DNA of 64,000 nt from a virus. The notes beneath the pieces were generated by a model, which saw only the letters and a list, made by a program, of their open reading frames with translations, was not told the DNA's origin and made no database searches. Both the position numbers and the translations under genes were made by a program. This document shows positions 1-64,000 of this stretch, in pieces. The DNA is taken from positions 83,531-147,530 of IMG/VR virus record IMGVR_UViG_3300049489_000321; one strand, 5' to 3'. How positions within the stretch are numbered: the first letter of the stretch is position 1; each line of letters opens with the position of its first letter.

Positions 1-93
1 CTTAGACACGATACTAGGGTATTTTTAAAAATTGATAATAACAGCGATTCTCGTAGTAAGCCACCTGTTGCACGAAGCCAAACGAAAAGATAA
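1..93 (+). CDS. C-terminal end of an upstream tail/baseplate gene (partial)
   Basis: Reading in frame from base 1 gives 30 codons without a stop up to TAA at 91-93, which overlaps the ATG of the next gene (TAATG). The visible tail is basic (many K and R). Too little remains to assign a function. Its tight coupling to the hub gene suggests a tail or baseplate assembly protein. Confidence 0.6.
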   Translation, partial: LRHDTRVFLKIDNNSDSRSKPPVARSQTKR

Positions 94-2549
94 TGTCTAC
101 CGTTAATATGAAGACGCGAGCAATCGCAGTGGTACATTCTCACGTTATAAAAGGAGATGATAACGGAATTATTGATCTTTCTAACGACTTAATTGCTATT
201 CAAACCAATAAAGCGTTAAAGGGCTCTGGCGGAATGTCTTTAACGTTAGTAGCGCGTAGGAATTATCTTAACTTGATATATCCTAACGATGTAATAAATC
301 TATATATAGATCCAGGTGATGGTAAACGTGGATTTGTAAGAACTTTTTTTGGCTATATAGATCGTATAGAGCGGTCGGTGTCTACCGACGACAAAGGAGC
401 CACCTCCACAGTATTTAGAATAGCCTGTACAGACATGACCAAGGTTTTTGATAGAACCGACGTTTATTTCAATCCAAATTTGGCTAATCGTAAAGATTTC
501 CTAGAAACACGCTTTGGACAATCGCAATTAGCTGGGCACGCGCTTAGAACAGCAGGTATATATGCGCACGGTTCTCCTGCTGATATGGTAGAAAATCTTG
601 TTACCATGTTGTTGGGATTCGGCGCGCAGTGGATACTGCCTTCGTCTTATATAAACAACGCCAAAGGCTTGGATAGAAATAAAGAAAACCGTATAAATAG
701 AACAAAAGCGCGAGTTCCTTCTACAGAGCAACAGTGGTTTACAGATCTTGGTGGAGTACCAAACAATGTTAGTAATTTGGATAAAGAAATAGAAGATCTT
801 TTAAAGCAACAGGACGAGTTAATAAAAACAGACGATCTAGATGCTTTAGCTAAAGTTAATACAGCTTTGGCCAACAGACAGGCAATAGCGGATCTTTTGG
901 AAGGTTCTCCGCAATTTAGAGCGTGGTTAACAGCGCAGTCGTCCGCAGTTAATCAAAAACCTACTATTTTAGATTTAATTGATCTTTCTTTTATAGAAGC
1001 TATGTCTATTGATGGGTGGATTGCGTCCACTTCTATTTGGCAAAAGCAAGGTAGTTTAGCTTCGTTGATGTATGGTTATTCCAATGAAGTGGTAAACGAG
1101 TTGTTCTTTGACTTAAGACCAGCGATGGTAGATGGCGGCGAAGGAATGTCAGACTCTTGTTTTGGAAAGACATATTCATACGAATCAGACGAACTTAACA
1201 TAAACCTAGAAGGTACTGACGGCTTTCCGGCTGCTGTGCCTGCTGTAAAATACGTGCCTGCTATCGTTATGCGGGAATACCCGTATTCTACTAGCGAAGG
1301 AATAGACTTAACAAATTTGTTCATTTCAGATATAGGCGGTGTTTTTGAGTTTGTACCGTTTGGACCGGTTTTTGGAATGGGGGTGTCTACTGAACCTGGT
1401 GAACCAAAGCGTGTTGTGTATGACTACAATACGGTTCCTTATGTTAAAGAGAAAGGCGGATTATCGCCTATATCTAACCAATTTACCTCTATATCTAAGC
1501 CGTTAAAACATTTAGATGTAATACCAATTACAAACCAAGACGTAAAAGAAGACAGTCTAGGCCGAAGTGATAATGACGTTTTTAATCTTTTTGCATTGTA
1601 CGCAGAAGACAGCTTACAACAACAATACAAATATTTACTACAAGACCTTTTTCCAATAGTGACGCCGGTTAGTATAGAACGTAATGGTTTGCGCGTAATG
1701 GAAATGTCTTCTATGTTCGCTAATTTCAGTGAAAGCAATAAAGTTGAAGGTAGTGGTATAGACACTGCGTCTATTAGACAAAATCTTGCTCGTTGGGCAT
1801 TTCTTTTAGATCACTGGAATCAGCACAATAATGAGTATTTAAACGGCGACATGACGTTACGAGGTATGCCTGAAATTCGCGTAGGTATGCGCCTAGATCA
1901 TGTAGATAGACACGAAAGTTATTATGTAGAAGAAGTAAGACACAACTGGAGCTATCCAGACGCGATGACCACTACGGTAACCGTTAGCAGAGGACAGAGA
2001 AACGATCCTTTTCCTGCTTACATACCTCCACTAGTAACCAGAGATTTTGGTAAACCTAAAACTTTACAAGACATCGAATACATTGCCTCTAAAGGTGGAG
2101 CCAAAATACCACTTGGAGACAACCTTGCAGATCAAGGATTTGTTTTAAGCGACGTTAGAGACGACGTTCAGTCGGTGACTAGTTTTGCGGGCGAATCCGT
2201 GGTAACTGAAAACGGAAACACAATATTAAGTGGAGGCGACCGAACAGATGCGGGACGCTTGTCTAAGTTTTTTCACGTCAACCCAGTACGCGCTACAGAA
2301 ACTAGTGAACAAGGAACTCCTGTGGATAGAGCGTTTCATAATACAAATTATATAGATTCTCCTACTGAAATTACTAACGGTGCGTATATACCTGCTTACC
2401 CAGCTGAGGCGCCCAGAACAGGATTTACTACATCAGAGAGCGCTGAAGTAGTAGCAATACGCGACATAGACCCTGAGGAATGGAAGACTTTGGTTGAAGA
2501 ACTGGGGGAAGAAGGCGCTAGAAACGCCCTAAACTTAACAGATGAATAA
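93..2549 (+). CDS. Baseplate hub protein (gp27 / gpD-like)
   Basis: 818 aa. The first 120 residues or so look like the first hub domain of the T4 gp27 / P2 gpD / Mu gp44 family: a beta-rich segment containing 'FFGYIDRIERS' and then 'FRIACTDMTKVFDRT'. A late segment, 'YYVEEVRHNWSYPDAMTTT' near residue 610-630, is typical of the second hub domain. Such proteins form the trimeric hub that joins the tail tube to the spike. At 818 aa it is about twice the length of gp27, with a large mid-protein expansion of unclear role. The next gene, a spike, overlaps its end by 8 bases, which supports the call. The assignment is by pattern, not alignment. Confidence 0.72.
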   Translation: MSTVNMKTRAIAVVHSHVIKGDDNGIIDLSNDLIAIQTNKALKGSGGMSLTLVARRNYLNLIYPNDVINLYIDPGDGKRGFVRTFFGYIDRIERSVSTDDKGATSTVFRIACTDMTKVFDRTDVYFNPNLANRKDFLETRFGQSQLAGHALRTAGIYAHGSPADMVENLVTMLLGFGAQWILPSSYINNAKGLDRNKENRINRTKARVPSTEQQWFTDLGGVPNNVSNLDKEIEDLLKQQDELIKTDDLDALAKVNTALANRQAIADLLEGSPQFRAWLTAQSSAVNQKPTILDLIDLSFIEAMSIDGWIASTSIWQKQGSLASLMYGYSNEVVNELFFDLRPAMVDGGEGMSDSCFGKTYSYESDELNINLEGTDGFPAAVPAVKYVPAIVMREYPYSTSEGIDLTNLFISDIGGVFEFVPFGPVFGMGVSTEPGEPKRVVYDYNTVPYVKEKGGLSPISNQFTSISKPLKHLDVIPITNQDVKEDSLGRSDNDVFNLFALYAEDSLQQQYKYLLQDLFPIVTPVSIERNGLRVMEMSSMFANFSESNKVEGSGIDTASIRQNLARWAFLLDHWNQHNNEYLNGDMTLRGMPEIRVGMRLDHVDRHESYYVEEVRHNWSYPDAMTTTVTVSRGQRNDPFPAYIPPLVTRDFGKPKTLQDIEYIASKGGAKIPLGDNLADQGFVLSDVRDDVQSVTSFAGESVVTENGNTILSGGDRTDAGRLSKFFHVNPVRATETSEQGTPVDRAFHNTNYIDSPTEITNGAYIPAYPAEAPRTGFTTSESAEVVAIRDIDPEEWKTLVEELGEEGARNALNLTDE

Positions 2550-3720
2550 GCTATTAGACGGTACAGCTATCCAGTCTGGTCACGCTAGAAATAGCGATGA
2601 TTATTCTAATGAACGCCTATACTATCCTGTTCTTGGTATTGTTTTAACTGTTTATTCTTCTGATGATAAACGCAACAAATCATCAGTCACTAAACACGAT
2701 GGTAGAGGATCGCGTTGGGAAGCTGAGGTTTTAGTAATAAATGATGGAAGCGATACTTATTGGAAAGTAAAAGACGCTATCATTTTATCCTCTGGTGTTA
2801 CTGGAATTGATGATTTTCACGAAGAACTACCAAGAGGGTGTTCACAGATGTTAGATGGTTCTGTGTATAAAAGTAATCTTGCTTCTATCGATCCAAACAA
2901 GCTTGACGGTGATCGCTGTCTAGTTTCGTTTGTTGGAGGTAGATTGTCACAACCAGTTATAACTAACTGGTTTCCACATCCTTCAAATACGTTTGATTCA
3001 AGCACGCAAGGATTGCGAGACAGCACGCTTACTCAAGGCAAGCGTTTTGCAAAGCGCTACTCAGGAACAGAACTAGTTGTAACTCCAAAAGGTTCTGTAT
3101 TCTTAGACACTAATAACAGTGGTTCCACAGTGGTGGGTACTAGTGGAGGCGTAAAACGTAAGAAAACAGATGTTGGTGGAGATGTTTGTTTAAGCGTTAA
3201 ACCAGGAAGAAAATTAGAGGTTAATTTCAACCCATCTGTTCCTACACCAACAACAGAACCGGCATTATTTCAGCCTAATCCGTCAATTGGTGAATTTACA
3301 AGAAATGTTGACAAAACTACGGTTACTTTTGATGAAGATTTTGTTAATGCAGTAGCTGGTAAAGTGGTACAATTGATAGGAAAACAAATACAAGACAGTA
3401 TTTTGTTAGGTGAAACTCCTACTGATCACGCTGTTTTGGGAGAACATTTGTTGGCTACTTTTAACGCAATGATTTCAGTATTTAACGCAAATGTAGCGGT
3501 GTTTAACTCTCATAAACATTTAGACAGCACTGGTTCACCTACTGGTTCGCCTATTTCGGCAGCTATTCCGAATCCAGGATTTATACCATTTCCAACGCCT
3601 GGAACTGCTGGTCCACCTAGTCTAGACACTAACCCAATGTATGTAGGTACTGGTACTGCACAAACCGATGGCAGTGAAATGCCTGAGTCGGATTTATCCG
3701 AGGTGGTTAAATTACAGTAA
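2542..3720 (+). CDS. Baseplate spike protein (gpV / gp5 OB-fold-like)
   Basis: 392 aa. Residues about 125-155 carry the OB-fold signature of phage spikes: 'GDRCLVSFVGGRLSQPVI' followed by 'TNWFPHP'. The C-terminal part has 'SHKHLDSTGSPTGSP', reminiscent of the His-containing apex segments of gpV-like spikes, then a Pro/Gly-rich end. The protein would sit as a trimer below the hub and pierce the outer membrane. No lysozyme domain like that of T4 gp5 is visible. The stop TAA overlaps the next ATG (TAATG), so translation is probably coupled along the baseplate operon. Confidence 0.72.
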   Translation: MNKLLDGTAIQSGHARNSDDYSNERLYYPVLGIVLTVYSSDDKRNKSSVTKHDGRGSRWEAEVLVINDGSDTYWKVKDAIILSSGVTGIDDFHEELPRGCSQMLDGSVYKSNLASIDPNKLDGDRCLVSFVGGRLSQPVITNWFPHPSNTFDSSTQGLRDSTLTQGKRFAKRYSGTELVVTPKGSVFLDTNNSGSTVVGTSGGVKRKKTDVGGDVCLSVKPGRKLEVNFNPSVPTPTTEPALFQPNPSIGEFTRNVDKTTVTFDEDFVNAVAGKVVQLIGKQIQDSILLGETPTDHAVLGEHLLATFNAMISVFNANVAVFNSHKHLDSTGSPTGSPISAAIPNPGFIPFPTPGTAGPPSLDTNPMYVGTGTAQTDGSEMPESDLSEVVKLQ

Positions 3721-5444
3721 TGCGCGACACAATAACGCCTGACAGATCTAACTGGTTAGGCACAACAAACAACAAAGATAAGAAGAGTTTCTACAGCCTT
3801 GCGCTTGTTGTAGATGGTACGCTTTCTAGTGATTTTAACAACATTCCTTTAGAATTTTTATTCAACACAGATCCACAAGGCATAGATATTGAGGAACCTG
3901 CGGCGGTTCAAATTGTACCCACGCAGAATGGCGGACAGTTTGTTGAGAACCAAGGTACAATTTATAAAAATATTAATATAAAAGGTACTACTGGTTTAAG
4001 ACCTAACATAAATAAACCAGGTGGCTTCAGGGTTTCTCCATACACAGGAAAAGGCAAACCCGGCACTAACGTGCCAGATAACGAACAGACTGGTTTTGAT
4101 GATTTAGTAGCTTTGGTTAACTTTTTTAGAATCTATTCAGCCATTAAAAAAGACCCTATTAATGCTTATAAAGTTACGATGGTTTGGAAGAATGCCCGTG
4201 AGGGTGAGTACTATCGTGTAGAACCTATAAATTTCAAAACTTCCAGAGCTTCTAGTAGTCCTATGACCACTATGTACGACATAACCCTTCGTACAGTTGC
4301 TGCTTTAGATTTTAAAGACAAAATAGATAAACCAGTAACTAAACTCGGGTTTACAGCTAGGCTCAAGGATGCTACAAACGACATTGCTCGTGGATTCGCT
4401 ACGTTGTCTGCAAAACAAGATACTTTAATATCTGTTGGAGCAAAGTTTGTCACCGACTTGTTGCAGCCAATAAACGATTTATTGAATGCGCTGACGTTGT
4501 TTACTACCTCAGCTAGCAGGGTGCCTGAAATTCCGCGCTATATAGTGAGCAATCTTATTGATAACGTAAATCGTGCTAAAATTGCTTGTGAAGATCTAGA
4601 TCAAACTTACGAACAATTCAGCATAGTTGGCCCACAAAAGGCGGCTGCTAAGAACTTAAAAGACATAGCAGATGCGTTGATTAGAATATTTATAGAAGAC
4701 GGTCTTTTCGGAGCAGAATCTGGGGATAAAGCCCAGCGTAAAATAAAACGCTATGAAAATACAGTAAATTCCAAAGGTACGATTTCAAGCGATTTATCGT
4801 CGCTAGGAAGCGGTGCCAGTCTTGCGGATATTAACATAGGCGAAGACATAAGAAAGGTAGCAAAACGTCTTGTAGGCGACTACAGCGCGTGGAAAGCCTT
4901 GGTCCTGCTCAATGATCTTAAGCCGCCATACATAAGTCCTACTGGCGATGGAGTAAGTGTTTTAAGACCAGGAAAAGACAGCATTCTGTATCCTTCTAGT
5001 ACTGCCACAAGAAGTTCTTCTGTATCTAGAGATATTACTGCCAAAAGAGGATACGACGTACTCTACGGTAGAGACATTAAATTAACTAATAATCTTAATG
5101 GATTACGTACTATTTCTATTGATTCTAAAGGAGACATAGCGCGTGTTTCTGGTGTAGATAATGTGTCTCAAGCAATTGACATTAAATTCAACACAGAACA
5201 AGGAGAGCTTGGTGCTCATGAATCGTTTGGAATTAAGCTACCTATTGGGGTGCGTTCCAGTTCAGCGTTATCATTGGCAGAATTTGACATAAATGCCAGA
5301 AGCACCCTGCTTTCTGACAGTAGAATCGCGGCAGTAAATAGGTTAGAATTAGAAGTGCAGGGAAATACAACTCTTATAAAGGCAGACACCCAACTTATTG
5401 ACGGTGGAGACACTCTATCACTAAGTTTGGATGTACGTAAATAA
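3720..5444 (+). CDS. Baseplate wedge protein with LysM-like and gp25-like parts
   Basis: 574 aa. Residues about 365-425 read as a LysM-like baseplate module: 'DIRKVAKRLVGDYSAWKALV', then 'LNDLKPPYI' and 'RPGKDSILYPS'. From about residue 470 to the end a gp25/gpW-type wedge domain is visible: 'TEQGELGAHESFGIKLPIG', then a repeated acidic/basic beta pattern ending 'GDTLSLSLDVRK'. The first 350 residues or so are unassigned and partly helical. In T4 these roles are split between gp53 (LysM) and gp25, so this looks like a fusion. It sits between the spike and gpJ-like genes, as expected for wedge components. Confidence 0.7.
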   Translation: MRDTITPDRSNWLGTTNNKDKKSFYSLALVVDGTLSSDFNNIPLEFLFNTDPQGIDIEEPAAVQIVPTQNGGQFVENQGTIYKNINIKGTTGLRPNINKPGGFRVSPYTGKGKPGTNVPDNEQTGFDDLVALVNFFRIYSAIKKDPINAYKVTMVWKNAREGEYYRVEPINFKTSRASSSPMTTMYDITLRTVAALDFKDKIDKPVTKLGFTARLKDATNDIARGFATLSAKQDTLISVGAKFVTDLLQPINDLLNALTLFTTSASRVPEIPRYIVSNLIDNVNRAKIACEDLDQTYEQFSIVGPQKAAAKNLKDIADALIRIFIEDGLFGAESGDKAQRKIKRYENTVNSKGTISSDLSSLGSGASLADINIGEDIRKVAKRLVGDYSAWKALVLLNDLKPPYISPTGDGVSVLRPGKDSILYPSSTATRSSSVSRDITAKRGYDVLYGRDIKLTNNLNGLRTISIDSKGDIARVSGVDNVSQAIDIKFNTEQGELGAHESFGIKLPIGVRSSSALSLAEFDINARSTLLSDSRIAAVNRLELEVQGNTTLIKADTQLIDGGDTLSLSLDVRK

Positions 5445-5447
5445 ACC

Positions 5448-7280
5448 ATGGCATTTCAGCCCAAACAATTTGCAAACATACTAGAAACAATGATTAATTA
5501 CATGCGTGCCAACACGGATGTAACTGATTACGAAATAGGATCTGTTGTTAGGTCAATCTTAGAAGCTTGTGCGCTTGAAGACGACGAAGCCTACTTTCAA
5601 ATGGTTCAACTACTTGATTCATTTTCGATATTCACCGCTACCGGTGCTGACTTGGTGCGTCGCGTTGCGGACTACGACGTGGTTCCTTTGCAACCAAACG
5701 CTTCTCTTGGGTACGTAACCATTAGAGATGAGCTACTGCCTACCTCTACTTTATCAATCGATAAACTAGCTGGATCTACTACTTTGCTTATCGAAGATTC
5801 TTCTGGGTTATCAACTAGCTATCCATACGACGTAAGGGTAGGTGAGGGAACTCTACAAGTAGAAGATGTTCAAGTTAGCAACAATAACACGCTTACTAAC
5901 ACATTAACAATTGCTCCACTAGTTAACAACCACAGCGCTGGAGAACGGGTATCTTTTGTTAGCGGTGCCGCCGACAAAACAATCACCGCAGGTCTACAAG
6001 TACAGTCACCAGCCGTTGGTAATGAGTCTGCTGTTGTGTTTTCTACTATTGAAAACGGTACTATAGTAAACGGCAATTACTCTTCTACATCTATCAAAGC
6101 AAGAGCAGTTTTACCTGGTCTTGCCGGTAACGTAGGTTCTGGTCGTATAACACAGTTTACATCTAGTGCTCCGTTTAGCGGCGCCTCTGTAACCAATCTA
6201 GCCTCGTTTGGCGCAGGTAAGGGCGAAGAACTACCTGAAGAACTTCGATCTAGAGCACTAGGAAAGAAACAAGCTGCGTCTAGAGGAACTCCTTTAGCTC
6301 TTAAAGAAGCCGTACGCGGCGTAACAGACGCTGTTACAAAACAAAGAGTTTCTACTTCAAATGTCTTAGAAGATTTTGAAAATGATGAAGTTATTGTTTA
6401 TATAGACGACGGTACTGGATTTACACCGGATCAAGTCCAACTAGGAACTACCACCGTAGGCACAGCAGTATTAGCTGGCGCAGGTACGGTAGAGATCGAC
6501 GATGCAGTCGATTTCCCAGACGCCGGGTATATTGTTATAAGTCCTGAAAACTCGTCGCAAATAGAGCTGCTTGAATACGACGGCGTAGACAGAACAGTTT
6601 CACCAGCGGTGGTTTCCCTAATCGGAAGCACTGTTAACGCACATGATGTCGGTGATGAAGTAGTTTTGGTAGACGTATTAGATTTGTCTGCTGAAGAAGG
6701 TACTAATTACTACGAAACATCAGATTTACCGATAGTTAGAAATTCGTATAGATTGTGGATAGATAACGGGTCAGGATTGACACTTCAGACTGAAGATGTT
6801 GATTATATCTTAAAACGTGGACTAGGACGGATACAACTAATCGGAGACGGCACAGACGCGGGAGACGTAGTTGTAACTACATACACTTACTACACGGGAT
6901 TAGTTGCTACGTGTCAAAAAATAATAAATGGCGATGAAACCGACGAAGTTAACTTTCCAGGTGTTTACACCGCTGGAATTCCTCCTGTTGTAGAAACTCC
7001 TACAATTAGAAGAATAACTATTCGTTTACTAATAACTGCTATTGAAGGTAAAGATAAAGACGATTTACTTCCACTCGTAAGGACTGTCGTGGAAACATAT
7101 ATATCTAGCCTAGGTATCGGAAATGACGTTATTTTGTCTGAAATTATAAAAAGAGCCATGCGTGTTCCTGGTATGTATAACTGCAAGGTTATTACTCCAA
7201 CATCAGACGTGGCTGTTTCTGAAAACGAACTGCCTGTTCCTTATGACACGCAAGGCGACTCTATCGTAACTATTGTCTAA
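5448..7280 (+). CDS. Baseplate wedge protein J-like (gpJ / gp6)
   Basis: 610 aa. The N-terminus 'YEIGSVVRSILEACALEDD' followed by 'ATGADLVRRVADYDVVP' is the classical start of baseplate J-like proteins. 'SRGTPLALKEAVRGVTDAV' and later 'IIKRAMRVPGMYNCKV' are also typical. Two extra beta-rich inserts, at residues about 100-175 and 333-410, are unlike compact J proteins and resemble repeats in the two following genes. The protein would connect wedges around the hub. The family assignment is confident; the insert function is unknown. Confidence 0.82.
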   Translation: MAFQPKQFANILETMINYMRANTDVTDYEIGSVVRSILEACALEDDEAYFQMVQLLDSFSIFTATGADLVRRVADYDVVPLQPNASLGYVTIRDELLPTSTLSIDKLAGSTTLLIEDSSGLSTSYPYDVRVGEGTLQVEDVQVSNNNTLTNTLTIAPLVNNHSAGERVSFVSGAADKTITAGLQVQSPAVGNESAVVFSTIENGTIVNGNYSSTSIKARAVLPGLAGNVGSGRITQFTSSAPFSGASVTNLASFGAGKGEELPEELRSRALGKKQAASRGTPLALKEAVRGVTDAVTKQRVSTSNVLEDFENDEVIVYIDDGTGFTPDQVQLGTTTVGTAVLAGAGTVEIDDAVDFPDAGYIVISPENSSQIELLEYDGVDRTVSPAVVSLIGSTVNAHDVGDEVVLVDVLDLSAEEGTNYYETSDLPIVRNSYRLWIDNGSGLTLQTEDVDYILKRGLGRIQLIGDGTDAGDVVVTTYTYYTGLVATCQKIINGDETDEVNFPGVYTAGIPPVVETPTIRRITIRLLITAIEGKDKDDLLPLVRTVVETYISSLGIGNDVILSEIIKRAMRVPGMYNCKVITPTSDVAVSENELPVPYDTQGDSIVTIV

Positions 7281-7281
7281 T

Positions 7282-9729
7282 ATGGCCATTAAGATAAACC
7301 AGTCAGCTATAGCTGAAGCAAAAGATCAGTTGTTTTTGGACACTGCCGATGGGCAGCGCTTAAATAACGTTTCTTCTAATTTAGGGCTATTTAGACCGAT
7401 CTTAGGTATAGGAAGCGACGCTGAATGGCGTGCTATTGTTAAAAAAATAGCACATAATCCTAAACTAATTCAACGCGTTTTTAGACACATTATAGAATGC
7501 TGCATAGGTCCTAGATTTACTCGCACCGCCAACTTGTCTGCACCCACTGAAGTAGGAGACAATGTTCTATTTGTAAACAACGCAGAAGAATTAATACAGT
7601 TAGGAACATTGGTAATAGATTCTGGGCTTCCTACCGAAGAAACAATAACTTTTGATTTTGTAGACAGAATAACGAACAAAGTCATATTAACAAGAGGACT
7701 TACCTACGCCCACCAGGTACTGTCAGATGGGTCTGGAGTTTTGGCTGAAGATAAGGCTGTTTCTTCTATAGAACTTCCTCTTTACGACTCTAGTTTGTTG
7801 CCGACCACTAACTACCCTTATCCGCTGCTGGTGGGATCAGGTACAGAGAACGAAGAGATGGTGTTGGTGTACGACAACGACACCATTACTAATACGTTGA
7901 CTATTTCTGCTTTAACAAAAGATCAGAGTGGATTTAAGAGTTCTTTTCTTCGTAGAGAACTTCTACTGGAAACGTTTGCTGGTCGAACATTTATACGTTT
8001 CGATGTTAGTGAATCTAGGTGTTTCCCATCGGAAGGATGGTTGCGTTTAGACGCGAATAGTGTTGATGAAGAAGTAGTGTATTTTACTAGCAACGACGTA
8101 GATAATGACGTTATATATTTAAAAACACCTCTTAAATTTTCCCATGTAGCCGGTACTTCTGTGGAACTTCTAAGACCGGGAGCTAGTGTTAAGTCTGCGT
8201 CTTTGACACAACCGGGTATAGGTTGGGAAATTTTTGACGCAACCAATAGAGATCTAAAAATATACATTCCTCCAACGTATAGAGAATACAGAATTCTAGA
8301 CGTAACATATTTACACACTGCTTCTCCTGGAGCAGTGTCTACCACGCTTGACAGTAACGTCTCTATCGGCGACACGGTTATATCGCTTACAAGTATTGCT
8401 GGATTTCCTTCACTTGGTTTAGTACAAATAGATGGTAATGAAGTGGCTTTTTATTATGAACTAGACGAAGATAACGCCACGATTACGTTAATAAACGGAA
8501 CGCTATCTGCGTATTCGGCTGGCGATTCTGTAGACGTGTTGACCTACCCGTATTCCGGTTCTGATTTGGAAGATTCTAATGTATTTGATATATTAGGCGA
8601 CATCATACTCAACGTATTCCCTGGTAAATATTTGTTTGACGCAATACAACAGTCTCCTAGCTCTGTTTTCACAACGCTTGACGTAGCCGTACCTCCTCCG
8701 ACCAGACTGCTATCAAGTCAACTTTCTGGATTTACAAACATAGAAGTTGAAGACGCTAGTATGTGGGGTACTCCAATATTTTCTGCTAGAATAGGAAGCG
8801 GAACGGGGTCTCAAGAAGATTTGACTGTAACCGATGTTACTATAGCTAAAACTACTTCTGATCAATTAAACGGAGCAGTTTCTATAGGTGGAACATCTTT
8901 GGTACTTGACAACACTAGCGGGTTCCCCGAATCCGGTGTTGTAAATATGGCTGGGTACAGAGTTATCATAGACGAAGGAACCGTAGATGAAGAAATTGTA
9001 CGTATATTAGACAATGACGTAGGTACAAATACGTTTACTTGTGTTCCTTTAGTACTTAATCATGCGGACAACGCTGTTGTGTCTCTTTTAAATGACACCG
9101 TGACGTTTTCCACAGGGTTAAATAACTCGCACGACGGTGACAGCGTGTCTCCCACAGTCGTTGGTGATTCTGTAGAAGTATTGACGGAGTTTCTAGAAGT
9201 CGTTTCAGTTGCAGGGTTTTCTAATTCAGGTAAGATAATAATAAACTACGGAAACGCTAGATCTCCTGTAAGAGCAGAGATTATTGCTGCAAGTCCAGGC
9301 AGCTATACCATAGCAGACAGCTCTGTGTTACCTGAAGTTTACCCTTACCAACTAGTTTTAGGGCAAGGTCTGTCTACTGAAGAATACGTGTTTGTAACCA
9401 ATAACAACACAGGAACAGGTGTTTTAACGGTAACCGGCGATGTTAATACACATTTTGCTGGAGAATACATAGAATTTAGAGTAGAATCACCGGAAGTAGT
9501 AAATTATCAAGATATCGATTCTGGTAAACTACAATTTATTCCACCGGTAGTGTTGAATAAACACGAAATAGGTGAACAAGTAATGGTAACTAATCAACCA
9601 AGTGAACCTAGCCTAGATGGGTTTGATTACCCATTCTATTTGCCACCAGACAGGTTTCTTTGCTTGACTTACGCTTTTGGTTTAGTAAGAGGCGCTGGTA
9701 TTCAAGTTTCTATTGTTAATGAACGGTAA
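7282..9729 (+). CDS. Baseplate/tail protein built from repeated beta modules
   Basis: 815 aa. I prefer ATG at 7282; an in-frame TTG at 7273 overlaps the previous stop. The position after the J-like gene and the start 'AEAKDQLFLDTADGQRLNNV' suggest a gp7- or tail-protein-I-like wedge/peripheral baseplate protein. Most of the length consists of at least six imperfect modules of about 60-75 residues with the pattern 'FPxSGxVxIxGxxxxEEVxxVxDNDxxTNTLTxxxLxxxHxAGxxV', the clearest at 7755-7935, 8340-8545, 8860-9090 and 9300-9480. Such repeats are probably small beta-sandwich spacers. The exact role is not assigned. Confidence 0.65.
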   Translation: MAIKINQSAIAEAKDQLFLDTADGQRLNNVSSNLGLFRPILGIGSDAEWRAIVKKIAHNPKLIQRVFRHIIECCIGPRFTRTANLSAPTEVGDNVLFVNNAEELIQLGTLVIDSGLPTEETITFDFVDRITNKVILTRGLTYAHQVLSDGSGVLAEDKAVSSIELPLYDSSLLPTTNYPYPLLVGSGTENEEMVLVYDNDTITNTLTISALTKDQSGFKSSFLRRELLLETFAGRTFIRFDVSESRCFPSEGWLRLDANSVDEEVVYFTSNDVDNDVIYLKTPLKFSHVAGTSVELLRPGASVKSASLTQPGIGWEIFDATNRDLKIYIPPTYREYRILDVTYLHTASPGAVSTTLDSNVSIGDTVISLTSIAGFPSLGLVQIDGNEVAFYYELDEDNATITLINGTLSAYSAGDSVDVLTYPYSGSDLEDSNVFDILGDIILNVFPGKYLFDAIQQSPSSVFTTLDVAVPPPTRLLSSQLSGFTNIEVEDASMWGTPIFSARIGSGTGSQEDLTVTDVTIAKTTSDQLNGAVSIGGTSLVLDNTSGFPESGVVNMAGYRVIIDEGTVDEEIVRILDNDVGTNTFTCVPLVLNHADNAVVSLLNDTVTFSTGLNNSHDGDSVSPTVVGDSVEVLTEFLEVVSVAGFSNSGKIIINYGNARSPVRAEIIAASPGSYTIADSSVLPEVYPYQLVLGQGLSTEEYVFVTNNNTGTGVLTVTGDVNTHFAGEYIEFRVESPEVVNYQDIDSGKLQFIPPVVLNKHEIGEQVMVTNQPSEPSLDGFDYPFYLPPDRFLCLTYAFGLVRGAGIQVSIVNER

Positions 9730-9737
9730 AGGTTATT

Positions 9738-12242
9738 ATGTCTAAGAAAAACAATTGGTTACCAAACGTACGTGTAGATATAGTTGACATGAATCAAGCT
9801 TCTTGGGGCTACCTAGATTCTACTCAACAAGAATTATTAAATTCAGTTTTAAAAGACGATTATTCTCGTGTTTTAGATGGCTTTAGAATACAGATAGCAG
9901 ATCAGGGAAGTTTCCCTGGCGTATTCACTGTATACAACGGTTCGTCCGTAGACCATGATGGTGTGTTTGTTTCTAACAAAGAAGATCTAGACGCACAACG
10001 TTCTTCTACTATAACCGCTGACGCTACGTACTACATAGAAATAGAGCATCTAGAAACTCCCAGTGACACCGACGTGCGTGGTGTGTGGGATCCGTCTTAT
10101 GATAACGGATTAGACGATTCAGGTGATCAGCTACCACCTGGTAGAGAGTTTATACAAAATGTATCCACTAGAATTACAAAAGATTGGAAAATAGTAACTC
10201 CAATTTCTACGTCTGGTTTCGAGCTATCTACTAATCCTGATAGTACGAAGATTCCATTAGCTATACTGGTAGTTTCTGGCGGCGCAATCACAGGTGTAAC
10301 CACTTCTCCAGCCAGAACCTGTTTACTAGAGTCCGTGTTAGCCGGTGCTACTACTTTGAAGATGGTTAACACAAAGTTAATGCCGGATTCGTTTACTGCT
10401 ACGCTAGACATAGGTGGTCCTAATCAAGAAACGGTGTCAATCACTGCCAACGATCGTGTAAACAACCTGCTAACGGTTAGTGGCGGCGGCGTTGCCAACA
10501 ACCAAGCCGCTGGTGTTAGGCTTGCGGTAGCCGGCGTGTCACCAGCACAATTTCTTGTTGAGCGTACGGCAACTCTGCCTTATCTAGAAGACACATCCGG
10601 AGACGCCAGATTACGTATATGGCAGGGCAATGAAGACCGTGGTTATGTTCTAGGACAAGATCCTTCCGTTACTACAGGAAATTCAGATTCTCAGATTGCT
10701 AGTTTAAAAGATCGGGTAGATTTTCTTGCCGCTCAAATAAGAGAACTAAAGTTTGGTGCGCAACGCACTGATGATCTAGGTAGAATAGCCCCACCAAATT
10801 CATATAACGCTTCTCCGAGGTATTTTGACAGCGTACCAGGACTAGTAGGTGCGAAAGCGTTTTCTATCACCATTGGTGATGGAGTCACTCAATGGGGTGA
10901 TTTTAACAGAACGTCTTACGCTAGCGATGATTTGTTATTAGCAGACGCCATTGCTGCTTTGCCCGCTGATGGTGGAACTGTTTTTATTAAACAGGGTGTA
11001 GTTTTAGATAATTTTGCTGCTACCGTCGATGTTCCCGCAGATACTAAAGTATTGTTCAAATCAGAAAATTTTAGAAACACCTCCGTGGTAAACATTGATT
11101 GTACTGATGTTAGTCCTCTTTTTAATTGCTTAACCGCTAATACTACTGGATTTATTGGTTTCGAAAACATAACCATAAACACAGACAACGCCGCAACATC
11201 GGTGGTTGTTCTAAGAGATAACTGGGATTTATATGTAAGCGGATCGGCAATTGTTGCTGATGGCGAAGGTTCTAACGCTGTTATAGACTACACGAATGTA
11301 ACCACAACTACAGGAAGAACTACAATTCAACACAGTAGCTTTGATGTTACGTCTGACGGAACGACTACAACCAACGGTAGAGCGTTTATTGATGCCGACA
11401 ATTCACCGTTTAGTAATATAACGATATATGATTGTGATTTTGTATTTGAAAACACGCTTGGGTCTGGTTGCTTGGACACGTTAATTCAAAGTACAGAGTT
11501 GCGTGAAAACGTTAGACTCCTTAATTGCCACTTTGACATTACAGGAGACGATACCGTAGGTATTCGATTAGCAAGCAGTGTGGACTCTGGTGATACTTCA
11601 AGAGGAAGAGTAATACAAGGATGCTCTCACGTACGCAGTGGTTCCGATATCGCGTTTATTTCCTCTTCTCTGGTTACTTTAAACCGTATACATAACCACT
11701 ATAGCTCGGTTGGAAGTACTACTGATAGAGTAGTTGCCGACACAGATTTTGCTGCTAATGTTGACGTTGCTGGTAATCTAACCATGGCTATTAACCAAGA
11801 CATAGAAGTCAGCGGAACCGGGCTATATAAGCACGGTAGTAGATTAATGATGATTAGTCCTGTTGGCGGTTCACACAGTGGAGGAGGCACTGCAACCAGC
11901 TCCGCAGGTCAAATAACTTTAACTGACGCCACAGGTATTTGGTATGTTCCCCTTCATTTACAAGTTGGCTGGGAAGTAGAGTCTGTTTCTGTTTACCTAG
12001 AGCCTGCAGGGTCTAGTACTAAAACTCTTCGCGTCAGAAAAATAATAGAAGACGGAACAGCCACAAGTGCGGCGGTTAGAGTTTTGACTTCATCTACTGA
12101 GAGTGATTATCAAATAACACAAGGAGTTGGTACTGGTATACCGTTTATTGTAGAGGATGATGCTTCATATTGTATTGCTTTTGAAGCAGGTGACAATGGT
12201 GATATAATTCGTATTATTAAAGTGGTTTATAATCAACCGTAA
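9738..12242 (+). CDS. Tail spike/fibre protein with beta-helix part
   Basis: 834 aa. The first 200 residues form a particle-attachment-like region. One repeat module shared with the two upstream genes lies at about 10330-10530. A coiled-coil-like 'SQIASLKDRVDFLAAQIREL' sits near residue 320. From about residue 400, 'LADAIAALPADGGTVFIKQG' and the N/T/D/G-rich repeats that follow are typical of right-handed beta-helix (pectate-lyase-like) phage spikes. The C-terminus is a small beta-rich tip. It probably binds or cleaves a surface polysaccharide. No catalytic residues can be assigned by eye. Confidence 0.72.
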   Translation: MSKKNNWLPNVRVDIVDMNQASWGYLDSTQQELLNSVLKDDYSRVLDGFRIQIADQGSFPGVFTVYNGSSVDHDGVFVSNKEDLDAQRSSTITADATYYIEIEHLETPSDTDVRGVWDPSYDNGLDDSGDQLPPGREFIQNVSTRITKDWKIVTPISTSGFELSTNPDSTKIPLAILVVSGGAITGVTTSPARTCLLESVLAGATTLKMVNTKLMPDSFTATLDIGGPNQETVSITANDRVNNLLTVSGGGVANNQAAGVRLAVAGVSPAQFLVERTATLPYLEDTSGDARLRIWQGNEDRGYVLGQDPSVTTGNSDSQIASLKDRVDFLAAQIRELKFGAQRTDDLGRIAPPNSYNASPRYFDSVPGLVGAKAFSITIGDGVTQWGDFNRTSYASDDLLLADAIAALPADGGTVFIKQGVVLDNFAATVDVPADTKVLFKSENFRNTSVVNIDCTDVSPLFNCLTANTTGFIGFENITINTDNAATSVVVLRDNWDLYVSGSAIVADGEGSNAVIDYTNVTTTTGRTTIQHSSFDVTSDGTTTTNGRAFIDADNSPFSNITIYDCDFVFENTLGSGCLDTLIQSTELRENVRLLNCHFDITGDDTVGIRLASSVDSGDTSRGRVIQGCSHVRSGSDIAFISSSLVTLNRIHNHYSSVGSTTDRVVADTDFAANVDVAGNLTMAINQDIEVSGTGLYKHGSRLMMISPVGGSHSGGGTATSSAGQITLTDATGIWYVPLHLQVGWEVESVSVYLEPAGSSTKTLRVRKIIEDGTATSAAVRVLTSSTESDYQITQGVGTGIPFIVEDDASYCIAFEAGDNGDIIRIIKVVYNQP

Positions 12243-12257
12243 TTAAAGGAGAAATAC

Positions 12258-12707
12258 ATGAGTAAGAAATTTATAGGAATTTGTTCAACTGTTATTTTAC
12301 TAGGAATGGGTCTATTTACGTTTAGCTATGCGCAAACAGATCCTGCTTCCATGGATATTGGCGGTCTTTTTGCGTTCATCCTAGAGAAGCTTAAGTTAAG
12401 TCAATGGCTTGCTGCGTTTGGCGCTGTTCTAGTTGGCGCTGTTTGGCTACTTCGTGGACTAATTGCTCCAAGAGTCAAGTGGTTTGGTAGCAAGTTGGGT
12501 GGTTGGGTACTCTCGTTCCTAACTGCTGTTGCTTTAGCTGCGGGAACGGCACTAATGGCGGGCGGATCAGTTTCTGTTGGTCTACTAATGTCTGCTGTTT
12601 CTGCTGCTTTTGTTGCTGCTGGAGGTTGGGAAGGTGTTTCCGATCTTCTTGCTGCTAAAGAAGCCGCCAAAGCCCCTGTTGCCGTAGCCAGAAGAACTAA
12701 GAAATAA
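12258..12707 (+). CDS. Small membrane protein, candidate holin
   Basis: 149 aa with a good Shine-Dalgarno (AAAGGAG) upstream of the ATG. A signal-peptide-like N-terminus (residues 1-26, ending 'FSYAQ') is followed by two or three hydrophobic helices (about 50-68, 82-100, 103-122) and a basic C-terminus ending 'RRTKK'. Topology and position, directly before a glycosidase gene and upstream of the spanin-like pair, make a holin plausible. An alternative is a structural or host-membrane protein. No family motif is recognised. Confidence 0.5.
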   Translation: MSKKFIGICSTVILLGMGLFTFSYAQTDPASMDIGGLFAFILEKLKLSQWLAAFGAVLVGAVWLLRGLIAPRVKWFGSKLGGWVLSFLTAVALAAGTALMAGGSVSVGLLMSAVSAAFVAAGGWEGVSDLLAAKEAAKAPVAVARRTKK

Positions 12708-12728
12708 TAAGACTAGGAGATAAGGTAA

Positions 12729-13655
12729 ATGCTTCAAAAACTAGGCGCGGTATCGTACTGGTATCCAGGCGCAAAATGGGACTTGTTACTTGCGGAAGGC
12801 GACATTCAGGACATTTATCTTATCAATCCCAACTCTGGCCCAGGATACGGTACTTCGTTTGACGTAGGTAGTTCTAACCACGCTGCCTACTCAACGTACA
12901 TAAACAAAGCCAGATCAGCCGGGCACATGGTTATTGCGTATGTAACCACTAATTACCACGATAAAAATGGCGTTCAAAGTGACGGTATAAAGAGAGATCC
13001 GCTTAATATAGCGAACGTATTTAAGGAAATAGACGTTTATTACACTCGTTTTCCGGGAATGATTGACGGGATTTTCTTTGACGAGATGTCGCCTACTGGC
13101 GACGCCGTAGACATAGATTATTACACCAAGATTTTCAACTACATGCAGACTAAGCCTGGCAAACACTATGTAGTACAAAATCCAGGCGGTAACTTTCCTG
13201 AGGGCATGATTAACGTTGCAGATACGTTTATGTCGTTTGAAAATACCTATTCTTCGTACCTTACGTATACTCCACCGACATGGCAAGCGAAGTACCCTGC
13301 TAACAAGTTTTGGCACGTAGCACACACTTGTCCTGCTACGGAAATGAAAAACGCTGTTGCTCTTTCTAGAAAGCGCAATGCAGGTAGATTCTATTGTACT
13401 GAACTAGTTATGCCAAATCCTTATTCTGCTCCAACGACATATTTGAAGGGCGAGGCAGCCGAACTTAGGGCACTTAATGCGTTGGAAAACCCAGTCGTTG
13501 TACCTGCGCCAGAACCTGTTCCTCCTGTCGTGACTATAGAGCCTGTAACGACTACTATGACAGTCCAGATGCCGATTACGATAACTGTGGGAGTTTCGCC
13601 TACACCGGTGTCGGTAGAAATGGTTGTGCCTGTAACCATTACTATTACTAAGTAG
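12729..13655 (+). CDS. Spherulin-4-like glycoside hydrolase
   Basis: 308 aa. Residues 1-240 match the recognisable pattern of the spherulation-specific family 4 / GH135-like fold: an N-terminal 'SYWYPGAKWDLL', 'YLINPNSGPGYG', 'GHMVIAYVTTNY', the acidic active-site-like 'IDGIFFDEMSP', 'VVQNPGGNFPEGM' and 'TFMSFENTY'. Characterised relatives such as fungal Sph3 cleave GalNAc-containing polysaccharide, so a capsule/exopolysaccharide depolymerase or lysis enzyme is plausible here. The last 60 residues or so are Pro/Val/Thr-rich and resemble a linker or adhesion segment. There is no signal peptide. It lies between the candidate holin and an adhesin-like protein. Confidence 0.72.
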   Translation: MLQKLGAVSYWYPGAKWDLLLAEGDIQDIYLINPNSGPGYGTSFDVGSSNHAAYSTYINKARSAGHMVIAYVTTNYHDKNGVQSDGIKRDPLNIANVFKEIDVYYTRFPGMIDGIFFDEMSPTGDAVDIDYYTKIFNYMQTKPGKHYVVQNPGGNFPEGMINVADTFMSFENTYSSYLTYTPPTWQAKYPANKFWHVAHTCPATEMKNAVALSRKRNAGRFYCTELVMPNPYSAPTTYLKGEAAELRALNALENPVVVPAPEPVPPVVTIEPVTTTMTVQMPITITVGVSPTPVSVEMVVPVTITITK

Positions 13656-13659
13656 ACAA

Positions 13660-15021
13660 GTGCCCGCTCTGATTACAAATTCTGGCGCGGCTTTAAAAAC
13701 CGCAAGTACCACTGCGTCACCCACCATGCCTACTGGGCTGAGGATTGGTGACGTGTTGTTAATGCACGCCAATGTATCGAGCGGAACTATCACAATATCC
13801 AACAATGCTACAGGCTGGGAGGAATTGTCTCACTTAAGCCAAGCTCTTACCAACGTTGTCGAGAGCTACGTATGGGCCATTAGAGTTACTGATATAGGCA
13901 TGCTAGGACCAGAGCTTACTCGTACAGGCGGTGACTACATGATTGCTAGGATATGGGTGGTTAGCAGTGTCAACGGTACCACAGCAACAGACGGTATTGT
14001 CGGATCCAGAAACACTTTGTCTGGTGGCAGTGTATTTACTTTGTCACACACAACGTTTAATACTACCGAGGATGACGCCACAATCGTGTATATAGGACAG
14101 ACTGGTTTTGACGGCACGGGATCCGATATGTCTAATGACGTTGATGACTCTGCGTCTAACGTTCTAGGGGCAGCGGTGCTGGCATACGACGGAACCACAA
14201 CCGGAAATGGCGGTGGCTACACGGTCGCACAAGGATACCTTCGCACTGCAGGAGCCACAGGTCAGCTTGATTGGATGCACGGATCTGCAAAAAGTTGGTG
14301 TAAACACGCTTTCGCGTTTCAGGGCACGGTACAAAACGCGGTGGCACCTGTAATAACAGAAGTAACAATCGAAGGTGCGATAGATTACAACGATCCGATA
14401 GAAGTGGGTGCGGTGGATGACGTATCACTTTCGTCTGTAATAATAACTGCTACATACGGAGCAGACTACGTAGGAGGAGCGATTACGGAGACTGTGTACG
14501 ACGGTACGGCATTTTCTACCGCGTTTTTGACAGACTCCACGGTTACAGGAACTTTGGTGGCTGGTCTGGACTTTTATCTTGATCGAGATGGCGGGTGGCC
14601 GTCAGAGGATGTGGACATAAACGTAATAGCCGTTGATGCACAAGGTAACGTCGCTACCGATACGTTTACGTACACTACAAACTTTGTGCCTGTTCCGATT
14701 GATGCTGTACCACCTACGATAACTAACTTTGTACCACCAATCAACACTGATTTAGATAAAATGGAGCCAATTCAGTTTGATGTACTTGATGATCTGGCAT
14801 TAGGTAGGATATTATTAGAAATATCGTTTCTAGGAATAGACATGCCTGAGCCGATATACAATGGTAATGGGTTTACTGCTAATTACTCTAACGGAGAAAA
14901 CAGTGTTACACCAATATCTGGTGGATTTAGATTTACGGTATTGCGTAACGGTGGGTGGCCTTCTACACAAATAACGGTTACTCCATACGCACACGATACT
15001 AGTGGAAACGAGAACACATAA
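13660..15021 (+). CDS. Adhesin-like virion protein with Ig-like repeats
   Basis: 453 aa from a GTG start five bases after the previous stop. Residues 1-225 form a beta-rich domain ('MPTGLRIGDVLLMHANVSSG') common at the front of phage tail-tip and fibre proteins. Two later segments at about 230-345 and 350-450 are Ig-like and similar to each other: both carry 'DDVSLSSVIITATYG'- or 'DDLALGRILLEISFLG'-type strands and 'RDGGWPS'/'RNGGWPS'. The two GGWPS copies show internal duplication. Likely receptor binding or decoration. No enzymatic motif is visible. Confidence 0.58.
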   Translation: MPALITNSGAALKTASTTASPTMPTGLRIGDVLLMHANVSSGTITISNNATGWEELSHLSQALTNVVESYVWAIRVTDIGMLGPELTRTGGDYMIARIWVVSSVNGTTATDGIVGSRNTLSGGSVFTLSHTTFNTTEDDATIVYIGQTGFDGTGSDMSNDVDDSASNVLGAAVLAYDGTTTGNGGGYTVAQGYLRTAGATGQLDWMHGSAKSWCKHAFAFQGTVQNAVAPVITEVTIEGAIDYNDPIEVGAVDDVSLSSVIITATYGADYVGGAITETVYDGTAFSTAFLTDSTVTGTLVAGLDFYLDRDGGWPSEDVDINVIAVDAQGNVATDTFTYTTNFVPVPIDAVPPTITNFVPPINTDLDKMEPIQFDVLDDLALGRILLEISFLGIDMPEPIYNGNGFTANYSNGENSVTPISGGFRFTVLRNGGWPSTQITVTPYAHDTSGNENT

Positions 15022-15024
15022 AAC

Positions 15025-15579
15025 ATGCCGGCACCAACGTCATATACTTGGGGAGTAGTACCGGGAGCAGATCCGCCAGAGCCTCCTCCGCCTCCTACAG
15101 TACCCGAAGAAACTGATGCAACTGTATCTAGCGTAGTGGTCGTAGCGCATGACATGGTGCAAGTATTTTTTAATATTCCAATGTTATCCAATAGTGCTAT
15201 GGCACTAAAGACAAACTATACCGTCATTCCACAAGGAGATGGGATCCCTGTAAACGTCGATAAAGTATTAGTACCAAAAGGAACCGTAGTAGACTACGTA
15301 CAGCTTGTTATCACTGATTTTAGTATAGGTGAAGAATATTTGGTAGTAGCAGAAAACCTAACTACACCGCAAGGTAACCCTATTTCTGAATTTAATGCAG
15401 CGCCCTTTATTGGCCGCCGAACAAAAGTCGATGCCATGATGGACAACATGCCCGCTATTTATGATTTAACGCCAACTTCGACGTTAAGAATGTTATTTAA
15501 TGCAATCGGAATGATGGATGACTTGATCGGCGGCAGCAGGAATGATACTCTAGTTGGAAGCATAGATCCAGACGCGTAA
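15025..15579 (+). CDS. Virion protein with an Ig/fibronectin-like domain
   Basis: 184 aa. A Pro-rich linker (residues about 14-27, 'PPEPPPPP') leads into a beta-sandwich-like domain ('VVVVAHDMVQVFFNIPMLSN', then 'YTVIPQGDG' and 'EEYLVVAENLTTPQGNPI') resembling SbsA-type Ig repeats. The C-terminus is helical ('TLRMLFNAIGMMDDLIGG'). It follows the adhesin-like gene by three bases and probably belongs to the same adsorption structure. The function is inferred from context only. Confidence 0.5.
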   Translation: MPAPTSYTWGVVPGADPPEPPPPPTVPEETDATVSSVVVVAHDMVQVFFNIPMLSNSAMALKTNYTVIPQGDGIPVNVDKVLVPKGTVVDYVQLVITDFSIGEEYLVVAENLTTPQGNPISEFNAAPFIGRRTKVDAMMDNMPAIYDLTPTSTLRMLFNAIGMMDDLIGGSRNDTLVGSIDPDA

Positions 15580-15580
15580 A

Positions 15581-16000
15581 ATGAGTGTTAAAGATTCAAT
15601 AGTAGGATGGTTAGCTACGCTAAAAAGCAAAGCCAACTCGTCAAGTGCCATAAAGAAGTGGATTCTTTATATGGTTGTAGCTATTGTTGCATTTTTTGCA
15701 CTTGCATGGTTGTCTAATAGAGCGTTTCGTCAGTGGCGTGAACTTGCTGAATTAAAGCATAAAATGGATGTTCTTAAAGAAGAGAAACACCAAGCTGAGG
15801 TAGCAAAGAAAAGCGCGCAAATTAAAGAAAAGATCGATGAACTTGACGTTTCCATTCAGCGTAAGCAAGCTGAAATTGATTTAGTTGACGATAGTATTAG
15901 AAGTTTAAATGAAAAATGGGAGTTAGAACGTGAAAAAATCACTGCACTCAATGACTGGGATAGCTTGGATCAGTACGTTCGTGATACTGAGTCTAAGTAG
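15581..16000 (+). CDS. Inner-membrane spanin-like protein (i-spanin candidate)
   Basis: 139 aa. One membrane segment near residues 27-45 ('ILYMVVAIVAFFALAWL') is followed by a long charged coiled coil running nearly to the end ('ELAELKHKMDVLKEEKHQAE'). This N-in, periplasmic coiled-coil design is that of phage i-spanins. The next gene begins inside its last 71 bases in another frame, the overlapping architecture common in Rz/Rz1 pairs. Spanins fuse inner and outer membranes at the last step of lysis of Gram-negative hosts. Other coiled-coil membrane proteins remain possible. Confidence 0.6.
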   Translation: MSVKDSIVGWLATLKSKANSSSAIKKWILYMVVAIVAFFALAWLSNRAFRQWRELAELKHKMDVLKEEKHQAEVAKKSAQIKEKIDELDVSIQRKQAEIDLVDDSIRSLNEKWELEREKITALNDWDSLDQYVRDTESK

Positions 16001-16388
16001 TGCTGCACTAGCTAATCCTTTCCCGCCAAGTCAGCGGAAAAACTTTGATGGTCAAACGTATCAGTGTTTTGACTTTGAAGGCTATAAATCTTTAGTCATT
16101 ACGCACCAAGAGTTAGAGAAAACTATAGACGAAGTTGATCTGCTTGAAGAAAAAAACCAACTACTTACAGATCAAGTAGTTAATCTACAAGAGATCCGTA
16201 AGCTAAACGAAGAAAAGATCGAACTTTTCCAGACGGAAAACGAACGCCTGTACAAGCTGTGGCAAGAAGAAAATAAGAAACGACATTTGGCTGAAGAACG
16301 TCCTACGTTTAACTGGTTGGCGTGGACCGCCGCAGGTACATTTGCCACTAGTACGCTGGTTCTATCTTTGGTACTGATCGCTAATTAA
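15930..16388 (+). CDS. Exported coiled-coil protein overlapping the i-spanin gene
   Basis: 152 aa from a GTG start embedded in the preceding gene. A signal peptide (residues 1-28, 'VILSLSSAALA') is followed by 'PPSQRKNFDGQTYQCFDFEG', a coiled coil at about 48-120, and a C-terminal hydrophobic helix ('LAWTAAGTFATSTLVLSLVL'). It partners by position with the i-spanin-like gene. It is not a lipoprotein, because no lipobox Cys is present, and its C-terminal helix would anchor it in a membrane. That is unlike a standard Rz1, so it may be a second spanin type or a fused unimolecular design. Confidence 0.5.
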   Translation: MKKSLHSMTGIAWISTFVILSLSSAALANPFPPSQRKNFDGQTYQCFDFEGYKSLVITHQELEKTIDEVDLLEEKNQLLTDQVVNLQEIRKLNEEKIELFQTENERLYKLWQEENKKRHLAEERPTFNWLAWTAAGTFATSTLVLSLVLIAN

Positions 16389-16389
16389 C

Positions 16390-16824
16390 ATGGGATACGT
16401 TTTGGAGCTAAAGAGCCCCAAAACTGGGGATTCCGCGATCTTTATTAAATTAAAGGAGGTCTACCCAGAATGCCTGCATTTGATTTCAGATGAAGAACAG
16501 CTGCATCCTTTGATATGTCTTAAGAGTACTTGCCACAGAAATTTTAATTGCATGAGTACCCTAGCTAATAGGGTAAAATATATATTTGATACATTCGTTA
16601 ATGCTAGATTGTTGTTTCTTTACTTTAGCTACAGGGATTTTCCTAACAAACAGCGCGCTGGTATATTTACTAAAGAACTAGACGAACCAAGATATATTAC
16701 GTTTAATTTACATGCGTGGGAAAAGGTTAAGTCTTTGTCTACTATCTACGAATGGTCTTTACCTGATTCTGTGTTTTTGGCTAGTTCGGCTAATTTAGTG
16801 CAAATTGGTAAAAAGAATGGGTAA
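16390..16824 (+). CDS. Hypothetical protein
   Basis: 144 aa. No family is recognised. Visible features are four Cys residues in the first half and an aromatic-rich middle ('VNARLLFLYFSYRDFP'). Its end overlaps the start of the helicase gene, which suggests co-expression with the replication module rather than the lysis genes. Confidence 0.6.
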   Translation: MGYVLELKSPKTGDSAIFIKLKEVYPECLHLISDEEQLHPLICLKSTCHRNFNCMSTLANRVKYIFDTFVNARLLFLYFSYRDFPNKQRAGIFTKELDEPRYITFNLHAWEKVKSLSTIYEWSLPDSVFLASSANLVQIGKKNG

Positions 16825-18238
16825 ATGCAAAATAACCATTAAAAATAATGTAGCGTACATTACTGGTGACTACGACACAGAAGTTGTAAAGAACGTAACT
16901 AGCTACCCTGTTGCGGGTGCTTTTTTTTCTCCGTTATTTAAGCGTAAGCTGTGGGATGGGCGTAGCCACACTTTTAGCAAGAAAACAAAGTCCTTTCCCT
17001 TCGGCCTAACAAACGTCGTTGTAGAGGCGCTTAACGGCGTAGGTACGGAGGTAGAGGTGGTTGACGAGACGGAGTGGCCGGAAGTATCTAACAACGGCTT
17101 CGATCTACACACCATTGAGTTTGGTAAGGGAAGATACGACTACCAATTAGAGGCTGCAAAAACGTTTGTAGAAAAGCGTCGTGGAATACTTAAGATAGCG
17201 ACCAATGGGGGCAAAAGCGCAATCGCCGCTGCTATTACGCACCATCTTAATATTCCTACACTTTTCATCGTTCCCGGTATTGATCTTTTATACCAAACGA
17301 GAGCTATGTTTGCGAAATATTTAGACGTTGACGTAGAAACGCTTGGAATAATTGGTGATGGTAACTGTGTTTACGGAGACTGGATTACTTTCGCAGTAAT
17401 AGATAGCTTAGCGTCTAAGGTAGATAACGAAGACGAAGAATTCCTTAAAATTAAGGACACTTGGCAACTGTTGTTCACTGACGAAGCACATACCAGTGCC
17501 AGCGAAACCGCGTTTTCTACTTTATCAAAGATTCCGGCACCTTATCGTTGTGGAATATCTGGTACCCCGTATTCAAGGTCAGATGGAGCTAGTCTTCGCC
17601 TTACAGGACAAACTGGCGACATTATTTATGAAATAAAGAACAAAACACTAGTAGAACGCGGGATATCTGTACAGCCTCACCTACACATACTTACACATAA
17701 AGAACCTATACTTCCTAAAGGCTCGGCATGGGCTACCGTATTAGATAGAGGTATTGTAAACAACGAATCTTTAAATAGAAAGTTAGTTTATTACGCACAC
17801 GAACACATTAAAGAAGGTGCGCAATGCATATTCATGGTAGACAAAATCGCACAAGGTAATAATATACTTAGGATTATCAATAGTTTAAAACCAGATTACG
17901 AATGCTTCTTTATGAGAGGCGACTTGTCTTCGGATGAGCGCAAGCAGTGTTTAGCAGACTTCTCTTCTGGTAAAATACGCGTAATTATAGGTACTAGCGT
18001 TATGTCTACTGGTATCGATTTGTCGAACATAGACATGGTAGTGCTCTGCGGCGGAGGAAAAGCCACTATTCCCCAGCTACAAAGGATAGGGCGCGGACTA
18101 CGCTCAGGCAGAGGTAGAGATAAGTGTATAATTGTGGATTTTATGAGTTTTTCACATAAACACCTTATTAAACACTCACAAGCACGCTTAAAAACATATA
18201 AAGAAGAAGATTGCTTTAATATAAGTGTCGTTGATTAG
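16817..18238 (+). CDS. UvsW-like superfamily 2 DNA helicase
   Basis: 473 aa from ATG 16817; a TTG at 16805 is in frame and would add four residues. Helicase motifs are visible in order: a Walker-A variant 'ATNGGKSAIAAA' near residue 130, DEAH ('LLFTDEAHTSAS'), 'GISGTPYSR' (motif III), 'VIIGTSVMSTGIDL' (motif V) and 'QRIGRGLRSGRGRDK' (motif VI). The N-terminal 95 residues or so match the UvsW-style DNA-binding part. T4 UvsW unwinds branched intermediates and R-loops, converting origin-dependent to recombination-dependent replication. A J-domain protein gene follows. Confidence 0.85.
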   Translation: MGKCKITIKNNVAYITGDYDTEVVKNVTSYPVAGAFFSPLFKRKLWDGRSHTFSKKTKSFPFGLTNVVVEALNGVGTEVEVVDETEWPEVSNNGFDLHTIEFGKGRYDYQLEAAKTFVEKRRGILKIATNGGKSAIAAAITHHLNIPTLFIVPGIDLLYQTRAMFAKYLDVDVETLGIIGDGNCVYGDWITFAVIDSLASKVDNEDEEFLKIKDTWQLLFTDEAHTSASETAFSTLSKIPAPYRCGISGTPYSRSDGASLRLTGQTGDIIYEIKNKTLVERGISVQPHLHILTHKEPILPKGSAWATVLDRGIVNNESLNRKLVYYAHEHIKEGAQCIFMVDKIAQGNNILRIINSLKPDYECFFMRGDLSSDERKQCLADFSSGKIRVIIGTSVMSTGIDLSNIDMVVLCGGGKATIPQLQRIGRGLRSGRGRDKCIIVDFMSFSHKHLIKHSQARLKTYKEEDCFNISVVD

Positions 18239-18255
18239 TGGTATAATTGTAATGA

Positions 18256-18687
18256 GTGGTACTAAAACTCATAAAGAAAGACAACTGGGTTAAGTTCAAG
18301 CCCTGTTCAAGTTCATTTTCGAACCTGATCCGATCCGCTATTAAGCCGGTTAGCTATCGAAAGTTTGAAAATGAAACAGGCTATTGGTTTGTGCATAAAG
18401 ATCAGTTGTTGTCACTAATTGGATTGTCAAAGAAGTTTTACGAATCAGTAGACACTTCAGAAACTCCAGCGGAGTGGTTGATGGTTAAGAACGAAAAACA
18501 AACAGAAATCGATTCTCCGTATTCTAAATTATTTTTAACACACAAAGCACCGATAGAACTAGTAAAATTAGTTTACGAAAAATTGGTTACTACGTACCAT
18601 CCTGATCATAATGAAGGTGTTGGAGATTCAGAAAGATTGCAAGAAGTAATCAAAGCTTACAGAGAAATTTGCAGGTCGAAACTGTAG
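18256..18687 (+). CDS. J-domain-like protein
   Basis: 143 aa from a GTG start. The last 50 residues resemble a J-domain core: a helix 'IELVKLVYEKLVTTY', the HPD motif inside 'YHPDHNEGVGD', and the following helix 'SERLQEVIKAYREI'. HPD is the element that stimulates DnaK-type ATPases. The N-terminal 90 residues are unassigned. It could recruit host Hsp70 to replication or assembly complexes. It lies just after the UvsW-like helicase and before a terminator. Confidence 0.65.
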   Translation: MVLKLIKKDNWVKFKPCSSSFSNLIRSAIKPVSYRKFENETGYWFVHKDQLLSLIGLSKKFYESVDTSETPAEWLMVKNEKQTEIDSPYSKLFLTHKAPIELVKLVYEKLVTTYHPDHNEGVGDSERLQEVIKAYREICRSKL

Positions 18688-18736
18688 TCTGATCTTGACC
18701 AAAACGCTCATTGGGAGTAAACTAGTTAGTACAAAT

Positions 18737-18764
18737 CGCCAAGGAAAGCCTTGGCGTTTTTCTT
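18737..18764 (+). terminator. Rho-independent terminator
   Basis: A perfect 8-bp stem, CGCCAAGG (18737-18744) with CCTTGGCG (18749-18756), has a 4-base AAAG loop and is followed by TTTTTCTT. It ends the helicase/J-protein transcript. The next ATG (18769) is only five bases after the T tract. Confidence 0.88.
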
Positions 18765-18768
18765 ATTT

Positions 18769-19395
18769 ATGCCAAAAATTTCTGCAAAACAACGAACAAC
18801 AACAAACCAACAAAAAGCCAAAGAAGTAGTAAACACTAAATCAGTAAAACAATTTTCAGAAGAAGAACTTAAAGCAAACGAAATGGCACAGGTGTATGAA
18901 AAAGCACTTGGCATTTATAAGAACAAGCCTGCCCTTAGATATTTAAAAGGTTTTGTAAGACAAGACACAACGTCGTTTAAGACGTGGTTGCGCGCTGCAA
19001 CTTTTGCGGAAGAATTAGAAGTAGACTATCCGACGTACATAACCGCACAGTTTTACTACATCGATAAATGGTACAGTCGTGCGCCTAAAGTACATGAGAT
19101 AGCTAGTTTTAAAAGTAATAATAACGCCAAGCACAGAGTCATGCTATACGTTGCAGAGCGTACTCATGATAGGTATGTGGTAGGACCTGTTGATGGGCGA
19201 CGATCAGAGTCTGTTGTAGTTGACACTGGTGCGTCGGAGCGCAATCTAAGAGATTTAGCACGTAATTTTAAAAAGTCTGAAGAAGAGATTTTGCGCGTGT
19301 TTGGTAAGCCGGGCGTTCGTGAGATCTATTTCGACTATAATTGGTTGCAAAGCAACGTGATATTTAAGAAACTAACAGAATTGGGAGAACTATAG
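18769..19395 (+). CDS. Hypothetical protein upstream of the reductase
   Basis: 208 aa. ATG 18769 lies right after the terminator and has no visible Shine-Dalgarno; the next in-frame ATG is about 36 codons on (18881), so the start is uncertain. The first 40 residues are polar and Gln/Lys-rich. The rest is mixed alpha/beta with 'YFDYNWLQSN' near the end. No family is recognised. It is four bases from the reductase gene, so it is probably co-transcribed with it. Confidence 0.6.
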   Translation: MPKISAKQRTTTNQQKAKEVVNTKSVKQFSEEELKANEMAQVYEKALGIYKNKPALRYLKGFVRQDTTSFKTWLRAATFAEELEVDYPTYITAQFYYIDKWYSRAPKVHEIASFKSNNNAKHRVMLYVAERTHDRYVVGPVDGRRSESVVVDTGASERNLRDLARNFKKSEEEILRVFGKPGVREIYFDYNWLQSNVIFKKLTELGEL

Positions 19396-19398
19396 ACC

Positions 19399-21156
19399 GT
19401 GTACACACCAGAAGGATTTGCGTTAGAGATATTTAAAAAAAGATACACGATTCACGAAGAAGAGACGTGGGAAGAAGCGTGTGATCGTGTTGCTTCCCAC
19501 GTAGCTTCAGCGGAAGACGGCTCTAACATACCTAAATATAAGAATATGTTTGCTGATATTCTTAAGTTTAATCTATTCATGCCTGGTGGTCGTATTTGGT
19601 ACGGATCAGGTCGGTCAAAAGGACAGCTTTTAAACTGCTTTGTTGTACCCACAAAAGATAGTCGTGAGGGATGGGGTAAGACAGTAAGCGACATGATTGT
19701 CATTTCTGGCACTGGTGGTGGTGTAGGTATGAATTTTTCCCCAGTTCGTCCACGTGGTTCTAAGATTGCTGGAACAGGCGGATTTGCCACAGGCGCGGTT
19801 AGCCTAATGTCCGTTGTAAACTCTGCTGGCGAAGAAATCAAGGGTGGTGGCGGAAGACGTACCGCGTTGATGTTTTGTTTAAATCTTACCCATGGAGATA
19901 TTGAAGAATTTTTAGACAAGAAGCTAGACCTTCAACAACTTAATAACGCTAACGTTTCTGTAGTGTTCGACCAGAATCCAGAAGATTTCTTTAATAAAGT
20001 TAAGAATGACGAAAACATTCAACTTAACTTTAATGGTCACGTGGTAAGAGAAATACCAGCAAAACGTCTTTGGTACAAGATTGTAGAAAACGCGTTGAAG
20101 AGTGGAGAACCAGGATTGCTTAATGGGTATTTTGCCAATAAGATGAGTAATATATGGTACTACAAACCTCTTATTTCTACTAACCCGTGTGGTGAAATTT
20201 GGATGCCGGAATACGATTGTTGTTGTCTAGGCGCGCTAGTTCTACCTAGATTCCTTCAAGGACGTGATATTCCTGGTGATAAACTCTCTGTTGATTGGCA
20301 ATTACTAAAGGATACTGTACACAGTTCAGTACGTTTTCTTGACGACGTATTAACTGTAAATAATTACCCATTACCCGAGATTTCAGAAACTTGTAAGACT
20401 TTGCGTCGTATTGGTTTAGGAATCATGGGATTACACGACATGCTGCTGATGCTGGGGCACAAGTACAACAGCCCAGCGGCTTTAGAATTTGTCAACAAGT
20501 TGATGAATTTTATTAAAAATGCTGCTTACGAAGCTTCTATAGAATTAGCGAAAGAAAAGGGACCATTCCTTAAATTTGATAAGGAATTGTTTATGAAGTC
20601 AGGTTTTGTCAAAACTCTAAAACCTACGGTTAGGGATAATATTAAGCTTCATGGTATTCGTAACTGCGCCTTGTTGACGTTGGCACCGACCGGTACCACT
20701 GCGATGACTTGCGGGGTAACATCAGGAATTGAGCCGATGTTTGCCGCCGCTTACGAAAGACGTTGGTGGAACGGAGATAAACGCGAAATGGAAGTAGTCG
20801 TACATCCGTTATTTAAGCAATTTGTTGAAAGTGGAAAGGATGTTTCACATTTCCAGGGCTCTCATGATTTAAATATGCGAGATCATTTTGAGATGCAACG
20901 AGTGTGTCAGAAACACATCGATAACGCAGTGAGTAAGACAATTAACCTGGTGCAAGGCACGTCTGTAGAAGAGTTGTCTGAATTATACATGGAATACTTG
21001 CCAGAACTTAAGGGAGTCACAGTGTATCCTGAAGGTAGTCGAGAAAATCAGCCTTTGACGCCACTACCGCTTGAAGAAGCCATGCAGCACGCGTCTGCTG
21101 CCAGAGGTGAAGCAACGTCGCAGGATTCATGCAAAAGCGGAGTATGTGACGTATAG
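19399..21156 (+). CDS. nrdJ: Adenosylcobalamin-dependent (class II) ribonucleotide reductase
   Basis: 585 aa from GTG. Reductase landmarks in order: redox Cys in 'GQLLNCFVV' (about residue 80), 'GTGGGVGMNFSPVRPRGS', the thiyl-radical loop 'STNPCGEIW' (about 264) with a nearby 'CCCLGAL', 'RRIGLGIMGLHD', the phosphate-binding 'LAPTGTTAMTCGVTSGIEP', and a C-terminal 'DSCKSGVCDV' with a CX4C redox pair. It makes dNTP precursors; class II enzymes need vitamin B12 but not oxygen. No small radical subunit or activase gene is nearby, which fits class II. A second, in-frame CX4C tail follows the amber stop (see 21157-21186). Confidence 0.9.
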   Translation: MYTPEGFALEIFKKRYTIHEEETWEEACDRVASHVASAEDGSNIPKYKNMFADILKFNLFMPGGRIWYGSGRSKGQLLNCFVVPTKDSREGWGKTVSDMIVISGTGGGVGMNFSPVRPRGSKIAGTGGFATGAVSLMSVVNSAGEEIKGGGGRRTALMFCLNLTHGDIEEFLDKKLDLQQLNNANVSVVFDQNPEDFFNKVKNDENIQLNFNGHVVREIPAKRLWYKIVENALKSGEPGLLNGYFANKMSNIWYYKPLISTNPCGEIWMPEYDCCCLGALVLPRFLQGRDIPGDKLSVDWQLLKDTVHSSVRFLDDVLTVNNYPLPEISETCKTLRRIGLGIMGLHDMLLMLGHKYNSPAALEFVNKLMNFIKNAAYEASIELAKEKGPFLKFDKELFMKSGFVKTLKPTVRDNIKLHGIRNCALLTLAPTGTTAMTCGVTSGIEPMFAAAYERRWWNGDKREMEVVVHPLFKQFVESGKDVSHFQGSHDLNMRDHFEMQRVCQKHIDNAVSKTINLVQGTSVEELSELYMEYLPELKGVTVYPEGSRENQPLTPLPLEEAMQHASAARGEATSQDSCKSGVCDV

Positions 21157-21186
21157 TATTGCGCTGGTGGTGCGTGTGATGTATAG
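21157..21186 (+). other. In-frame duplicate reductase tail after the nrdJ stop
   Basis: Immediately after the TAG stop the nrdJ frame continues for nine codons (YCAGGACDV) to another TAG. Like the annotated C-terminus, it carries a CX4C pair and ends in CDV. The two tails are also alike at DNA level, about 17 of 22 bases around 'GTGAYGTATAGTA'. It is either a displaced ancestral 3' end or a readthrough extension. Confidence 0.6.
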
Positions 21187-21212
21187 TACTTGATTACTGT
21201 TAATAGGTTTCT

Positions 21213-21665
21213 GTGTCATCTAAGTTCCTTTTTGATAATAAACTGCCTCAAAGATTTTGGGATAAAGTCTTTCCTGAACCCAATACGGGTTGTTGGTTGT
21301 GGTCTGCGGGCGTAGACAGCAAGGGATATGGACAAGTAGTTTTGTGCGGCAAGATCCATTTGTCGCATAGACTATTGTATAAAACACTTGTAGGTGACCC
21401 TGGTAAATTGTTTTGTTGTCATAAGTGTGATCAGCCACTGTGTGTCAACCCAGATCATTTGTTTTTGGGAACGCAAAAAGACAATATGCTGGATATGGTA
21501 CAGAAAAATAGGCATGGCGGAAAGAACAAGACACATTGTCCACAAGGGCATGAATACACGGAAGAAAATACAAGATATTCAACTTATAAATACAAAGTAA
21601 GATACTGTAGGGAATGTAAAAAGATAAAAGCACTCGCCAGATACTACGCCAAGAGGAGTAATTAA
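21213..21665 (+). CDS. Free-standing HNH homing endonuclease
   Basis: 150 aa from GTG. A typical phage HNH nuclease: 'TGCWLWSAGVDSKGYG', then the HNH core with 'LSHRLLYK', 'CCHKCDQPLCVNPDHLFLG' and 'QKDNMLDM', and a C-terminal zinc-ribbon-like part with 'HCPQGHEY' and 'YCRECKK'. It lies between nrdJ and the helicase gene, a favoured neighbourhood for mobile endonucleases. Its stop overlaps the helicase ATG region. It probably cuts related phage genomes lacking the gene, promoting its own spread. Confidence 0.88.
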   Translation: MSSKFLFDNKLPQRFWDKVFPEPNTGCWLWSAGVDSKGYGQVVLCGKIHLSHRLLYKTLVGDPGKLFCCHKCDQPLCVNPDHLFLGTQKDNMLDMVQKNRHGGKNKTHCPQGHEYTEENTRYSTYKYKVRYCRECKKIKALARYYAKRSN

Positions 21666-23134
21666 TGGCAAAGTTTTTATTTGATCGAGAGTTCCAGTGC
21701 AAGATAATAAAATTAATGCACCAAGATTTTTCTTTTTTAACACTGGCAACAAGTGTAGTAGAAGCTAGTTTTTTCGAAGATAAAGTATTAATAAGATTTT
21801 TTCAAATAATATGCGAGTATTACAAAGAGTACGGTAAATGTACCACAAAAACTGCCATTATTAACGAGATCGAAAAAGATTACGCCTCTGGTCGAATAAA
21901 AGATGAGTTAATACTCAAATTTAAAGAACTATACGATGAATTAGAAGAACCCGTAACAGATGCTGAGTATATAAAAGACGAAGTAATACGTTTTTGTAGG
22001 AGACAGGCGACTCGCAAAGCAATGCTAGAGTGTGCTAGTCTTACGGATTCTGAAGATGAATCGGTTTGGGATAAAATTTACTCAAAAATAGGCGAAGCGG
22101 TGCGTGTCGGCACGGATGCCAATGACCAAGGTCTCCATTACTTTAGAGACTATGACGACCGTATCAAACAGCGCGAGGCAGGCGATGATAGAATCATTAT
22201 TCCAACAGGAATGCCCGATATTGACGGATTCTTGAAGGGTGGACCACGTTCTGGTCAAATAGGCTTCTTCATGGCAGGTTCAAGCGTAGGTAAGAGTCTT
22301 GCTTTGTCTCATGTAGGTAAAAGAGCCGTTACCGGTGGGTTTAAGGTAGTTCATTACACCTTAGAGCTTTCTGCGTTAGAAATTGCAGATAGATATGATG
22401 CTTGTCTAGCGCACGTACCGTTTCAGAGCCTAATAGGCAACTCAACCAAAATTTCTAGCGAACTTGGTAAGATGCACGATAAATATGGAGATTCTTTGGT
22501 AATTAAGGAATATCCAACCAAGTCAGCTTCGGTAGCTACGATAGAATCACATTTAATTAATTTAATAAACAGTGGTTTTAAACCACATATGATCATAGTA
22601 GACTATCTTGACCTACTAAAACCTACTACCAATTATAACGATTTATACGCAGATCTTGGTTCGATTACTGGTGAGTTGAGGGGCTTAGGAGCTAAGTATA
22701 ATTGTGTCGTATGGACCGCTACACAAACCAACCGTTCTGGCTATGCTATGGAAATTGTGGATATGGAACAAGTTGGCGACAGCTTACAAAAGATGATGAT
22801 TGCGGATATAGTATTAGCCATTTGTATGAATAAAGAAGAAAGAGCTAATAATAGAGCACGCATATTCATAGCTAAGAACCGCAACGGACCAGCAAAAATT
22901 GAACGTCCAATAGCCACGGATTACGAACGCATGCGTTTCTACGATTACGTAGGCTCACAAAACTTGAAAGACATAGCAGACAATATGCAAACTGATGAGA
23001 AAGAAAAGACTAAGAAGAAAAAACCTGTCAAACTAGGAAATGCTCCTGGGTTACCCGCGCCAGCTACTAAATCTGCTCCACGACGTGTTCCTTTAAAGAA
23101 CGTAAATTTTCCAATTGACGAAAGTGATACATAA
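21665..23134 (+). CDS. DnaB-type replicative DNA helicase
   Basis: 489 aa. The N-terminal 150 residues are helical. The RecA-like motor has Walker A 'MAGSSVGKSLALSHVGK' (about 204-210), 'VHYTLELSALEIADRYDA', Walker B 'MIIVDYLDLLKP' (about 308), 'VVWTATQTNRSG' and 'AKNRNGPAK'. T4 gp41 and DnaB are the closest functional models: 5'-3' unwinding ahead of the polymerase. The last 60 residues are Lys/Pro-rich and may bind partners. No separate primase gene is recognised in this window. Confidence 0.88.
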   Translation: MAKFLFDREFQCKIIKLMHQDFSFLTLATSVVEASFFEDKVLIRFFQIICEYYKEYGKCTTKTAIINEIEKDYASGRIKDELILKFKELYDELEEPVTDAEYIKDEVIRFCRRQATRKAMLECASLTDSEDESVWDKIYSKIGEAVRVGTDANDQGLHYFRDYDDRIKQREAGDDRIIIPTGMPDIDGFLKGGPRSGQIGFFMAGSSVGKSLALSHVGKRAVTGGFKVVHYTLELSALEIADRYDACLAHVPFQSLIGNSTKISSELGKMHDKYGDSLVIKEYPTKSASVATIESHLINLINSGFKPHMIIVDYLDLLKPTTNYNDLYADLGSITGELRGLGAKYNCVVWTATQTNRSGYAMEIVDMEQVGDSLQKMMIADIVLAICMNKEERANNRARIFIAKNRNGPAKIERPIATDYERMRFYDYVGSQNLKDIADNMQTDEKEKTKKKKPVKLGNAPGLPAPATKSAPRRVPLKNVNFPIDESDT

Positions 23135-23719
23135 ATGAGTTCTGCAGGACGTACAAAAGGTGTAAGGAAAAAACTAGACTTTTACCAGACACCATCTTGG
23201 CTGACGGAATCCATTCTTCCGTACCTTAAACCACATTTACCTGAATGCACGTACATGCTAGAGCCTGGTTATGGAGATGGAGCCATAGCGCGTGTGGTTG
23301 AACAGAGTTGGCCTAATTGTGATGTTACTGGAATTGATTTAGAGAAACGCACCGACAACAACAAAGTTATTATCGCAGATTATCTTACTTATAATTTCGG
23401 TGATACGCGCTACAACCTGATATTGGGTAATCCGCCGTACAATCTAGCGCAGGAGTTTGTAAATAGATCACTGCAAATTGCTGATGTGGTTTGTCTTCTA
23501 ATGCGCGTAAACTTCCTTGGATCGCAAAAGAGAGCGGAATGGTGGCGTGATAAGTTACCAAGTATATATGTGACTCCAAGACGACCGCCGTTTTCTACCA
23601 ATAAAAACGGTAAGATCGGAACAGATTCTACCGAATATGCGTGGTACGTATGGGGATTGCCAGATCAGGGAACGGTTCATATTCTAGAAACAGAAGATAA
23701 AAAACATAGGAGTAAGTAG
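23135..23719 (+). CDS. DNA adenine-N6 methyltransferase-like protein
   Basis: 194 aa. The SAM-binding motif region reads 'YMLEPGYGDGAIARVVEQSW' and the catalytic motif 'LILGNPPYNLAQEFV' contains NPPY, the signature of amino-methyltransferases that modify adenine N6. 'FYQTPSWLTESIL' at the N-terminus is also typical. No cognate restriction enzyme gene is seen, so it probably protects phage DNA. The target sequence cannot be read from the protein. Confidence 0.8.
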   Translation: MSSAGRTKGVRKKLDFYQTPSWLTESILPYLKPHLPECTYMLEPGYGDGAIARVVEQSWPNCDVTGIDLEKRTDNNKVIIADYLTYNFGDTRYNLILGNPPYNLAQEFVNRSLQIADVVCLLMRVNFLGSQKRAEWWRDKLPSIYVTPRRPPFSTNKNGKIGTDSTEYAWYVWGLPDQGTVHILETEDKKHRSK

Positions 23720-23720
23720 T

Positions 23721-24023
23721 ATGCCTTGGAAAATGGTTGATGCAATATGCTTAAGCGCTGAATGCGGTGAAGAATTCGAGTTCTTAACAGCAGATCCTGA
23801 GGAAGTCATAGAGTGCCCGAGATGCGAGCATAGTGCCGCTAGGAAAGTCAGCGCACCAATGCTAGGGCTTATATGTAACGACCCTGAGAGACGTAAGGAA
23901 GCACTTAAGAAGAGAAGCGCGGATCATACCGCGTCAGAGCAGCGTAAGGGTAACATGATGTCTCCAAAGGACTTAAAAGACGGCAAGCCACCTATTATTG
24001 GTAGAAGACGTAAAAAATTTTAG
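23721..24023 (+). CDS. FmdB-like zinc-ribbon protein
   Basis: 100 aa. Two Cys pairs ('ICLSAECGEEF' and 'IECPRCEHS') form a small zinc ribbon as in FmdB-type proteins common in phage replication clusters. The C-terminal half is basic ('GRRRKKF'), suggesting nucleic-acid contact. It follows the methyltransferase by one base and precedes the polymerase. Function unknown. Confidence 0.65.
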   Translation: MPWKMVDAICLSAECGEEFEFLTADPEEVIECPRCEHSAARKVSAPMLGLICNDPERRKEALKKRSADHTASEQRKGNMMSPKDLKDGKPPIIGRRRKKF

Positions 24024-24052
24024 TGTCATAGTTAAACGGTACAATTTGTAAC

Positions 24053-26296
24053 ATGTATCCTGGTAAAGAATATATCGGACATGCCGGTGGAATCTACCGT
24101 CTTGTCCAAAACATGAAGCAATTTGAGTGGTTTTACGAACGTGCTCGTAAACAACCTAAACTAGCGGTTGATACAGAAACCAGCGGTGTTAGCTGGGTTA
24201 TCGATCATGTTGCTGGGATGGTCATAGGCTGGGGGCCTGATAACAACTATTATTTGCCAATAGACCACATCGACAGCGATACAGGCGACAGGATACCCGA
24301 TCAGTTGAGTTGGTTAGATATCTTCCAACAGATGAAAATTCTGTTGGAAAATCCTGACATTGTGATTTATACACACAACTGGAAATTCGATAACCACATG
24401 TTAATGAATCTTGGAATACACGTAACATGTTTATTCCACGATAGTCTTATATCTTCGTTTTTACTTGACGAAAACGTTAGTCACAAGTTAAAAGACTTGT
24501 CCAAGTTGTACGTACACGAAGAAGCTGACTACTATGAAGATCGAATAGATAAGTGGCGTCATGAAGAAGCCAAACGACGACGCTCAGCCTTAAACGCAAT
24601 GATATCTGCACGGGCGAAGACATACAAAACGGACTTAAACTACATGTCTTCGGTAACCAAGGAAGCAGTAGATATCATAGGCTACTATCCTGATGAACAC
24701 GGAGTTTACCCGGTTGATTTAAAGCGTAAGTTAACAACCACCATAACTAGGTTGTTAAAAACACGCGCTGCAACAGAATTTGAAGGTCATTGGTATAATA
24801 AGAATCAAAAAGACGACATAAGCTACGACTGTATTCCTCTAGACGAAATAGCTCCATATGCCTGCGCAGACACTCACTATACTTGGATAATTAACGAACT
24901 ACTAATTCCTATTATTGTGGAAGACGAAGCTTTATTTAGTCTATACATAGAGGAAACCACTTTGTGTAGGAATCTATGTGAAATAGAACGTGTTGGGTGT
25001 CCCATCGACAAGGAGTACCTAGAGTCATGCGGACCAGAGCTAGAGGCTGAGGCGGGTCGCCTTGAGAAGCGTATTTACGAGCAGATTGGTTATGAATTTA
25101 ACATCAATTCTCCCGATCAGTTGATTAAAGCACTACTAGACGCTGGCTGCGAGTTAACCAAAATAACTAAGGGATCTAAGGAGAAGGTAGAAAAGACAGG
25201 TAACATTGATTTTGCTAAACTAGCGTCTGATTCCGAAGTATTGGAGAGCCTGGCAGCCGAGCATCAATTTGCTAAAGACATTCAAGATTATAGACGTGCC
25301 AAGAAGATTAAGGGTACCTATGTAGACGGTATTCTCGGTAAGCTAGACAAGCGCAATCGAGTACACAGTACGATAGGACAGTTGAAGAAGACCGGTCGTA
25401 TGGGTTCTTCGGATCCTAACTTAACTAACATTGACAACAAAGATACCCGTATTCGTAGAGCGTTTACCGCTCCACCAGACACCGACGATTTGTTGGTGTT
25501 TATGGACTTTTCTCAGATTGAACTTCGTTTAACGGCGCACGAGAGTCAAGATCCAGAACTTCTTGCTTGCTATCCCATGGTAGGAAAAGGTAAAGATGTT
25601 CACTCGTTAACTTGCGCAGAAGTAATCATGGGCATGGATTACGATGAATTTCTCGCAAACATGAAAGACGACACTGGCCATGACTCAAACAACATTATTT
25701 GTGAGTGCAACCAATGTGTTTACGACTTTAAAAGAAAGATTGCAAAGCGAGTCAACTTTGGTATTATCTATGGCGCTGGACAGTATGCAATACAGCGACA
25801 GGTATCAACTCCTCAGCGTTACGTATCTGCTCTAGAATGTAAGCACTATATTACGGGATATCTAGAAAAGTATTACGGTGTTAAGCAGTGGATGGATAGG
25901 ACCGGTCGTCAACTTAGGCGAGACGGCTACGTACAGGACGCCTTTGGTAGATACCGCCGTTTACCAGACATTCTTGTAACGACTGATACAGGTTATCAAC
26001 ATAGAATGATTAGGCAAGGAATCAATTTTCTAATTCAGGGTCTTGCCGCAGACATCTTTAAGGCTTCTATTAACAGAATTAAGAAAGTTATAAGAAATAC
26101 TGATATTAAATTGATTAACTTAGTGCATGACGAACTTCAATTTATTTGGCCTAGGAAAGAATTACACATGATACCGGAAGTTAAGAAGTGTATGGAAACG
26201 TGGGATTTTAGTGTTCCAATTGTTGCAGATGTGTCGTATTCCGAAACTAACTGGGCTTCCAAATCTAAGGGAGATGTAATGGAGTTAGCAGCGTAA
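24053..26296 (+). CDS. Family A DNA polymerase with 3'-5' exonuclease
   Basis: 747 aa. The exonuclease domain is intact: 'LAVDTETSGVSW' (Exo I, DxE), 'YTHNWKFDNHML' (Exo II) and 'YACADTHYTW' (Exo III). Polymerase motif A is 'MDFSQIELRLTAHES', motif B 'KRVNFGIIYGAGQYAI' and motif C 'NLVHDELQF'. This is the replicative polymerase. Between motifs A and B there is an insertion with 'NIICECNQCVYDF', a Cys cluster not usual for the family. The stop overlaps the thyX ATG (TAATG). Confidence 0.93.
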   Translation: MYPGKEYIGHAGGIYRLVQNMKQFEWFYERARKQPKLAVDTETSGVSWVIDHVAGMVIGWGPDNNYYLPIDHIDSDTGDRIPDQLSWLDIFQQMKILLENPDIVIYTHNWKFDNHMLMNLGIHVTCLFHDSLISSFLLDENVSHKLKDLSKLYVHEEADYYEDRIDKWRHEEAKRRRSALNAMISARAKTYKTDLNYMSSVTKEAVDIIGYYPDEHGVYPVDLKRKLTTTITRLLKTRAATEFEGHWYNKNQKDDISYDCIPLDEIAPYACADTHYTWIINELLIPIIVEDEALFSLYIEETTLCRNLCEIERVGCPIDKEYLESCGPELEAEAGRLEKRIYEQIGYEFNINSPDQLIKALLDAGCELTKITKGSKEKVEKTGNIDFAKLASDSEVLESLAAEHQFAKDIQDYRRAKKIKGTYVDGILGKLDKRNRVHSTIGQLKKTGRMGSSDPNLTNIDNKDTRIRRAFTAPPDTDDLLVFMDFSQIELRLTAHESQDPELLACYPMVGKGKDVHSLTCAEVIMGMDYDEFLANMKDDTGHDSNNIICECNQCVYDFKRKIAKRVNFGIIYGAGQYAIQRQVSTPQRYVSALECKHYITGYLEKYYGVKQWMDRTGRQLRRDGYVQDAFGRYRRLPDILVTTDTGYQHRMIRQGINFLIQGLAADIFKASINRIKKVIRNTDIKLINLVHDELQFIWPRKELHMIPEVKKCMETWDFSVPIVADVSYSETNWASKSKGDVMELAA

Positions 26297-27117
26297 TGTA
26301 TTCTTGTAGAATAGAGAAGGATTCGGTAAACGAAAAAGGTAATCGTTTAACTACGTTTGTTTGTACATATCCTCGTTTCGTCCACTCAGAAATGATGACG
26401 CATCGTATGTTCTCTAGAAACAGCTCTAGTAGCAGAGCTATTCCAATTGAGAAATTAATCCAACAAGTTATAGATGATCCTGTTATGCCCGTAGAATGGG
26501 GTAAGAACCAAAAGGGAATGCAGGCTAGAGAAGAAATATCCGACACTGCCAAAAAAGCAGCAGAACAAGGATGGCTAGGTGGAAGAGACGAGGCTGTGGC
26601 TACTGCTCGTTATTTGTCTAATCTAGGTGTACACAAACAATTAGTTAACCGTGTGCTTGAACCGTGGATGTGGATTACCGTAATTATCAGTGCCACAGAG
26701 TACGAAAATTTCTTTAAACTTCGTTGTCACGAAGACGCACAGCCTGAAGTTAAGCGCATTGCTGACATGATGTGTAGTGCGTACGAAGCCAATACTCCTG
26801 TAGAATTGGAATTTGGACAATGGCATCTACCGTTTATAAATGACCACGAACTTAGTCATTACAGTGAACGAGAATTGTGTTTGCTAAGTACTGCAAGAAG
26901 TGCTAGAGTTTCGTACCTAACTCACGACGGAGCACACGATCCTGTTCGTGATTTTGAATTAGCAAGTTCTCTTATGGACAACAAACACTGGTCTCCTACC
27001 GAACACCCAGCCATGGCTAATCCTGGTTCAATGTATGGTAATTTCAACGGATTTACACAGTTTAGAAAAACATTCCCAGATGAATCAGGGAAGTGTCAGA
27101 GCCCAGTGCTACAATAA
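26296..27117 (+). CDS. thyX: Flavin-dependent thymidylate synthase ThyX
   Basis: 273 aa. The ThyX signature is visible near residue 35-50 as 'THRMFSRNSSSSRAIP' (HR...S...S.R pattern). 'RVLEPWMWITVIISATEYENFF' and 'PTEHPA' further on also match the family. The enzyme makes dTMP from dUMP using FADH2 and methylene-tetrahydrofolate. With nrdJ, the Nudix protein, the dNMP kinase and the MazG-like protein it forms the phage dNTP supply set. Confidence 0.93.
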   Translation: MYSCRIEKDSVNEKGNRLTTFVCTYPRFVHSEMMTHRMFSRNSSSSRAIPIEKLIQQVIDDPVMPVEWGKNQKGMQAREEISDTAKKAAEQGWLGGRDEAVATARYLSNLGVHKQLVNRVLEPWMWITVIISATEYENFFKLRCHEDAQPEVKRIADMMCSAYEANTPVELEFGQWHLPFINDHELSHYSERELCLLSTARSARVSYLTHDGAHDPVRDFELASSLMDNKHWSPTEHPAMANPGSMYGNFNGFTQFRKTFPDESGKCQSPVLQ

Positions 27118-27127
27118 GGACTATTAA

Positions 27128-27658
27128 ATGCAAAATTTAGACAATTTAGAATTTACTATTAAAATAAATGGTAAAGATTATGAAAACGATGCGATTGATT
27201 CGTTAAGGGTAGACAGAACTAACCTAGATGAAGAGTTCGCTACACAGCATGTGAAGTTTGCTTATTATTCTACGCTTCATGAAATGGCGAAGGACAAGGT
27301 AAACCGATTAAAAATGGCAATTGAAACTGTATACGCGCAATTGGATCATGAAAAAAGGTCTGCGGCAACAAAACTACAGGAGGTAAATCCCAAGTTTAAA
27401 TATACAGAGACGATGTGTGAAAACGAGATCAAAACAGATCCTCGTTATTTATCTAAACAAAACGAATACTTAGATGCCCAACAATTGTCTGGTATGCTAG
27501 GCGCGCTTAGAGACGCGTTTTTACAGCGAAAAGACATGTTAATCAGCCTTGGAGCTAACGCTAGAAACGGTAGCGCTGATTTACGTATAATGGGTGATAG
27601 AGCAAAATACGAAACACAAACTAAAGCGACGAGTCGTCGCAAACCCAAAGAAGACTAA
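27128..27658 (+). CDS. UvsY-like recombination mediator candidate
   Basis: 176 aa, RBS AAGGA. An all-helical middle ('HEMAKDKVNRLKMAIETVYA', then 'LSGMLGALRDAFLQRKDMLI') and a basic C-terminus ('TSRRKPKED') resemble UvsY-type proteins by length and layout. The position next to the SSB and UvsX genes is what a mediator would have. Sequence identity to UvsY is not obvious by eye, so this is largely inferred from context. Confidence 0.5.
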   Translation: MQNLDNLEFTIKINGKDYENDAIDSLRVDRTNLDEEFATQHVKFAYYSTLHEMAKDKVNRLKMAIETVYAQLDHEKRSAATKLQEVNPKFKYTETMCENEIKTDPRYLSKQNEYLDAQQLSGMLGALRDAFLQRKDMLISLGANARNGSADLRIMGDRAKYETQTKATSRRKPKED

Positions 27659-27694
27659 CTTAGTCAAATAAAGAAAGAAAAGGAAAATAAACAT

Positions 27695-28849
27695 ATGGCG
27701 ATCAATTTCGACAAAATCAAAAACAAGCAGACCGAGGAAGCGTCCAAAGGGCGCAAGAGTTACGAGTATGTACAGAGATTTAAGCTAAAGACCGGCGAGA
27801 ATCGTATACGTCTCATGCCTCCGTGGACTGATGAAGGCGTTAACGCCGACCAGTTTTGGGTGGAAACCTACACTCACTGGAACGTAGGCCAGGGTGGATA
27901 CGATGAAGAGAACGGACGCCGTTTTACGTGCCCGGTTAAGACTCCAAACGGTCCCGGTGGTGCCTGTGAGGTGTGTGACCTAGCGGCTACACTTCGCGCC
28001 TCAGATGACCCAGCGGATCAAGAGTTAAGCAAGCTACTATATGCTAAGCGCTCTTTTATTTCCAATGTTATCAACCTCAAAGATCCGGTTATCAAGGATG
28101 CCGACGTTGAGGCGTGGCAGGAAGCGCAGAAGGAAGGCAGCGAAGAAGAGTGTCCCTTTGAAGTCGGAGATACCAAGGTTCAAATGTGGAGCTACCCAGC
28201 TTCTATCTATAAGGACCTATTGGATGTATTCAGTGATGGACTAGACATTACGGATATGGAAAACGGTAATGAGGTAATTGTTACCAAGGAAGGTAGTGGT
28301 CTAAGCACGCGTTATCGCGTACGTATTAATCCCAAGTCTAGTGCTGTTAAATTCCAAGGTGATGCTACCAAGCTGACTTACAACCTAGACAACCAGATCC
28401 GCTTCCCAGAGCCTGGTGACATGGTGCGCGCACTAAACGGCGAGACTTCACGTCCTGTCCTACCAGCCGCGAAGGCCAGCATTCCTTCCCTACCCCCAAA
28501 GAAGGCTGCCAAGGCGGTTAAAACCGCTCCTGCGGCACAGGTAGAGGAAACGTCAGACGACGAGGACCCTGAACCAGCGGTTGAAGCGTCTGTTGACGAC
28601 CCGCCAGCTTGTTTCAAGGATTCTTCCGTACACAGCGCCACTGATCCACAGTGTGTGGGAGGCGTAGATGAAGATGGTAACGAGTATGATGCGTGCCCTC
28701 ATTTTGAACCCTGCAAGGAAGCGGTTCAGGCACAGACGACTACTATTCGTAGATCAGCCAGGACACCCGTTACCAAGCCAAAGACTACTATTAAGCCTAA
28801 ATCAGCTATTGAAGACATGGAGAAGCGTCTAAAAGACGCGTTACGCTAA
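27695..28849 (+). CDS. gp32-like single-stranded DNA-binding protein
   Basis: 384 aa. The N-terminus 'GENRIRLMPPWTDEG' and the zinc site in 'CPVKTPNGPGGACEVCDLA' resemble T4 gp32-type SSBs of phages. The OB-fold region continues to about residue 245. The C-terminal third is acidic ('ETSDDEDPEPAVEASVDDPP') with a second Cys cluster ('CVGGVDEDGNEYDACPHFEP') and ends in a basic helix. It coats ssDNA for replication and recombination. The acid tail normally binds partner proteins; here it is followed by an unusual Cys-containing extension. Confidence 0.82.
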   Translation: MAINFDKIKNKQTEEASKGRKSYEYVQRFKLKTGENRIRLMPPWTDEGVNADQFWVETYTHWNVGQGGYDEENGRRFTCPVKTPNGPGGACEVCDLAATLRASDDPADQELSKLLYAKRSFISNVINLKDPVIKDADVEAWQEAQKEGSEEECPFEVGDTKVQMWSYPASIYKDLLDVFSDGLDITDMENGNEVIVTKEGSGLSTRYRVRINPKSSAVKFQGDATKLTYNLDNQIRFPEPGDMVRALNGETSRPVLPAAKASIPSLPPKKAAKAVKTAPAAQVEETSDDEDPEPAVEASVDDPPACFKDSSVHSATDPQCVGGVDEDGNEYDACPHFEPCKEAVQAQTTTIRRSARTPVTKPKTTIKPKSAIEDMEKRLKDALR

Positions 28850-28980
28850 TGGTAACCGTGATTCAAATTACCCTTGGTATCTACGGCGCTGTTTGGCTAG
28901 GCTGGATTCTTGCCAATGCGTTATGTAAGCCTAAGCTACATGATCTAAAATTGGAGGATAACGATGGCTCGGAAGGTTAA
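28849..28980 (+). CDS. Small single-pass membrane peptide
   Basis: 43 aa starting at ATG 28849, which overlaps the SSB stop (TAATG); it ends inside the UvsX gene. Residues 4-25 are hydrophobic ('VIQITLGIYGAVWLGWILAN'). The couplings on both sides support translation. Function unknown. Confidence 0.5.
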   Translation: MVTVIQITLGIYGAVWLGWILANALCKPKLHDLKLEDNDGSEG

Positions 28981-30061
28981 GCTAGAAATAGTTGAAGGTG
29001 AAGCGTCTATTGACGATATTCTTGCTGAAATTCAAGAATCATTAAACGACGAGTTTGGCAAAGACTCCGCTCAGCGTTTAAACGATGAGTCTGCTCTTTC
29101 CAACGTATCCACGTGGTGCAGTACCGGCTCTATTATTGTAGACGCCGTTATTGCTGGTGGTCGTACGTTACCGTGTTCCATTATTCCATTTGGTCGTCAA
29201 GTAGAGATTGCAGGACTTCCTGGCTCTGGTAAAACTACTCTTTGCGCCCAGATTGCAGCACAAACCCAGAAATTGGGTGGAATAGTAGTTATGGTAGATA
29301 CAGAAGAACGCGTGGATTCTGACTATTGGACTGCGCTAGGCGTAGATTGCAGTAAAATCATCAATCTACACGGTAAGACGTTAGAAGACGTTTTCACCAA
29401 GCAGGCACACTGTATTCAGCTTATGCAGGAAAAAGCCCCTGGAATTCCGTTACTTATGATATGGGACTCTGTTGGAGCTACGTCCAGTGACTCAGTAGCT
29501 ATGCCCAATAAAGATCAAAGCTTTATGGAGGCGGCTGAAAAGAACATGGGACGCGATGCTAAGGTTATTGGTGCTGGTATGAAGGTAATCAATAAATTAG
29601 TAGCTGAGAGCAAGTGCTGTTATTTATACACCAATCACGTATACAATAAGGTCGGTGTAGTGTACGGAGCCAAGACAACAACGCCAGGTGGCGAAAAGCT
29701 AAAGTTCTTTGCTACCTTACGTTTAGAACTAACCCGTGGACAAACCATTCGTGAAGAAGACGAGTTTGGTAATGAATATGACGCTGGTTGTCACGTTTGG
29801 GTTAAATCTAACAAAAATAGCATGGCCCCTAGACTTATGAAGAAAGAGGCTATTATTATTGGTGGCAAGGGGTTTAGCAATGAACACTCTGTGTTTGAAG
29901 CTGCCAAGACTTTAAAACTAATTGAAACTAAAGGTGCGTGGTCATCTTGGGTAGCGTCCAACGGAGAAGTCAAGTTTCAGGGGCTGCAAGGTTTCTTTGA
30001 CCACGTAGTTACTCACCCTGATTATCAAGTTCTTGTTGACGCTGTAGTCGCTTCGCTGTAG
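28964..30061 (+). CDS. UvsX/RecA-like strand-exchange ATPase
   Basis: 365 aa with SD TTGGAGG. Walker A is 'IAGLPGSGKTTLCAQIAAQ' (about residue 84), the following strand is 'GGIVVMVDTEERVDSDYW', and Walker B is 'PLLMIWDSVGATSS'. 'YLYTNHVYNKVG' and 'KLKFFATLRLELTRG' match the later RecA-core segments. It catalyses homologous pairing for recombination-dependent replication and works with the SSB, mediator candidate and UvsW-like helicase of this window. Confidence 0.88.
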   Translation: MARKVKLEIVEGEASIDDILAEIQESLNDEFGKDSAQRLNDESALSNVSTWCSTGSIIVDAVIAGGRTLPCSIIPFGRQVEIAGLPGSGKTTLCAQIAAQTQKLGGIVVMVDTEERVDSDYWTALGVDCSKIINLHGKTLEDVFTKQAHCIQLMQEKAPGIPLLMIWDSVGATSSDSVAMPNKDQSFMEAAEKNMGRDAKVIGAGMKVINKLVAESKCCYLYTNHVYNKVGVVYGAKTTTPGGEKLKFFATLRLELTRGQTIREEDEFGNEYDAGCHVWVKSNKNSMAPRLMKKEAIIIGGKGFSNEHSVFEAAKTLKLIETKGAWSSWVASNGEVKFQGLQGFFDHVVTHPDYQVLVDAVVASL

Positions 30062-30068
30062 TGTATAC

Positions 30069-30098
30069 CTAGTTAGCCACGATTTTGTGGCTAACTGG
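30069..30098 (+). terminator. Strong hairpin after uvsX-like gene (possible terminator)
   Basis: CTAGTTAGCCAC (30069-30080) pairs with GTGGCTAACTGG (30087-30098) over 12 bases with one G-T pair and a 6-base loop. No T tract follows (TTAAAAAC), so it may be a weak terminator, an mRNA-stabilising hairpin or an attenuator before the lipoprotein gene. Confidence 0.45.
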
Positions 30099-30121
30099 TT
30101 AAAAACATTGAAAGGTTGAAA

Positions 30122-30595
30122 ATGCGTAACTGTCTACTGTTTCTATTTTTTGTTGTTGCGTGTACTTCGTCAAATGATTTGGTTTCTCAAGATGTTAAGG
30201 TAGAGGAGTCTCCGTGTAGTGTTGACAATGTTTGTCGCCTACCTAATGGACAGCCTGGAATCGCTATCTGTCACCTGCCACCAGGCAACGAGGATAATCC
30301 TCTAAGTCTGTGTGTAGGACAGCCGTCTGTCGCTGCAGGTCACTTTAAGAACCACGAAGGAGACTACTGCGGTGCCTGCGAACTTCCACAGGAAGATTAT
30401 GGTGACGATGACGTTGGTGACGACGAACAGTGCCCAGAAGGCGTCGATGGTTGCTGGTACTGCGCAAACTGCGAGTGTGTGAATTTCTGCGAAACGCCGG
30501 ACGCGGGACTAACCGATCCAGGCTGCACTGACCCGAACGGATGTGAGGAACTACCTCCGGTCGAGTGTACAGATCCAAACGGCTGCGAGGTCTAA
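30122..30595 (+). CDS. Cys-rich lipoprotein with an ICHxPPGN module
   Basis: 157 aa from ATG 30122. A lipoprotein signal peptide is clear: basic 'MRNC', hydrophobic 'LLFLFFVVAC' with lipobox Cys at residue about 15. The mature part contains 'IAICHLPPGNEDNP', 'LCVGQPSVAAGHF' and 'DYCGAC', a module I associate with secreted bacterial proteins, then an acidic stretch and two copies of 'CTDPNGCE'. It would be anchored in the outer or inner membrane. Possible roles are superinfection exclusion or envelope modification during infection. It is out of place in a recombination gene cluster and looks like cargo. Confidence 0.7.
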   Translation: MRNCLLFLFFVVACTSSNDLVSQDVKVEESPCSVDNVCRLPNGQPGIAICHLPPGNEDNPLSLCVGQPSVAAGHFKNHEGDYCGACELPQEDYGDDDVGDDEQCPEGVDGCWYCANCECVNFCETPDAGLTDPGCTDPNGCEELPPVECTDPNGCEV

Positions 30596-31054
30596 ATGTC
30601 TATTGATCATGAGGAAGACGAGGAAGATGCTGGTCTTCCTCATGATTTAACTAAACCTTCGTGGGTCGATGTATCTAGTTGGAATTTAAGTACAACTTGG
30701 TGCTTTGGCCCACAAGGACACCCTGCGTCGATGCGTGTTCATTTGGACGCATTTAAAGATAATGGATGGAAATTTTATCTATATGCAAACGGTCCTTTAC
30801 ACCGTTACGGTTTTGGTGATTTGCAAGAATTTAATGGAACTGATTATTTAATCAAATTACTTGTTTATGGTAGATCGATAGACGAGCGATTTGGGTGTGC
30901 ATGGGATTGGTGGCGATGTGCGGACAAGACTTGTACAGGGTATAAGTCTGACGCTCCTCCACCTTACCGTCGCTGTATTGATTGTGAAAACACAAGTAAA
31001 CAAGCGGAAATAGATACTAAAGAGTGGCTTGAAAACAATCCACCACCTACATAG
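30596..31054 (+). CDS. Hypothetical protein
   Basis: 152 aa directly following the lipoprotein stop. An acidic N-terminus is followed by an aromatic-rich body ('WCFGPQGHPASMRVHL', 'CAWDWWRCADKTCTGY') with two C-terminal Cys pairs that could bind zinc. No family is recognised. Confidence 0.6.
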   Translation: MSIDHEEDEEDAGLPHDLTKPSWVDVSSWNLSTTWCFGPQGHPASMRVHLDAFKDNGWKFYLYANGPLHRYGFGDLQEFNGTDYLIKLLVYGRSIDERFGCAWDWWRCADKTCTGYKSDAPPPYRRCIDCENTSKQAEIDTKEWLENNPPPT

Positions 31055-31061
31055 GAGATTT

Positions 31062-31529
31062 ATGCATATTAAAGACTTTACTGTCAAACAACTTATGGTT
31101 CATGTAAACCAAGCCGCTAAACAAAAGGGCTGGTGGGATGGATGGGAAGACCTTTCTGAAGAACAGAGGTTTGACAAAGCGGCAGGCAAACTTCTTTTGG
31201 TACACGCCGAAGTGTCGGAAGCTGCAGAAGAAATGCGCAACATTAATCAGTTACGTGAGATGGAATTCGATTTGTCCGACATCTACTACATGGATGATGT
31301 TAGGGCGGATGTTTCTTCTCATTTTGTAGGAAAAGAATACGATGACGATGGTGTTATTGTTAGAGAATGGTACAACAAGCCAGAAGGACTAGCTGTAGAA
31401 TTGGCGGATGTAGTTATTAGAGTATTTGACCTTGCTGAGCAGCTTAATCTGCCTCTGGATAGAGCAATTCAGGAAAAGATTACGTTCAACAATACCAGAA
31501 GTCGCAAGCACGGCGGAAAGGCGTTTTAA
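31062..31529 (+). CDS. MazG-like NTP pyrophosphohydrolase
   Basis: 155 aa; ATG 31062 is chosen for its SD 'TAGGAGATTT' over an upstream in-frame ATG. The all-alpha NTP-PPase pattern is visible: 'KLLLVHAEVSEAAEEMRN' (E..E helix) and 'GLAVELADVVIRVFDLAEQL' (E..D helix). Such enzymes hydrolyse (d)NTPs or alarmones. A 40-residue acidic insert separates the two metal-binding helices. The context fits nucleotide-pool control. Confidence 0.78.
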   Translation: MHIKDFTVKQLMVHVNQAAKQKGWWDGWEDLSEEQRFDKAAGKLLLVHAEVSEAAEEMRNINQLREMEFDLSDIYYMDDVRADVSSHFVGKEYDDDGVIVREWYNKPEGLAVELADVVIRVFDLAEQLNLPLDRAIQEKITFNNTRSRKHGGKAF

Positions 31530-31609
31530 TGAACTGGCCAGAAACTGTTGTTGCTTGTGTGGCTATTGTCTGTGGTGCGTATCTATTTAGGGATTTTTTC
31601 GTACTATGA
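31529..31609 (+). CDS. 26-residue membrane peptide
   Basis: ATG 31529 overlaps the preceding stop (TAATG) and its own TGA overlaps the following ATG (ATGA). Residues 6-20 are hydrophobic ('TVVACVAIVCGAYLF'). Coupling on both sides is the main support for a real gene. Confidence 0.4.
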   Translation: MNWPETVVACVAIVCGAYLFRDFFVL

Positions 31610-31860
31610 AGGTAAGACTAACTAGGATTATCGGTGGATCTAAGCTTCGTACTGATTCTGTAGACGGAGAGGCTACTTATCCTCCAATGGTAGGGCGCTG
31701 TTTTGAAATGTCTGGACAAGGACTAGATTTCGGAACTAGACTAGTAAGCACTTCACCAGTAGTAGAGGTAAGTGGTGACGGTAAGTTTACTACTGAATCT
31801 GGCTCTGTTTATCATATAGAACTGCTAGAAAGACCTGGAGATGTCAAACTTACCAATTAA
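31606..31860 (+). CDS. Hypothetical protein
   Basis: 84 aa, small and beta-rich ('LVSTSPVVEVSGDGKFTTES'). It overlaps neighbours on both sides. The family is not recognised, although short beta-barrel proteins of this kind are common in phage genomes. Confidence 0.55.
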   Translation: MKVRLTRIIGGSKLRTDSVDGEATYPPMVGRCFEMSGQGLDFGTRLVSTSPVVEVSGDGKFTTESGSVYHIELLERPGDVKLTN

Positions 31861-32179
31861 TCCGTGTCATGGGTGTTCTCACGATATGTGGGATCATCCA
31901 AACGATAGCGGTTGCAATGCGTGGCATTATTCAAATGGTATGAGTACAATACCGGATACACACTGGATCCAAGATCAGCTTGACTGGTTAGACGGTAAGG
32001 CTGAAACTGACAATATTAGACTGCGTAAAGAACGCGATCACTATCGTGAGTTGTATTTGACCGCCAAAGTATGTAGTTGTGAACAGTTGATTAAGCAATT
32101 TATAAAACACGGTAAATGTCTTGAAAGTTCGTGTGAAATGCACGAATGGAGATTAGTGAATCTTTTCATTGGTCCATAA
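31841..32179 (+). CDS. Hypothetical Cys/His-rich protein
   Basis: 112 aa. The N-terminus 'NPCHGCSHDMWDHPNDSGC' and the later 'CSCEQLIKQF' and 'CLESSCEMHEW' suggest metal binding, with a charged helix between. The stop TAA overlaps the SbcD-like ATG. Confidence 0.55.
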   Translation: MSNLPINPCHGCSHDMWDHPNDSGCNAWHYSNGMSTIPDTHWIQDQLDWLDGKAETDNIRLRKERDHYRELYLTAKVCSCEQLIKQFIKHGKCLESSCEMHEWRLVNLFIGP

Positions 32180-33222
32180 TGGCAAGAATAATAGTATTTA
32201 GTGACCTACACCTACACCCGTTCCGCCCATATAGCGAGTTAGATGAGCACGGGATGAATTCTCGACTTATGCACGGTGTGTCGTGTATTGATCAAGTACG
32301 TGAATACGCTGACAAAGTAGACGCTAAGATGGTGCTTTTTGGTGGTGATTTTTGGCATGTAAGGCGTAACATAGACACCGCCGCCCTAAACGAAGGTCTG
32401 AACGCTGTTGCAAAGTTTTCGCAACCAGTAAAGATCATTCACGGAAACCATGATCAGGCGAATTCTTCCGGTAGCATACACGCTGCTAACCCGTTCAAAT
32501 ACCTTAGTAATGTACAAGTTATAGACAAGCCAGGCTGGATTGAATGTGACGGTGTTGATATACTAGGAATTCCTTACACAGAGAATAAGGACGACGTTAA
32601 GCAACTATGTAGGTTAAAAGCTCCGAATAAAGACAGTGTAAAGATCTTATTAGCACATCTTGGCATTCAAGGTGCTTCTGTGGGCGCTGATTTCGTGTAT
32701 AACAACGAGGCTGACTGTGAGCTTAAGGATTTAAACTCAAAATCATTTGATTACGGATTTCTTGGGCACTATCACCTGCATCAGCAACTAGCTAAGAATA
32801 TTTGCTATGTCGGTGCCCCTCTTCAACATAATTGGGGTGATAAGTTTCAAAAGCGCGGCTTTGTAGAGTACGACACAGAAACTAAAAAGATTAAGCACAT
32901 AGAGTGCGTAGCTCCTAAGTTTGTGGAAATGGACGACGTAGAAGGATGGGAAGCTGTTGTTGATCCTGGCAACTACGTCCGCTTGATTAGTGATAAAGAG
33001 TATTCTGCCGATGAACGAGAAGACATTAGGCAGAGGATTGGCGCTCGTACTTTCGAAGTGTCTACCTACACGACCGCACCAGAAATCACTGCTAGAAGTA
33101 CTTTGACTCCTAACGAATCCTACGATAAGATTATCGAGAAATATATAGAAAGTAAAGGAACTGACCTAGATCTTGGTGTTCTAGCTGAAATGGGTCGGTC
33201 TATCCTTCAAGAAGTTTTGTGA
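32179..33222 (+). CDS. SbcD / gp47-like recombination nuclease subunit
   Basis: 347 aa from ATG 32179. The metallophosphoesterase motifs run in order: 'FSDLHLHP', 'LFGGDFWH', 'IHGNHDQ', 'LLAHLGIQ' and 'GHYHLHQQ'. With the next gene it forms the Mre11/Rad50-type (T4 gp47/gp46) exonuclease that resects DNA ends for recombination and can degrade host DNA. It overlaps the SbcC-like gene by four bases. Confidence 0.9.
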   Translation: MARIIVFSDLHLHPFRPYSELDEHGMNSRLMHGVSCIDQVREYADKVDAKMVLFGGDFWHVRRNIDTAALNEGLNAVAKFSQPVKIIHGNHDQANSSGSIHAANPFKYLSNVQVIDKPGWIECDGVDILGIPYTENKDDVKQLCRLKAPNKDSVKILLAHLGIQGASVGADFVYNNEADCELKDLNSKSFDYGFLGHYHLHQQLAKNICYVGAPLQHNWGDKFQKRGFVEYDTETKKIKHIECVAPKFVEMDDVEGWEAVVDPGNYVRLISDKEYSADEREDIRQRIGARTFEVSTYTTAPEITARSTLTPNESYDKIIEKYIESKGTDLDLGVLAEMGRSILQEVL

Positions 33223-35159
33223 AATTTGAACTACTGAAAATTACTAATTTTCTCAGCTACAGAGCCCAAAATCGAATATATCTAGATAACGTTGGGTTGG
33301 TTGGCATATTCGGTGTAAACACTGATAATTCCTTTGGTTCTAATGGAAGTGGCAAATCGTCCCTATTAGAAGCTATAGTTTGGGCTATTTGGGGTGAGAC
33401 GCTTCGTGGTCTGAAAGGCGACGAAGTTATCAATAAGGACGAAGGCTGTAATTGCGAGGTAGAACTCCACCTAACGGAAGGAGACACCTCGTATAAGCTC
33501 GTCAGAACGCGAGGGACGAAGGGATCGAAACGACCTAACGACCTTACGTTGATGCGTTGTAAAGCTCCTACGCGCGGCTACATCGACTGTAGTGCCGGTA
33601 TCATGTCTGACACCCAAAAGCTGGTGGACGACATCGTAGGAATGGATTTTAACACCTTTACCCAGTCTGTGTTTATTACGGATAAAACACAGTCTTTTTG
33701 CACGCTAACCGACGCTAAGCAGAAGGAATTACTAGAAGATATCCTTCAAATAGGCGTTTTATCAGAAGCACGGAAGGTGGCAAAGAACAGAATTATAAGT
33801 GTTGAGAAAGAAATTGCCGATATCGAAGGCGAAGCGCGACAGTATAGAACTTTAATACAAAACGCTGTAATTAATAAGAAATCCCTAACTGACAAGTCCG
33901 AAAACTGGCTTGTGTCTCAGAACACAAAGATAGATAAGCTAAAGCTAGAGATTAAACAAAAAACTGAGTATATAAAGAAAAACGAACATCTTAACGAGAT
34001 GCTGGTGAAGTCCACTAAGCAACTAGAAAACAATTCTTCAGGTAGCGAAGAATTGTATAATGAAATCAAAGAGCTTGAAAAAGAAGTATATAAAATCAAA
34101 GCTCGTACTGAACAGCATAGAAACGAAATAAGACTTAAGTCCAAGGAAATAGAAGTAACTTCTAAGGCTATTCGTAAAGACTGCGAAAGCGTCTCTAGAT
34201 TAGCCGGTACGGTTTGTACGAACTGTAAACAAAGCGTAGATACAGACGTAGCTCAAGCTCAACTTGAAGGATGGAATGTCCAACTACTTGCGTTATCTGA
34301 AAAATACGACAAGTTACAGGAATTATTAGAACAGTTAAATGAAGCTGAGGTAGTGGACCTTGAAGAAGTTACCAACGATTTGACACAAAAGAATAAGGAA
34401 TATAGCGACAAGAAGTCTGAAAACAGTAGACTAGCTTCACAGATTCAAGTTCTTCAAAGAGACTTGTCGGTGATGAACAACGTCGCAAATGAGATAGAAC
34501 GCCTCAATAGTTCTATAGAAACGATTAAATCAGAAGAAAATCCATATATTCAGCTAATTACTGAAGTAGACGCTTCTGTGGAAGGCTGCGAAGACAAGAT
34601 CGCAGCGTTATCAGCAGTAGTTGAGGAAAAGCAGAAAAAGCTCAAATATCTTCATTTCTGGGACCATGGATTTTCCAATGCTGGTATAAAATCCTACATG
34701 ATGGATAATGTCATTCCGTTTTTAAATGAGCGTGCGCAAAGGTACGCTGATATCATGAGCGGCGGTAGTTTGCGTATTAAATTCAATACACAGACTACTA
34801 ATAAAGGTGGAGATACTAAAGACAAGTTTTCTGTTGATGTCATTAACGCTAGAGGCGGCGAACTATATAAAGGAAACAGTAGCGGTGAACGACGCAGAGC
34901 CGATTTAGCGATAAGTTGGGCGTTAGCAGACCTTGCTGGTTCTAGAGCCTTAAAGCCCATGCAGTTACTAGCCTTAGACGAACCGTTTGAGAACCTAGAT
35001 GCAGAAGGAGTAGAGTCTGCCTTCAGATTATTAAACAGTGCCGTATCAGAACGTGGTAGTATCTTAGTTATAACACATAATCAAGAATTGAAAGATATGT
35101 TTGCAAAGTACTGGACTGTTGAAAAACGCAATGGAGCCAGTTGGATAAAGGAAAATTAA
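33219..35159 (+). CDS. SbcC / gp46-like recombination nuclease ATPase
   Basis: 646 aa from GTG. Walker A is 'FGSNGSGKSSLLEAIVWAIWG' (about residue 42); two long coiled coils flank the zinc-hook 'TVCTNCKQSV' (about 333). Near the C-terminus the ABC signature region 'NSSGERRRADLAISWAL' and Walker B 'LLALDEPFENLDAEG' are intact. The short arms fit phage gp46 rather than long bacterial SbcC. It is the ATPase partner of the preceding subunit. Confidence 0.9.
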   Translation: MKFELLKITNFLSYRAQNRIYLDNVGLVGIFGVNTDNSFGSNGSGKSSLLEAIVWAIWGETLRGLKGDEVINKDEGCNCEVELHLTEGDTSYKLVRTRGTKGSKRPNDLTLMRCKAPTRGYIDCSAGIMSDTQKLVDDIVGMDFNTFTQSVFITDKTQSFCTLTDAKQKELLEDILQIGVLSEARKVAKNRIISVEKEIADIEGEARQYRTLIQNAVINKKSLTDKSENWLVSQNTKIDKLKLEIKQKTEYIKKNEHLNEMLVKSTKQLENNSSGSEELYNEIKELEKEVYKIKARTEQHRNEIRLKSKEIEVTSKAIRKDCESVSRLAGTVCTNCKQSVDTDVAQAQLEGWNVQLLALSEKYDKLQELLEQLNEAEVVDLEEVTNDLTQKNKEYSDKKSENSRLASQIQVLQRDLSVMNNVANEIERLNSSIETIKSEENPYIQLITEVDASVEGCEDKIAALSAVVEEKQKKLKYLHFWDHGFSNAGIKSYMMDNVIPFLNERAQRYADIMSGGSLRIKFNTQTTNKGGDTKDKFSVDVINARGGELYKGNSSGERRRADLAISWALADLAGSRALKPMQLLALDEPFENLDAEGVESAFRLLNSAVSERGSILVITHNQELKDMFAKYWTVEKRNGASWIKEN

Positions 35160-35170
35160 GGAGATGTTTA

Positions 35171-35617
35171 ATGGAAAATAATAGCGATGACGACTACATG
35201 TTAGAAGATCAAACAGAATCACTAAGCAGCTTTTTAGCAGGAATGACGGAAGGTCAGAAGATGTATGATTTAACCGTGCTATACCTTCTTAAGTCGTCAA
35301 AGAGGTTCATTGATTTTGTTAATGAGAACTTTGACGTTCAACACAATATTGATAAGGAAACTAAGGCTGTAGATATTCGTGTGGTTGAAAAGCCTTTCAC
35401 TCAACCACCTTTCAAGATCTCGGATGAAGCAGCCGCTAGAGTGTCTGCTATGTTAGGACGTAAGTACGACGTAGAGAATCCTGGTCGTTGTATGATGGAC
35501 GTGTTAGCTATTATCAACGGTAAGGACGTGTCAGAGCCTTCTCTGATTGCTACAGAAGCAGACATTGAAGCTGAGCTTGCTGCGAGCCGCGTTGCTTCTA
35601 AACTAATTAAGGGTTAA
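35171..35617 (+). CDS. Hypothetical acidic protein
   Basis: 148 aa; ATG 35171 is chosen for its SD 'AAGGAGATG'. An acidic N-terminus is followed by a mixed alpha/beta body ('SDEAAARVSAMLGRKYDVEN') and a helical C-terminus. No family is recognised. The location between SbcC-like and RNase H genes suggests a DNA-metabolism accessory role. Confidence 0.6.
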   Translation: MENNSDDDYMLEDQTESLSSFLAGMTEGQKMYDLTVLYLLKSSKRFIDFVNENFDVQHNIDKETKAVDIRVVEKPFTQPPFKISDEAAARVSAMLGRKYDVENPGRCMMDVLAIINGKDVSEPSLIATEADIEAELAASRVASKLIKG

Positions 35618-35824
35618 ATGTCTTTAATTACGGACGAAGATAGAGAACGCATTAAATCTCTTACTAAACGTTGGAGCTTTAATGCGGTTATGATGAAGTT
35701 TGATGAGTACCAGCCTTTTGAAAACATCAAAGACGCGAAATTACACATGTTAATTAGTATCTGGCAAATGTCGTATGAATCTTTGTGTGAATACTTAGAC
35801 ATTGATCCGGTAACCGGTGAGTGA
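35618..35824 (+). CDS. Small hypothetical protein
   Basis: 68 aa, all-helical and aromatic-rich ('WQMSYESLCEYLDIDP'). The ATG follows the preceding stop directly and the end overlaps the RNase H start. No family recognised. Confidence 0.55.
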   Translation: MSLITDEDRERIKSLTKRWSFNAVMMKFDEYQPFENIKDAKLHMLISIWQMSYESLCEYLDIDPVTGE

Positions 35825-36260
35825 GCTAACCGTTTATTGTGATGGTTCCGTAACAAAGTCCCGCTACGGCGATGCCGTGTCGGCGTGGTGTGTGTTTGAC
35901 GAAAACAACTACGAAATAGCGTGTAACGCTAGATTCGTCCGCAGAGGTACGATAGACGCCACAGTCAACGTAGCGGAGCATTCAGCGGTACAGTTGGCTT
36001 TATATAACTGTAGAAGCCTTATTCGTCCTGGCATTACTATTAAGATAAACGTACGTACTGATAGTGATCTTGTAGTAAAACAAATAAACGGCAAATACCG
36101 TTGTTTGAACAAAACGTTACAGCCGCTGTTGCAGGATACTCTTGAATTGATTAAAGAATTCAAGAGTATGGGTATCAAGATATCTGTCGAATGGATACCA
36201 AGAGAGTTGAATAAAAGAGCGGATTTCTTATCTAAGTCATTGTACCCAAAGGAAAAATGA
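35817..36260 (+). CDS. Ribonuclease HI-like protein
   Basis: 147 aa from GTG. The DEDD-type carboxylates are visible: D in 'VYCDGSVTKS', E in 'VAEHSAVQLALYN', D in 'VRTDSDLVVKQINGKYRC', and the terminal 'WIPRELNKRADFLSKSL' with D. It removes RNA primers from RNA-DNA hybrids, consistent with the polymerase and helicase genes of this window. Confidence 0.87.
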   Translation: MSELTVYCDGSVTKSRYGDAVSAWCVFDENNYEIACNARFVRRGTIDATVNVAEHSAVQLALYNCRSLIRPGITIKINVRTDSDLVVKQINGKYRCLNKTLQPLLQDTLELIKEFKSMGIKISVEWIPRELNKRADFLSKSLYPKEK

Positions 36261-36526
36261 ACTTCAAACGACTACATATTGAAGCAATAGCAGACGCCAT
36301 AAAACACTCACAAATTGCCTCAAATCCTAGCTTTTTACTAAAAGGTTGCCAAAGGCTATTGCAGGAAGTACGTGATTTACTTGAATTTACACAGTATGTG
36401 GCTGATTTTGCTTGCTTTTGTGATAAATTAGAAGATAATAAAGAGTGCAGCAGTTGTTTAGCCGAAAGAGTGTTATCTGGAAATGACAAAAAACCCGACA
36501 AGAGTAGCGGCCGGCAAGAAAAGTAA
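36257..36526 (+). CDS. Small hypothetical helical protein
   Basis: 89 aa, helical ('LLQEVRDLLEFTQYVADFA') with a C-terminal Cys set ('CFCDKL', 'CSSCLAE'). It overlaps the RNase H stop and the next start. Family unknown. Confidence 0.5.
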   Translation: MNFKRLHIEAIADAIKHSQIASNPSFLLKGCQRLLQEVRDLLEFTQYVADFACFCDKLEDNKECSSCLAERVLSGNDKKPDKSSGRQEK

Positions 36527-37043
36527 AAATAAGGGTGCTAGTTTCGAAAGAAAGATAGCTACTCGTTTACAAGAGTACTGGCGACAAGTTCGTCCTGAGT
36601 GTAGCTTTAAGAGGACACCAGGATCTGGCGGATGGGCTAGAGCTAACTCTACCTCCTTCAATGCCAGTGGAGACATCATTTGCGATGACAAGTCGTTTCC
36701 TTGGTGTGTAGAGCTTAAGCACTATAAGAATTTTTCATTAGATGTCCTTTTGTCAAACGATGCTGCCCCTATATTAGAGTGGTGGAAGCAAGCAGTTGAT
36801 GAGACTCCACCAGGAAGTTTTCCGCTCGTAATATGTAAGCGTAATTCTGTGGAAGAAATGGTTATTTTTGATTACTTATTATTTCCGACAGCGGACAAGT
36901 CTGTAGCTGAGTTGATTTATGGATTTAATCACTACAAGTTCGTAAGACCAGGAGTCAACTCATTGATAATGATGACACTAAACGATTTTCTTCGTATTCC
37001 GCCAACTGAAATAGATTGTCGAGTTAACAATGGACACATGTAA
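36483..37043 (+). CDS. PD-(D/E)XK nuclease, Holliday-junction-resolvase-like
   Basis: 186 aa. 'KGASFERKIATRLQEYW' (conserved Glu helix), 'RTPGSGGWARANST', D in 'SGDIICDDKSFPWC' and 'VELKHYKNFSLD' (ExK) match the archaeal Hjc / phage resolvase arrangement. It probably resolves branched DNA before packaging. It starts inside the previous gene. A substrate other than junctions cannot be excluded. Confidence 0.72.
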   Translation: MTKNPTRVAAGKKSKNKGASFERKIATRLQEYWRQVRPECSFKRTPGSGGWARANSTSFNASGDIICDDKSFPWCVELKHYKNFSLDVLLSNDAAPILEWWKQAVDETPPGSFPLVICKRNSVEEMVIFDYLLFPTADKSVAELIYGFNHYKFVRPGVNSLIMMTLNDFLRIPPTEIDCRVNNGHM

Positions 37044-37131
37044 GACATGTAACCAGATACTTTTGAAGTGTACCTGTCAAAAAAAGGATTTAAATAAAAC
37101 TTTTAAATGCAATTTGAATCTCCGAACCTAA
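37030..37131 (+). CDS. Small Cys-rich peptide
   Basis: 33 aa, ATG inside the end of the resolvase gene and stop inside the methyltransferase start. 'CKTCNQILLKCTC' could bind one zinc ion. It fills an otherwise empty gap. Real expression is uncertain. Confidence 0.35.
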   Translation: MDTCKTCNQILLKCTCQKKDLNKTFKCNLNLRT

Positions 37132-37718
37132 GAATCTCATTAAACAAACTAGATTTTGGGCGCTGGTCTAATCAGCTAAGCAGCGTCAGAGACAACGATC
37201 AGATTCTATCCGTCTCTCAAACAAAGGGAGACAACGTGTATTGTCCTAACGGGCACGAATTGCATAGTTGGGACTATCTTGAAGGTAAAAATACTTTAGA
37301 TTTTCCTAGTGCTACCTATGACCTTGTTTATCTTTGGAAGGTTCTAGAACACAGAGATTGGGATGCCCAAAAAGCGCTAGTTAGAGAATCGCTTAGAGTA
37401 GTTAAGCCGGGCGGCAAAGTGTTTGCCTTATCCGTAGCGTGTAACGACCAAGAAGAGGTATTCCTTTTTTTACAAAAACACGGTTTTGATACAAAACAGT
37501 TTGAACAAACGAGGCTAAGCAACCGATGTATAGCACAACTGGGTCCACACGGAGCAGCCTTCTTCCAGTCCCATATTATAATTCCTAATAGAAAAAGGTT
37601 CGTTAGTTATCTGGCGGAACAGGGATTCACTGCTACGTTAGAGCAGATGTGGCATGTAAGAGATAACTTCGGAATAAATCGGTTACACGTGGGGTTGTGT
37701 TGGGTGCGTGATGTCTAA
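37107..37718 (+). CDS. Class I SAM-dependent methyltransferase-like protein
   Basis: 203 aa. 'FPSATYDLVYLWKVLEH' and 'LVRESLRVVKPGGKVFALS' match the second half of a Rossmann methyltransferase domain, but the N-terminal glycine-rich SAM loop is not obvious ('SSVRDNDQILSV'). It may be divergent or reduced. No catalytic motif for DNA modification is seen. It overlaps the terminase start. Confidence 0.55.
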   Translation: MQFESPNLRISLNKLDFGRWSNQLSSVRDNDQILSVSQTKGDNVYCPNGHELHSWDYLEGKNTLDFPSATYDLVYLWKVLEHRDWDAQKALVRESLRVVKPGGKVFALSVACNDQEEVFLFLQKHGFDTKQFEQTRLSNRCIAQLGPHGAAFFQSHIIIPNRKRFVSYLAEQGFTATLEQMWHVRDNFGINRLHVGLCWVRDV

Positions 37719-39558
37719 AAACACCGATAAAACTTCCGATAAAAAGGATAAGAAAAAACCCGTGCCTGGCAAGCCTAGACAAGCTCCTGCTATTGTCGAA
37801 GGCATAAAGCCTTTGGACACGGCTTCCTTACTCAGAGCCGCTGGAGACGAAGAACTACGCATCCTTCAGTCCAAGAGCTTAGCTGTATGGGCGCAAACCG
37901 CTGGACTTAAGGTAGACGGACACTTATTTTCGTTTGACGAACACCGTTACTTACTTCCTATTTACTTGGATCGTTCACCTGAGATGGTGTGGCAGAAGGC
38001 CGCTCAGCTAGGTGCTACGGTTTATCTACTTTTAAAACTACTTCATTACTGTCGTTACAAGACCGTCAAGACCGCTCTGTATTTTCCTACCTCAGACGGC
38101 GTAGAAACGCTTTCTAAGGACCGTTTAGGACCATTACTGCGGTCTAACGAGGAGTTGTTTAGAAACGTCTCTGACGGTAAAGACGGAGGCGTAGATACAC
38201 TAGGTCTTAAGCACATACGTAATATTAACGACGAAATAAGTTCACTATACATGTTGTTCATGGGTGGTAGGGCGTCTAAGGACTCTGTTCCTCTAGACGT
38301 TCTTGCGTTTGACGAGGTGCGTCTAGTCGAAGAACGCGACATCGACCAGTGTATGGAGAGAATCAGCCACAGCACAGTAAAAAATAGAACGTTTATGAGC
38401 ACTTCTGGTCTTCCATCCAGAGATATTAACAAGCGGTTTATCCACGGTACTCAACTTACCTGGCACAGTAAGTGTAATTGCACTGATGGTGTCGTTTTAG
38501 CAGATAATTGGCCGGATTGCATAGTTGAGCGAAAAGGTGAGGTATTTTACCGTTGTCCAAAATGTAAATACATCATTACAGATCCACAAAACGGTTGTTA
38601 TGTAGCACACAACCCAAGGGGTGACTATCCAAGCTACTCCGTTTCTCAGCTAGAGTCTAAGTTTATCAGCGCTAAGGACATTTGGACGTTCTACAAGAGA
38701 ACAACAAATATGCAGGAGTTTTACAATGCTAAGCTTGGTAGACCTTATATTGACGAGAAGGCGCGTCCCATTACTGAAGACGTGTTCAATTCTTGCATAA
38801 ATCCTGATATTAACTGGGCTGTTCATGACCGAGGAAACAAGGCTGTTAGGGCCATGGGCGTAGACCAGCACAGCGGTAACTGCTATGCAACCATCTTAGA
38901 AAAAGGCAAAGACGGTAAAAAGAAGATTGTCCATTTCGAGATAATTGAGAGTGATAACCCTCGTTATTGGAAGACAAATAAGGTAACTGGTGCGGTTGGT
39001 CCTACCTCTCCGTTTGGAAGGTTGTACGAGATGATGCACGAATTTAACGTAGGTATTTGCGTAGTAGACGCTATGCCTAACGCTAATGAGGCACAAGAAT
39101 TTGCACGTAGCTTTCCTGGCAAGGTCTTCATTGCCTGGTACCGAGACACCGGAGCCGACCTAGTATTGTGGCAGGATAAGACAGTTACCAAGGAAGCAAT
39201 TCGTAAGGGTTCCAGGGAGTTACGCCTAAAATGGCAAGTAACAATCAACAGATTCATGGCCTTGGATTATGCTTTACGTATGTTTGCTGAGGGTGTGTTG
39301 CAACTTCCGCCGCCTGGTAAACTACTTCAGGTAGTTAGAAGTGAAGAATCTGGTATGTTTGAGACCGAAGCTATTATAGAGCGCTTCAAAAAACACGTAT
39401 GTAGCGTAGTTAAACAGGAAAAAGTGCTTAATGACGAAACCGGCAAATTTAAGATGGAATTTGTCTATTTATCCGGCGACCCACATTCCCTTCATTCGTA
39501 CAGCTACGCTAATATTGCGTTAGAAAGAGTTAAGAATAATTCCATGTGGGTGTTATAA
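37711..39558 (+). CDS. terL: Terminase large subunit (GpA-like)
   Basis: 615 aa from ATG 37711 (a GTG lies one codon earlier). The ATPase region has a divergent Walker A in 'WQKAAQLGATVYLLLK' and Walker B 'VPLDVLAFDEVRLVEE'. A Cys cluster ('HSKCNCTDG', 'FYRCPKCKYIITDP') resembles that in lambda GpA-type terminases. The RNase-H-like nuclease part has 'MGVDQHSGNCYATILEK' and 'ICVVDAMPNANEAQEFA'. It drives packaging and cuts concatemers. The following gene is a likely small subunit, giving a TerL-then-TerS order. Confidence 0.85.
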   Translation: MSKNTDKTSDKKDKKKPVPGKPRQAPAIVEGIKPLDTASLLRAAGDEELRILQSKSLAVWAQTAGLKVDGHLFSFDEHRYLLPIYLDRSPEMVWQKAAQLGATVYLLLKLLHYCRYKTVKTALYFPTSDGVETLSKDRLGPLLRSNEELFRNVSDGKDGGVDTLGLKHIRNINDEISSLYMLFMGGRASKDSVPLDVLAFDEVRLVEERDIDQCMERISHSTVKNRTFMSTSGLPSRDINKRFIHGTQLTWHSKCNCTDGVVLADNWPDCIVERKGEVFYRCPKCKYIITDPQNGCYVAHNPRGDYPSYSVSQLESKFISAKDIWTFYKRTTNMQEFYNAKLGRPYIDEKARPITEDVFNSCINPDINWAVHDRGNKAVRAMGVDQHSGNCYATILEKGKDGKKKIVHFEIIESDNPRYWKTNKVTGAVGPTSPFGRLYEMMHEFNVGICVVDAMPNANEAQEFARSFPGKVFIAWYRDTGADLVLWQDKTVTKEAIRKGSRELRLKWQVTINRFMALDYALRMFAEGVLQLPPPGKLLQVVRSEESGMFETEAIIERFKKHVCSVVKQEKVLNDETGKFKMEFVYLSGDPHSLHSYSYANIALERVKNNSMWVL

Positions 39559-39566
39559 TAGGACAA

Positions 39567-40232
39567 ATGTCTGACGACGACGTAATTACTGCTTTGGAAA
39601 AGAAGCTAGAAGAAGGTCTAGAAATAGACGAGCAAACTATTATTGATCCTGATGATCGGCGTATGGTGGCGTATAAGCTACGTCTTAGAGGCCATAATTT
39701 TAAAGACATAGGTATAATGCTTAATGTGACTCCTGCGACTGCAAGCAAGTACGTGGATTCTGCCGCTAAGGCCACTAAACTAAGCATAGATAACTACGAT
39801 CCAAAGCAGCACGTAGCGGAAATGGCACAATCATTAGAAGACATTATCCATACTGGGTGGGACATAGTGAACAACACTGCCGATCCAGAGGTTAAATTAA
39901 AAGCACTACAAGAAGTTAGAAAAGCTATAAACGACAAGCAAAAAGCAGTAATGAACGCTGGTTTGATTAGTGGAGCGGCTCCCACCACTAATAATACGTT
40001 GAATTTCAATCTAATGGGAGATTGGACTGAGGACAACATAGACAACGCAATCGCGGCTGTTTTAGGACTAAGACTAACGACTCCTTTAAAACCGCCTCAG
40101 CCTGATTTAGAAGAGGTTGTTGAAGAATCTGCTGTAACTAAAGTTATTGATATTGCTGATGTTGTCGAAGTGATACCTGTTAAAGTGTCTACTGATGTTG
40201 AAGACGAAGATGAAGACGAATATGAGGATTAG
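39567..40232 (+). CDS. Terminase small subunit candidate
   Basis: 221 aa from ATG 39567. A helix-turn-helix is visible at about residues 40-62 ('FKDIGIMLNVTPATASKYV'), followed by helical oligomerisation-like segments and a very acidic C-terminus ('EDEDEDEYED'). HTH plus helical core next to terL is the usual small-subunit design. The region contains no other candidate. It could instead be a DNA-binding regulator. Confidence 0.62.
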   Translation: MSDDDVITALEKKLEEGLEIDEQTIIDPDDRRMVAYKLRLRGHNFKDIGIMLNVTPATASKYVDSAAKATKLSIDNYDPKQHVAEMAQSLEDIIHTGWDIVNNTADPEVKLKALQEVRKAINDKQKAVMNAGLISGAAPTTNNTLNFNLMGDWTEDNIDNAIAAVLGLRLTTPLKPPQPDLEEVVEESAVTKVIDIADVVEVIPVKVSTDVEDEDEDEYED

Positions 40233-40235
40233 CTT

Positions 40236-40412
40236 ATGGATGATAAAAACGACGGCCGTATATGGTTAAATTGTAGATCTTGTAAAAAAGAATTTTATCT
40301 AGCTGAAAAAGAGATTAATTTCTTAAAAGAACGTAATTGGGCTTTACCAGCGCGTTGCTTTGGGTGTAGACAGTTTGAGAAGGCCCTAAAAGAACGCGAC
40401 AAGCAAGGCTAG
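40236..40412 (+). CDS. Small zinc-ribbon protein
   Basis: 58 aa. 'LNCRSCKKEFYLAEKEINFL' followed by 'ALPARCFGCRQFEKA' matches the probable-zinc-ribbon pattern (CxxC...P.RCxxCR) seen in many small phage and bacterial proteins. Function unknown. Confidence 0.65.
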   Translation: MDDKNDGRIWLNCRSCKKEFYLAEKEINFLKERNWALPARCFGCRQFEKALKERDKQG

Positions 40413-40426
40413 TATAGATTTGTCAT

Positions 40427-41065
40427 ATGATAAGTGCTAACACAGATTTAATAGTCATTTTAGTTATTGGTCGTATAGGTGCAGGGAAATCGACTTTTTG
40501 TCGATTAGCTCAAGAAGAATTTGGTGCGCACGTTATCTCTATGGCGGATCCGCTAAAAGAGTTAACTAAGAATGTATTTGATTTTACTCATGATCAAGTT
40601 TATGGTGATTTTACTTCTAAAGAAACGATAGATCCTAGATACGGCGTCTCTCCTAGACATATGCTTCAAAAACTTGGAGAGCAAGCCAGAGCTTGTATAT
40701 CAGAAGATGTATGGGTTAATGCTGTTTGGAAACGTATTATAGATATAGATAGACACGGTTATAAAGAAGGAAAGAGATCATTGGTTGTGGTAGATAGTGT
40801 TCGGCACTACAACGAAGTAGAATCCTTTGAAAGACTTCAAAATAGAGGTGCATTAGATCTACAGGTCGTAAAACTGGTGCCTCTCAATCATGGGCGAGAG
40901 TACGGTACCATAGACGCTCACACATCGGAAGCGGCTGTGGACGAAATTCCTAACCATAGCATAAATGCTGTTTTTGCAAATGACCATGCCATAGGCATAG
41001 ATGTGTTCCACCATAGCATAAGATCTTGGCTTTTAAGAACCTTGGCGGTGTGGAACCATGCGTAA
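40427..41065 (+). CDS. Deoxynucleoside monophosphate kinase-like protein
   Basis: 212 aa. The P-loop 'IGRIGAGKSTFCRLAQEEFG' and the region 'ISMADPLKELTKNVFDFTHD' followed by 'SPRHMLQKLGEQAR' resemble T4 gp1-type dNMP kinases. It phosphorylates dNMPs from host DNA breakdown. It overlaps the Nudix gene by eight bases. Confidence 0.78.
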   Translation: MISANTDLIVILVIGRIGAGKSTFCRLAQEEFGAHVISMADPLKELTKNVFDFTHDQVYGDFTSKETIDPRYGVSPRHMLQKLGEQARACISEDVWVNAVWKRIIDIDRHGYKEGKRSLVVVDSVRHYNEVESFERLQNRGALDLQVVKLVPLNHGREYGTIDAHTSEAAVDEIPNHSINAVFANDHAIGIDVFHHSIRSWLLRTLAVWNHA

Positions 41066-41480
41066 GATGGTGTTGGGATTTATGCTTGACCATAAGCATG
41101 AATTCGTCGCTATGATTAGAAAGCCAAATTCTACAAAATGGAATGGAATTGGTGGAAAAGTGGAAGATAACGAATCTTTCCACAACGCCATGGTTAGGGA
41201 GTGTAAAGAAGAGACTGGTTTGGATATTCCTTTCTGGATGTACGCTGGTAAGATGTATAAACTCGGTACAATGCTTGATATTCACGTTTTTGTAACCGCT
41301 ACTGACGACGTGTTCAAGGTATTAAGCCAAGAAGAAGGCGTAGTACACTACCAAAGCGTAACCAGTGTTATAGACAACACGTTAGAAACAACAGATCATA
41401 CTCCTGATTTACTTAAAAGAAGTTTAGCTTGTTTTTATTTTGCGCGCCGAATCCCGTTTGACATATTTGTGGACTGGTAG
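41058..41480 (+). CDS. Nudix hydrolase
   Basis: 140 aa. The 23-residue Nudix box is complete, running from 'GIGGKVEDNESFHNAMV' into 'RECKEETGLDI'. The N-terminus 'MVLGFMLDHKHEFVAMIRKP' fits MutT-like proteins. It may clean oxidised dNTPs or other nucleotide derivatives. The substrate cannot be told from the sequence. Confidence 0.9.
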   Translation: MRKMVLGFMLDHKHEFVAMIRKPNSTKWNGIGGKVEDNESFHNAMVRECKEETGLDIPFWMYAGKMYKLGTMLDIHVFVTATDDVFKVLSQEEGVVHYQSVTSVIDNTLETTDHTPDLLKRSLACFYFARRIPFDIFVDW

Positions 41481-41484
41481 TAGT

Positions 41485-41781
41485 GTGAGCGAGTACCCAG
41501 ACAGATTTTGTGGTCACTGTGGACGCAAGATGCTGTTGCTGTATCAGTTTTATTATTGTCCAAAGTGTGATCCACCAAGATCAGGTAAAAGTGACTGGGA
41601 CGACGACGAAGTTACTCCGGTAATATCATTTGATTTGAAATGGGAAGAAGACGAAGACGAATATGATTGGCTACCTCTTAAATCGCCAAAACCCACTCTT
41701 CCCTTAGTTGCGTGTACGACGTGCGGAACTGTAGGATACGCAGGCAGTATGTGTGTGAATTGCGGATTATTTAGACCATGA
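41485..41781 (+). CDS. Double zinc-ribbon protein
   Basis: 98 aa from GTG 41485. There are two Cys4-like sites: 'FCGHCGRKM' with 'YYCPKCDPP', and 'ACTTCGTVGY' with 'CVNCGLF', separated by an acidic linker. Possibly a nucleic-acid-binding accessory protein. Its stop overlaps the next ATG. Confidence 0.6.
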   Translation: MSEYPDRFCGHCGRKMLLLYQFYYCPKCDPPRSGKSDWDDDEVTPVISFDLKWEEDEDEYDWLPLKSPKPTLPLVACTTCGTVGYAGSMCVNCGLFRP

Positions 41782-41978
41782 AAAATTTTCCAATAAGTGA
41801 TAGGCTTCAAGAAGCTATAAGAAATCTTGCCATTATTGCTATGGAAGAAAACTATAGAATCCTAAAAGGAATTCAATTAGTAAAAGGATACCATGGACTT
41901 AGGGATCAAGACAGTTTGTATGATGAAATCGAGCTATATGTAGATACTGGGATTGTTAAAATAATGCTTGAATATTAA
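41778..41978 (+). CDS. Small hypothetical protein
   Basis: 66 aa, helical N-terminal half and an acidic C-terminal half ('SLYDEIELYVDTGIVKI'). It is the last gene before the first copy of the recurrent promoter-like element. Confidence 0.55.
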   Translation: MKNFPISDRLQEAIRNLAIIAMEENYRILKGIQLVKGYHGLRDQDSLYDEIELYVDTGIVKIMLEY

Positions 41979-41983
41979 TCCAA

Positions 41984-42008
41984 TAATTTTGTAGATGATT
42001 CTTGATAT
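41984..42008 (+). promoter_or_regulatory. Promoter-like element, copy 1
   Basis: TAATTTTGTA followed by TTCTT at the family spacing; the ATG of the next gene is 25 bases after the first T. One of 13 copies of the consensus TAAYTTTGTR-N6-TCTT, all in the right half of the window. Confidence 0.6.
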
Positions 42009-42560
42009 ATGAAACCTGCCGCTGCAAAGAAGCATTCTCTCGATCTTCACGATTCTGTTGATCTTGTTGACACTATTGTCAGCAACACCGACCGTCTGAC
42101 TGCAATTCAGGCCGATATTGCAGAAGCTAGGGCTGTCCTGGACGAACAGGTGTCGTCTATGCGTAGGCTTGCTTCCTATAGCGGCGTACTGATTGGTACG
42201 GTCAACGTCCGTGGAAGTAATCGATCTGTAAGCTATACTTTTTCTAATCACCTGACCCGCACCTCTGTTACGGCAGAGGACAAGATCCGCGCGGATCTTG
42301 GCGAGCACTATGAAACCCTTTTCACCCGTGAGAAGACGGTTAAGGTTCGTGAAGGTGCGATGGACACTCTTAGAGAGCTACTTGGTGACAGGTTTAACGA
42401 CCTTTGCGAAGTGACGGAGACCATCGTTCCTAAGCCGGAATTCCGTCAAAACGTTCACGAAATTCGTCAAACCCTTGACCCTACCTCTCCTGTTAGGGAA
42501 AAGCTGGATACTTACGAGGTTTCGTTCACTGCGAAGCCAAGCATGAAGGTAGGAGGTTAG
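42009..42560 (+). CDS. Hypothetical protein under promoter-like element
   Basis: 183 aa. A helical N-terminus ('AIQADIAEARAVLDEQVSSM') precedes a mixed region with many charged residues ('TREKTVKVREGAMDTLREL'). T-ending codons and higher GC than the genes upstream suggest different expression or origin. No family is recognised. The start is set by the promoter-like element. Confidence 0.65.
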   Translation: MKPAAAKKHSLDLHDSVDLVDTIVSNTDRLTAIQADIAEARAVLDEQVSSMRRLASYSGVLIGTVNVRGSNRSVSYTFSNHLTRTSVTAEDKIRADLGEHYETLFTREKTVKVREGAMDTLRELLGDRFNDLCEVTETIVPKPEFRQNVHEIRQTLDPTSPVREKLDTYEVSFTAKPSMKVGG

Positions 42561-42725
42561 GTGTCTTTTTTCAAAAAGTCTTGTTGGGCTTGTAAGGGAA
42601 ACGGATGCGTATTGAACTACGCAGGAATTCCTATTGAGTGTCCTATTTGTGACGATCCTGGTAGTCCGTACTACGGCTTTTCGAAGAAGCAGTATGTAAA
42701 GCGTCAGAAGGAGGCATTTGGATAA
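42561..42725 (+). CDS. Small zinc-finger-like protein
   Basis: 54 aa from GTG, directly after the preceding stop; TAA overlaps the next ATG. 'CWACKGNGCVLNYAGIPIEC' and 'CPICDDPG' resemble a DnaJ-type CxxCxGxG zinc-binding pattern in reduced form. Confidence 0.55.
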   Translation: MSFFKKSCWACKGNGCVLNYAGIPIECPICDDPGSPYYGFSKKQYVKRQKEAFG

Positions 42726-42967
42726 TGCTGTACCACAAGAAATTGCCTCTTGATTGGAAGATTATAGAGTATGTTGATGATAAAGAAGTCCGTGCTTTTA
42801 CATACGATTCAGAATTGAATATAGTGGAGTTTTTCTCTGCTTATTATTCCGATGGTTATTGGAGGATGTGGCAAGATGTAGGTTTTTCGTTGTACTGTGA
42901 AGAACTGGATAATTTTATTCGTACTGTGAACAAGGAACGACAATTAAATGGCAAAGACTCCCTTTAG
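42725..42967 (+). CDS. Small hypothetical protein
   Basis: 80 aa, aromatic- and acid-rich ('VEFFSAYYSDGYWRMWQDVG'). TAATG overlap upstream and 20-base overlap downstream. Family not recognised. Confidence 0.55.
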   Translation: MLYHKKLPLDWKIIEYVDDKEVRAFTYDSELNIVEFFSAYYSDGYWRMWQDVGFSLYCEELDNFIRTVNKERQLNGKDSL

Positions 42968-43394
42968 AATGCGTAATAAGCCGGTTAAGCCAGTGCGTAA
43001 AACACTGAAACACGGAGAATCTCTGTGGCGTGGTCGCTATTCTTTGTCTGAGCTTCTTGAAAAGGCTAACGCATACAACGCTAGCTATGATTTCTGTTTT
43101 CTAGAATTTGATGAGGGTAGTTACGGAGACGGTCCTTCTATGTCCATGGAAATTAATTGCTCGGAATCAGACGACAATTTTCAGCGTCGTATGGACGAAT
43201 ATCATAAGAATCTAGAAAACTACAATGAATGGGCAAAAAAGAACGCTACTGAAATAGCTAAGCGTGAAGAAGAAGATAGATTAAAAGAAGAACAGAAGCG
43301 TCAAAACGCCATTGTAGAGACAGAGAAGCAACGCCTAGCACAGATTAAGAAGCTTGAGAACGAACTTAAAAAACTAAAGGACGAAAATGTATAA
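42948..43394 (+). CDS. Coiled-coil hypothetical protein
   Basis: 148 aa. The N-terminal 75 residues are mixed with 'SLWRGRYSLSELLEKANAYN'. From about residue 95 a long charged coiled coil runs to the end ('EEEDRLKEEQKRQNAIVETE'). It overlaps the following membrane-protein gene. Function unknown. Confidence 0.6.
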   Translation: MAKTPFRMRNKPVKPVRKTLKHGESLWRGRYSLSELLEKANAYNASYDFCFLEFDEGSYGDGPSMSMEINCSESDDNFQRRMDEYHKNLENYNEWAKKNATEIAKREEEDRLKEEQKRQNAIVETEKQRLAQIKKLENELKKLKDENV

Positions 43395-43602
43395 GAAAGA
43401 AGTTGAAATACCACCGCCTGAGAAACCTACTGAATGGTGGGTTCCTGTTGTTGGTATTGGTATTATAATTGCCTTGGTCGTAGTAGGTATTTGGACAGTA
43501 TCTGTTGTATTTAATGGATTCAAGTGGCATTATACAGAAGACTACGATACCGGCGAACATATTAGGCACAAACCGCATTGGTCTTTGAATCCCGAGTGGT
43601 AA
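43387..43602 (+). CDS. Single-pass membrane protein
   Basis: 71 aa. A Pro-rich cytoplasmic start is followed by a strong helix at about residues 17-41 ('WWVPVVGIGIIIALVVVGIW') and a short polar tail with 'HYTEDYDTGEHIRHKPHW'. Possibly a host-envelope effector; no motif. Confidence 0.6.
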   Translation: MYKKEVEIPPPEKPTEWWVPVVGIGIIIALVVVGIWTVSVVFNGFKWHYTEDYDTGEHIRHKPHWSLNPEW

Positions 43603-43603
43603 C

Positions 43604-43858
43604 ATGGACATAGACCAACGATTACGCACATTAATGATGGAAGTAGGTTGCTGCGGAACTGACTGCACGGAAACGTGGAAGTTAGTTCGATCAGTTTTAG
43701 CTATTGGCGAAGAACTTGGACGCGAAGAAACAAAACAAGAAATCATGAATTTGGTATTGGATAAAACGGTAAAAACAACTGTTGATCCAAAAAGAGATTT
43801 AATAGATCCTGTGTACGTGTTAAACGATTTATTTAGACTGATAAAAGAAGATATCTAA
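43604..43858 (+). CDS. Small hypothetical protein
   Basis: 84 aa. 'MEVGCCGTDCTETWKLV' near the N-terminus and helical segments after it. The layout resembles several other small genes of this region that end in short helical domains. Family unknown. Confidence 0.55.
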   Translation: MDIDQRLRTLMMEVGCCGTDCTETWKLVRSVLAIGEELGREETKQEIMNLVLDKTVKTTVDPKRDLIDPVYVLNDLFRLIKEDI

Positions 43859-43860
43859 AT

Positions 43861-44178
43861 ATGATTACACTGTTTTTTATGATGATTGCGATGCTGTTTG
43901 TAGGAGCAATGATTTGCGATGCCCAAAAGCATAGTTGTTGTTACGACGGTCCTTGTGTGTCTACCCTAGACTGTGATATCTGTGGTTGTGAGATTACGTG
44001 TCAAGAGGAAGACGGTACGTGGCAACCAGATAAGGACGTTATTTGTGACGAATGTGGTGCGTCATATATCCTAAATGTTGACGAAGATAGCGAAGACGTT
44101 TGGCTAAATCTAAACCAAACAGGTTACGAACGAGTTGTTGAGTTGGAGAAAACCATTAGAAAGTTTGCTAACAAATGA
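43861..44178 (+). CDS. Membrane-anchored zinc-ribbon-like protein
   Basis: 105 aa. An N-terminal hydrophobic helix ('ITLFFMMIAMLFVGAMICDA') precedes a Cys-rich region with 'LDCDICGCEITCQ' and 'VICDECGASYIL', which could be a zinc ribbon. The stop overlaps the next ATG. Confidence 0.58.
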   Translation: MITLFFMMIAMLFVGAMICDAQKHSCCYDGPCVSTLDCDICGCEITCQEEDGTWQPDKDVICDECGASYILNVDEDSEDVWLNLNQTGYERVVELEKTIRKFANK

Positions 44179-44552
44179 AAAATAGCTGGAAAACAGAAAC
44201 CAAAGCACTCATAGAAATGGGTGCTAAAATGATTGCCGTAGATCTAGGCCAATCCGCTTTAGACGAAGTGGAGAACCTATCTGCGGCTTTGTCGGTTGCG
44301 GAGGAGCACGTTACAGAGCTTAAAGCAATGCCCCGCTGGGCTCTGTCCGAGAAGCCACACAACCTGTCGATGGCAGAGATGACTGCGCTGGTGAAGCGCG
44401 AGCGAGAAAAAGGTGCCACCGACGAGCGCGCTCGCATCGTGGCGTGGTTGCGCGCCAAAAAGTACGGACCCGACGCGAACGGTTACTCGAAGCACTGGGC
44501 CGATGAAATCGAATCCGGCGCCCACCTTCCGAGCGCGACCGAGGGGGAGTGA
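44175..44552 (+). CDS. Chimeric-composition hypothetical protein
   Basis: 125 aa. The first 35 codons are AT-rich like the phage backbone, but from about 44280 the DNA turns GC-rich ('RERKKGATDERA'-type Arg/Ala content). 'SMAEMTALVKREREKGATDE' and 'RIVAWLRAKKYGPDA' recall the small helical proteins of GC-rich phages. The internal switch in composition suggests recombination inside the gene. Function unknown. Confidence 0.6.
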   Translation: MKNSWKTETKALIEMGAKMIAVDLGQSALDEVENLSAALSVAEEHVTELKAMPRWALSEKPHNLSMAEMTALVKREREKGATDERARIVAWLRAKKYGPDANGYSKHWADEIESGAHLPSATEGE

Positions 44553-44737
44553 TGAGCACGAGCAAGCCATGGTTCGAGGTCCAGTTCTGGTATTCGGGCC
44601 ACGAGCGGTGGTCTACCGACGAGAAGTATCGGACCGAGGCAACCGCTAGGCGCGCCCGCGAGAAGCTCAAGCAAGGCATGCGAGACGACGGACTCCCTGC
44701 CCGCACGCGAATCATTCGCTGCGAGGTGCTCCAATGA
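44552..44737 (+). CDS. Hypothetical protein, paralogue of 54852-55055
   Basis: 61 aa from ATG 44552 with SD GGGGGAG. 'SKPWFEVQFWYSGHERW', 'YRTEATARRAREKL' and 'TRIIRCEVLQ' match the pattern of the gene at 54852 (W, A...A.R, RVIRI). Both lie in GC-rich islands. Function unknown. Confidence 0.6.
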   Translation: MSTSKPWFEVQFWYSGHERWSTDEKYRTEATARRAREKLKQGMRDDGLPARTRIIRCEVLQ

Positions 44738-44907
44738 CCGCCCACACCCCACCTCCCACGGATAATGATTCTGATGTGCTATATGAGCGATTAGCGACTG
44801 TATTTGAAAAGCACGTAGAAGCTATGATTGAGAAGGCTGTGGCGCCGCTTGAGAAGCGCATCAAGTGGCTTGAAAAAGCAACCAACCACGTTTGGAAGTG
44901 TAGGTAA
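44734..44907 (+). CDS. Small coiled-coil protein
   Basis: 57 aa; ATGA overlap with the previous gene. A Pro-rich, GC-rich start then an AT-rich helical end ('EKAVAPLEKRIKWLEKATNH'). The composition boundary again falls within a gene. Confidence 0.5.
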   Translation: MTAHTPPPTDNDSDVLYERLATVFEKHVEAMIEKAVAPLEKRIKWLEKATNHVWKCR

Positions 44908-44910
44908 GAT

Positions 44911-45057
44911 GTGAATAATCCGGTATTATGGTTATTGTGGACAGTTGTTATATCTTCACCGATTGTTATAATTTTCTTTGGTCACAAAATACTTGGTGTC
45001 GATAAGGTCGATAAAACAGAACTTAGTGAAGCTTTAAATAAATTAGGAAAACTTTAG
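44911..45057 (+). CDS. Small membrane peptide
   Basis: 48 aa from GTG. Residues 4-25 form one hydrophobic helix ('VLWLLWTVVISSPIVIIFFG'), followed by a polar tail. AT-rich, backbone-like. Function unknown. Confidence 0.45.
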   Translation: MNNPVLWLLWTVVISSPIVIIFFGHKILGVDKVDKTELSEALNKLGKL

Positions 45058-45063
45058 ATTTAT

Positions 45064-45441
45064 ATGGCTTTTTTAGTTAAAAAAGAATGGAATAATGGAT
45101 ACTATTGCTGTTGTCATAGAACTTGGGACGACGACGGAGAGTGGTATGAGGACAAAGAAGAAGCTTTAGCGCAATTCGTAGTACCACCGTGGGATGATGA
45201 AGTAGCGCGTGTTCTTGATGTTCACCTAAATCGTATTACAATTGAAGACGGCTCCAGTGGAGAGCTTGTAGCAGAGGCTGAGCTAAACTGGTTATCGCGA
45301 GATTATGACCACTTTTGTTGGAGCGGACAGGTGGAGGGAAAGACTTTTGAAATCGTAATAGGTGGTAACGAAGGAGAGTCTTGGGTAGAGCTAGAGGCTA
45401 GGCTTAGAGAAGAAAAAGGTACTTCTATGGGGAAACGATGA
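45064..45441 (+). CDS. Hypothetical acidic protein
   Basis: 125 aa. 'YYCCCHRTWDDDGEWYED' near the N-terminus, otherwise beta-rich and acidic. Overlaps the next gene by four bases (ATGA). No family recognised. Confidence 0.6.
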   Translation: MAFLVKKEWNNGYYCCCHRTWDDDGEWYEDKEEALAQFVVPPWDDEVARVLDVHLNRITIEDGSSGELVAEAELNWLSRDYDHFCWSGQVEGKTFEIVIGGNEGESWVELEARLREEKGTSMGKR

Positions 45442-46256
45442 GCGAATACGACGAATTGGTTATTCAACGTGGTATAGAGAATAGACTGTTGGCCCGAGAG
45501 AACGACCAGCTCCGCGCCCAGCTCGCGACCGCTGAGAGTGAACTAGACCTCGCGCTGCGGAATCTTGAGGCTGCCGAGCAACGCGCTGCGGAGGCGGAAG
45601 AGAAGCTGCGAGACGCGGACGCGCAGTGGTGGAGTGTGCGCAGTGCCGAGTTCGGCGCACTCACGTCCGAGCGCGACGCCTTGCGCGCCGAGGTTGAGGA
45701 ACTGCGATTCGTGCATCTCAATGCACCTGAAACAGAAGTCGAAAAGCTTCGTGTTCAGTTACATGAGTATAAGCAACGTGCTCGTGACTACGCTGAATCG
45801 AGTGACAGGTATCAGAACCAACTTAAAGCTGGTGAGGAGCGTGCAAAGAACAAGATGGTCGAGCTTATGCAGCTGCACCTCGATGAGAAGAATGCTCTAC
45901 TCGCTGATGTCGATGGATTACGCACCGAACAAGCTAGGCTCCATGGCATTATCACCGACCTGACTAGCGACAATATCAAGAAGCATGCCGAGGTCGAGCG
46001 GTTACGCAAAAGTGCGGACCCTGAGTTGACATTCAATATTCAGGCTGTCTGGGGGTTGACAAAGAAATTGTCAGCGGTGAGTGAGCATAACGACCACCTG
46101 TGGACTTCTCTGCTGGACGCAAAGCTATGGCTTGAACGGATGTACGGCATTGCAAGCGGCAATGCCCAGGTGTTTCCGAACAACTGGACGCTACAGGCGC
46201 TTGAATGCCTCAGGCGACTCGATAAAGTATTAGGAGATAAAGATGGAAGCAAATAG
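45438..46256 (+). CDS. Long coiled-coil protein with GC-rich insert
   Basis: 272 aa, nearly all coiled coil. The stretch 45490-45720 is GC-rich and encodes 'ENDQLRAQLATAESEL' and 'LTSERDALRAEVEELR', the same module found in 50561-51220. At DNA level a run beginning GACCAGCTCCGCGCCCAGCT is shared. The remainder ('NNHLWTSLLDAKLWLERMYG'-like end) is less GC-rich. Possibly a structural or scaffolding-type cytoplasmic protein; unknown. Confidence 0.6.
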   Translation: MSEYDELVIQRGIENRLLARENDQLRAQLATAESELDLALRNLEAAEQRAAEAEEKLRDADAQWWSVRSAEFGALTSERDALRAEVEELRFVHLNAPETEVEKLRVQLHEYKQRARDYAESSDRYQNQLKAGEERAKNKMVELMQLHLDEKNALLADVDGLRTEQARLHGIITDLTSDNIKKHAEVERLRKSADPELTFNIQAVWGLTKKLSAVSEHNDHLWTSLLDAKLWLERMYGIASGNAQVFPNNWTLQALECLRRLDKVLGDKDGSK

Positions 46257-46707
46257 TCCTATAGCTCTTTGTGAGCACAACGTAGATAAGCAATATCGTT
46301 GTGATTTCTGTGAGGAACAGAAATATTGTGAATCTAAACAACAGATTAAGACTTTAGAAGACGCTCTAACTGATAGAAGTTACGCGTATGTTAAGAAATA
46401 CGAGAAAACCAAACAATGGGCTTTACTATGGAAAGCTTTAGCTAAGGATCTTTTTGAAGAACTTAACTGGCACGTAGATGAACAGTTAGCGGACGATATC
46501 ACTTATTTAGCTGTAGAAAACGAAAGCTTGAAACAGCAACTAGAACTTGCTAATAAAATGTATGAGCACGTAGTTATTCAAAGAAACGTAGCTTGGAAAG
46601 AATGTGAATTCCTAGAAGCTAGGTATGCTACTTTAGAATCGGCCTTCTATCAGGAAGGTAATGCTGAGGGCTACAATAAGTTCTGTGAAGATAAGGATGA
46701 AGTCTAG
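46243..46707 (+). CDS. Cys-rich start plus coiled coil
   Basis: 154 aa. The N-terminus 'ALCEHNVDKQYRCDFCEEQK' could bind zinc; a coiled coil follows ('KQQLELANKMYEHVVIQRN'). The AT-rich, backbone-like DNA contrasts with the previous gene, to which it is similar in design. Function unknown. Confidence 0.58.
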   Translation: MEANSPIALCEHNVDKQYRCDFCEEQKYCESKQQIKTLEDALTDRSYAYVKKYEKTKQWALLWKALAKDLFEELNWHVDEQLADDITYLAVENESLKQQLELANKMYEHVVIQRNVAWKECEFLEARYATLESAFYQEGNAEGYNKFCEDKDEV

Positions 46708-46710
46708 ACA

Positions 46711-46956
46711 ATGTGGTATGTAATAGCTTATGTTGTAGGAATGTTCCCGGCAGTTGCCGTAGCAGGATATCTTAACGGCGTTGATCGTGAAGTTGGTAAC
46801 CACTATGCCTGTGATAGTGCTTTTGGTTTTGCAGTTTTACTTATGCTTTTTTGGCCTTTGATAGTTTGCGGTTTGATAATCAGTATCCCCTTTACTGTAG
46901 CTGTAATGCTTTACGATTACGGTGAAAAAAGAGGAAGAAAGAAGAATGAAAAATGA
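46711..46956 (+). CDS. Two-helix membrane protein
   Basis: 81 aa with hydrophobic helices at about residues 2-20 and 40-67 ('FAVLLMLFWPLIVCGLIISI'), ending in a basic tail 'EKRGRKKNEK'. It overlaps the lipoprotein gene by four bases. Possible holin-like topology but no further support. Confidence 0.55.
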   Translation: MWYVIAYVVGMFPAVAVAGYLNGVDREVGNHYACDSAFGFAVLLMLFWPLIVCGLIISIPFTVAVMLYDYGEKRGRKKNEK

Positions 46957-47327
46957 AGTATCTGATTAGTGTTTTTGCGTGGTGTTTATTGGTATCGTGC
47001 GGCGAAGACAAGTACACGTGGGAAGATGCCTATGGTACGATTTCTGCGGAATTCTGTCATTTTCAGTCAGAGTGTTCTTACCTAGGAGATAAGACTAAAG
47101 AGGAGTTTCGTGACACCTGTGAAGATCATGCCATGTACCATGAGTGCGAAATCAATGATCTTTGTGACTATTCACTAGCTGAAGGTGCGGAAGAAGCTGT
47201 AGACAAATGTGTGGAAGCCATGCATCAGCCAGAGTATGCAAGTGCTTGTGTTTACGCGTTTTACGGCATTCTACCCGCAGAGTGTGAAGATTTTTGGGCT
47301 TTTAAGCCTGATCCAGACGCAGAGTAA
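46953..47327 (+). CDS. Cys-rich lipoprotein
   Basis: 124 aa. Lipoprotein signal peptide 'MKYLISVFAWCLLVSC' with the lipobox Cys at residue 16. The mature part has about nine further Cys in a spaced pattern ('FCHFQSEC', 'DTCEDHAMYHECEINDLC') typical of disulphide-bonded lipoproteins I associate with Myxococcota-like bacteria. It may act on the envelope, for example in exclusion of other phages. Its stop forms the first bases of the next promoter-like element. Confidence 0.65.
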   Translation: MKYLISVFAWCLLVSCGEDKYTWEDAYGTISAEFCHFQSECSYLGDKTKEEFRDTCEDHAMYHECEINDLCDYSLAEGAEEAVDKCVEAMHQPEYASACVYAFYGILPAECEDFWAFKPDPDAE

Positions 47328-47348
47328 CTTTGTAGGACTCTCCTTGAC
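47325..47348 (+). promoter_or_regulatory. Promoter-like element, copy 2
   Basis: TAACTTTGTA then TCTCCTT; its TAA is the stop of the lipoprotein gene, and ATG 47349 follows 24 bases after the first T. AGGA and TCCT could form a small hairpin around a 3-base loop. Confidence 0.62.
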
Positions 47349-47510
47349 ATGGAGAAGCTAAAAGAGGTACTACTGGTTATCGCCAAAGTGGTTGCTTGGA
47401 GTTTCGTCGGAATTCTACAAGTTACCGCTTGGCTACTGAATGCTGTGTTTTTTATTCTTATGTGTTTTTTGGCCGGATTCGGCCTCGGAAGCCTAGTCAA
47501 CAGGAATTAA
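47349..47510 (+). CDS. Small two-helix membrane protein
   Basis: 53 aa, almost wholly hydrophobic: 'VLLVIAKVVAWSFVGILQVT' and 'NAVFFILMCFLAGFGLGSLV'. It starts at the position fixed by the promoter-like element. A candidate early membrane effector; function unknown. Confidence 0.6.
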   Translation: MEKLKEVLLVIAKVVAWSFVGILQVTAWLLNAVFFILMCFLAGFGLGSLVNRN

Positions 47511-47518
47511 TTAAAATT

Positions 47519-47701
47519 ATGACTTATTTTGAACGACAAATCCTACTGATGATTCAAACCAAGGTTAATAGCACCGTGTCTAGCGATGCTAGGACTGCTC
47601 TAGAGGCTCTTTATAGAGACATTGAGCAAGGACTGCATTTGGAAGCAAAAACGCCTCCTAAGCCAGTAGGACGAACTACCCTTCAAATTAAGGCAAGTTA
47701 A
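47519..47701 (+). CDS. Small hypothetical protein
   Basis: 60 aa, helical ('RTALEALYRDIEQGLHLEAK') with a Pro/Lys-rich end. I start it at ATG 47519, not at the upstream in-frame ATG that lies inside the previous gene. TAATG overlap with the next gene. Confidence 0.55.
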   Translation: MTYFERQILLMIQTKVNSTVSSDARTALEALYRDIEQGLHLEAKTPPKPVGRTTLQIKAS

Positions 47702-48087
47702 TGGGAACTAACTATTATTTGCGAGTAGACCCGTGTACTAAGTGTGGGCATAGCCCCAACGAGCTACACATTGGTAAAAGCAGTGGTGGTTGGTGCTTTT
47801 CTCTGCACGTAGACGCTCGTAAAGGTATCAATAGTTTAGACGACTGGAAACCGTTGTTTAAAACAGGTACTATTTTTAATGAGTACGGAGATCAGATTAC
47901 AGGCCAAGAAATGTGGTCCGTTATAACTGAGCGCGGTAGTGATGGTCCGCATGATTGGGCTGGATTTGACTTTGAAAGAAACCACGCGGAAAAAGGTCCT
48001 AGAGGACTGGCTAGACATAAACTAGGTCCATACTGTGTAGGACACGGAGAAGGTACCTGGGATCTAATACCAGGCGAGTTTTCGTAG
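47701..48087 (+). CDS. Conserved phage protein (MGTNYY-type)
   Basis: 128 aa. 'MGTNYYLRVDPCTKCGHSP' followed by 'LHIGKSSGGWCFSLHV' is a pattern I recognise from conserved hypothetical proteins in many phages and bacteria. One Cys pair may bind metal. Biochemical function unknown. Confidence 0.65.
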   Translation: MGTNYYLRVDPCTKCGHSPNELHIGKSSGGWCFSLHVDARKGINSLDDWKPLFKTGTIFNEYGDQITGQEMWSVITERGSDGPHDWAGFDFERNHAEKGPRGLARHKLGPYCVGHGEGTWDLIPGEFS

Positions 48088-48110
48088 AAACAACATAAAC
48101 TAGCACAGCT

Positions 48111-48353
48111 ATGAAATATAGTAAAACTTACAACATCTCTGCTAAATCCTTTAATAAAGCAGTTGATGGTCTAAAAGAAAATATTGAATCTGAGTTGTGG
48201 AAACTTAAAGATCCTAAAAAATACGGATATCCAGAAGTCTACGAACTTCATGCTAAACTTATATCCGCAGAAGTTAATTACAGGAGAGCCGAGAACGACA
48301 AGCCGTATATTGTATGGACTGTTGAAGTAACGGCTGGATACGAATACAGGTAA
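48111..48353 (+). CDS. Small hypothetical protein
   Basis: 80 aa, mixed alpha/beta with charged helix ('VDGLKENIESELWKLKDPKK') and a terminal strand 'YIVWTVEVTAGYEYR'. AT-rich. Not recognised. Confidence 0.55.
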   Translation: MKYSKTYNISAKSFNKAVDGLKENIESELWKLKDPKKYGYPEVYELHAKLISAEVNYRRAENDKPYIVWTVEVTAGYEYR

Positions 48354-48356
48354 TAT

Positions 48357-48602
48357 ATGAAAAGCATTCATTCAAAAAACTATAAGTGCAAACAATACGC
48401 GCACGAAACTGATTATGAAGATATCGAAGCTATTACCGTTGGGGACGCTGCCGAATGCTTCGTTGAATCTATCTTTACGTACGAAGCAGATTACTACGAG
48501 GTTGAAGTTAGAGATCCAGAAGACAAGAGATGGTTAATTGTAGTTGACGTAGAATCGTCGCCTTCATTTCGAGCATCTAAAGTTAAGTTGCTACTAAGCT
48601 AA
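48357..48602 (+). CDS. Small hypothetical protein
   Basis: 81 aa; beta-alpha-beta look with 'DAAECFVESIFTYEADYYEV' and 'RWLIVVDVESS'. Overlaps the next gene by one base (TAATG). Not recognised. Confidence 0.55.
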   Translation: MKSIHSKNYKCKQYAHETDYEDIEAITVGDAAECFVESIFTYEADYYEVEVRDPEDKRWLIVVDVESSPSFRASKVKLLLS

Positions 48603-48880
48603 TGCCTAAAATTACCGGTTATAAAGCGAGTAAGTTTGTAAAACGTTCTTATGGCGAAGACAATTTTGTCGCGGTTTACGGAGTGTACCCAACGTTTGAA
48701 GCAGCAGAGAAAGAACTTGTTAAATCAGGCAAGCTAGAGTTGTCTCCGTGGGAAGAGTATTTGCCTGGTGCTTGGAGAATGTATGTAGAAGATAAGTGGA
48801 CAGAAGCTTTGTTTATCGATAAAGTTGAAGTAGACGATATTTGGCAACGCAGTTGGGCAAAGATGGGGTACGACGTTTAG
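48602..48880 (+). CDS. Small hypothetical protein
   Basis: 92 aa, aromatic-rich, alternating strands and helices ('NFVAVYGVYPTFEAAEKELV'). It ends just before the tRNA-Ile gene. Not recognised. Confidence 0.55.
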   Translation: MPKITGYKASKFVKRSYGEDNFVAVYGVYPTFEAAEKELVKSGKLELSPWEEYLPGAWRMYVEDKWTEALFIDKVEVDDIWQRSWAKMGYDV

Positions 48881-48887
48881 ATTTTAC

Positions 48888-48959
48888 GGGCTGTTAGCTC
48901 AGGGGTTAGAGCACGCGGCTTATAACCGCGCGACGGGTGTTCGACTCACCCACGGCCCA
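48888..48959 (+). tRNA. tRNA-Ile (anticodon UAU)
   Basis: A complete cloverleaf is visible: acceptor GGGCTGT with ACGGCCC (one G-U), D arm GCTC/GAGC, anticodon stem CGCGG/CCGCG with loop CTTATAA (anticodon TAT), T arm GGGTG/CACCC with loop TTCGACT. CCA is not encoded. It reads AUA, a codon used by the AT-rich phage. Confidence 0.92.
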
Positions 48960-48972
48960 CTAGGGAAAATAT

Positions 48973-49176
48973 ATGGCAAAGAAAGTAAATACCGCTGTTT
49001 CTGAGATTGTAAGAAAAAAGAACAAGGAAATTAAGAAGCTTAAAAGCGTTCTTAGAGAAGTTTGTACTTGGCTAGAGCAGGCTAACGACATCATCCAAGA
49101 CGGATTAGACGCCGAAGAAGGCGATGACGAAGACTGTAAAGCCTTGCTTGAATACGCTAGAAGCTACGCAAAGTAA
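48973..49176 (+). CDS. Small helical acidic protein
   Basis: 67 aa: a basic coiled-coil start ('VRKKNKEIKKLKSVLREVC') and an acidic middle ('AEEGDDEDCKALLEYA'). It sits between the tRNA and the next gene. Function unknown. Confidence 0.55.
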   Translation: MAKKVNTAVSEIVRKKNKEIKKLKSVLREVCTWLEQANDIIQDGLDAEEGDDEDCKALLEYARSYAK

Positions 49177-49178
49177 TA

Positions 49179-49526
49179 GTGTTTAATCCAAAACCAAGAG
49201 ACTGGATCGCTGCTGGCTATACCGAAAAACCTTGGTATGACTATCAACAGTTGCTAGCACACTTCGGAATTGAAGTGGAATACCCTCACGAAAGCTTCCA
49301 CGGACCAGCATATACAGCGGAAGAAGAACATCTAAACAAAGTAGCTTTAAACAAGTTCTACCACAATATGAACGATGAAAAAATAGCTGGACTTCGTAAG
49401 CTATTGAATGATCTAGCGTGGTGGAATAATACTAGTCTTAGTCATATTTGGGGTTATTTCGCAAAGCTAGATGACGCGACTATGTTGAAAGTTTGTTATC
49501 CTTTGTTTTTCATGCTCTGGGATTAG
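49179..49526 (+). CDS. Hypothetical protein
   Basis: 115 aa from GTG. Aromatic-rich helices ('WWNNTSLSHIWGYFAKLDDA'). The stop is two bases before promoter-like element copy 3. Not recognised. Confidence 0.52.
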   Translation: MFNPKPRDWIAAGYTEKPWYDYQQLLAHFGIEVEYPHESFHGPAYTAEEEHLNKVALNKFYHNMNDEKIAGLRKLLNDLAWWNNTSLSHIWGYFAKLDDATMLKVCYPLFFMLWD

Positions 49527-49528
49527 AG

Positions 49529-49553
49529 TAATTTTGTGAAACACTCTCAACAC
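49529..49553 (+). promoter_or_regulatory. Promoter-like element, copy 3
   Basis: TAATTTTGTG then ACTCTCAA; ATG 49554 is 25 bases after the first T, as in other copies. A GTG inside the element is in frame with the gene but is probably not the start. Confidence 0.55.
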
Positions 49554-49871
49554 ATGAATCGTTGGCTTGAATTGGCTCATAAGTTGAGTTTTGATAGTTG
49601 TCACACTAAGCAGCCTATGGCAGCAGTTGCTATTAGGGGTGGCGTAGTTATTTCCGTAGCCTCAAATCATCGTAAAAGATTTGGGCATGCGGAGCTTAGA
49701 CTCGCTAGTCGTACAAACGACCTTACTGGTGCTACTGTTTATGTTATGCGCTGGAATAAGCGAGTTTCTAGACCGTGCGCAATGTGCCGTGAAACAATGA
49801 AATTTCGTGGAGTAAAGAAAGCCGTTTTTATTGACGAAAACGGTAAGGTTGCGGAAGAGAGGTACACATGA
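49554..49871 (+). CDS. Cytidine/deoxycytidylate deaminase-like protein
   Basis: 105 aa. Zinc-deaminase motifs: 'FGHAELRLASR' (HAE) and 'SRPCAMCRETMKFRGVKKAV' (PCxxC). The start ATG 49554 is preferred over the in-frame GTG 49536, because the GTG lies within the recurrent promoter-like element. It may deaminate dCMP to feed ThyX, or another nucleobase substrate. It is short for a dCMP deaminase. Confidence 0.75.
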   Translation: MNRWLELAHKLSFDSCHTKQPMAAVAIRGGVVISVASNHRKRFGHAELRLASRTNDLTGATVYVMRWNKRVSRPCAMCRETMKFRGVKKAVFIDENGKVAEERYT

Positions 49872-50086
49872 ATCGTACCAAAAGAGACACTCTTCGTCTT
49901 GAACCAAACAATAACATTCATTTTAATGTTCTTTGTGAAGAGATTCATAGGCTTGGTGGTGTGGTTAAGTGTGTTGATGGTTATGTAGATATTTCTGTGC
50001 CTATGGAGCACGCTGATAAAGCTCAGCGAGCTATTTTTGATTATGTTAAGATGTCAAAACACTTTGAAAAGTATACGTTTAAGTAG
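49868..50086 (+). CDS. Small hypothetical protein
   Basis: 72 aa: compact beta-alpha pattern ('GGVVKCVDGYVDISVPMEHA'). ATGA overlap with the deaminase gene, so probably co-translated. Not recognised. Confidence 0.55.
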   Translation: MNRTKRDTLRLEPNNNIHFNVLCEEIHRLGGVVKCVDGYVDISVPMEHADKAQRAIFDYVKMSKHFEKYTFK

Positions 50087-50094
50087 GATAACAT

Positions 50095-50568
50095 ATGAAT
50101 AACAATTTTAAAATGAACCCGCCTCCACCCGATGCGGCCCAGGCGCTGGAGGAGAAGCTGCGGGCGCTGCATGACGAAGGCTCCGAATGCGACTACTGGG
50201 ATATCAGCGTGTGCATAACTGGTCAAAACGGCAGCCATAGAACTCCCGTGGTTCCGTACAGTTGCTCGCTTATGCGCCGGCTTCGCGCTGCTGCCGCCCT
50301 CGGTGCAGCGCAGGCAGCCGACCGCATTGCTGCGCTGGAAGCCATCGTCAGTCTCTACGAGCAACGGGCCATTAACGAGGACACAATCGAGCAGGCCAAC
50401 GCCGACCGCAACTATGCCCTCGGTGCAGCGCAGGGCCGGGCTGAGGCGTTCGAGGAGGCGGCGCATCTTGCGGAGTCGCATGACGTGTCCAGGTGGGGTA
50501 GAGGCCCCGCCCATGCCATCCGTGACGCCATCCGCGCCCGCGCGGCGAAGGAGGGCGGGGATGAGTGA
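50095..50568 (+). CDS. GC-rich 'ALGAAQ' family protein
   Basis: 157 aa. Only the first six codons or so are AT-rich; the rest is strongly GC-rich. 'AAALGAAQAADRIAALEA' and a second 'YALGAAQGRAEAFEEAA' are internal repeats, and the C-terminus 'IRDAIRARAAKEG' matches the end of 54512-54763. Helical, alanine-rich. Such proteins are common in GC-rich phages and have no known function. It probably entered by recombination. Confidence 0.6.
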   Translation: MNNNFKMNPPPPDAAQALEEKLRALHDEGSECDYWDISVCITGQNGSHRTPVVPYSCSLMRRLRAAAALGAAQAADRIAALEAIVSLYEQRAINEDTIEQANADRNYALGAAQGRAEAFEEAAHLAESHDVSRWGRGPAHAIRDAIRARAAKEGGDE

Positions 50569-51220
50569 ATGCATGAACTGCTGCGCCAAGCCGTGCGAGT
50601 GCGACCAGCTCCGCGCCCAGCTCGCGGCGGTGGAGTCCGTGTTGAAGAACGGAATTGAGGCCGACTACGTGGTGGCCGCTGCCGAACGCCGGGCTGCGGA
50701 GGCGGAAGCGGAGGTCGGGCGACTCAAGCGCGACCGTGAGCGGCAGGAGCGTGTTAACGCCCGCCTTGCTACTGAGCGCGATGCCCTGCGCGCCGAGGTC
50801 GAGATGCTGCGCGGTGTCGGTTGCAACGAAGACGGCGACGGACCCTGTGGTGCATGCCTCAAGTGCGCGCGCGCCGAGGTCGAGCGGTTGCGGGCTGAGC
50901 TTGAAAACAAAGAGGCATACGTCGAGTACATCCAGTCGCTGGACGCTGCCGACCTGAGCTTCGACAACGACCGCTTGCGCGCCGCGCTGCGGAAGTACGG
51001 GCATCACGTGCGCCCTTGCCCGTGGCATTGGGCCTTCGGTCGGGAATACCCAAGGGTTGACCTTGGCGAGAAGCCATGCACCTGCGGCCTCGATGCCGCC
51101 CTAAACGGCGCGGGCGGGGCGGGGGAGTACGGCCACCACGAAGAGTTCTGCGGCCAGTGTGGCTGGAGCGGGACTGGCTTCCATGCCTGTCCGGGCCACC
51201 CCGGAGAGAACGAGGGATGA
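50561..51220 (+). CDS. GC-rich coiled-coil protein with Cys clusters
   Basis: 219 aa from ATG 50561 (SD GGAGG). The Cys-rich start 'MNCCAKPCECDQLRAQLAAV' leads into a coiled coil with 'ATERDALRAEVEMLR', the module shared with 45438-46256. The C-terminal 70 residues have 'PCTCGLD' and 'FCGQCGWSGTGFHACPGH', which could bind zinc. The gene lies in the richest GC island of the window. Function unknown. Confidence 0.6.
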   Translation: MSECMNCCAKPCECDQLRAQLAAVESVLKNGIEADYVVAAAERRAAEAEAEVGRLKRDRERQERVNARLATERDALRAEVEMLRGVGCNEDGDGPCGACLKCARAEVERLRAELENKEAYVEYIQSLDAADLSFDNDRLRAALRKYGHHVRPCPWHWAFGREYPRVDLGEKPCTCGLDAALNGAGGAGEYGHHEEFCGQCGWSGTGFHACPGHPGENEG

Positions 51221-51435
51221 TGCGTAGACACCGCTGTTCTGAGTGTGGAGAATTGGAAAAAGTTGAAGATCTACCGATTGTTAATCGAGATGCTGGTAAC
51301 AATCTCCATCGTTGGCATCTAGTGTGTTGGCGCCAATTTCTTTGGTGGTTAAAGGGACACCACACTGATTTACCGAAAAAGTACAGAGAGGCACCTATTA
51401 ACGCAGATCTCGACATGCCACTTGCAAGAAAATAG
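51217..51435 (+). CDS. Small zinc-binding-like protein
   Basis: 72 aa; ATG 51217 overlaps the previous TGA. 'HRCSECGELEKVEDLPI' followed by 'LHRWHLVCWRQFLWW' suggests a metal site. The composition returns abruptly to the AT-rich backbone at its first codons. Confidence 0.55.
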   Translation: MMRRHRCSECGELEKVEDLPIVNRDAGNNLHRWHLVCWRQFLWWLKGHHTDLPKKYREAPINADLDMPLARK

Positions 51436-51440
51436 TGTAA

Positions 51441-51830
51441 ATGTTTAATAAGTATAACAAACCAGCACATTTCTGCGATCTTCATAAAAGAGAGTACACA
51501 GGGTTTACTACGCTGTTTTGCCCCGCTTGCGAAAATGAACCGTCTGTGGCGTCTTTACCGTTTGAAGGAGAGATGTTGTCTGCATATATGGACGGTAGTG
51601 GAGTATCTATCCTGGTTAAGATATGTAGGTCTCCTAACAATGAAATGAATAACAAAGACATGCTTTTAGAAGTACCTACTGCTGTCTACGAAGAAGCTAG
51701 AACTGCTGTTTGCTTCGGCAAAAGGTTTGCTTCGTTTAACGCAATTAAACTATTTGATAGATCGTGTTTTAGTTTAACGTCAACTATTACGTACACGGAG
51801 GAATGTAGCCTTGACAAAATATCTCGATAA
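51441..51830 (+). CDS. Hypothetical protein
   Basis: 129 aa. The N-terminal 'HFCDLHKREYTGFTTLFCPA' followed by CEN resembles a short zinc finger; the rest is mixed. Its end overlaps the next TTG-started gene. Not recognised. Confidence 0.55.
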   Translation: MFNKYNKPAHFCDLHKREYTGFTTLFCPACENEPSVASLPFEGEMLSAYMDGSGVSILVKICRSPNNEMNNKDMLLEVPTAVYEEARTAVCFGKRFASFNAIKLFDRSCFSLTSTITYTEECSLDKISR

Positions 51831-51978
51831 GAGTTTTAATAGCCCTGCAAATTCAAAGAAATACATTTCGAATTATGAAAGAGTCTTTGGTAGAAAATGT
51901 GTGGATTGTGGTACGGTGGTATTTCCTAACGACAAAGGTGAGTTCGAGGATTGCGTGTGTATTAACACACTAAAATAA
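51811..51978 (+). CDS. Small zinc-ribbon peptide
   Basis: 55 aa from TTG 51811 with SD GGAGG about eight bases upstream. 'KCVDCGTVVFPNDKGEFEDC' with CVC after it gives a likely Cys4 site. The TTG start makes it less certain. Confidence 0.48.
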   Translation: MTKYLDKSFNSPANSKKYISNYERVFGRKCVDCGTVVFPNDKGEFEDCVCINTLK

Positions 51979-51979
51979 C

Positions 51980-52801
51980 ATGATTTTACGATTTTGCTCG
52001 TGTGGATGTGGTAAAATACTTAAGAGATACAAAAACAAGTTTGGCAAAGATGCTGGCTACGGATCTGGAATTTACGCACCAGACTGTGATCGCAAATTCA
52101 CAGAAGAGAAGAGTAGGAATATATCGTCTGTTGATCTGTCTTGGGTTGCTGGTATTATAGAGGGTGAAGGACACATAGGTATAGCCAATCCTAAAGTGGC
52201 AGGAACAACGCGAAGGAGGTACGTGCTAGGCTTGTGTGTTGATAACACAGATTACAGAATAATAGATAAACTTCATAATTTATTCGGTGGATATGTTGGC
52301 GTAAATAATAGAAAAATAGTTAAAGACAAAAACGCCAAATGGCAGTTTCGATGGCAAGTTTCGTCGGTCAAGGCTGCTACCATACTGAGGATCATACAAC
52401 CTTTTGTCGTTTCAAAAATCGAAGAAGTAAACCTAGGTATTGAATTTTATTTAGCATCAAGAGAATCTTGGCAGAACGACGCGACAAAGCCAAGGCTAGA
52501 ACCCATGCGACTTAAAATGCTGGAACTCCACAAGAGGCGCCCCGAACCTACGCAGGATAGTAGTTTATATCATAAATATAAGAAAAGTTTAATGGAGGTT
52601 CAAATGGGTAATAAGAAGAAAGACGCCAAATCACAACCAGAGGAAGGGGATCCTACAGAAGCCTACGTTAACCAAGACGGCTCTGCCGATACTCCTGACA
52701 AGTCTTTCTTAGATACTGTCAACGAGTTACCAGAACTACCGACTTCCGTAATGGCTGTTTCCAAGCCTAAGAAGTCTAGAAAAAGAATAAATAAACTATG
52801 A
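51980..52801 (+). CDS. LAGLIDADG-type homing endonuclease
   Basis: 273 aa. 'LSWVAGIIEGEGHIGIANP' is a LAGLIDADG motif (about residues 52-70) with the acidic metal ligands EGEG. The next 115 residues have the expected beta-saddle pattern. Only one motif is seen, so it would act as a dimer. An N-terminal 'CSCGCGKILKRY' is zinc-finger-like. The last 70 residues, from an internal 'MEVQMGNKKKDAKS', are hydrophilic and may be an unrelated fused or internally initiated protein. Confidence 0.82.
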   Translation: MILRFCSCGCGKILKRYKNKFGKDAGYGSGIYAPDCDRKFTEEKSRNISSVDLSWVAGIIEGEGHIGIANPKVAGTTRRRYVLGLCVDNTDYRIIDKLHNLFGGYVGVNNRKIVKDKNAKWQFRWQVSSVKAATILRIIQPFVVSKIEEVNLGIEFYLASRESWQNDATKPRLEPMRLKMLELHKRRPEPTQDSSLYHKYKKSLMEVQMGNKKKDAKSQPEEGDPTEAYVNQDGSADTPDKSFLDTVNELPELPTSVMAVSKPKKSRKRINKL

Positions 52802-53097
52802 ATACTAATGTAAAAGAAACCTTACACAAACTGCATAAACACGCTTGTGGTTATGAGGAAGAATGCGCCGCTAATGAAGACGACCCAAAGGAATCAGGAG
52901 TTTGTGACAATTGGGACGCTTTAAGGGATGCGTTTAGTTTAGGCGTGAAAACAGAACGCGAGGAAGTGATTAACGATCTTCGATCAATTAGGTTTAAAGT
53001 ACGTACGGTACCTTTTGAGGTTACGCATGTAGAGAACTTTATCAAATCCATAGCTGATTACTATGAGTGTGGTGATTGGAACAAAGATCTAGTTTAG
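52798..53097 (+). CDS. Hypothetical acidic protein
   Basis: 99 aa with 'HACGYEEECAANEDDPKE', a helical centre and 'HVENFIKSIADYYECG' near the end. ATGA overlap with the endonuclease gene. It resembles other short helical genes of this region; not assigned. Confidence 0.52.
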   Translation: MNTNVKETLHKLHKHACGYEEECAANEDDPKESGVCDNWDALRDAFSLGVKTEREEVINDLRSIRFKVRTVPFEVTHVENFIKSIADYYECGDWNKDLV

Positions 53098-53109
53098 TAA
53101 AACATACAG

Positions 53110-53133
53110 TAACTTTGTAAGATCGTCTTGTAT
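53110..53133 (+). promoter_or_regulatory. Promoter-like element, copy 4
   Basis: TAACTTTGTAAGATCGTCTT; ATG 53134 is 24 bases after the first T. AAGA and TCTT form a small inverted repeat. Confidence 0.6.
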
Positions 53134-53376
53134 ATGTTCGATTTTATTACAAAATGGAAAGAGCGAAAGCAACAACGACTAGCGCTAGAAACTGCGAGAA
53201 ACGCTGACATTGGAGACGTTGTGTTGCTTTGTCCTAAAGGTAAGAAAAGACCTAAAAGCTATGAAATCGTTGGAAAAAGCGCAGAGCATCATGGCACGAT
53301 CGTTTTTTCCTTGAAAGCGCTCCACGGAAAGCGTACATTCAACACCGTCGCAACCAACCACGAACTTGTCTTCTAG
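53134..53376 (+). CDS. Small basic protein
   Basis: 80 aa. The ATG at 53134 is fixed by the promoter-like element; a TTG two codons upstream lies inside it. A basic helix ('WKERKQQRLALETARNADIG') is followed by a small beta domain ('DVVLLCPKGKKRPKSYEIVG') possibly of SH3/Tudor type. A nucleic-acid role is possible; no family recognised. Confidence 0.58.
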   Translation: MFDFITKWKERKQQRLALETARNADIGDVVLLCPKGKKRPKSYEIVGKSAEHHGTIVFSLKALHGKRTFNTVATNHELVF

Positions 53377-53400
53377 TAATTTTGTATAAAGTTCTTAGAC
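53377..53400 (+). promoter_or_regulatory. Promoter-like element, copy 5
   Basis: TAATTTTGTATAAAGTTCTT begins right after the preceding TAG. No start codon follows at +24; instead a 51-base leader with an inverted repeat precedes the winged-helix gene. This argues that the element is transcriptional. Confidence 0.6.
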
Positions 53401-53405
53401 ACCAA

Positions 53406-53424
53406 AACCAGGAAGTGCCTGGTT
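53406..53424 (+). promoter_or_regulatory. Inverted repeat in leader, possible operator or hairpin
   Basis: AACCAGG (53406-53412) and CCTGGTT (53418-53424) are a perfect 7-bp inverted repeat around AAGTG. It lies between the promoter-like element and the winged-helix gene, so it could be that protein's operator or an mRNA hairpin. Confidence 0.5.
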
Positions 53425-53451
53425 AGTCAATTAAAGAAAGGATTTTGTTAA

Positions 53452-53730
53452 ATGTCTACCCGTGTTACCGTCGATCAGCTTATGTCCCACACCAACCTGG
53501 ACCGGCCTTCGTGCTATGGTCTTCTTCGTTTCCTTGAGCAGTCGGGGCTCGCGACTGTCGAAGCGGCGCCGCGTGACCCAAAGCAGCGCGGCAGGTCGCA
53601 GGCCCTTTACCGTATTCGTGAGGACGCTGCAATGAAGCTTCATCAGCTGCTTTCCAACTTTATGGTTGATAGCGTTGTTTCTGAGGAAGTTGTTGACGCT
53701 GATCTTGACAGCGTTGCTGCTGTTGGGTAG
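53452..53730 (+). CDS. Winged-helix DNA-binding protein
   Basis: 92 aa with SD AAAGGA. 'VTVDQLMSHTNLDRPSCYGL' and 'LRFLEQSGLATVEA' read as a helix-turn-helix and recognition helix, and 'GRSQALYRIRED' as the wing. Composition is GC-richer than its neighbours. The acidic C-terminus ('SEEVVDADLD') may contact partners. It is a likely transcription regulator of the accessory region and may control its own promoter through the inverted repeat upstream. Confidence 0.68.
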   Translation: MSTRVTVDQLMSHTNLDRPSCYGLLRFLEQSGLATVEAAPRDPKQRGRSQALYRIREDAAMKLHQLLSNFMVDSVVSEEVVDADLDSVAAVG

Positions 53731-54112
53731 TATATAGGGTGTAAAGCCCTGTTGCGTTCGTTTCCCCCTCTTGAGGCCGGTTCCTCTACCAACTCTTGAG
53801 GCAATAACAGAGGGTCGCTAATAATTGATACGCTTATTAGGACTAAACTTAATACTAGTATCCGGTCATACTCTCGCGGCCACACAATTACGTAGCCAAT
53901 CGTAACTCTGTAATGAGCCAGGATCGTTATAGCGCAACTTGGGAAGTTGCGTAAGAGAGTCCTTTTCTGGTAGACTGTGTTGCCCTCGGAAGTTGTACAG
54001 TATACCTGCGTCCTGAGTAAGACGGTAAACTGCTTATTTATACCGTCTGAGAACCTTAGAGTTCGGCTAGCTCTGGTGAGAATCCAGCAGACGGTTCCAT
54101 TTTAAATAAATT
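53731..54112 (+). ncRNA. Hairpin-rich non-coding region, candidate structured RNA
   Basis: 382 bases without a credible ORF. Strong helices: 53766-53771 with 53809-53814; 53818-53824 with 53834-53840 (extended by GTC/GAC across a bulge); 53888-53892 with 53901-53905; 53933-53940 with 53944-53951 (8 bp, 3-base loop); 53969-53978 with 53997-54006. Near the 3' end, 54041-54047 can pair either with 54021-54027 (7 bp) or, as 54042-54049, with 54088-54095 (8 bp). No Shine-Dalgarno is obvious before ATG 54113. It may be a regulatory leader, a stable phage RNA, or decayed tRNA DNA. Confidence 0.45.
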
Positions 54113-54316
54113 ATGAAATATTATATTAGACACGGTTATTACGGATGTGAAACCGGTTGTTGTGGTACTACTTTTGAATCCGAAGACGGTAAGCATGAAG
54201 GATTCACTTTTTGGCACCCGGATACCGATGATCAGACTTTAGAAGCTGCTAAGAAGCACTTTAAAGACAGAATTCCGTTAGATGCTGAGCTTGTTTGGGA
54301 ATACGACGGTTGTTAG
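54113..54316 (+). CDS. Small hypothetical protein
   Basis: 67 aa: 'GYYGCETGCCGTTFESED' near the N-terminus and 'TFWHPDTDDQTLEAAKKHF' beyond it. It follows the hairpin-rich region with a poor RBS, so its translation may depend on the leader fold. Not recognised. Confidence 0.55.
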   Translation: MKYYIRHGYYGCETGCCGTTFESEDGKHEGFTFWHPDTDDQTLEAAKKHFKDRIPLDAELVWEYDGC

Positions 54317-54330
54317 GGAACAAGAATACT

Positions 54331-54528
54331 ATGAAGTCTAAGAACATTGATCTTGAGGTTAATACTACCGTTAATTTTGCTGCTGTTTACGAAGAGATGC
54401 TACATCAGTTTGATTACGACGATTGGTTCAAGCTTATCGTAGACATCGAGGATACGGTCTGCGACCTAGATTTTACCAAGAAGCTCCGAGATCATCTTAA
54501 CGAAGTTATTAATGAAGCCAATGAGTAA
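54331..54528 (+). CDS. Small acidic hypothetical protein
   Basis: 65 aa from ATG 54331. Acidic helices ('DDWFKLIVDIEDTVCDLDFT'). The end overlaps the GC-rich gene that follows. Not recognised. Confidence 0.52.
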   Translation: MKSKNIDLEVNTTVNFAAVYEEMLHQFDYDDWFKLIVDIEDTVCDLDFTKKLRDHLNEVINEANE

Positions 54529-54763
54529 AGACCTAGAAACGAAGCTGCGAGCGCTGGTCGAGAACGCGATGCGCGACTACAGCACGCCACTACTCGACAC
54601 CCTACGCCAAGCCGCCGCCCTCGGTGCAGCGCAAGCGTATGAGGACTGTGACCAAATCGTCCGCCTTGAGCCTATCGAGGTCGGCGTGTTCACGACCGCC
54701 GATGTTCGGTATGCGCTGTCGCGACTCATCCGCGCCCGCGCCGCATCGACGGGGAAGCCGTGA
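54512..54763 (+). CDS. GC-rich 'ALGAAQ' family protein, short
   Basis: 83 aa (an internal ATG at 54521 is an alternative start). 'LRQAAALGAAQAYEDCDQIV' and the C-terminus 'LIRARAASTGKP' match 50095-50568; GCCCTCGGTGCAGCGCA is shared at DNA level. The first ten codons or so are AT-rich, the rest GC-rich. Unknown function. Confidence 0.58.
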   Translation: MKPMSKDLETKLRALVENAMRDYSTPLLDTLRQAAALGAAQAYEDCDQIVRLEPIEVGVFTTADVRYALSRLIRARAASTGKP

Positions 54764-54855
54764 GGAACTTGCTTTGGTTTACGCTGATGGTCGTGTCTCG
54801 GTCCGTTGTCGAGTTCATTGACTATGCCCGCGCTTCGACGGGGAGCAAGCCGTGA
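54760..54855 (+). CDS. Short membrane peptide in GC-rich island
   Basis: 31 aa from GTG, overlapping the genes on both sides by four bases. 'LLWFTLMVVSRSVVEFI' is hydrophobic. Its end 'ARASTGSKP' echoes the end of the preceding gene, which suggests a partial duplication. Confidence 0.38.
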   Translation: MRNLLWFTLMVVSRSVVEFIDYARASTGSKP

Positions 54856-55055
54856 GCAAGCCCAGGACCGAGTGGCGAATCGAGCAGTTCATCGGCTTCG
54901 GCACATGGGAGGACATCGGGATTCGCTTTGGATCGCAGCGGTATGCAAAGGCGCGGGCAAAGCGATTCACGCTGCTGGATGAGGGCGAGAACAAATATCG
55001 CGTGATCCGCATCACGCGCTGGCCTCCGCATAAGTATTTAATATGTGGCAAATGA
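54852..55055 (+). CDS. Hypothetical protein, paralogue of 44552-44737
   Basis: 67 aa from GTG. 'MSKPRTEWRIEQFIGFGTW', 'RYAKARAKRFTLLD' and 'YRVIRITRWPP' share order and pattern with the gene at 44552. The island ends within its last codons, where the DNA becomes AT-rich. Function unknown. Confidence 0.58.
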   Translation: MSKPRTEWRIEQFIGFGTWEDIGIRFGSQRYAKARAKRFTLLDEGENKYRVIRITRWPPHKYLICGK

Positions 55056-55492
55056 TTTCATCTTCACTTATTGCTGTTTGGATTCAAACAGCTAATCCTA
55101 GTATATCTTTTAGACGAGCACTCAGTTATGCTGATGTAATTGCTGTGGAATCCAAGAAATACGATGTTGATCCAAAACTAGTCGTTTCTATCGCTTGGCA
55201 TGAATCTGGTTTCCGTAGTAAATTGGTTAGCCCTACAGATGACTACGGCCTGTTACAAGTTCACTGGAGTCCTGGCGCTCCCTGGCTTAAAGGATTAGCT
55301 AAAGAAGATTTGCTTAGTCCTTACACTAACTTGAAGGTAGGCATCAGGGAACTAGCCTGGTGGCGGAAGCAGCATGAAGAACGTTGTAATGGAGAACACC
55401 CGTATTTTTCACACTACAAATGGGGTTACAAAGTAAAGAACGCTAAATACGGCGATTCTATTGATAAAAAGCAGTTAATGCTTGCACAGTAA
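55043..55492 (+). CDS. Lytic transglycosylase-like (SLT) enzyme
   Basis: 149 aa. 'SIAWHESGFRSKLVSP' carries the catalytic Glu and 'TDDYGLLQVHWS' the typical second motif of SLT/goose-lysozyme-like folds. 'LLSPYTNLKVGIRELAWW' matches the next conserved helix. The first 18 residues are weakly hydrophobic and could be a signal or SAR-like start. It cleaves peptidoglycan and may be the endolysin, or a host-cell-wall remodelling enzyme. A membrane protein gene follows directly. Confidence 0.8.
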   Translation: MWQMISSSLIAVWIQTANPSISFRRALSYADVIAVESKKYDVDPKLVVSIAWHESGFRSKLVSPTDDYGLLQVHWSPGAPWLKGLAKEDLLSPYTNLKVGIRELAWWRKQHEERCNGEHPYFSHYKWGYKVKNAKYGDSIDKKQLMLAQ

Positions 55493-55836
55493 TGAATAAG
55501 CCTATAACTACATTCGGACAGGCACGTTTATACAAAGGCGTATTGCTTGTATTTGTTCTAAATACCATAGATGCAATAGCCACGGCTGTATTTGTACATA
55601 AAGGGTGGGCAAGAGAAGCAAACCCTTTGATGAAGCACCTTTTGGATTATAGCACGTGGTTATTTATAACAGTAAAACTAGTAGTTGGACTGTTGTTTCT
55701 AACTGTGTTTTCAATAGCTTATGAATTAAAGATAACTAAGATTTTAGTGTGTGTTTTGATTGCTATATATGGACTAATTGTGTTCTTGCAAGCAATTATT
55801 GGTCTATCTGTTTTGTATGATTTTCTTATTTATTGA
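55492..55836 (+). CDS. Multi-pass membrane protein (DUF5658-like)
   Basis: 114 aa with three or four hydrophobic helices. 'FVLNTIDAIATAVFVHKG' followed by 'AREANPLMKHLLD' resembles the D...T...E.NP pattern of DUF5658-like membrane proteins. It overlaps the transglycosylase stop (TAATG). The pairing could mean a holin-like role, but the family function is unknown. Confidence 0.6.
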   Translation: MNKPITTFGQARLYKGVLLVFVLNTIDAIATAVFVHKGWAREANPLMKHLLDYSTWLFITVKLVVGLLFLTVFSIAYELKITKILVCVLIAIYGLIVFLQAIIGLSVLYDFLIY

Positions 55837-55847
55837 TCCTTATTGGA

Positions 55848-55871
55848 TAACTTTGTAAAGGATTCTTAGAC
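55848..55871 (+). promoter_or_regulatory. Promoter-like element, copy 6
   Basis: TAACTTTGTAAAGGATTCTT; ATG 55872 is 24 bases after the first T. The purine-rich middle (AAAGGA) could double as a Shine-Dalgarno. Confidence 0.62.
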
Positions 55872-56207
55872 ATGAAGACTAAGTACACTTCTAAGGCGTT
55901 TTTCGAGGTCGATAACACTGAGTATGTCTTTGTCGGTCGTGGCTGGTCTACGGCTGCCTCGTATTGGGATCCGTCTGATCAAGAGATGACCATTGACGGT
56001 TGCGAGCGGTACATCTACGCAGAGTACGAGGGTAAGGTAGTGCAAGAAAGCGCTAATAAGCACTTTGATATCGATGAGGCTATTAAGCACATTGCCACTA
56101 GTCAAGGTACGTCTGATGACGACGCAGCAGATACGATTATCCAACAGCTTTGGGACAATGCTGAAGCAGACGATTTTGACGACGAAGGGTTTGCTTGGGA
56201 TGAGTAA
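55872..56207 (+). CDS. Acidic hypothetical protein under promoter-like element
   Basis: 111 aa. An N-terminal beta-rich part ('FFEVDNTEYVFVGRGW') and an acidic C-terminal helix ('DNAEADDFDDEGFAWDE'). Acidic early proteins sometimes mimic DNA, which is only a speculation here. Not recognised. Confidence 0.58.
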   Translation: MKTKYTSKAFFEVDNTEYVFVGRGWSTAASYWDPSDQEMTIDGCERYIYAEYEGKVVQESANKHFDIDEAIKHIATSQGTSDDDAADTIIQQLWDNAEADDFDDEGFAWDE

Positions 56208-56496
56208 TAACGACGACGATCAGGACACCAATAACAGTCTAAATCTAATTAAGAATGAGGTAAATAGTGTTCTTGGATATGCTCTAAAGGATTTGGAAAG
56301 TCTTGTAGATCATGCTGTAAAAGTTGGCTATTCTATGGCCATTGAACAGAGCGCCGCCGCAGAGCGTACTGCAATTGTAGCCTTTATTCGTAGGCACTTT
56401 GCTAGTACCCTTTGGCACGTAGATACCAGGGCTGGTGAGAAACAGTCACTCGCTGAAGCTATTGAGGACGGAATTCATCACAAGGATATCCCATGA
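56200..56496 (+). CDS. Hypothetical helical protein
   Basis: 98 aa from ATG 56200, overlapping the previous stop. An acidic start, then helices with 'SAAAERTAIVAFIRRHFAST', similar in style to other 'AERTAIVA..IR' small phage proteins. Overlaps the next gene by four bases. Confidence 0.57.
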   Translation: MSNNDDDQDTNNSLNLIKNEVNSVLGYALKDLESLVDHAVKVGYSMAIEQSAAAERTAIVAFIRRHFASTLWHVDTRAGEKQSLAEAIEDGIHHKDIP

Positions 56497-56780
56497 ATAA
56501 ACTTAGAACCTACGAATTTATCCAGAAGGCAGGCAATGGTGGGTTTCCTGTTCCAAACGAAGGTCCGTTTACGCACGGTGAATCTGTGTTAGTAGTTAGT
56601 ACGCGCGAGCTGGTTGCTTTGTTTAAGATGATGACGCTTAAACTAGAAGCTGGTATGCGTCATAAAATGAGTCCTCAACGTCGTGATAGGTATGCGCGTG
56701 CTGTTGTTGCTATGAAAGAAATTACTGACGAGCACAATATGTGGGTAGTTCCGCCTGATTGGGATGAGGATTACCCATGA
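56493..56780 (+). CDS. Hypothetical protein
   Basis: 95 aa, mostly helical ('STRELVALFKMMTLKLEAGM'); basic patch 'RHKMSPQRRDRYARAV'. ATGA overlaps upstream and downstream suggest tight co-translation with the HD hydrolase. Not recognised. Confidence 0.55.
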   Translation: MNKLRTYEFIQKAGNGGFPVPNEGPFTHGESVLVVSTRELVALFKMMTLKLEAGMRHKMSPQRRDRYARAVVAMKEITDEHNMWVVPPDWDEDYP

Positions 56781-57259
56781 GTCGAGACCCACTGCTTTTA
56801 GCCAAGATGTTCGCTACTATGAAGCACGCCGATCAGAAGTACGGCGTGTTACCCTACACTCACCATTTACAGGACGTAGAGCGTGTTCTGGTTGAATTCG
56901 GCTATACCGATCTTACCCTCCGCACAGCGGCTTGGCTGCATGACGTAGTAGAGGATACTCCAACAAAGTTGAAGGAGATTTATGAAGCCTTTGGAGATGA
57001 GGTTGCCGAGCTTGTAAACGCTGTTACAAATGAGCCTGGACCTAGCCGTAAGGTACGCGCTGCGCTCACCTACCCAAAGATTAGAGCTAGTGATAACGCT
57101 ACCAGGCTAAAACTGGCTGATCGCATTGCAAACGTCCGCTCTGGTGGTAGATTAGTGGAGATGTACCGTAAAGAGCACGATGATTTCCACCGGATGATTT
57201 ATCGTCCTGACGTTGCAGACAACATGTGGGCAGAATTGAATAATCTTCTACGTACTTAA
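56777..57259 (+). CDS. HD-domain hydrolase, (p)ppGpp-hydrolase-like
   Basis: 160 aa. 'KHADQKYGVLPYTHHLQDVE' and 'RTAAWLHDVVEDTPTKLKEI' carry the His and HD metal ligands in the order seen in the hydrolase half of RelA/SpoT and in MESH1-type enzymes, and 'KLADRIANVRSGG' matches the third conserved block (LAD...N). If so it would cleave alarmone or a related nucleotide, blunting the host stringent response. Substrate unproven. Confidence 0.72.
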   Translation: MSRDPLLLAKMFATMKHADQKYGVLPYTHHLQDVERVLVEFGYTDLTLRTAAWLHDVVEDTPTKLKEIYEAFGDEVAELVNAVTNEPGPSRKVRAALTYPKIRASDNATRLKLADRIANVRSGGRLVEMYRKEHDDFHRMIYRPDVADNMWAELNNLLRT

Positions 57260-57270
57260 GGAGTTAGTTA

Positions 57271-57288
57271 ATGGATTATGATAGATGA
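57271..57288 (+). other. Five-codon mini-ORF / duplicated start region
   Basis: ATG GAT TAT GAT AGA TGA, preceded by SD TAAGGAG. Its first 15 bases equal the first 15 bases of the gene at 57466; with one more base upstream, 16 bases are identical. Its TGA overlaps the ATG of the gene at 57285. Confidence 0.5.
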
Positions 57289-57476
57289 CTCCATATAAGC
57301 GTCCTGAAGGCGAAAACCTATACAAGTGGAAAGATGTAGAGAATCTAGCGCGTAGATTTGCAGAAGAGTGTACTTGTCCTAGATCTGCAATTATGTATTG
57401 CGGTCCTTGTGAAAGATGCGTACTAGCTTCCGCTATTGTAGAAATTGAAAAATTGAGGAATTACAATGGATTATGA
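57285..57476 (+). CDS. Small Cys-rich protein, possible insertion
   Basis: 63 aa. 'EECTCPRSAIMYCGPCERCV' could bind zinc; helical around it. It begins at the stop of the mini-ORF and ends over the start of the next gene, so it appears inserted between two copies of the same 16-base sequence. Function unknown. Confidence 0.55.
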   Translation: MTPYKRPEGENLYKWKDVENLARRFAEECTCPRSAIMYCGPCERCVLASAIVEIEKLRNYNGL

Positions 57477-57759
57477 TAGAGAATTTGGTATAGACCTTCG
57501 CTTAAACATGAAGGATATGATCTTTGGGATGATGAAGCATCTTATTGACCATAACGATAAGTTACTTACGCGCGTTCGCCAAGAGCTTGAAAGACTGTTG
57601 ACGGGTGAGGAATTTGAGCGTCAAGTAGTCCAAGAGGTTCGGCACGCAGTAGATGAGCAGATTAGAAAATCTGCACAATTTGTTGCAATGAATTATGCTG
57701 ATGGTTATAAGGCCAAGATTGACAAAGCAGTGCAAAAAGCACTTGATAAGCTAAAATGA
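57466..57759 (+). CDS. Helical hypothetical protein
   Basis: 97 aa, all helical ('ILRHNDKLLTRVRQELERLL'-style heptads; 'QVVQEVRHAVDEQIRKSAQF'). Its start region is duplicated upstream at 57270-57285. ATGA overlap with the HAD gene. Not recognised. Confidence 0.58.
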   Translation: MDYDREFGIDLRLNMKDMIFGMMKHLIDHNDKLLTRVRQELERLLTGEEFERQVVQEVRHAVDEQIRKSAQFVAMNYADGYKAKIDKAVQKALDKLK

Positions 57760-58247
57760 AGGTTTTGTTTTTAGATGTAGATGGCGTTTTAAATTCCTGG
57801 GATTGGGTAGCCAGAAGAGTTAAGGATCCGCTTTGGCATCAATTGCGTAAAGAGGAACGTGAAGCCATGGAAGGGCTTGATCCCGACGCTATGGCTAGAC
57901 TTAACCGTATTGTTGATGAAACTAAATGCCTAGTGGTCCTTTCTTCTACGTGGAGAAAAGATCACTCACTTACCCAACTAAACAGAATGTTTAGACTTCG
58001 TGGCTTTAAGCACACTCTATTTGGTACGACCCCCTCTATTTGGCTAGATGGGGACGATCGTGGACGTAAGCAGCGTGGTGGAGAGATTCATTGGTGGCTG
58101 TCACAGCTTGACACTATGCCGGTTTTCGCTATTGTAGATGACGACTCCGACATGGAGCCTCATATGGACCGCTTGGTGAAGACCCACTACCAGTACGGAC
58201 TTACAGATGAAATTGCTGACAAACTGGTACAGTTGTTAAACGAATAA
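57756..58247 (+). CDS. HAD-superfamily phosphatase-like protein
   Basis: 163 aa. HAD motifs: 'VLFLDVDGVLNSWDW' (DxDGVLN), 'CLVVLSSTWRKD' (motif II, S-T-W) and 'VFAIVDDDSDM' (motif IV). The 'SSTWR' and DDDSDM patterns resemble HAD domains associated with RNA repair and polynucleotide phosphatases. A nucleotide or RNA 3'-phosphatase role is possible. No kinase domain is fused. Confidence 0.75.
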   Translation: MKVLFLDVDGVLNSWDWVARRVKDPLWHQLRKEEREAMEGLDPDAMARLNRIVDETKCLVVLSSTWRKDHSLTQLNRMFRLRGFKHTLFGTTPSIWLDGDDRGRKQRGGEIHWWLSQLDTMPVFAIVDDDSDMEPHMDRLVKTHYQYGLTDEIADKLVQLLNE

Positions 58248-58253
58248 ATATAA

Positions 58254-58475
58254 ATGACTAGAATCCCACCTAAATTCTTTACTACTAAAGCATACCTTAA
58301 CTGTGTTGTGCGTGGAATACCAGACGAACATGCCGATGAGCTTGTGGACAATAGTGTAAGAGCTTGTTTTGGTGTATGGTCTGTGACTTTGCCTTATCAG
58401 ATTTTTCAATACGATACTATTCAAAAGGAAAGATTTTTCTTTCGTCTAAACGCTAACTCTGTGAAGGAGTCTTAA
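58254..58475 (+). CDS. Small hypothetical protein
   Basis: 73 aa, beta-alpha ('FTTKAYLNCVVRGIPDEHAD'). Its last codons (NSVKES and stop) are part of the next promoter-like element, showing that the element can sit in coding DNA. Confidence 0.55.
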   Translation: MTRIPPKFFTTKAYLNCVVRGIPDEHADELVDNSVRACFGVWSVTLPYQIFQYDTIQKERFFFRLNANSVKES

Positions 58476-58477
58476 AT
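58454..58477 (+). promoter_or_regulatory. Promoter-like element, copy 7
   Basis: TAACTCTGTGAAGGAGTCTT; ATG 58478 is 24 bases from the first T. Identical to copy 8 except one T/C, and it overlaps the 3' end of a gene. Confidence 0.6.
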
Positions 58478-58657
58478 ATGAAAGTTAGGTGGAATATCTC
58501 AACAGGATACGTAAATAGAATGCCGGGTTGGGTAGTAGAAATACCTGATGAAGATCTAGAAGATTGCACTGAATCTGAACGCGACTGCATTATTGACGAT
58601 TACGTCAATAATGAATTTAACAACAAAATCCAAACTTATTGGGATATTATTGAATGA
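58478..58657 (+). CDS. Small acidic hypothetical protein
   Basis: 59 aa. 'GWVVEIPDEDLEDCTESERD' is acidic, with an N-terminal strand 'VRWNISTGYVN'. It starts at the position set by element copy 7 and has an in-element SD (AAGGAG). Overlaps the next gene by four bases. Confidence 0.55.
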   Translation: MKVRWNISTGYVNRMPGWVVEIPDEDLEDCTESERDCIIDDYVNNEFNNKIQTYWDIIE

Positions 58658-58929
58658 TCATTAACGTAACAAAAGAAGACATTAGATTAGGACGCCGGAA
58701 CAACTGTGAGCGATGTCCAATTGCTAGGGCTATTAAGCGCGTTTTTAGGCTTAAAAAAATAAAGTTCGAAAACGTGCAGGTTTTTAATGCCTACGCTAGA
58801 TGGTGGAGTGGCGACAAGTTCATGCAACGACGCCTACCGGCTAAATGTGACAAATTTATCGACAAGTTTGACGACACGTTTGATAAGAAACCTATGGTAA
58901 AGCCGTTTAAATTCAGGATTGGACTATAA
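58654..58929 (+). CDS. Conserved small protein (VTxxDI..CPIA family), copy A
   Basis: 91 aa. 'INVTKEDIRLGRRNNCERCP' followed by 'IARAIKRVF' and the end 'KPMVKPFKFRIGL' match the next gene in order and spacing: VT-DI-G, CxxCPIA, FI-KFD, KPF-F. This is a recognisable group of small phage/bacterial proteins of unknown function. The paired Cys may bind metal. Confidence 0.62.
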   Translation: MIINVTKEDIRLGRRNNCERCPIARAIKRVFRLKKIKFENVQVFNAYARWWSGDKFMQRRLPAKCDKFIDKFDDTFDKKPMVKPFKFRIGL

Positions 58930-58933
58930 CCAA

Positions 58934-58957
58934 TAACTTTGTGAAGGAGTCTTAAAT
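58934..58957 (+). promoter_or_regulatory. Promoter-like element, copy 8
   Basis: TAACTTTGTGAAGGAGTCTT; ATG 58958 is 24 bases from the first T. It shares the next 8 bases with copy 7 (AAATATGA), consistent with tandem duplication. Confidence 0.62.
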
Positions 58958-59245
58958 ATGAAGATTAAAGTAGAAGTGACTGAGAAAGACATTAAGAGAG
59001 GTAAGCCTGTTTCCTGTAGTGGTTGTCCTATTGCGCTAGCATTTAGACGGGCTACCAAGACTACTAGTAGTTCTAAGAGAATGAAATACGTCGATGTAAG
59101 TGGCGGTTACGTCGGATTTGTCTATAAGAATGACGATTATTGGGTTGACCTGCCGAGGCGTGCGCAAAATTTCATTCATAAGTTTGATTTAGGCAAATCT
59201 GTTAAGCCGTTTAGTTTCGTTGTTAAGTTTAACCCGTATACATAA
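58958..59245 (+). CDS. Conserved small protein (VTxxDI..CPIA family), copy B
   Basis: 95 aa. 'VEVTEKDIKRGKPVSCSGCP' followed by 'IALAFRRAT', then 'NFIHKFDLGKSVKPFSF'. It is a diverged tandem paralogue of the preceding gene. Having its own promoter-like element suggests the element and gene duplicated together. Confidence 0.64.
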   Translation: MKIKVEVTEKDIKRGKPVSCSGCPIALAFRRATKTTSSSKRMKYVDVSGGYVGFVYKNDDYWVDLPRRAQNFIHKFDLGKSVKPFSFVVKFNPYT

Positions 59246-59273
59246 ACCGTTGTAAAAGAAAGGAAAATGACAA

Positions 59274-59468
59274 ATGACTAATATTATCAAGCGTTTTAAG
59301 AATGAGGATGGAGCTACTGCTATTGAGTATGGGCTGTTGGCTGCGCTGATTGCGGTGGCTATTATCGTAGTTGTGTCCGCAGTTGGACAGCAACTCGGTA
59401 ATACGTTTAGCAACGTTAACGACGAGCTTGCTAACGCGCACGCCGTTCAGGTCCAGCCTAATAATTAA
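59274..59468 (+). CDS. Flp/Fap-type type IVb pilin
   Basis: 64 aa, SD AAAGGA. 'FKNEDGATAIEYGLLAALIA' followed by 'VAIIVVVSAVGQQLG' is the hallmark of Flp pilins: a short basic leader, the prepilin-peptidase site around G-A-T-A-x-E-Y and a 20-residue hydrophobic helix. Length is normal for the family. No other tad genes are nearby. It would need host prepilin peptidase and Tad machinery, so it may act as a decoy subunit or block the host pilus. The DNA is GC-richer than its neighbours, suggesting host origin. Confidence 0.85.
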   Translation: MTNIIKRFKNEDGATAIEYGLLAALIAVAIIVVVSAVGQQLGNTFSNVNDELANAHAVQVQPNN

Positions 59469-59737
59469 TGGCTAAGTTTACCTTCGTAGTTGGGTGCGGT
59501 ATAAGCCTTCATTTAGAAGTAGAAGCGGATAGCATCGAAGATGCGATTGATAAGGCTAAGGAAGCACCTGTTATGCAATTGTGCGGTCACTGTGCAGAAG
59601 GCTTCGAAGGCGAATGGTCAACCTCCGGTGAGCTAGACGGCACTCCAGGTGAACTTATCGAGCTTTGGAAAGACGATAAGCGCCTAAGCGCAGGCTCAGA
59701 CGAGCTTGAAGAGGCTATGTTGGCCTTTCTGAGTTAG
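59468..59737 (+). CDS. Hypothetical protein coupled to the pilin
   Basis: 89 aa. A beta-alpha start ('FTFVVGCGISLHLEVEADSI', then 'EDAIDKAKEA') and an acidic end. TAATG overlap with the pilin gene indicates co-translation. It may be a partner of the pilin but shows no pilus-assembly motif. Confidence 0.57.
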   Translation: MAKFTFVVGCGISLHLEVEADSIEDAIDKAKEAPVMQLCGHCAEGFEGEWSTSGELDGTPGELIELWKDDKRLSAGSDELEEAMLAFLS

Positions 59738-59781
59738 GTAGTTGAAATTACCGATCGGGAACAAAGCTACAATTAGTCTAA

Positions 59782-59806
59782 TAACTTTGTAGGATCTTCC
59801 TGATCG
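59782..59806 (+). promoter_or_regulatory. Promoter-like element, copy 9 (before tRNA genes)
   Basis: TAACTTTGTAGGATCTTCCT. No start codon follows; the tRNA-Leu gene begins 37 bases after the first T. This copy is the best evidence that the element directs transcription. Confidence 0.68.
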
Positions 59807-59818
59807 GTAAGACACTTT

Positions 59819-59900
59819 GGGTCCTTGGCGTAACTGGCAGCCGCGCTCCGCTTAAGATGGAGTCCCGTAAGGGGTATCGGTTCGACTCCGATAGGACCTA
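59819..59900 (+). tRNA. tRNA-Leu (anticodon UAA)
   Basis: Acceptor GGGTCCT with AGGACCT (one G-U), anticodon stem CTCCG/TGGAG with loop CTTAAGA (anticodon TAA), long variable arm TCCC-GTAA-GGGG typical of tRNA-Leu, T arm ATCGG/CCGAT with loop TTCGACT. CCA not encoded. It reads UUA. Confidence 0.92.
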
Positions 59901-60070
59901 CTTTAGTAGCATTTTGATCTGTGCTACTTAAAACGAGGCTAATTGATCACTAGCAAAGTCCACAATAACACCAATACAGGCGAGTATGGATCTTTACCGG
60001 CTTACCGTGACCCCGTACGTGTTGTTGACTGAAAAGGAACAATGGAAGCTTGGTGAGTGCTTCCGCCTAC
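59901..60070 (+). other. Inter-tRNA spacer with two hairpins
   Basis: Between the tRNAs: AGTAGCA (59905-59911) pairs with TGCTACT (59922-59928), and GGAAGC (60044-60049) with GCTTCC (60059-60064). They may mark processing sites. A 44-codon ORF from 59986 runs into the tRNA-Gln and is not supported. Confidence 0.5.
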
Positions 60071-60141
60071 TCAGGGATCGTCTAATGGCAGGACCGGAGC
60101 CTTTGAAGCTTCTTATCTAGGTTCAAATCCTAGTCCCTGAA
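60071..60141 (+). tRNA. tRNA-Gln (anticodon UUG)
   Basis: Acceptor TCAGGGA with TCCCTGA, D arm GTCT/GGAC, anticodon stem GGAGC/GCTTC with loop CTTTGAA (anticodon TTG), T arm CTAGG/CCTAG with loop TTCAAAT. CCA not encoded. It reads CAA. Confidence 0.92.
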
Positions 60142-60163
60142 CTAACGTATAAAGGAATAAAAC

Positions 60164-60412
60164 ATGAGAAATATCTTAAACAAAGAAGCTGAGATTGGTT
60201 ATGACTACAGAGAAAGACGCTTCATCTTTGGAGCGGGTATGACAACATTCGTGTTTATGGTTCTTTTGTTTTATTGTCATGCTTGGAACAGCGGTCTTGA
60301 TAAAGGCTGGTCGTCAGGCTATCAAAGAGGCTACGACGACGCTGAAGAGAACCTCAAGTTGATTTACGACACGCAACTTCTTTTCATGCAAGAAGGAGAT
60401 GAAAATGAGTGA
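60164..60412 (+). CDS. Single-pass membrane protein
   Basis: 82 aa. 'FIFGAGMTTFVFMVLLFYCH' at about residues 20-41 is the membrane helix; the rest is charged with 'GWSSGYQRGYDDAEENL'. It overlaps the next gene. Function unknown. Confidence 0.58.
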   Translation: MRNILNKEAEIGYDYRERRFIFGAGMTTFVFMVLLFYCHAWNSGLDKGWSSGYQRGYDDAEENLKLIYDTQLLFMQEGDENE

Positions 60413-60929
60413 CGATGAAGACTACGATCGTACCAAGGAGCTTGGTGTTATTGAAAATGTTTTTGTCGGTAAGGAAGACCACGGTATTCCTACCGTGAGT
60501 ATTATGATTACGTTTAATGACGGATTCACCAGCCAAGGATTCGGCAACCTCTGTCTTACCAAAGAGACTCAACCTGTCTACTTAGATAAGGTTTGTAGCC
60601 TTTTTGGAGTAGATCACTATAAGGAGCTAAAGGGTAAGAAATGTTATGCCCTTCGCTCATTTGACTGCTGGAATGAGTATATCGAAGGTATTGAGACTCT
60701 AGACGGTAAGCGGTTCACGCACACAGACTTTCGCTACGATGTACACGGTAGGAAAGACACCGTTCTAGAGCAACGTAAGAAAGACATGGAAGAACGTATT
60801 GCTCGTCACCATGAGGATATCAAGCGTCTAAAAGAAGAGATGAAGCACCTTGACGACGATTACGTACCATGGTCTTATATGGAGCAGCGTAAGCGCAAGC
60901 CACAAGCACGAAAGAAGCGTAAGAAGTGA
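60405..60929 (+). CDS. Hypothetical protein with basic tail
   Basis: 174 aa from ATG 60405 (SD AAGGAG; an ATG two codons earlier is possible). A globular N-terminal part ('IPTVSIMITFNDGFTSQGFG'), then a charged coiled coil and a strongly basic end ('RKRKPQARKKRKK') that could bind nucleic acid. Not recognised. Confidence 0.6.
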   Translation: MSDDEDYDRTKELGVIENVFVGKEDHGIPTVSIMITFNDGFTSQGFGNLCLTKETQPVYLDKVCSLFGVDHYKELKGKKCYALRSFDCWNEYIEGIETLDGKRFTHTDFRYDVHGRKDTVLEQRKKDMEERIARHHEDIKRLKEEMKHLDDDYVPWSYMEQRKRKPQARKKRKK

Positions 60930-61174
60930 AAGTAAATGGCAAGCGTGTTACTGATCGCAATCGTGTTCTATACAAATGCCAAGCACTTAGCGATTCTGGT
61001 AGGCGATGTAATAGGCAGTCTACTAGGAGCCCCAACGAGTACCTTGGTGACCCTACTGTAGTGTCTTGGACGGATCACAGAGTAGTTGAACAGCACGGCG
61101 GTGTTTGGGCAGTTAAAGTGTATCTGTGCCAAAAGCACGAAGATATGCTTAATCACGTAGAAGATTATGACTAA
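60926..61174 (+). CDS. Small Cys/His protein
   Basis: 82 aa from GTG. 'YKCQALSDSGRRCNRQSTR' and 'VKVYLCQKHEDML' make a likely zinc site (CxnC...CxxH), a pattern also seen in small phage proteins of the 'C.....G..C.......C..H' type. Overlaps its neighbours. Confidence 0.56.
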   Translation: MKVNGKRVTDRNRVLYKCQALSDSGRRCNRQSTRSPNEYLGDPTVVSWTDHRVVEQHGGVWAVKVYLCQKHEDMLNHVEDYD

Positions 61175-61370
61175 CGAGCAGCTTCAGTGGTTAACAGAGT
61201 TTTTGCTCGCTAATAACCTAACTATAGATAACTTACCAATGTTATCACAGCTAGTGCTATATTCATACAACCAAGGTTGGAATTCTGCTATAAAAGAAGC
61301 GTCAAACGAATTAGCTAATATCGGCTGTGACTATGGTTGTAGGTTTGTTGTAGACCACCTAGTCAAGTAA
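61167..61370 (+). CDS. Small helical protein
   Basis: 67 aa. 'TEFLLANNLTIDNLPMLSQL' and 'YNQGWNSAIKEASNELANIG' read as helices. Its stop TAA forms the start of promoter-like element copy 10. Not recognised. Confidence 0.55.
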   Translation: MTNEQLQWLTEFLLANNLTIDNLPMLSQLVLYSYNQGWNSAIKEASNELANIGCDYGCRFVVDHLVK

Positions 61371-61391
61371 CTTTGTGGAGTGTTCTTGGAC
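61368..61391 (+). promoter_or_regulatory. Promoter-like element, copy 10
   Basis: TAACTTTGTGGAGTGTTCTT; ATG 61392 is 24 bases from the first T. GGAG within could act as Shine-Dalgarno. Confidence 0.62.
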
Positions 61392-61826
61392 ATGACTACT
61401 GTACTTAAGCCAGGTGTGTATGTTCTTTCTGAAGATGTGGAGAATCCTTCACCGGATCGCCGCCAGAAGTATGATTGGCGAGCCCACGCTGTTTGGCGTA
61501 AGGGTGATAGGTTTGACGTAGTTACTCGAATGGAGTATGGTTGGCCTGATAGGGATGAACTCGTTGAGAGCACACGCCTTCAGCGTTGTCAAGCACACGC
61601 CTCCCTTTACCAGTTTGGGCCTGGTTGCGAAGGTTGGGAATTGCTTGCTGCTAAGCTTACTCCTGTTGATGAGAATGTTGATGATATCCTGCGTCTGACT
61701 TATGATAAGACTTTCCTCGATGGTGACGACCTTGTGCGTCATATGGTGAACACTGGTAAGTGGTCGGTAGAGTACGTTAAGAGCCTTTTTACTGAACTTG
61801 ACGAACTTTCGAATAAGGAAGAGTAA
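61392..61826 (+). CDS. Hypothetical protein under promoter-like element
   Basis: 144 aa; ATG 61392 is set by the element. Beta-rich N-terminal two thirds ('GVYVLSEDVENPSPDRRQKY') and a helical end ('MVNTGKWSVEYVKSLFTELD'). Many T-ending codons compared with the left half of the window. Not recognised. Confidence 0.6.
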   Translation: MTTVLKPGVYVLSEDVENPSPDRRQKYDWRAHAVWRKGDRFDVVTRMEYGWPDRDELVESTRLQRCQAHASLYQFGPGCEGWELLAAKLTPVDENVDDILRLTYDKTFLDGDDLVRHMVNTGKWSVEYVKSLFTELDELSNKEE

Positions 61827-61828
61827 TT

Positions 61829-62158
61829 ATGGGAATCAGGGTTTTTGAGGACAGTACGGGCGAAAAAGCTGTGCTTTATTGCTCTACTACCAACATGGCA
61901 TTTGGGCCTGTCATTCAGGACTATGCGTGGGCCAATGCAGTAGATGTTGCTGAGTGTTTTCTTGCTTGGTCCCGTCCTTACGGTGACCTTCGTAGGTTGC
62001 CATTTGACGATCTTTCTGGCCTTTATTCAAAGTTTTTGAATAGGCTTGAGACTAGACCTTTTACTTTAGATGCTTGTTTTACGTGTGGTAATATTCTTTG
62101 TGATACTGAGGTAGACGGACTGCCTTATCACAAGCATTGTGTTGACGTAAAGGAATAA
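61829..62158 (+). CDS. Hypothetical protein
   Basis: 109 aa. 'VFEDSTGEKAVLYCSTTNMA' and a C-terminal zinc-like 'DACFTCGNILC' with 'YHKHC'. It follows the previous stop by two bases. Not recognised. Confidence 0.58.
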   Translation: MGIRVFEDSTGEKAVLYCSTTNMAFGPVIQDYAWANAVDVAECFLAWSRPYGDLRRLPFDDLSGLYSKFLNRLETRPFTLDACFTCGNILCDTEVDGLPYHKHCVDVKE

Positions 62159-62160
62159 CC

Positions 62161-62523
62161 ATGACTATTAACGACGTTTTTGATAAAGTTGTTGAACATA
62201 TGCTTAAGCAAAATCAGCGCGCTGTTGACAAAGACAACCGGTGCATGTACAAAACTGAGGATGGTCTTAAGTGTGCGGTTGGTTGTCTTATTAACGACAC
62301 CAACTACAGCACTACCCTTGAGCACCAGTCTATCAGGTCTATTGAAGCAGCGTTGAAACTGTCTGGCGTTCCTGTGGAGTCTAGTAGGGTTTTGCGTCTA
62401 CTTGAGGATCTTCAAGAGGTTCACGATCACACCGATCCTAATATGTGGTATTTCGCGCTTAAGGGTGTCGCGCAGCAACACGACCTGTTTTGTAAGCACT
62501 TGTCAAATGACGTAACTGTGTAG
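62161..62523 (+). CDS. Conserved small phage protein (CAVGCLI-type)
   Basis: 120 aa. 'CMYKTEDGLKCAVGCLINDT' followed by a helical C-terminus is a pattern I know from conserved hypothetical proteins in phages and mobile elements (Y...G..CA.GCLI). Function not known. Its last codons overlap element copy 11. Confidence 0.62.
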   Translation: MTINDVFDKVVEHMLKQNQRAVDKDNRCMYKTEDGLKCAVGCLINDTNYSTTLEHQSIRSIEAALKLSGVPVESSRVLRLLEDLQEVHDHTDPNMWYFALKGVAQQHDLFCKHLSNDVTV

Positions 62524-62538
62524 TGGATTCTTTGACAA
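62513..62538 (+). promoter_or_regulatory. Promoter-like element, copy 11 (diverged)
   Basis: TAACTGTGTAGTGGATTCTT; ATG 62539 is 26 bases from the first T. One mismatch in the first block and a slightly longer spacer. Confidence 0.45.
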
Positions 62539-62796
62539 ATGGATAATAAAGATCTTGAGAAGAGACTTAAAGAAATGGTGGATGAAGAGGCATACGTGGC
62601 ATGCGCGTTTGGATATGATTGGGCAATGGATGATTACTACCGCATTGCCTCGCGCGTAGCAGAGCTTGCTTTTGAGGTAGAGCGCAAAGAATGTGCGCTA
62701 ATTGCAGACGAAATTCGTGCTTTAAATCAAGGCGATCCAGGCGGTATCATGGCTGCTGCTGAAATTGCCCGGCGAATTTACCTACGATCTTCGTAA
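62539..62796 (+). CDS. Small helical protein
   Basis: 85 aa with 'VERKECALIADEIRALNQGD' and 'GGIMAAAEIARRIYLRS', a helical pattern (ERxxCAxIADxIR) seen in many small phage proteins of GC-rich phages. Unlike those in the GC islands, its DNA is near backbone composition. Confidence 0.58.
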   Translation: MDNKDLEKRLKEMVDEEAYVACAFGYDWAMDDYYRIASRVAELAFEVERKECALIADEIRALNQGDPGGIMAAAEIARRIYLRSS

Positions 62797-62819
62797 CGTT
62801 AACGCTCACAACGCGATAG

Positions 62820-62843
62820 TAATTTTGTATAAAACTCTTAACC
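62820..62843 (+). promoter_or_regulatory. Promoter-like element, copy 12
   Basis: TAATTTTGTATAAAACTCTT; the next ATG (62854) lies ten bases further than usual and has its own SD (CGGAGG). Confidence 0.58.
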
Positions 62844-62853
62844 GGAGGTTGTC

Positions 62854-63081
62854 ATGAGTCAATATACTAGGTTCCTGGCTGTTGGTCCCCACGTGTTTGG
62901 ATTTGGTAATACTCCTGAGGAAGCAATTAAGGTGGCTAGACGTTATGGCGCACCACGGGGTATGCGCTCTAAGGCATTTGGCGTGTATCACGCTAATAAT
63001 GAAACGTGGGTGGACGATTATGGCCGAGTTGGGGGCCTTGGCCCCCTGGTTGAAGGCTACAAGGATTGGCGCGATGAGTAA
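62854..63081 (+). CDS. Small hypothetical protein
   Basis: 75 aa, SD CGGAGG. 'FLAVGPHVFGFGNTPEEAIK' and 'VYHANNETWVDDYGRVGGLG'. Overlaps the next gene by eight bases. Not recognised. Confidence 0.55.
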   Translation: MSQYTRFLAVGPHVFGFGNTPEEAIKVARRYGAPRGMRSKAFGVYHANNETWVDDYGRVGGLGPLVEGYKDWRDE

Positions 63082-63268
63082 GTTCTATAAGGTTACGTGG
63101 GAGATTGATCTTGAAGCGAATAACCCTGAGCACGCTGCTAAGATCGCCGCTAGGTGGCTTGCAGAGGGCTCTGGTGACGGTGGTTGGTATCTCACCGTGA
63201 CGGACGAAAACAAGATTTCTACGGATTTTGACACTTCTACAATGGATTGGGAGGATTGCAATGGATAA
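63074..63268 (+). CDS. Small hypothetical protein
   Basis: 64 aa from ATG 63074. 'YKVTWEIDLEANNPEHAAKI' followed by an Ala-rich helix and a terminal strand, a fold pattern common in small phage proteins. Overlaps the next gene. Not recognised. Confidence 0.57.
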   Translation: MSKFYKVTWEIDLEANNPEHAAKIAARWLAEGSGDGGWYLTVTDENKISTDFDTSTMDWEDCNG

Positions 63269-63500
63269 GGGTATTATGATTTCTATTAACGATAAGGCTG
63301 CGCCTAACGCTAACCCTAACCGTGGTTACCATCCGTCTGTCTGCACGGTTGTCTTTCCTGATAACCTCACTGAGAAGGGGCAAGAAGCGTGGATTGAGGT
63401 AATTCGCCAGCGATTTAAGAATGACATGTGGAATTACCCACCTGTTCGTGTTAACGCTACTACTTGGGAAATCCATCACGGATACGATTCAGGCGACTAA
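63261..63500 (+). CDS. Small hypothetical protein
   Basis: 79 aa from ATG 63261. 'YHPSVCTVVFPDNLTEKGQE' and a C-terminal strand 'VRVNATTWEIHHGY'. Probably co-translated with the preceding gene. Not recognised. Confidence 0.56.
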   Translation: MDKGIMISINDKAAPNANPNRGYHPSVCTVVFPDNLTEKGQEAWIEVIRQRFKNDMWNYPPVRVNATTWEIHHGYDSGD

Positions 63501-63501
63501 G

Positions 63502-63525
63502 TAATTTTGTATAAAACTCATAACC
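63502..63525 (+). promoter_or_regulatory. Promoter-like element, copy 13
   Basis: TAATTTTGTATAAAACTCAT, nearly identical to copy 12. The ATG of the last gene (63550) is 48 bases from the first T and has its own RBS (AAAGGAA). Confidence 0.55.
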
Positions 63526-63549
63526 GTACATTTTGTTAAAGGAAATTCG

Positions 63550-64000
<451 letters not shown>

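What the first reader, a model, noticed from the sequence alone, without database searches (positions are those of the whole stretch)
59274..59737. Phage-encoded Flp-type pilin
The ORF has the complete hallmark of type IVb Flp pilins (basic leader, GATAxEYGLL cleavage region, hydrophobic helix) and normal length. No Tad assembly gene is in the window. A phage copy could poison or decorate the host pilus, block superinfection by pilus-using phages, or be a fortuitous host gene. The coupled downstream gene (59468) is unknown and could be its partner.
Basis: partly seen in the sequence, partly recalled or inferred. Interest (0 to 1): 0.75.

Follow-up and report, generated by a model that had tools for sequence, protein, structure and literature searches.

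The report
Orphan Tad pilin in SPO1-like phage
A large bacteria-infecting virus carries an intact bacterial gene for the subunit of a hair-like surface appendage (a Tad/Flp pilus) without any of the assembly machinery, and about 38 other viral sequences do the same, so some viruses may be remodelling or jamming their host's pili; this is inferred from sequence, not shown by experiment.

Summary
ORF 59274-59468 encodes a complete 64-aa Flp/Tad major prepilin: Pfam PF04964 at 61.5 bits (cut-off 32.2), leader, processing Gly, E5/Y6 and hydrophobic helix all intact. Its predicted mature N-terminus aligns exactly with residue 1 of the solved Caulobacter PilA pilus chains. It lies inside a 147.5-kb integrase-less phage contig whose portal and capsid are SPO1/Herelleviridae-like. 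No PF04964 paralogue, prepilin peptidase or secretion ATPase was found in the contig. Twenty-eight capsid-related contigs (63-73% identity, many of them fragments) and 21 more distant ones lack flp, so it is a lineage-specific accessory gene in a variable, tRNA-bearing region. The nearest pilins are alphaproteobacterial (50-68%). About 38 other IMG/VR contigs carry flp (none of the 32 tested has a T2SSE ATPase), in about 20 apparently unrelated backbones. In the one prophage family that could be tested, the gene is under purifying selection (dN/dS 0.08-0.48). Flp had been annotated, untested, in Vibrio and Sinorhizobium prophages. Best explanation: a captured pilin that enters the host Tad pathway and changes the host pili, most likely excluding other pilus-dependent phages. 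That function is inferred; host and expression are unknown.

The parts
59274..59468 (+). flp: complete 64-aa Flp/Tad prepilin. Leader MTNIIKRFKNEDG, predicted cleavage G13|A14, mature ATAIEYGLLAALIAVAIIVVVSAVGQQLGNTFSNVNDELANAHAVQVQPNN
   Evidence: Pfam PF04964 61.5 bits; alignment with bacterial Flps; mature N-terminus aligns with residue 1 of PDB 8u1k/8u2b Caulobacter PilA; AF2 single helix, pLDDT 83
59468..59737 (+). downstream 89-aa ORF, overlaps flp stop by 1 nt (TAATG), probably co-translated; function unknown, not shown to be a pilin partner
   Evidence: phrog_9642 E 4.7e-6; no INPHARED hit; no match in 36 related contigs (that search had no positive control)
58958..59245 (+). upstream phage gene (phrog_19191), the second of two tandem paralogues (58654-58929 and 58958-59245); anchors flp in phage DNA
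   Evidence: PHROG E 8e-12 and 7e-13; homologues in Gordonia and Tunturiibacter phages
59819..60142 (+). phage tRNA-Leu(UAA) 59819-59901 and tRNA-Gln(UUG) 60071-60142, 351 bp downstream of the flp stop
   Evidence: ARAGORN
41000..63500 (+). variable accessory region of small co-directional genes that holds flp; few homologues in the two longest related phage contigs compared, while structural and replication modules are conserved
   Evidence: tblastn synteny against G041 and G056

Best explanation
The gene is a host-derived moron-like gene: a complete Tad/Flp major prepilin captured from a Tad-bearing, probably alphaproteobacterial, bacterium. During infection it is made as a prepilin, inserted in the inner membrane and cut at G13|A14 by the host prepilin peptidase (the phage encodes none). 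It then enters the host pilin pool and is assembled into, or competes in, the host Tad machine. Because its exposed residues differ from the host pilin, hybrid, fewer or non-functional pili result. The most likely benefit is exclusion of other pilus-dependent phages from the infected cell; altered attachment of the cell is a second possibility. Shown here: pilin identity, intact signature residues, no detected prepilin peptidase or secretion ATPase in the phage, phage context, recurrent carriage by other phages, and purifying selection on the homologue of one prophage family. Inferred: expression, processing, assembly, the effect on pili, and the benefit.
For: Identity and integrity: PF04964 61.5 bits; G-1, E5, Y6 and hydrophobic helix kept. 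In Caulobacter, Glu19/Tyr20 (here E18/Y19) are needed for Tad assembly but not for expression or processing (PMC11067988), and they are retained. Predicted mature start equals residue 1 of PDB 8u1k/8u2b. Orphan gene: no prepilin peptidase, no T2SSE, no integrase in the contig. Phage context: SPO1-like portal and capsid, phage gene families upstream, tRNAs downstream; genes 2 kb upstream (56777) and 2.7 kb downstream (62161) have homologues in related phages. Recurrence: 38 other IMG/VR contigs carry Flp; none of the 32 tested has T2SSE. Placements in other phages are moron-like: beside small and large terminase genes in a prophage family, antisense within a tRNA array with its own terminator in L114, next to a virion lysin in L116. 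Purifying selection in that prophage family: dN/dS 0.08-0.48 over 21 pairs. Plausibility of receptor change: PilA of Caulobacter NA1000 differs from the host strain at four positions, two of them (N43R, T51A) at the phage contact, and does not bind phage PhiCb5 (PMC11067988); the phage Flp differs from that PilA at 23 of 42 mature residues. Phages commonly block type IV pili by other means: Tip, Aqs1, Zip (PMC11656802) and PfsE (PMC8764522, listed).
Against: Host unknown, so presence of a Tad system in the host is not shown. The gene is absent from all 28 near and 21 more distant phage relatives, so it is not essential to the lineage and could be transient; many of those contigs are fragments. 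Codon use is atypical (mean log usage -1.22 against -1.05 to -1.14 in core genes; random synonymous coding -1.26 +/- 0.06), as expected for a recent import that may not yet have a role. No promoter above chance was found near it. No expression or functional data exist. The recurrence and the selection test come from other phages, some of them integrase-bearing, where benefit to a lysogen is an alternative.
Confidence: 0.45

Rival explanations
1. Fortuitous passenger: a recently acquired host gene of no benefit to the phage, on its way to being lost.
For: Absent from every sampled relative; atypical codon use; lies in a variable accessory region; no promoter above chance.
Against: The frame and all signature residues are intact. 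The gene recurs in 38 other viral contigs and about 20 apparently unrelated backbones. It is under purifying selection in the prophage family that could be tested.
Confidence: 0.25
2. Membrane signal rather than pilus part: the phage pilin acts as an inner-membrane pilin monomer that triggers host signalling. In Caulobacter, monomeric PilA binds the kinase PleC and promotes c-di-GMP synthesis and swarmer-to-replicative differentiation (Del Medico et al. 2020, as described in PMC10790692). The phage would push a non-replicating host cell into a replication-competent state.
For: Only the pilin, not the machine, is carried by the window phage and the other viral contigs tested. The pathway exists in an alphaproteobacterium, the group of the nearest pilins.
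Against: Host unknown; not known whether the PleC-binding residues are conserved in Flp outside Caulobacter; E5/Y6, which matter for assembly, are kept in every aligned sequence, which fits polymerisation better.
Confidence: 0.1
3. Pilus gain: the phage adds pilin to raise piliation, surface attachment or aggregation of infected cells, helping progeny meet new hosts, or feeding the cell's own adsorption sites.
For: Intact assembly residues; Flp pili mediate attachment in Vibrio and Caulobacter (PMC12482185, PMC6581867); the prophage copies were read as adherence factors (PMC12482185).
Against: More pili on a doomed cell would also adsorb progeny or competitors; Tad-bearing genomes examined already have 2-7 PF04964 matches each, so pilin supply is unlikely to be limiting.
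Confidence: 0.12
4. Repurposed small membrane protein (for example in lysis or membrane defence) that no longer enters the pilus pathway.
For: A small single-helix membrane protein; a lytic transglycosylase (SLT) gene lies 4.2 kb upstream (55043-55489); flp is close to lysis or virion-lysin-like genes in L116 and L100.
Against: The prepilin leader, the cleavage Gly and E5/Y6 would not be needed, yet are invariant across the aligned viral copies.
Confidence: 0.08

Closest known systems
Flp/Tad major pilins (PF04964; Caulobacter PilA, PDB 8u1k/8u2b)
   Same: Leader, G|A cleavage, ATAIEYGL mature start, E5/Y6, single hydrophobic helix, length; 45% identity over the 42-residue mature PilA stretch
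   Different: Encoded by a phage, no detected prepilin peptidase or T2SSE, C-terminal extension ANAHAVQVQPNN
Flp pilins annotated in Vibrio harveyi phi345-like and Sinorhizobium meliloti phiLM21-like prophages (PMC12482185, PMC12429752)
   Same: A Flp-family pilin in a tailed-phage genome; function untested (no Tad assembly genes mentioned in the passages read)
   Different: Those are integrated prophages; here an integrase-less SPO1-like phage
Phage inhibitors of type IV pili (Tip/D3112, Aqs1/DMS3, Zip/JBD26, PfsE/Pf)
   Same: Proposed outcome: a small phage protein alters host pili and excludes other phages
   Different: They target PilB, PilZ or other assembly parts of type IVa pili; here the candidate is the pilin itself of the Tad (type IVc) pilus, and inhibition is unproven
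Herelleviridae/Spounavirinae (SPO1, Lysinibacillus LysYB1)
   Same: Portal 38-40% and major capsid 44-46% identity, contractile-tail genome of similar size
   Different: Deeply divergent clade of metagenomic contigs with no cultured member found; terminase closer to Thermus and Gram-negative phage TerLs

Membership tests
Flp/Fap (Tad) pilin, PF04964 | Profile match above curated cut-off | tested here: met
   61.5 bits against 32.2
Flp/Fap (Tad) pilin, PF04964 | Short basic leader ending in Gly, with Glu at +5 and Tyr at +6 of the mature protein | tested here: met
   KRFKNEDG|ATAIEYG; E, G and EY columns invariant in the alignment
Flp/Fap (Tad) pilin, PF04964 | Single hydrophobic helix without a globular beta domain, about 45-60 aa mature | tested here: met
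   AF2 helix 2-58, pLDDT 83; KD 2.81; mature length 51 aa
Flp/Fap (Tad) pilin, PF04964 | Processed by TadV/CpaA and polymerised by CpaF/TadBC | not testable with these tools
   needs expression; mature start matches PDB 8u1k/8u2b
Complete Tad secretion/pilus system | Peptidase and ATPase encoded with the pilin | tested here: not met
   no PF01478 and no PF00437 in the contig; platform, secretin and chaperone genes were not searched by profile
Phage-encoded pilus inhibitors (Tip/Aqs1/Zip/PfsE type) | Experimentally blocks pili and excludes superinfection | not testable with these tools
   functional analogy only
Phage-encoded pilus inhibitors (Tip/Aqs1/Zip/PfsE type) | Sequence homology to those inhibitors | not tested
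   not compared directly; the protein is a pilin by profile
Herelleviridae-like phage (carrier) | SPO1-type portal and major capsid | tested here: met
   E 1e-84 to 1e-93 for portal, about 1e-107 to 1e-110 for capsid
Herelleviridae-like phage (carrier) | Long terminal repeats | tested here: inconclusive
   only a 40-nt low-complexity repeat shared by both contig ends
Herelleviridae-like phage (carrier) | Virulent, no integrase | tested here: met
   no PF00589 in G000; serine recombinases not scanned

The most novel reading that the evidence does not exclude
Phages of Tad-bearing bacteria have repeatedly and independently captured the major pilin alone and use it as a molecular decoy. The phage pilin enters the host pilus (or the inner-membrane pilin pool) and rewrites pilus-dependent phage sensitivity or pilus-linked c-di-GMP and cell-cycle signalling: a form of host takeover by pilin mimicry.
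Probability: 0.4. Interest if true: 0.8.

Novelty: new variant of a known kind. Interest (0 to 1): 0.55.

Why it matters
Known phage anti-pilus factors are inhibitors of type IVa assembly; a phage-borne structural pilin of the Tad pilus, intact and recurrent but always without the ATPase in the contigs tested, would be a different strategy (subunit mimicry). Tad pili are receptors for model Caulobacter phages, and Flp pilins are so short that pilin swaps, pilus labelling and phage adsorption can be tested directly. It also suggests that Flp genes annotated as virulence factors in Vibrio prophages may be anti-phage or host-takeover genes.

Tried and rejected
Phage structural family: rejected; PHROG best hit E 0.26. 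Host contamination or chimeric contig: unlikely; phage families upstream, homologues of related phages within 2-3 kb on both sides, and an even gene direction surround it. INPHARED search for Flp: nothing significant, but the control search of 72,556 plasmids with the same query was also empty, so BLAST's low-complexity filter probably hides Flp helices; no claim of absence from isolated phages is made. Promoter and terminator scan around flp: no excess over shuffles. Monophyly of viral Flps: the short alignment cannot settle it (13 label changes, at least 2 forced by starred branches); the case for several captures rests mainly on unrelated backbones (loci of at most 20 kb). NCBIfam SecE match (E 0.007, 16 bits against cut-off 154): spurious. 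Integrase scan of 14 Flp-bearing viral records: 5 positive, so carriers are both temperate and integrase-less. Fold search skipped: a single helix is uninformative. Two paper searches found no report of a function for a phage-borne Flp; the library holds open-licence papers only.

Full report
ORF 59274-59468 on the plus strand encodes 64 aa and scores 61.5 bits against Pfam PF04964 (Flp_Fap; cut-off 32.2). Aligned with 14 bacterial and one other viral Flp, it keeps every invariant feature: the acidic residue and Gly before the cleavage site, T-A-x-E-Y, Leu, Ala and the distal Phe. A profile search of the PDB retrieves only two significant molecules, both Caulobacter Tad pilins (8u2b/8ucr and 8u1k), whose first residue aligns with A14 of the window protein, exactly the predicted cleavage point (45% identity over 42 residues). 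AlphaFold gives one continuous helix (pLDDT 83). The downstream ORF 59468-59737 overlaps the stop codon by one base, so co-translation is likely, but it is not a recognisable pilus gene.

The carrier is a phage. The window is part of a 147,530-bp IMG/VR record whose portal and major capsid are related to SPO1-like Herelleviridae at 38-46% identity. It has DNA polymerase A, DnaB-like helicase, RecA-like, SbcC-like, ribonucleotide reductase, terminase and baseplate genes, and no tyrosine integrase. Thus it looks like a virulent myophage. It has no prepilin peptidase and no T2SSE ATPase; the remaining Tad components were not searched by profile. Flanking genes belong to phage families (tandem phrog_19191 genes) and two tRNA genes follow 0.35-0.6 kb downstream.

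The pilin is private to this phage among those sampled. A capsid alignment found 28 contigs of the same clade (63-73% capsid identity) and many more distant ones. None of the 49 records tested holds a PF04964 match, while the same search found all 32 Flp-bearing control records and the window's own contig. Many of the 49 are fragments, but they include contigs of 115-171 kb. Synteny with two long relatives shows conserved structural and replication modules and an almost unshared region from about 41 kb to the end of the window, where flp lies. Codon use of flp is among the least phage-like of its region, and its GC (46%) is close to that of the phage (43%). Together this suggests acquisition after the clade diverged.

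The donor was probably alphaproteobacterial. Many of these bacteria carry 2-7 PF04964 matches, and in two of the three neighbourhoods printed (L009 and L031) flp has no recognisable Tad genes beside it, so orphan pilins are not unusual in the donors.

Phage-borne orphan Flp is rare but recurrent. Two alignment scans of 2.9 million viral contigs gave 38 other contigs. None of the 32 tested for a T2SSE ATPase has one. Gene sharing divides those 32 into one prophage family of ten loci, two pairs and about 18 singletons, judged on loci of at most 20 kb. In the prophage family flp lies next to the terminase and portal genes and, in the two loci scanned, 0.4-0.8 kb from a tRNA-Met; in L114 (128.9 kb, NAD-salvage-like genes by sequence inspection) it lies antisense inside a 26-tRNA region with its own terminator. 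Every viral copy read keeps the cleavage Gly and the E-Y pair. In the prophage family, dN/dS is 0.08-0.48, so the phage-borne genes there are maintained as proteins. That test could not be made for the window gene, which has no close relative.

Mechanism. Since only the pilin is carried and its processing and assembly residues are kept, the simplest model is entry into the host Tad pathway. In Caulobacter, Glu19 and Tyr20 are needed for assembly, and a host and a non-host PilA for phage PhiCb5 differ at only four positions, two of them at the phage contact (PMC11067988). A foreign pilin differing at over half of the mature residues would therefore be expected to change pilus-phage recognition if it polymerises, or pilus number if it competes unproductively. 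Phage interference with type IV pili for superinfection exclusion is well documented for type IVa pili (PMC11656802, PMC8764522). A second possibility is signalling by the monomer in the inner membrane, as proposed for PilA and PleC. All steps after the sequence are inference.

Known versus new. Flp pilins have been annotated in V. harveyi phi345-like and S. meliloti phiLM21-like prophages, without tests (PMC12482185, PMC12429752). What is added here is an intact copy in an integrase-less SPO1-like phage, recurrence across viral backbones, absence of the ATPase in all tested carriers, and purifying selection in one carrier family. The INPHARED BLAST searches were negative but their control failed too, so the frequency in isolated phages remains open. 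Overall this is a new variant of a known kind (host-derived moron gene), of moderate to good interest.

Noticed in passing
L114 (IMGVR_UViG_2920292642_000002), 9144-14371: A phage-like contig of 128.9 kb with 26 tRNA genes in the 20-kb stretch read, sequences resembling NAMPT and NMN adenylyltransferase (not profile-tested) and two integrase matches, with flp inserted antisense in the tRNA array.
   Followed up: partly
window 58654-58929 and 58958-59245: Tandem paralogues of phrog_19191 with relatives only in Gordonia and Tunturiibacter phages, in a phage whose pilin is alphaproteobacterial in type: conflicting host hints.
   Followed up: partly
window 12729-13655: Spherulin4-family (PF12138, 107 bits) protein in the virion gene region, perhaps a tail-borne glycosidase.
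   Followed up: no
window 55043-55492: Lytic transglycosylase (SLT) gene 4.2 kb upstream of flp, followed by a membrane protein with DUF5658: possible lysis pair.
   Followed up: no
G000:C1:16658-17416 (L003), outside the window: Thg1-like tRNA-His guanylyltransferase (PF04446, 113 bits) in the phage; an IMP dehydrogenase/GMP reductase gene also lies at G000:C1:45588-46676.
   Followed up: no
G000:C1 1-40 and 147433-147530: Both contig ends lie in the same CTG/GAT-rich repeat, so the contig may be a nearly complete genome broken at a low-complexity repeat.
   Followed up: no
L121-L148: A clade of 28 SPO1-like metagenomic contigs (capsid 63-73% identical to this phage) with no cultured member found.
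   Followed up: partly
L092, G006:C1:8455-8842: A viral contig with two tandem flp genes.
   Followed up: no
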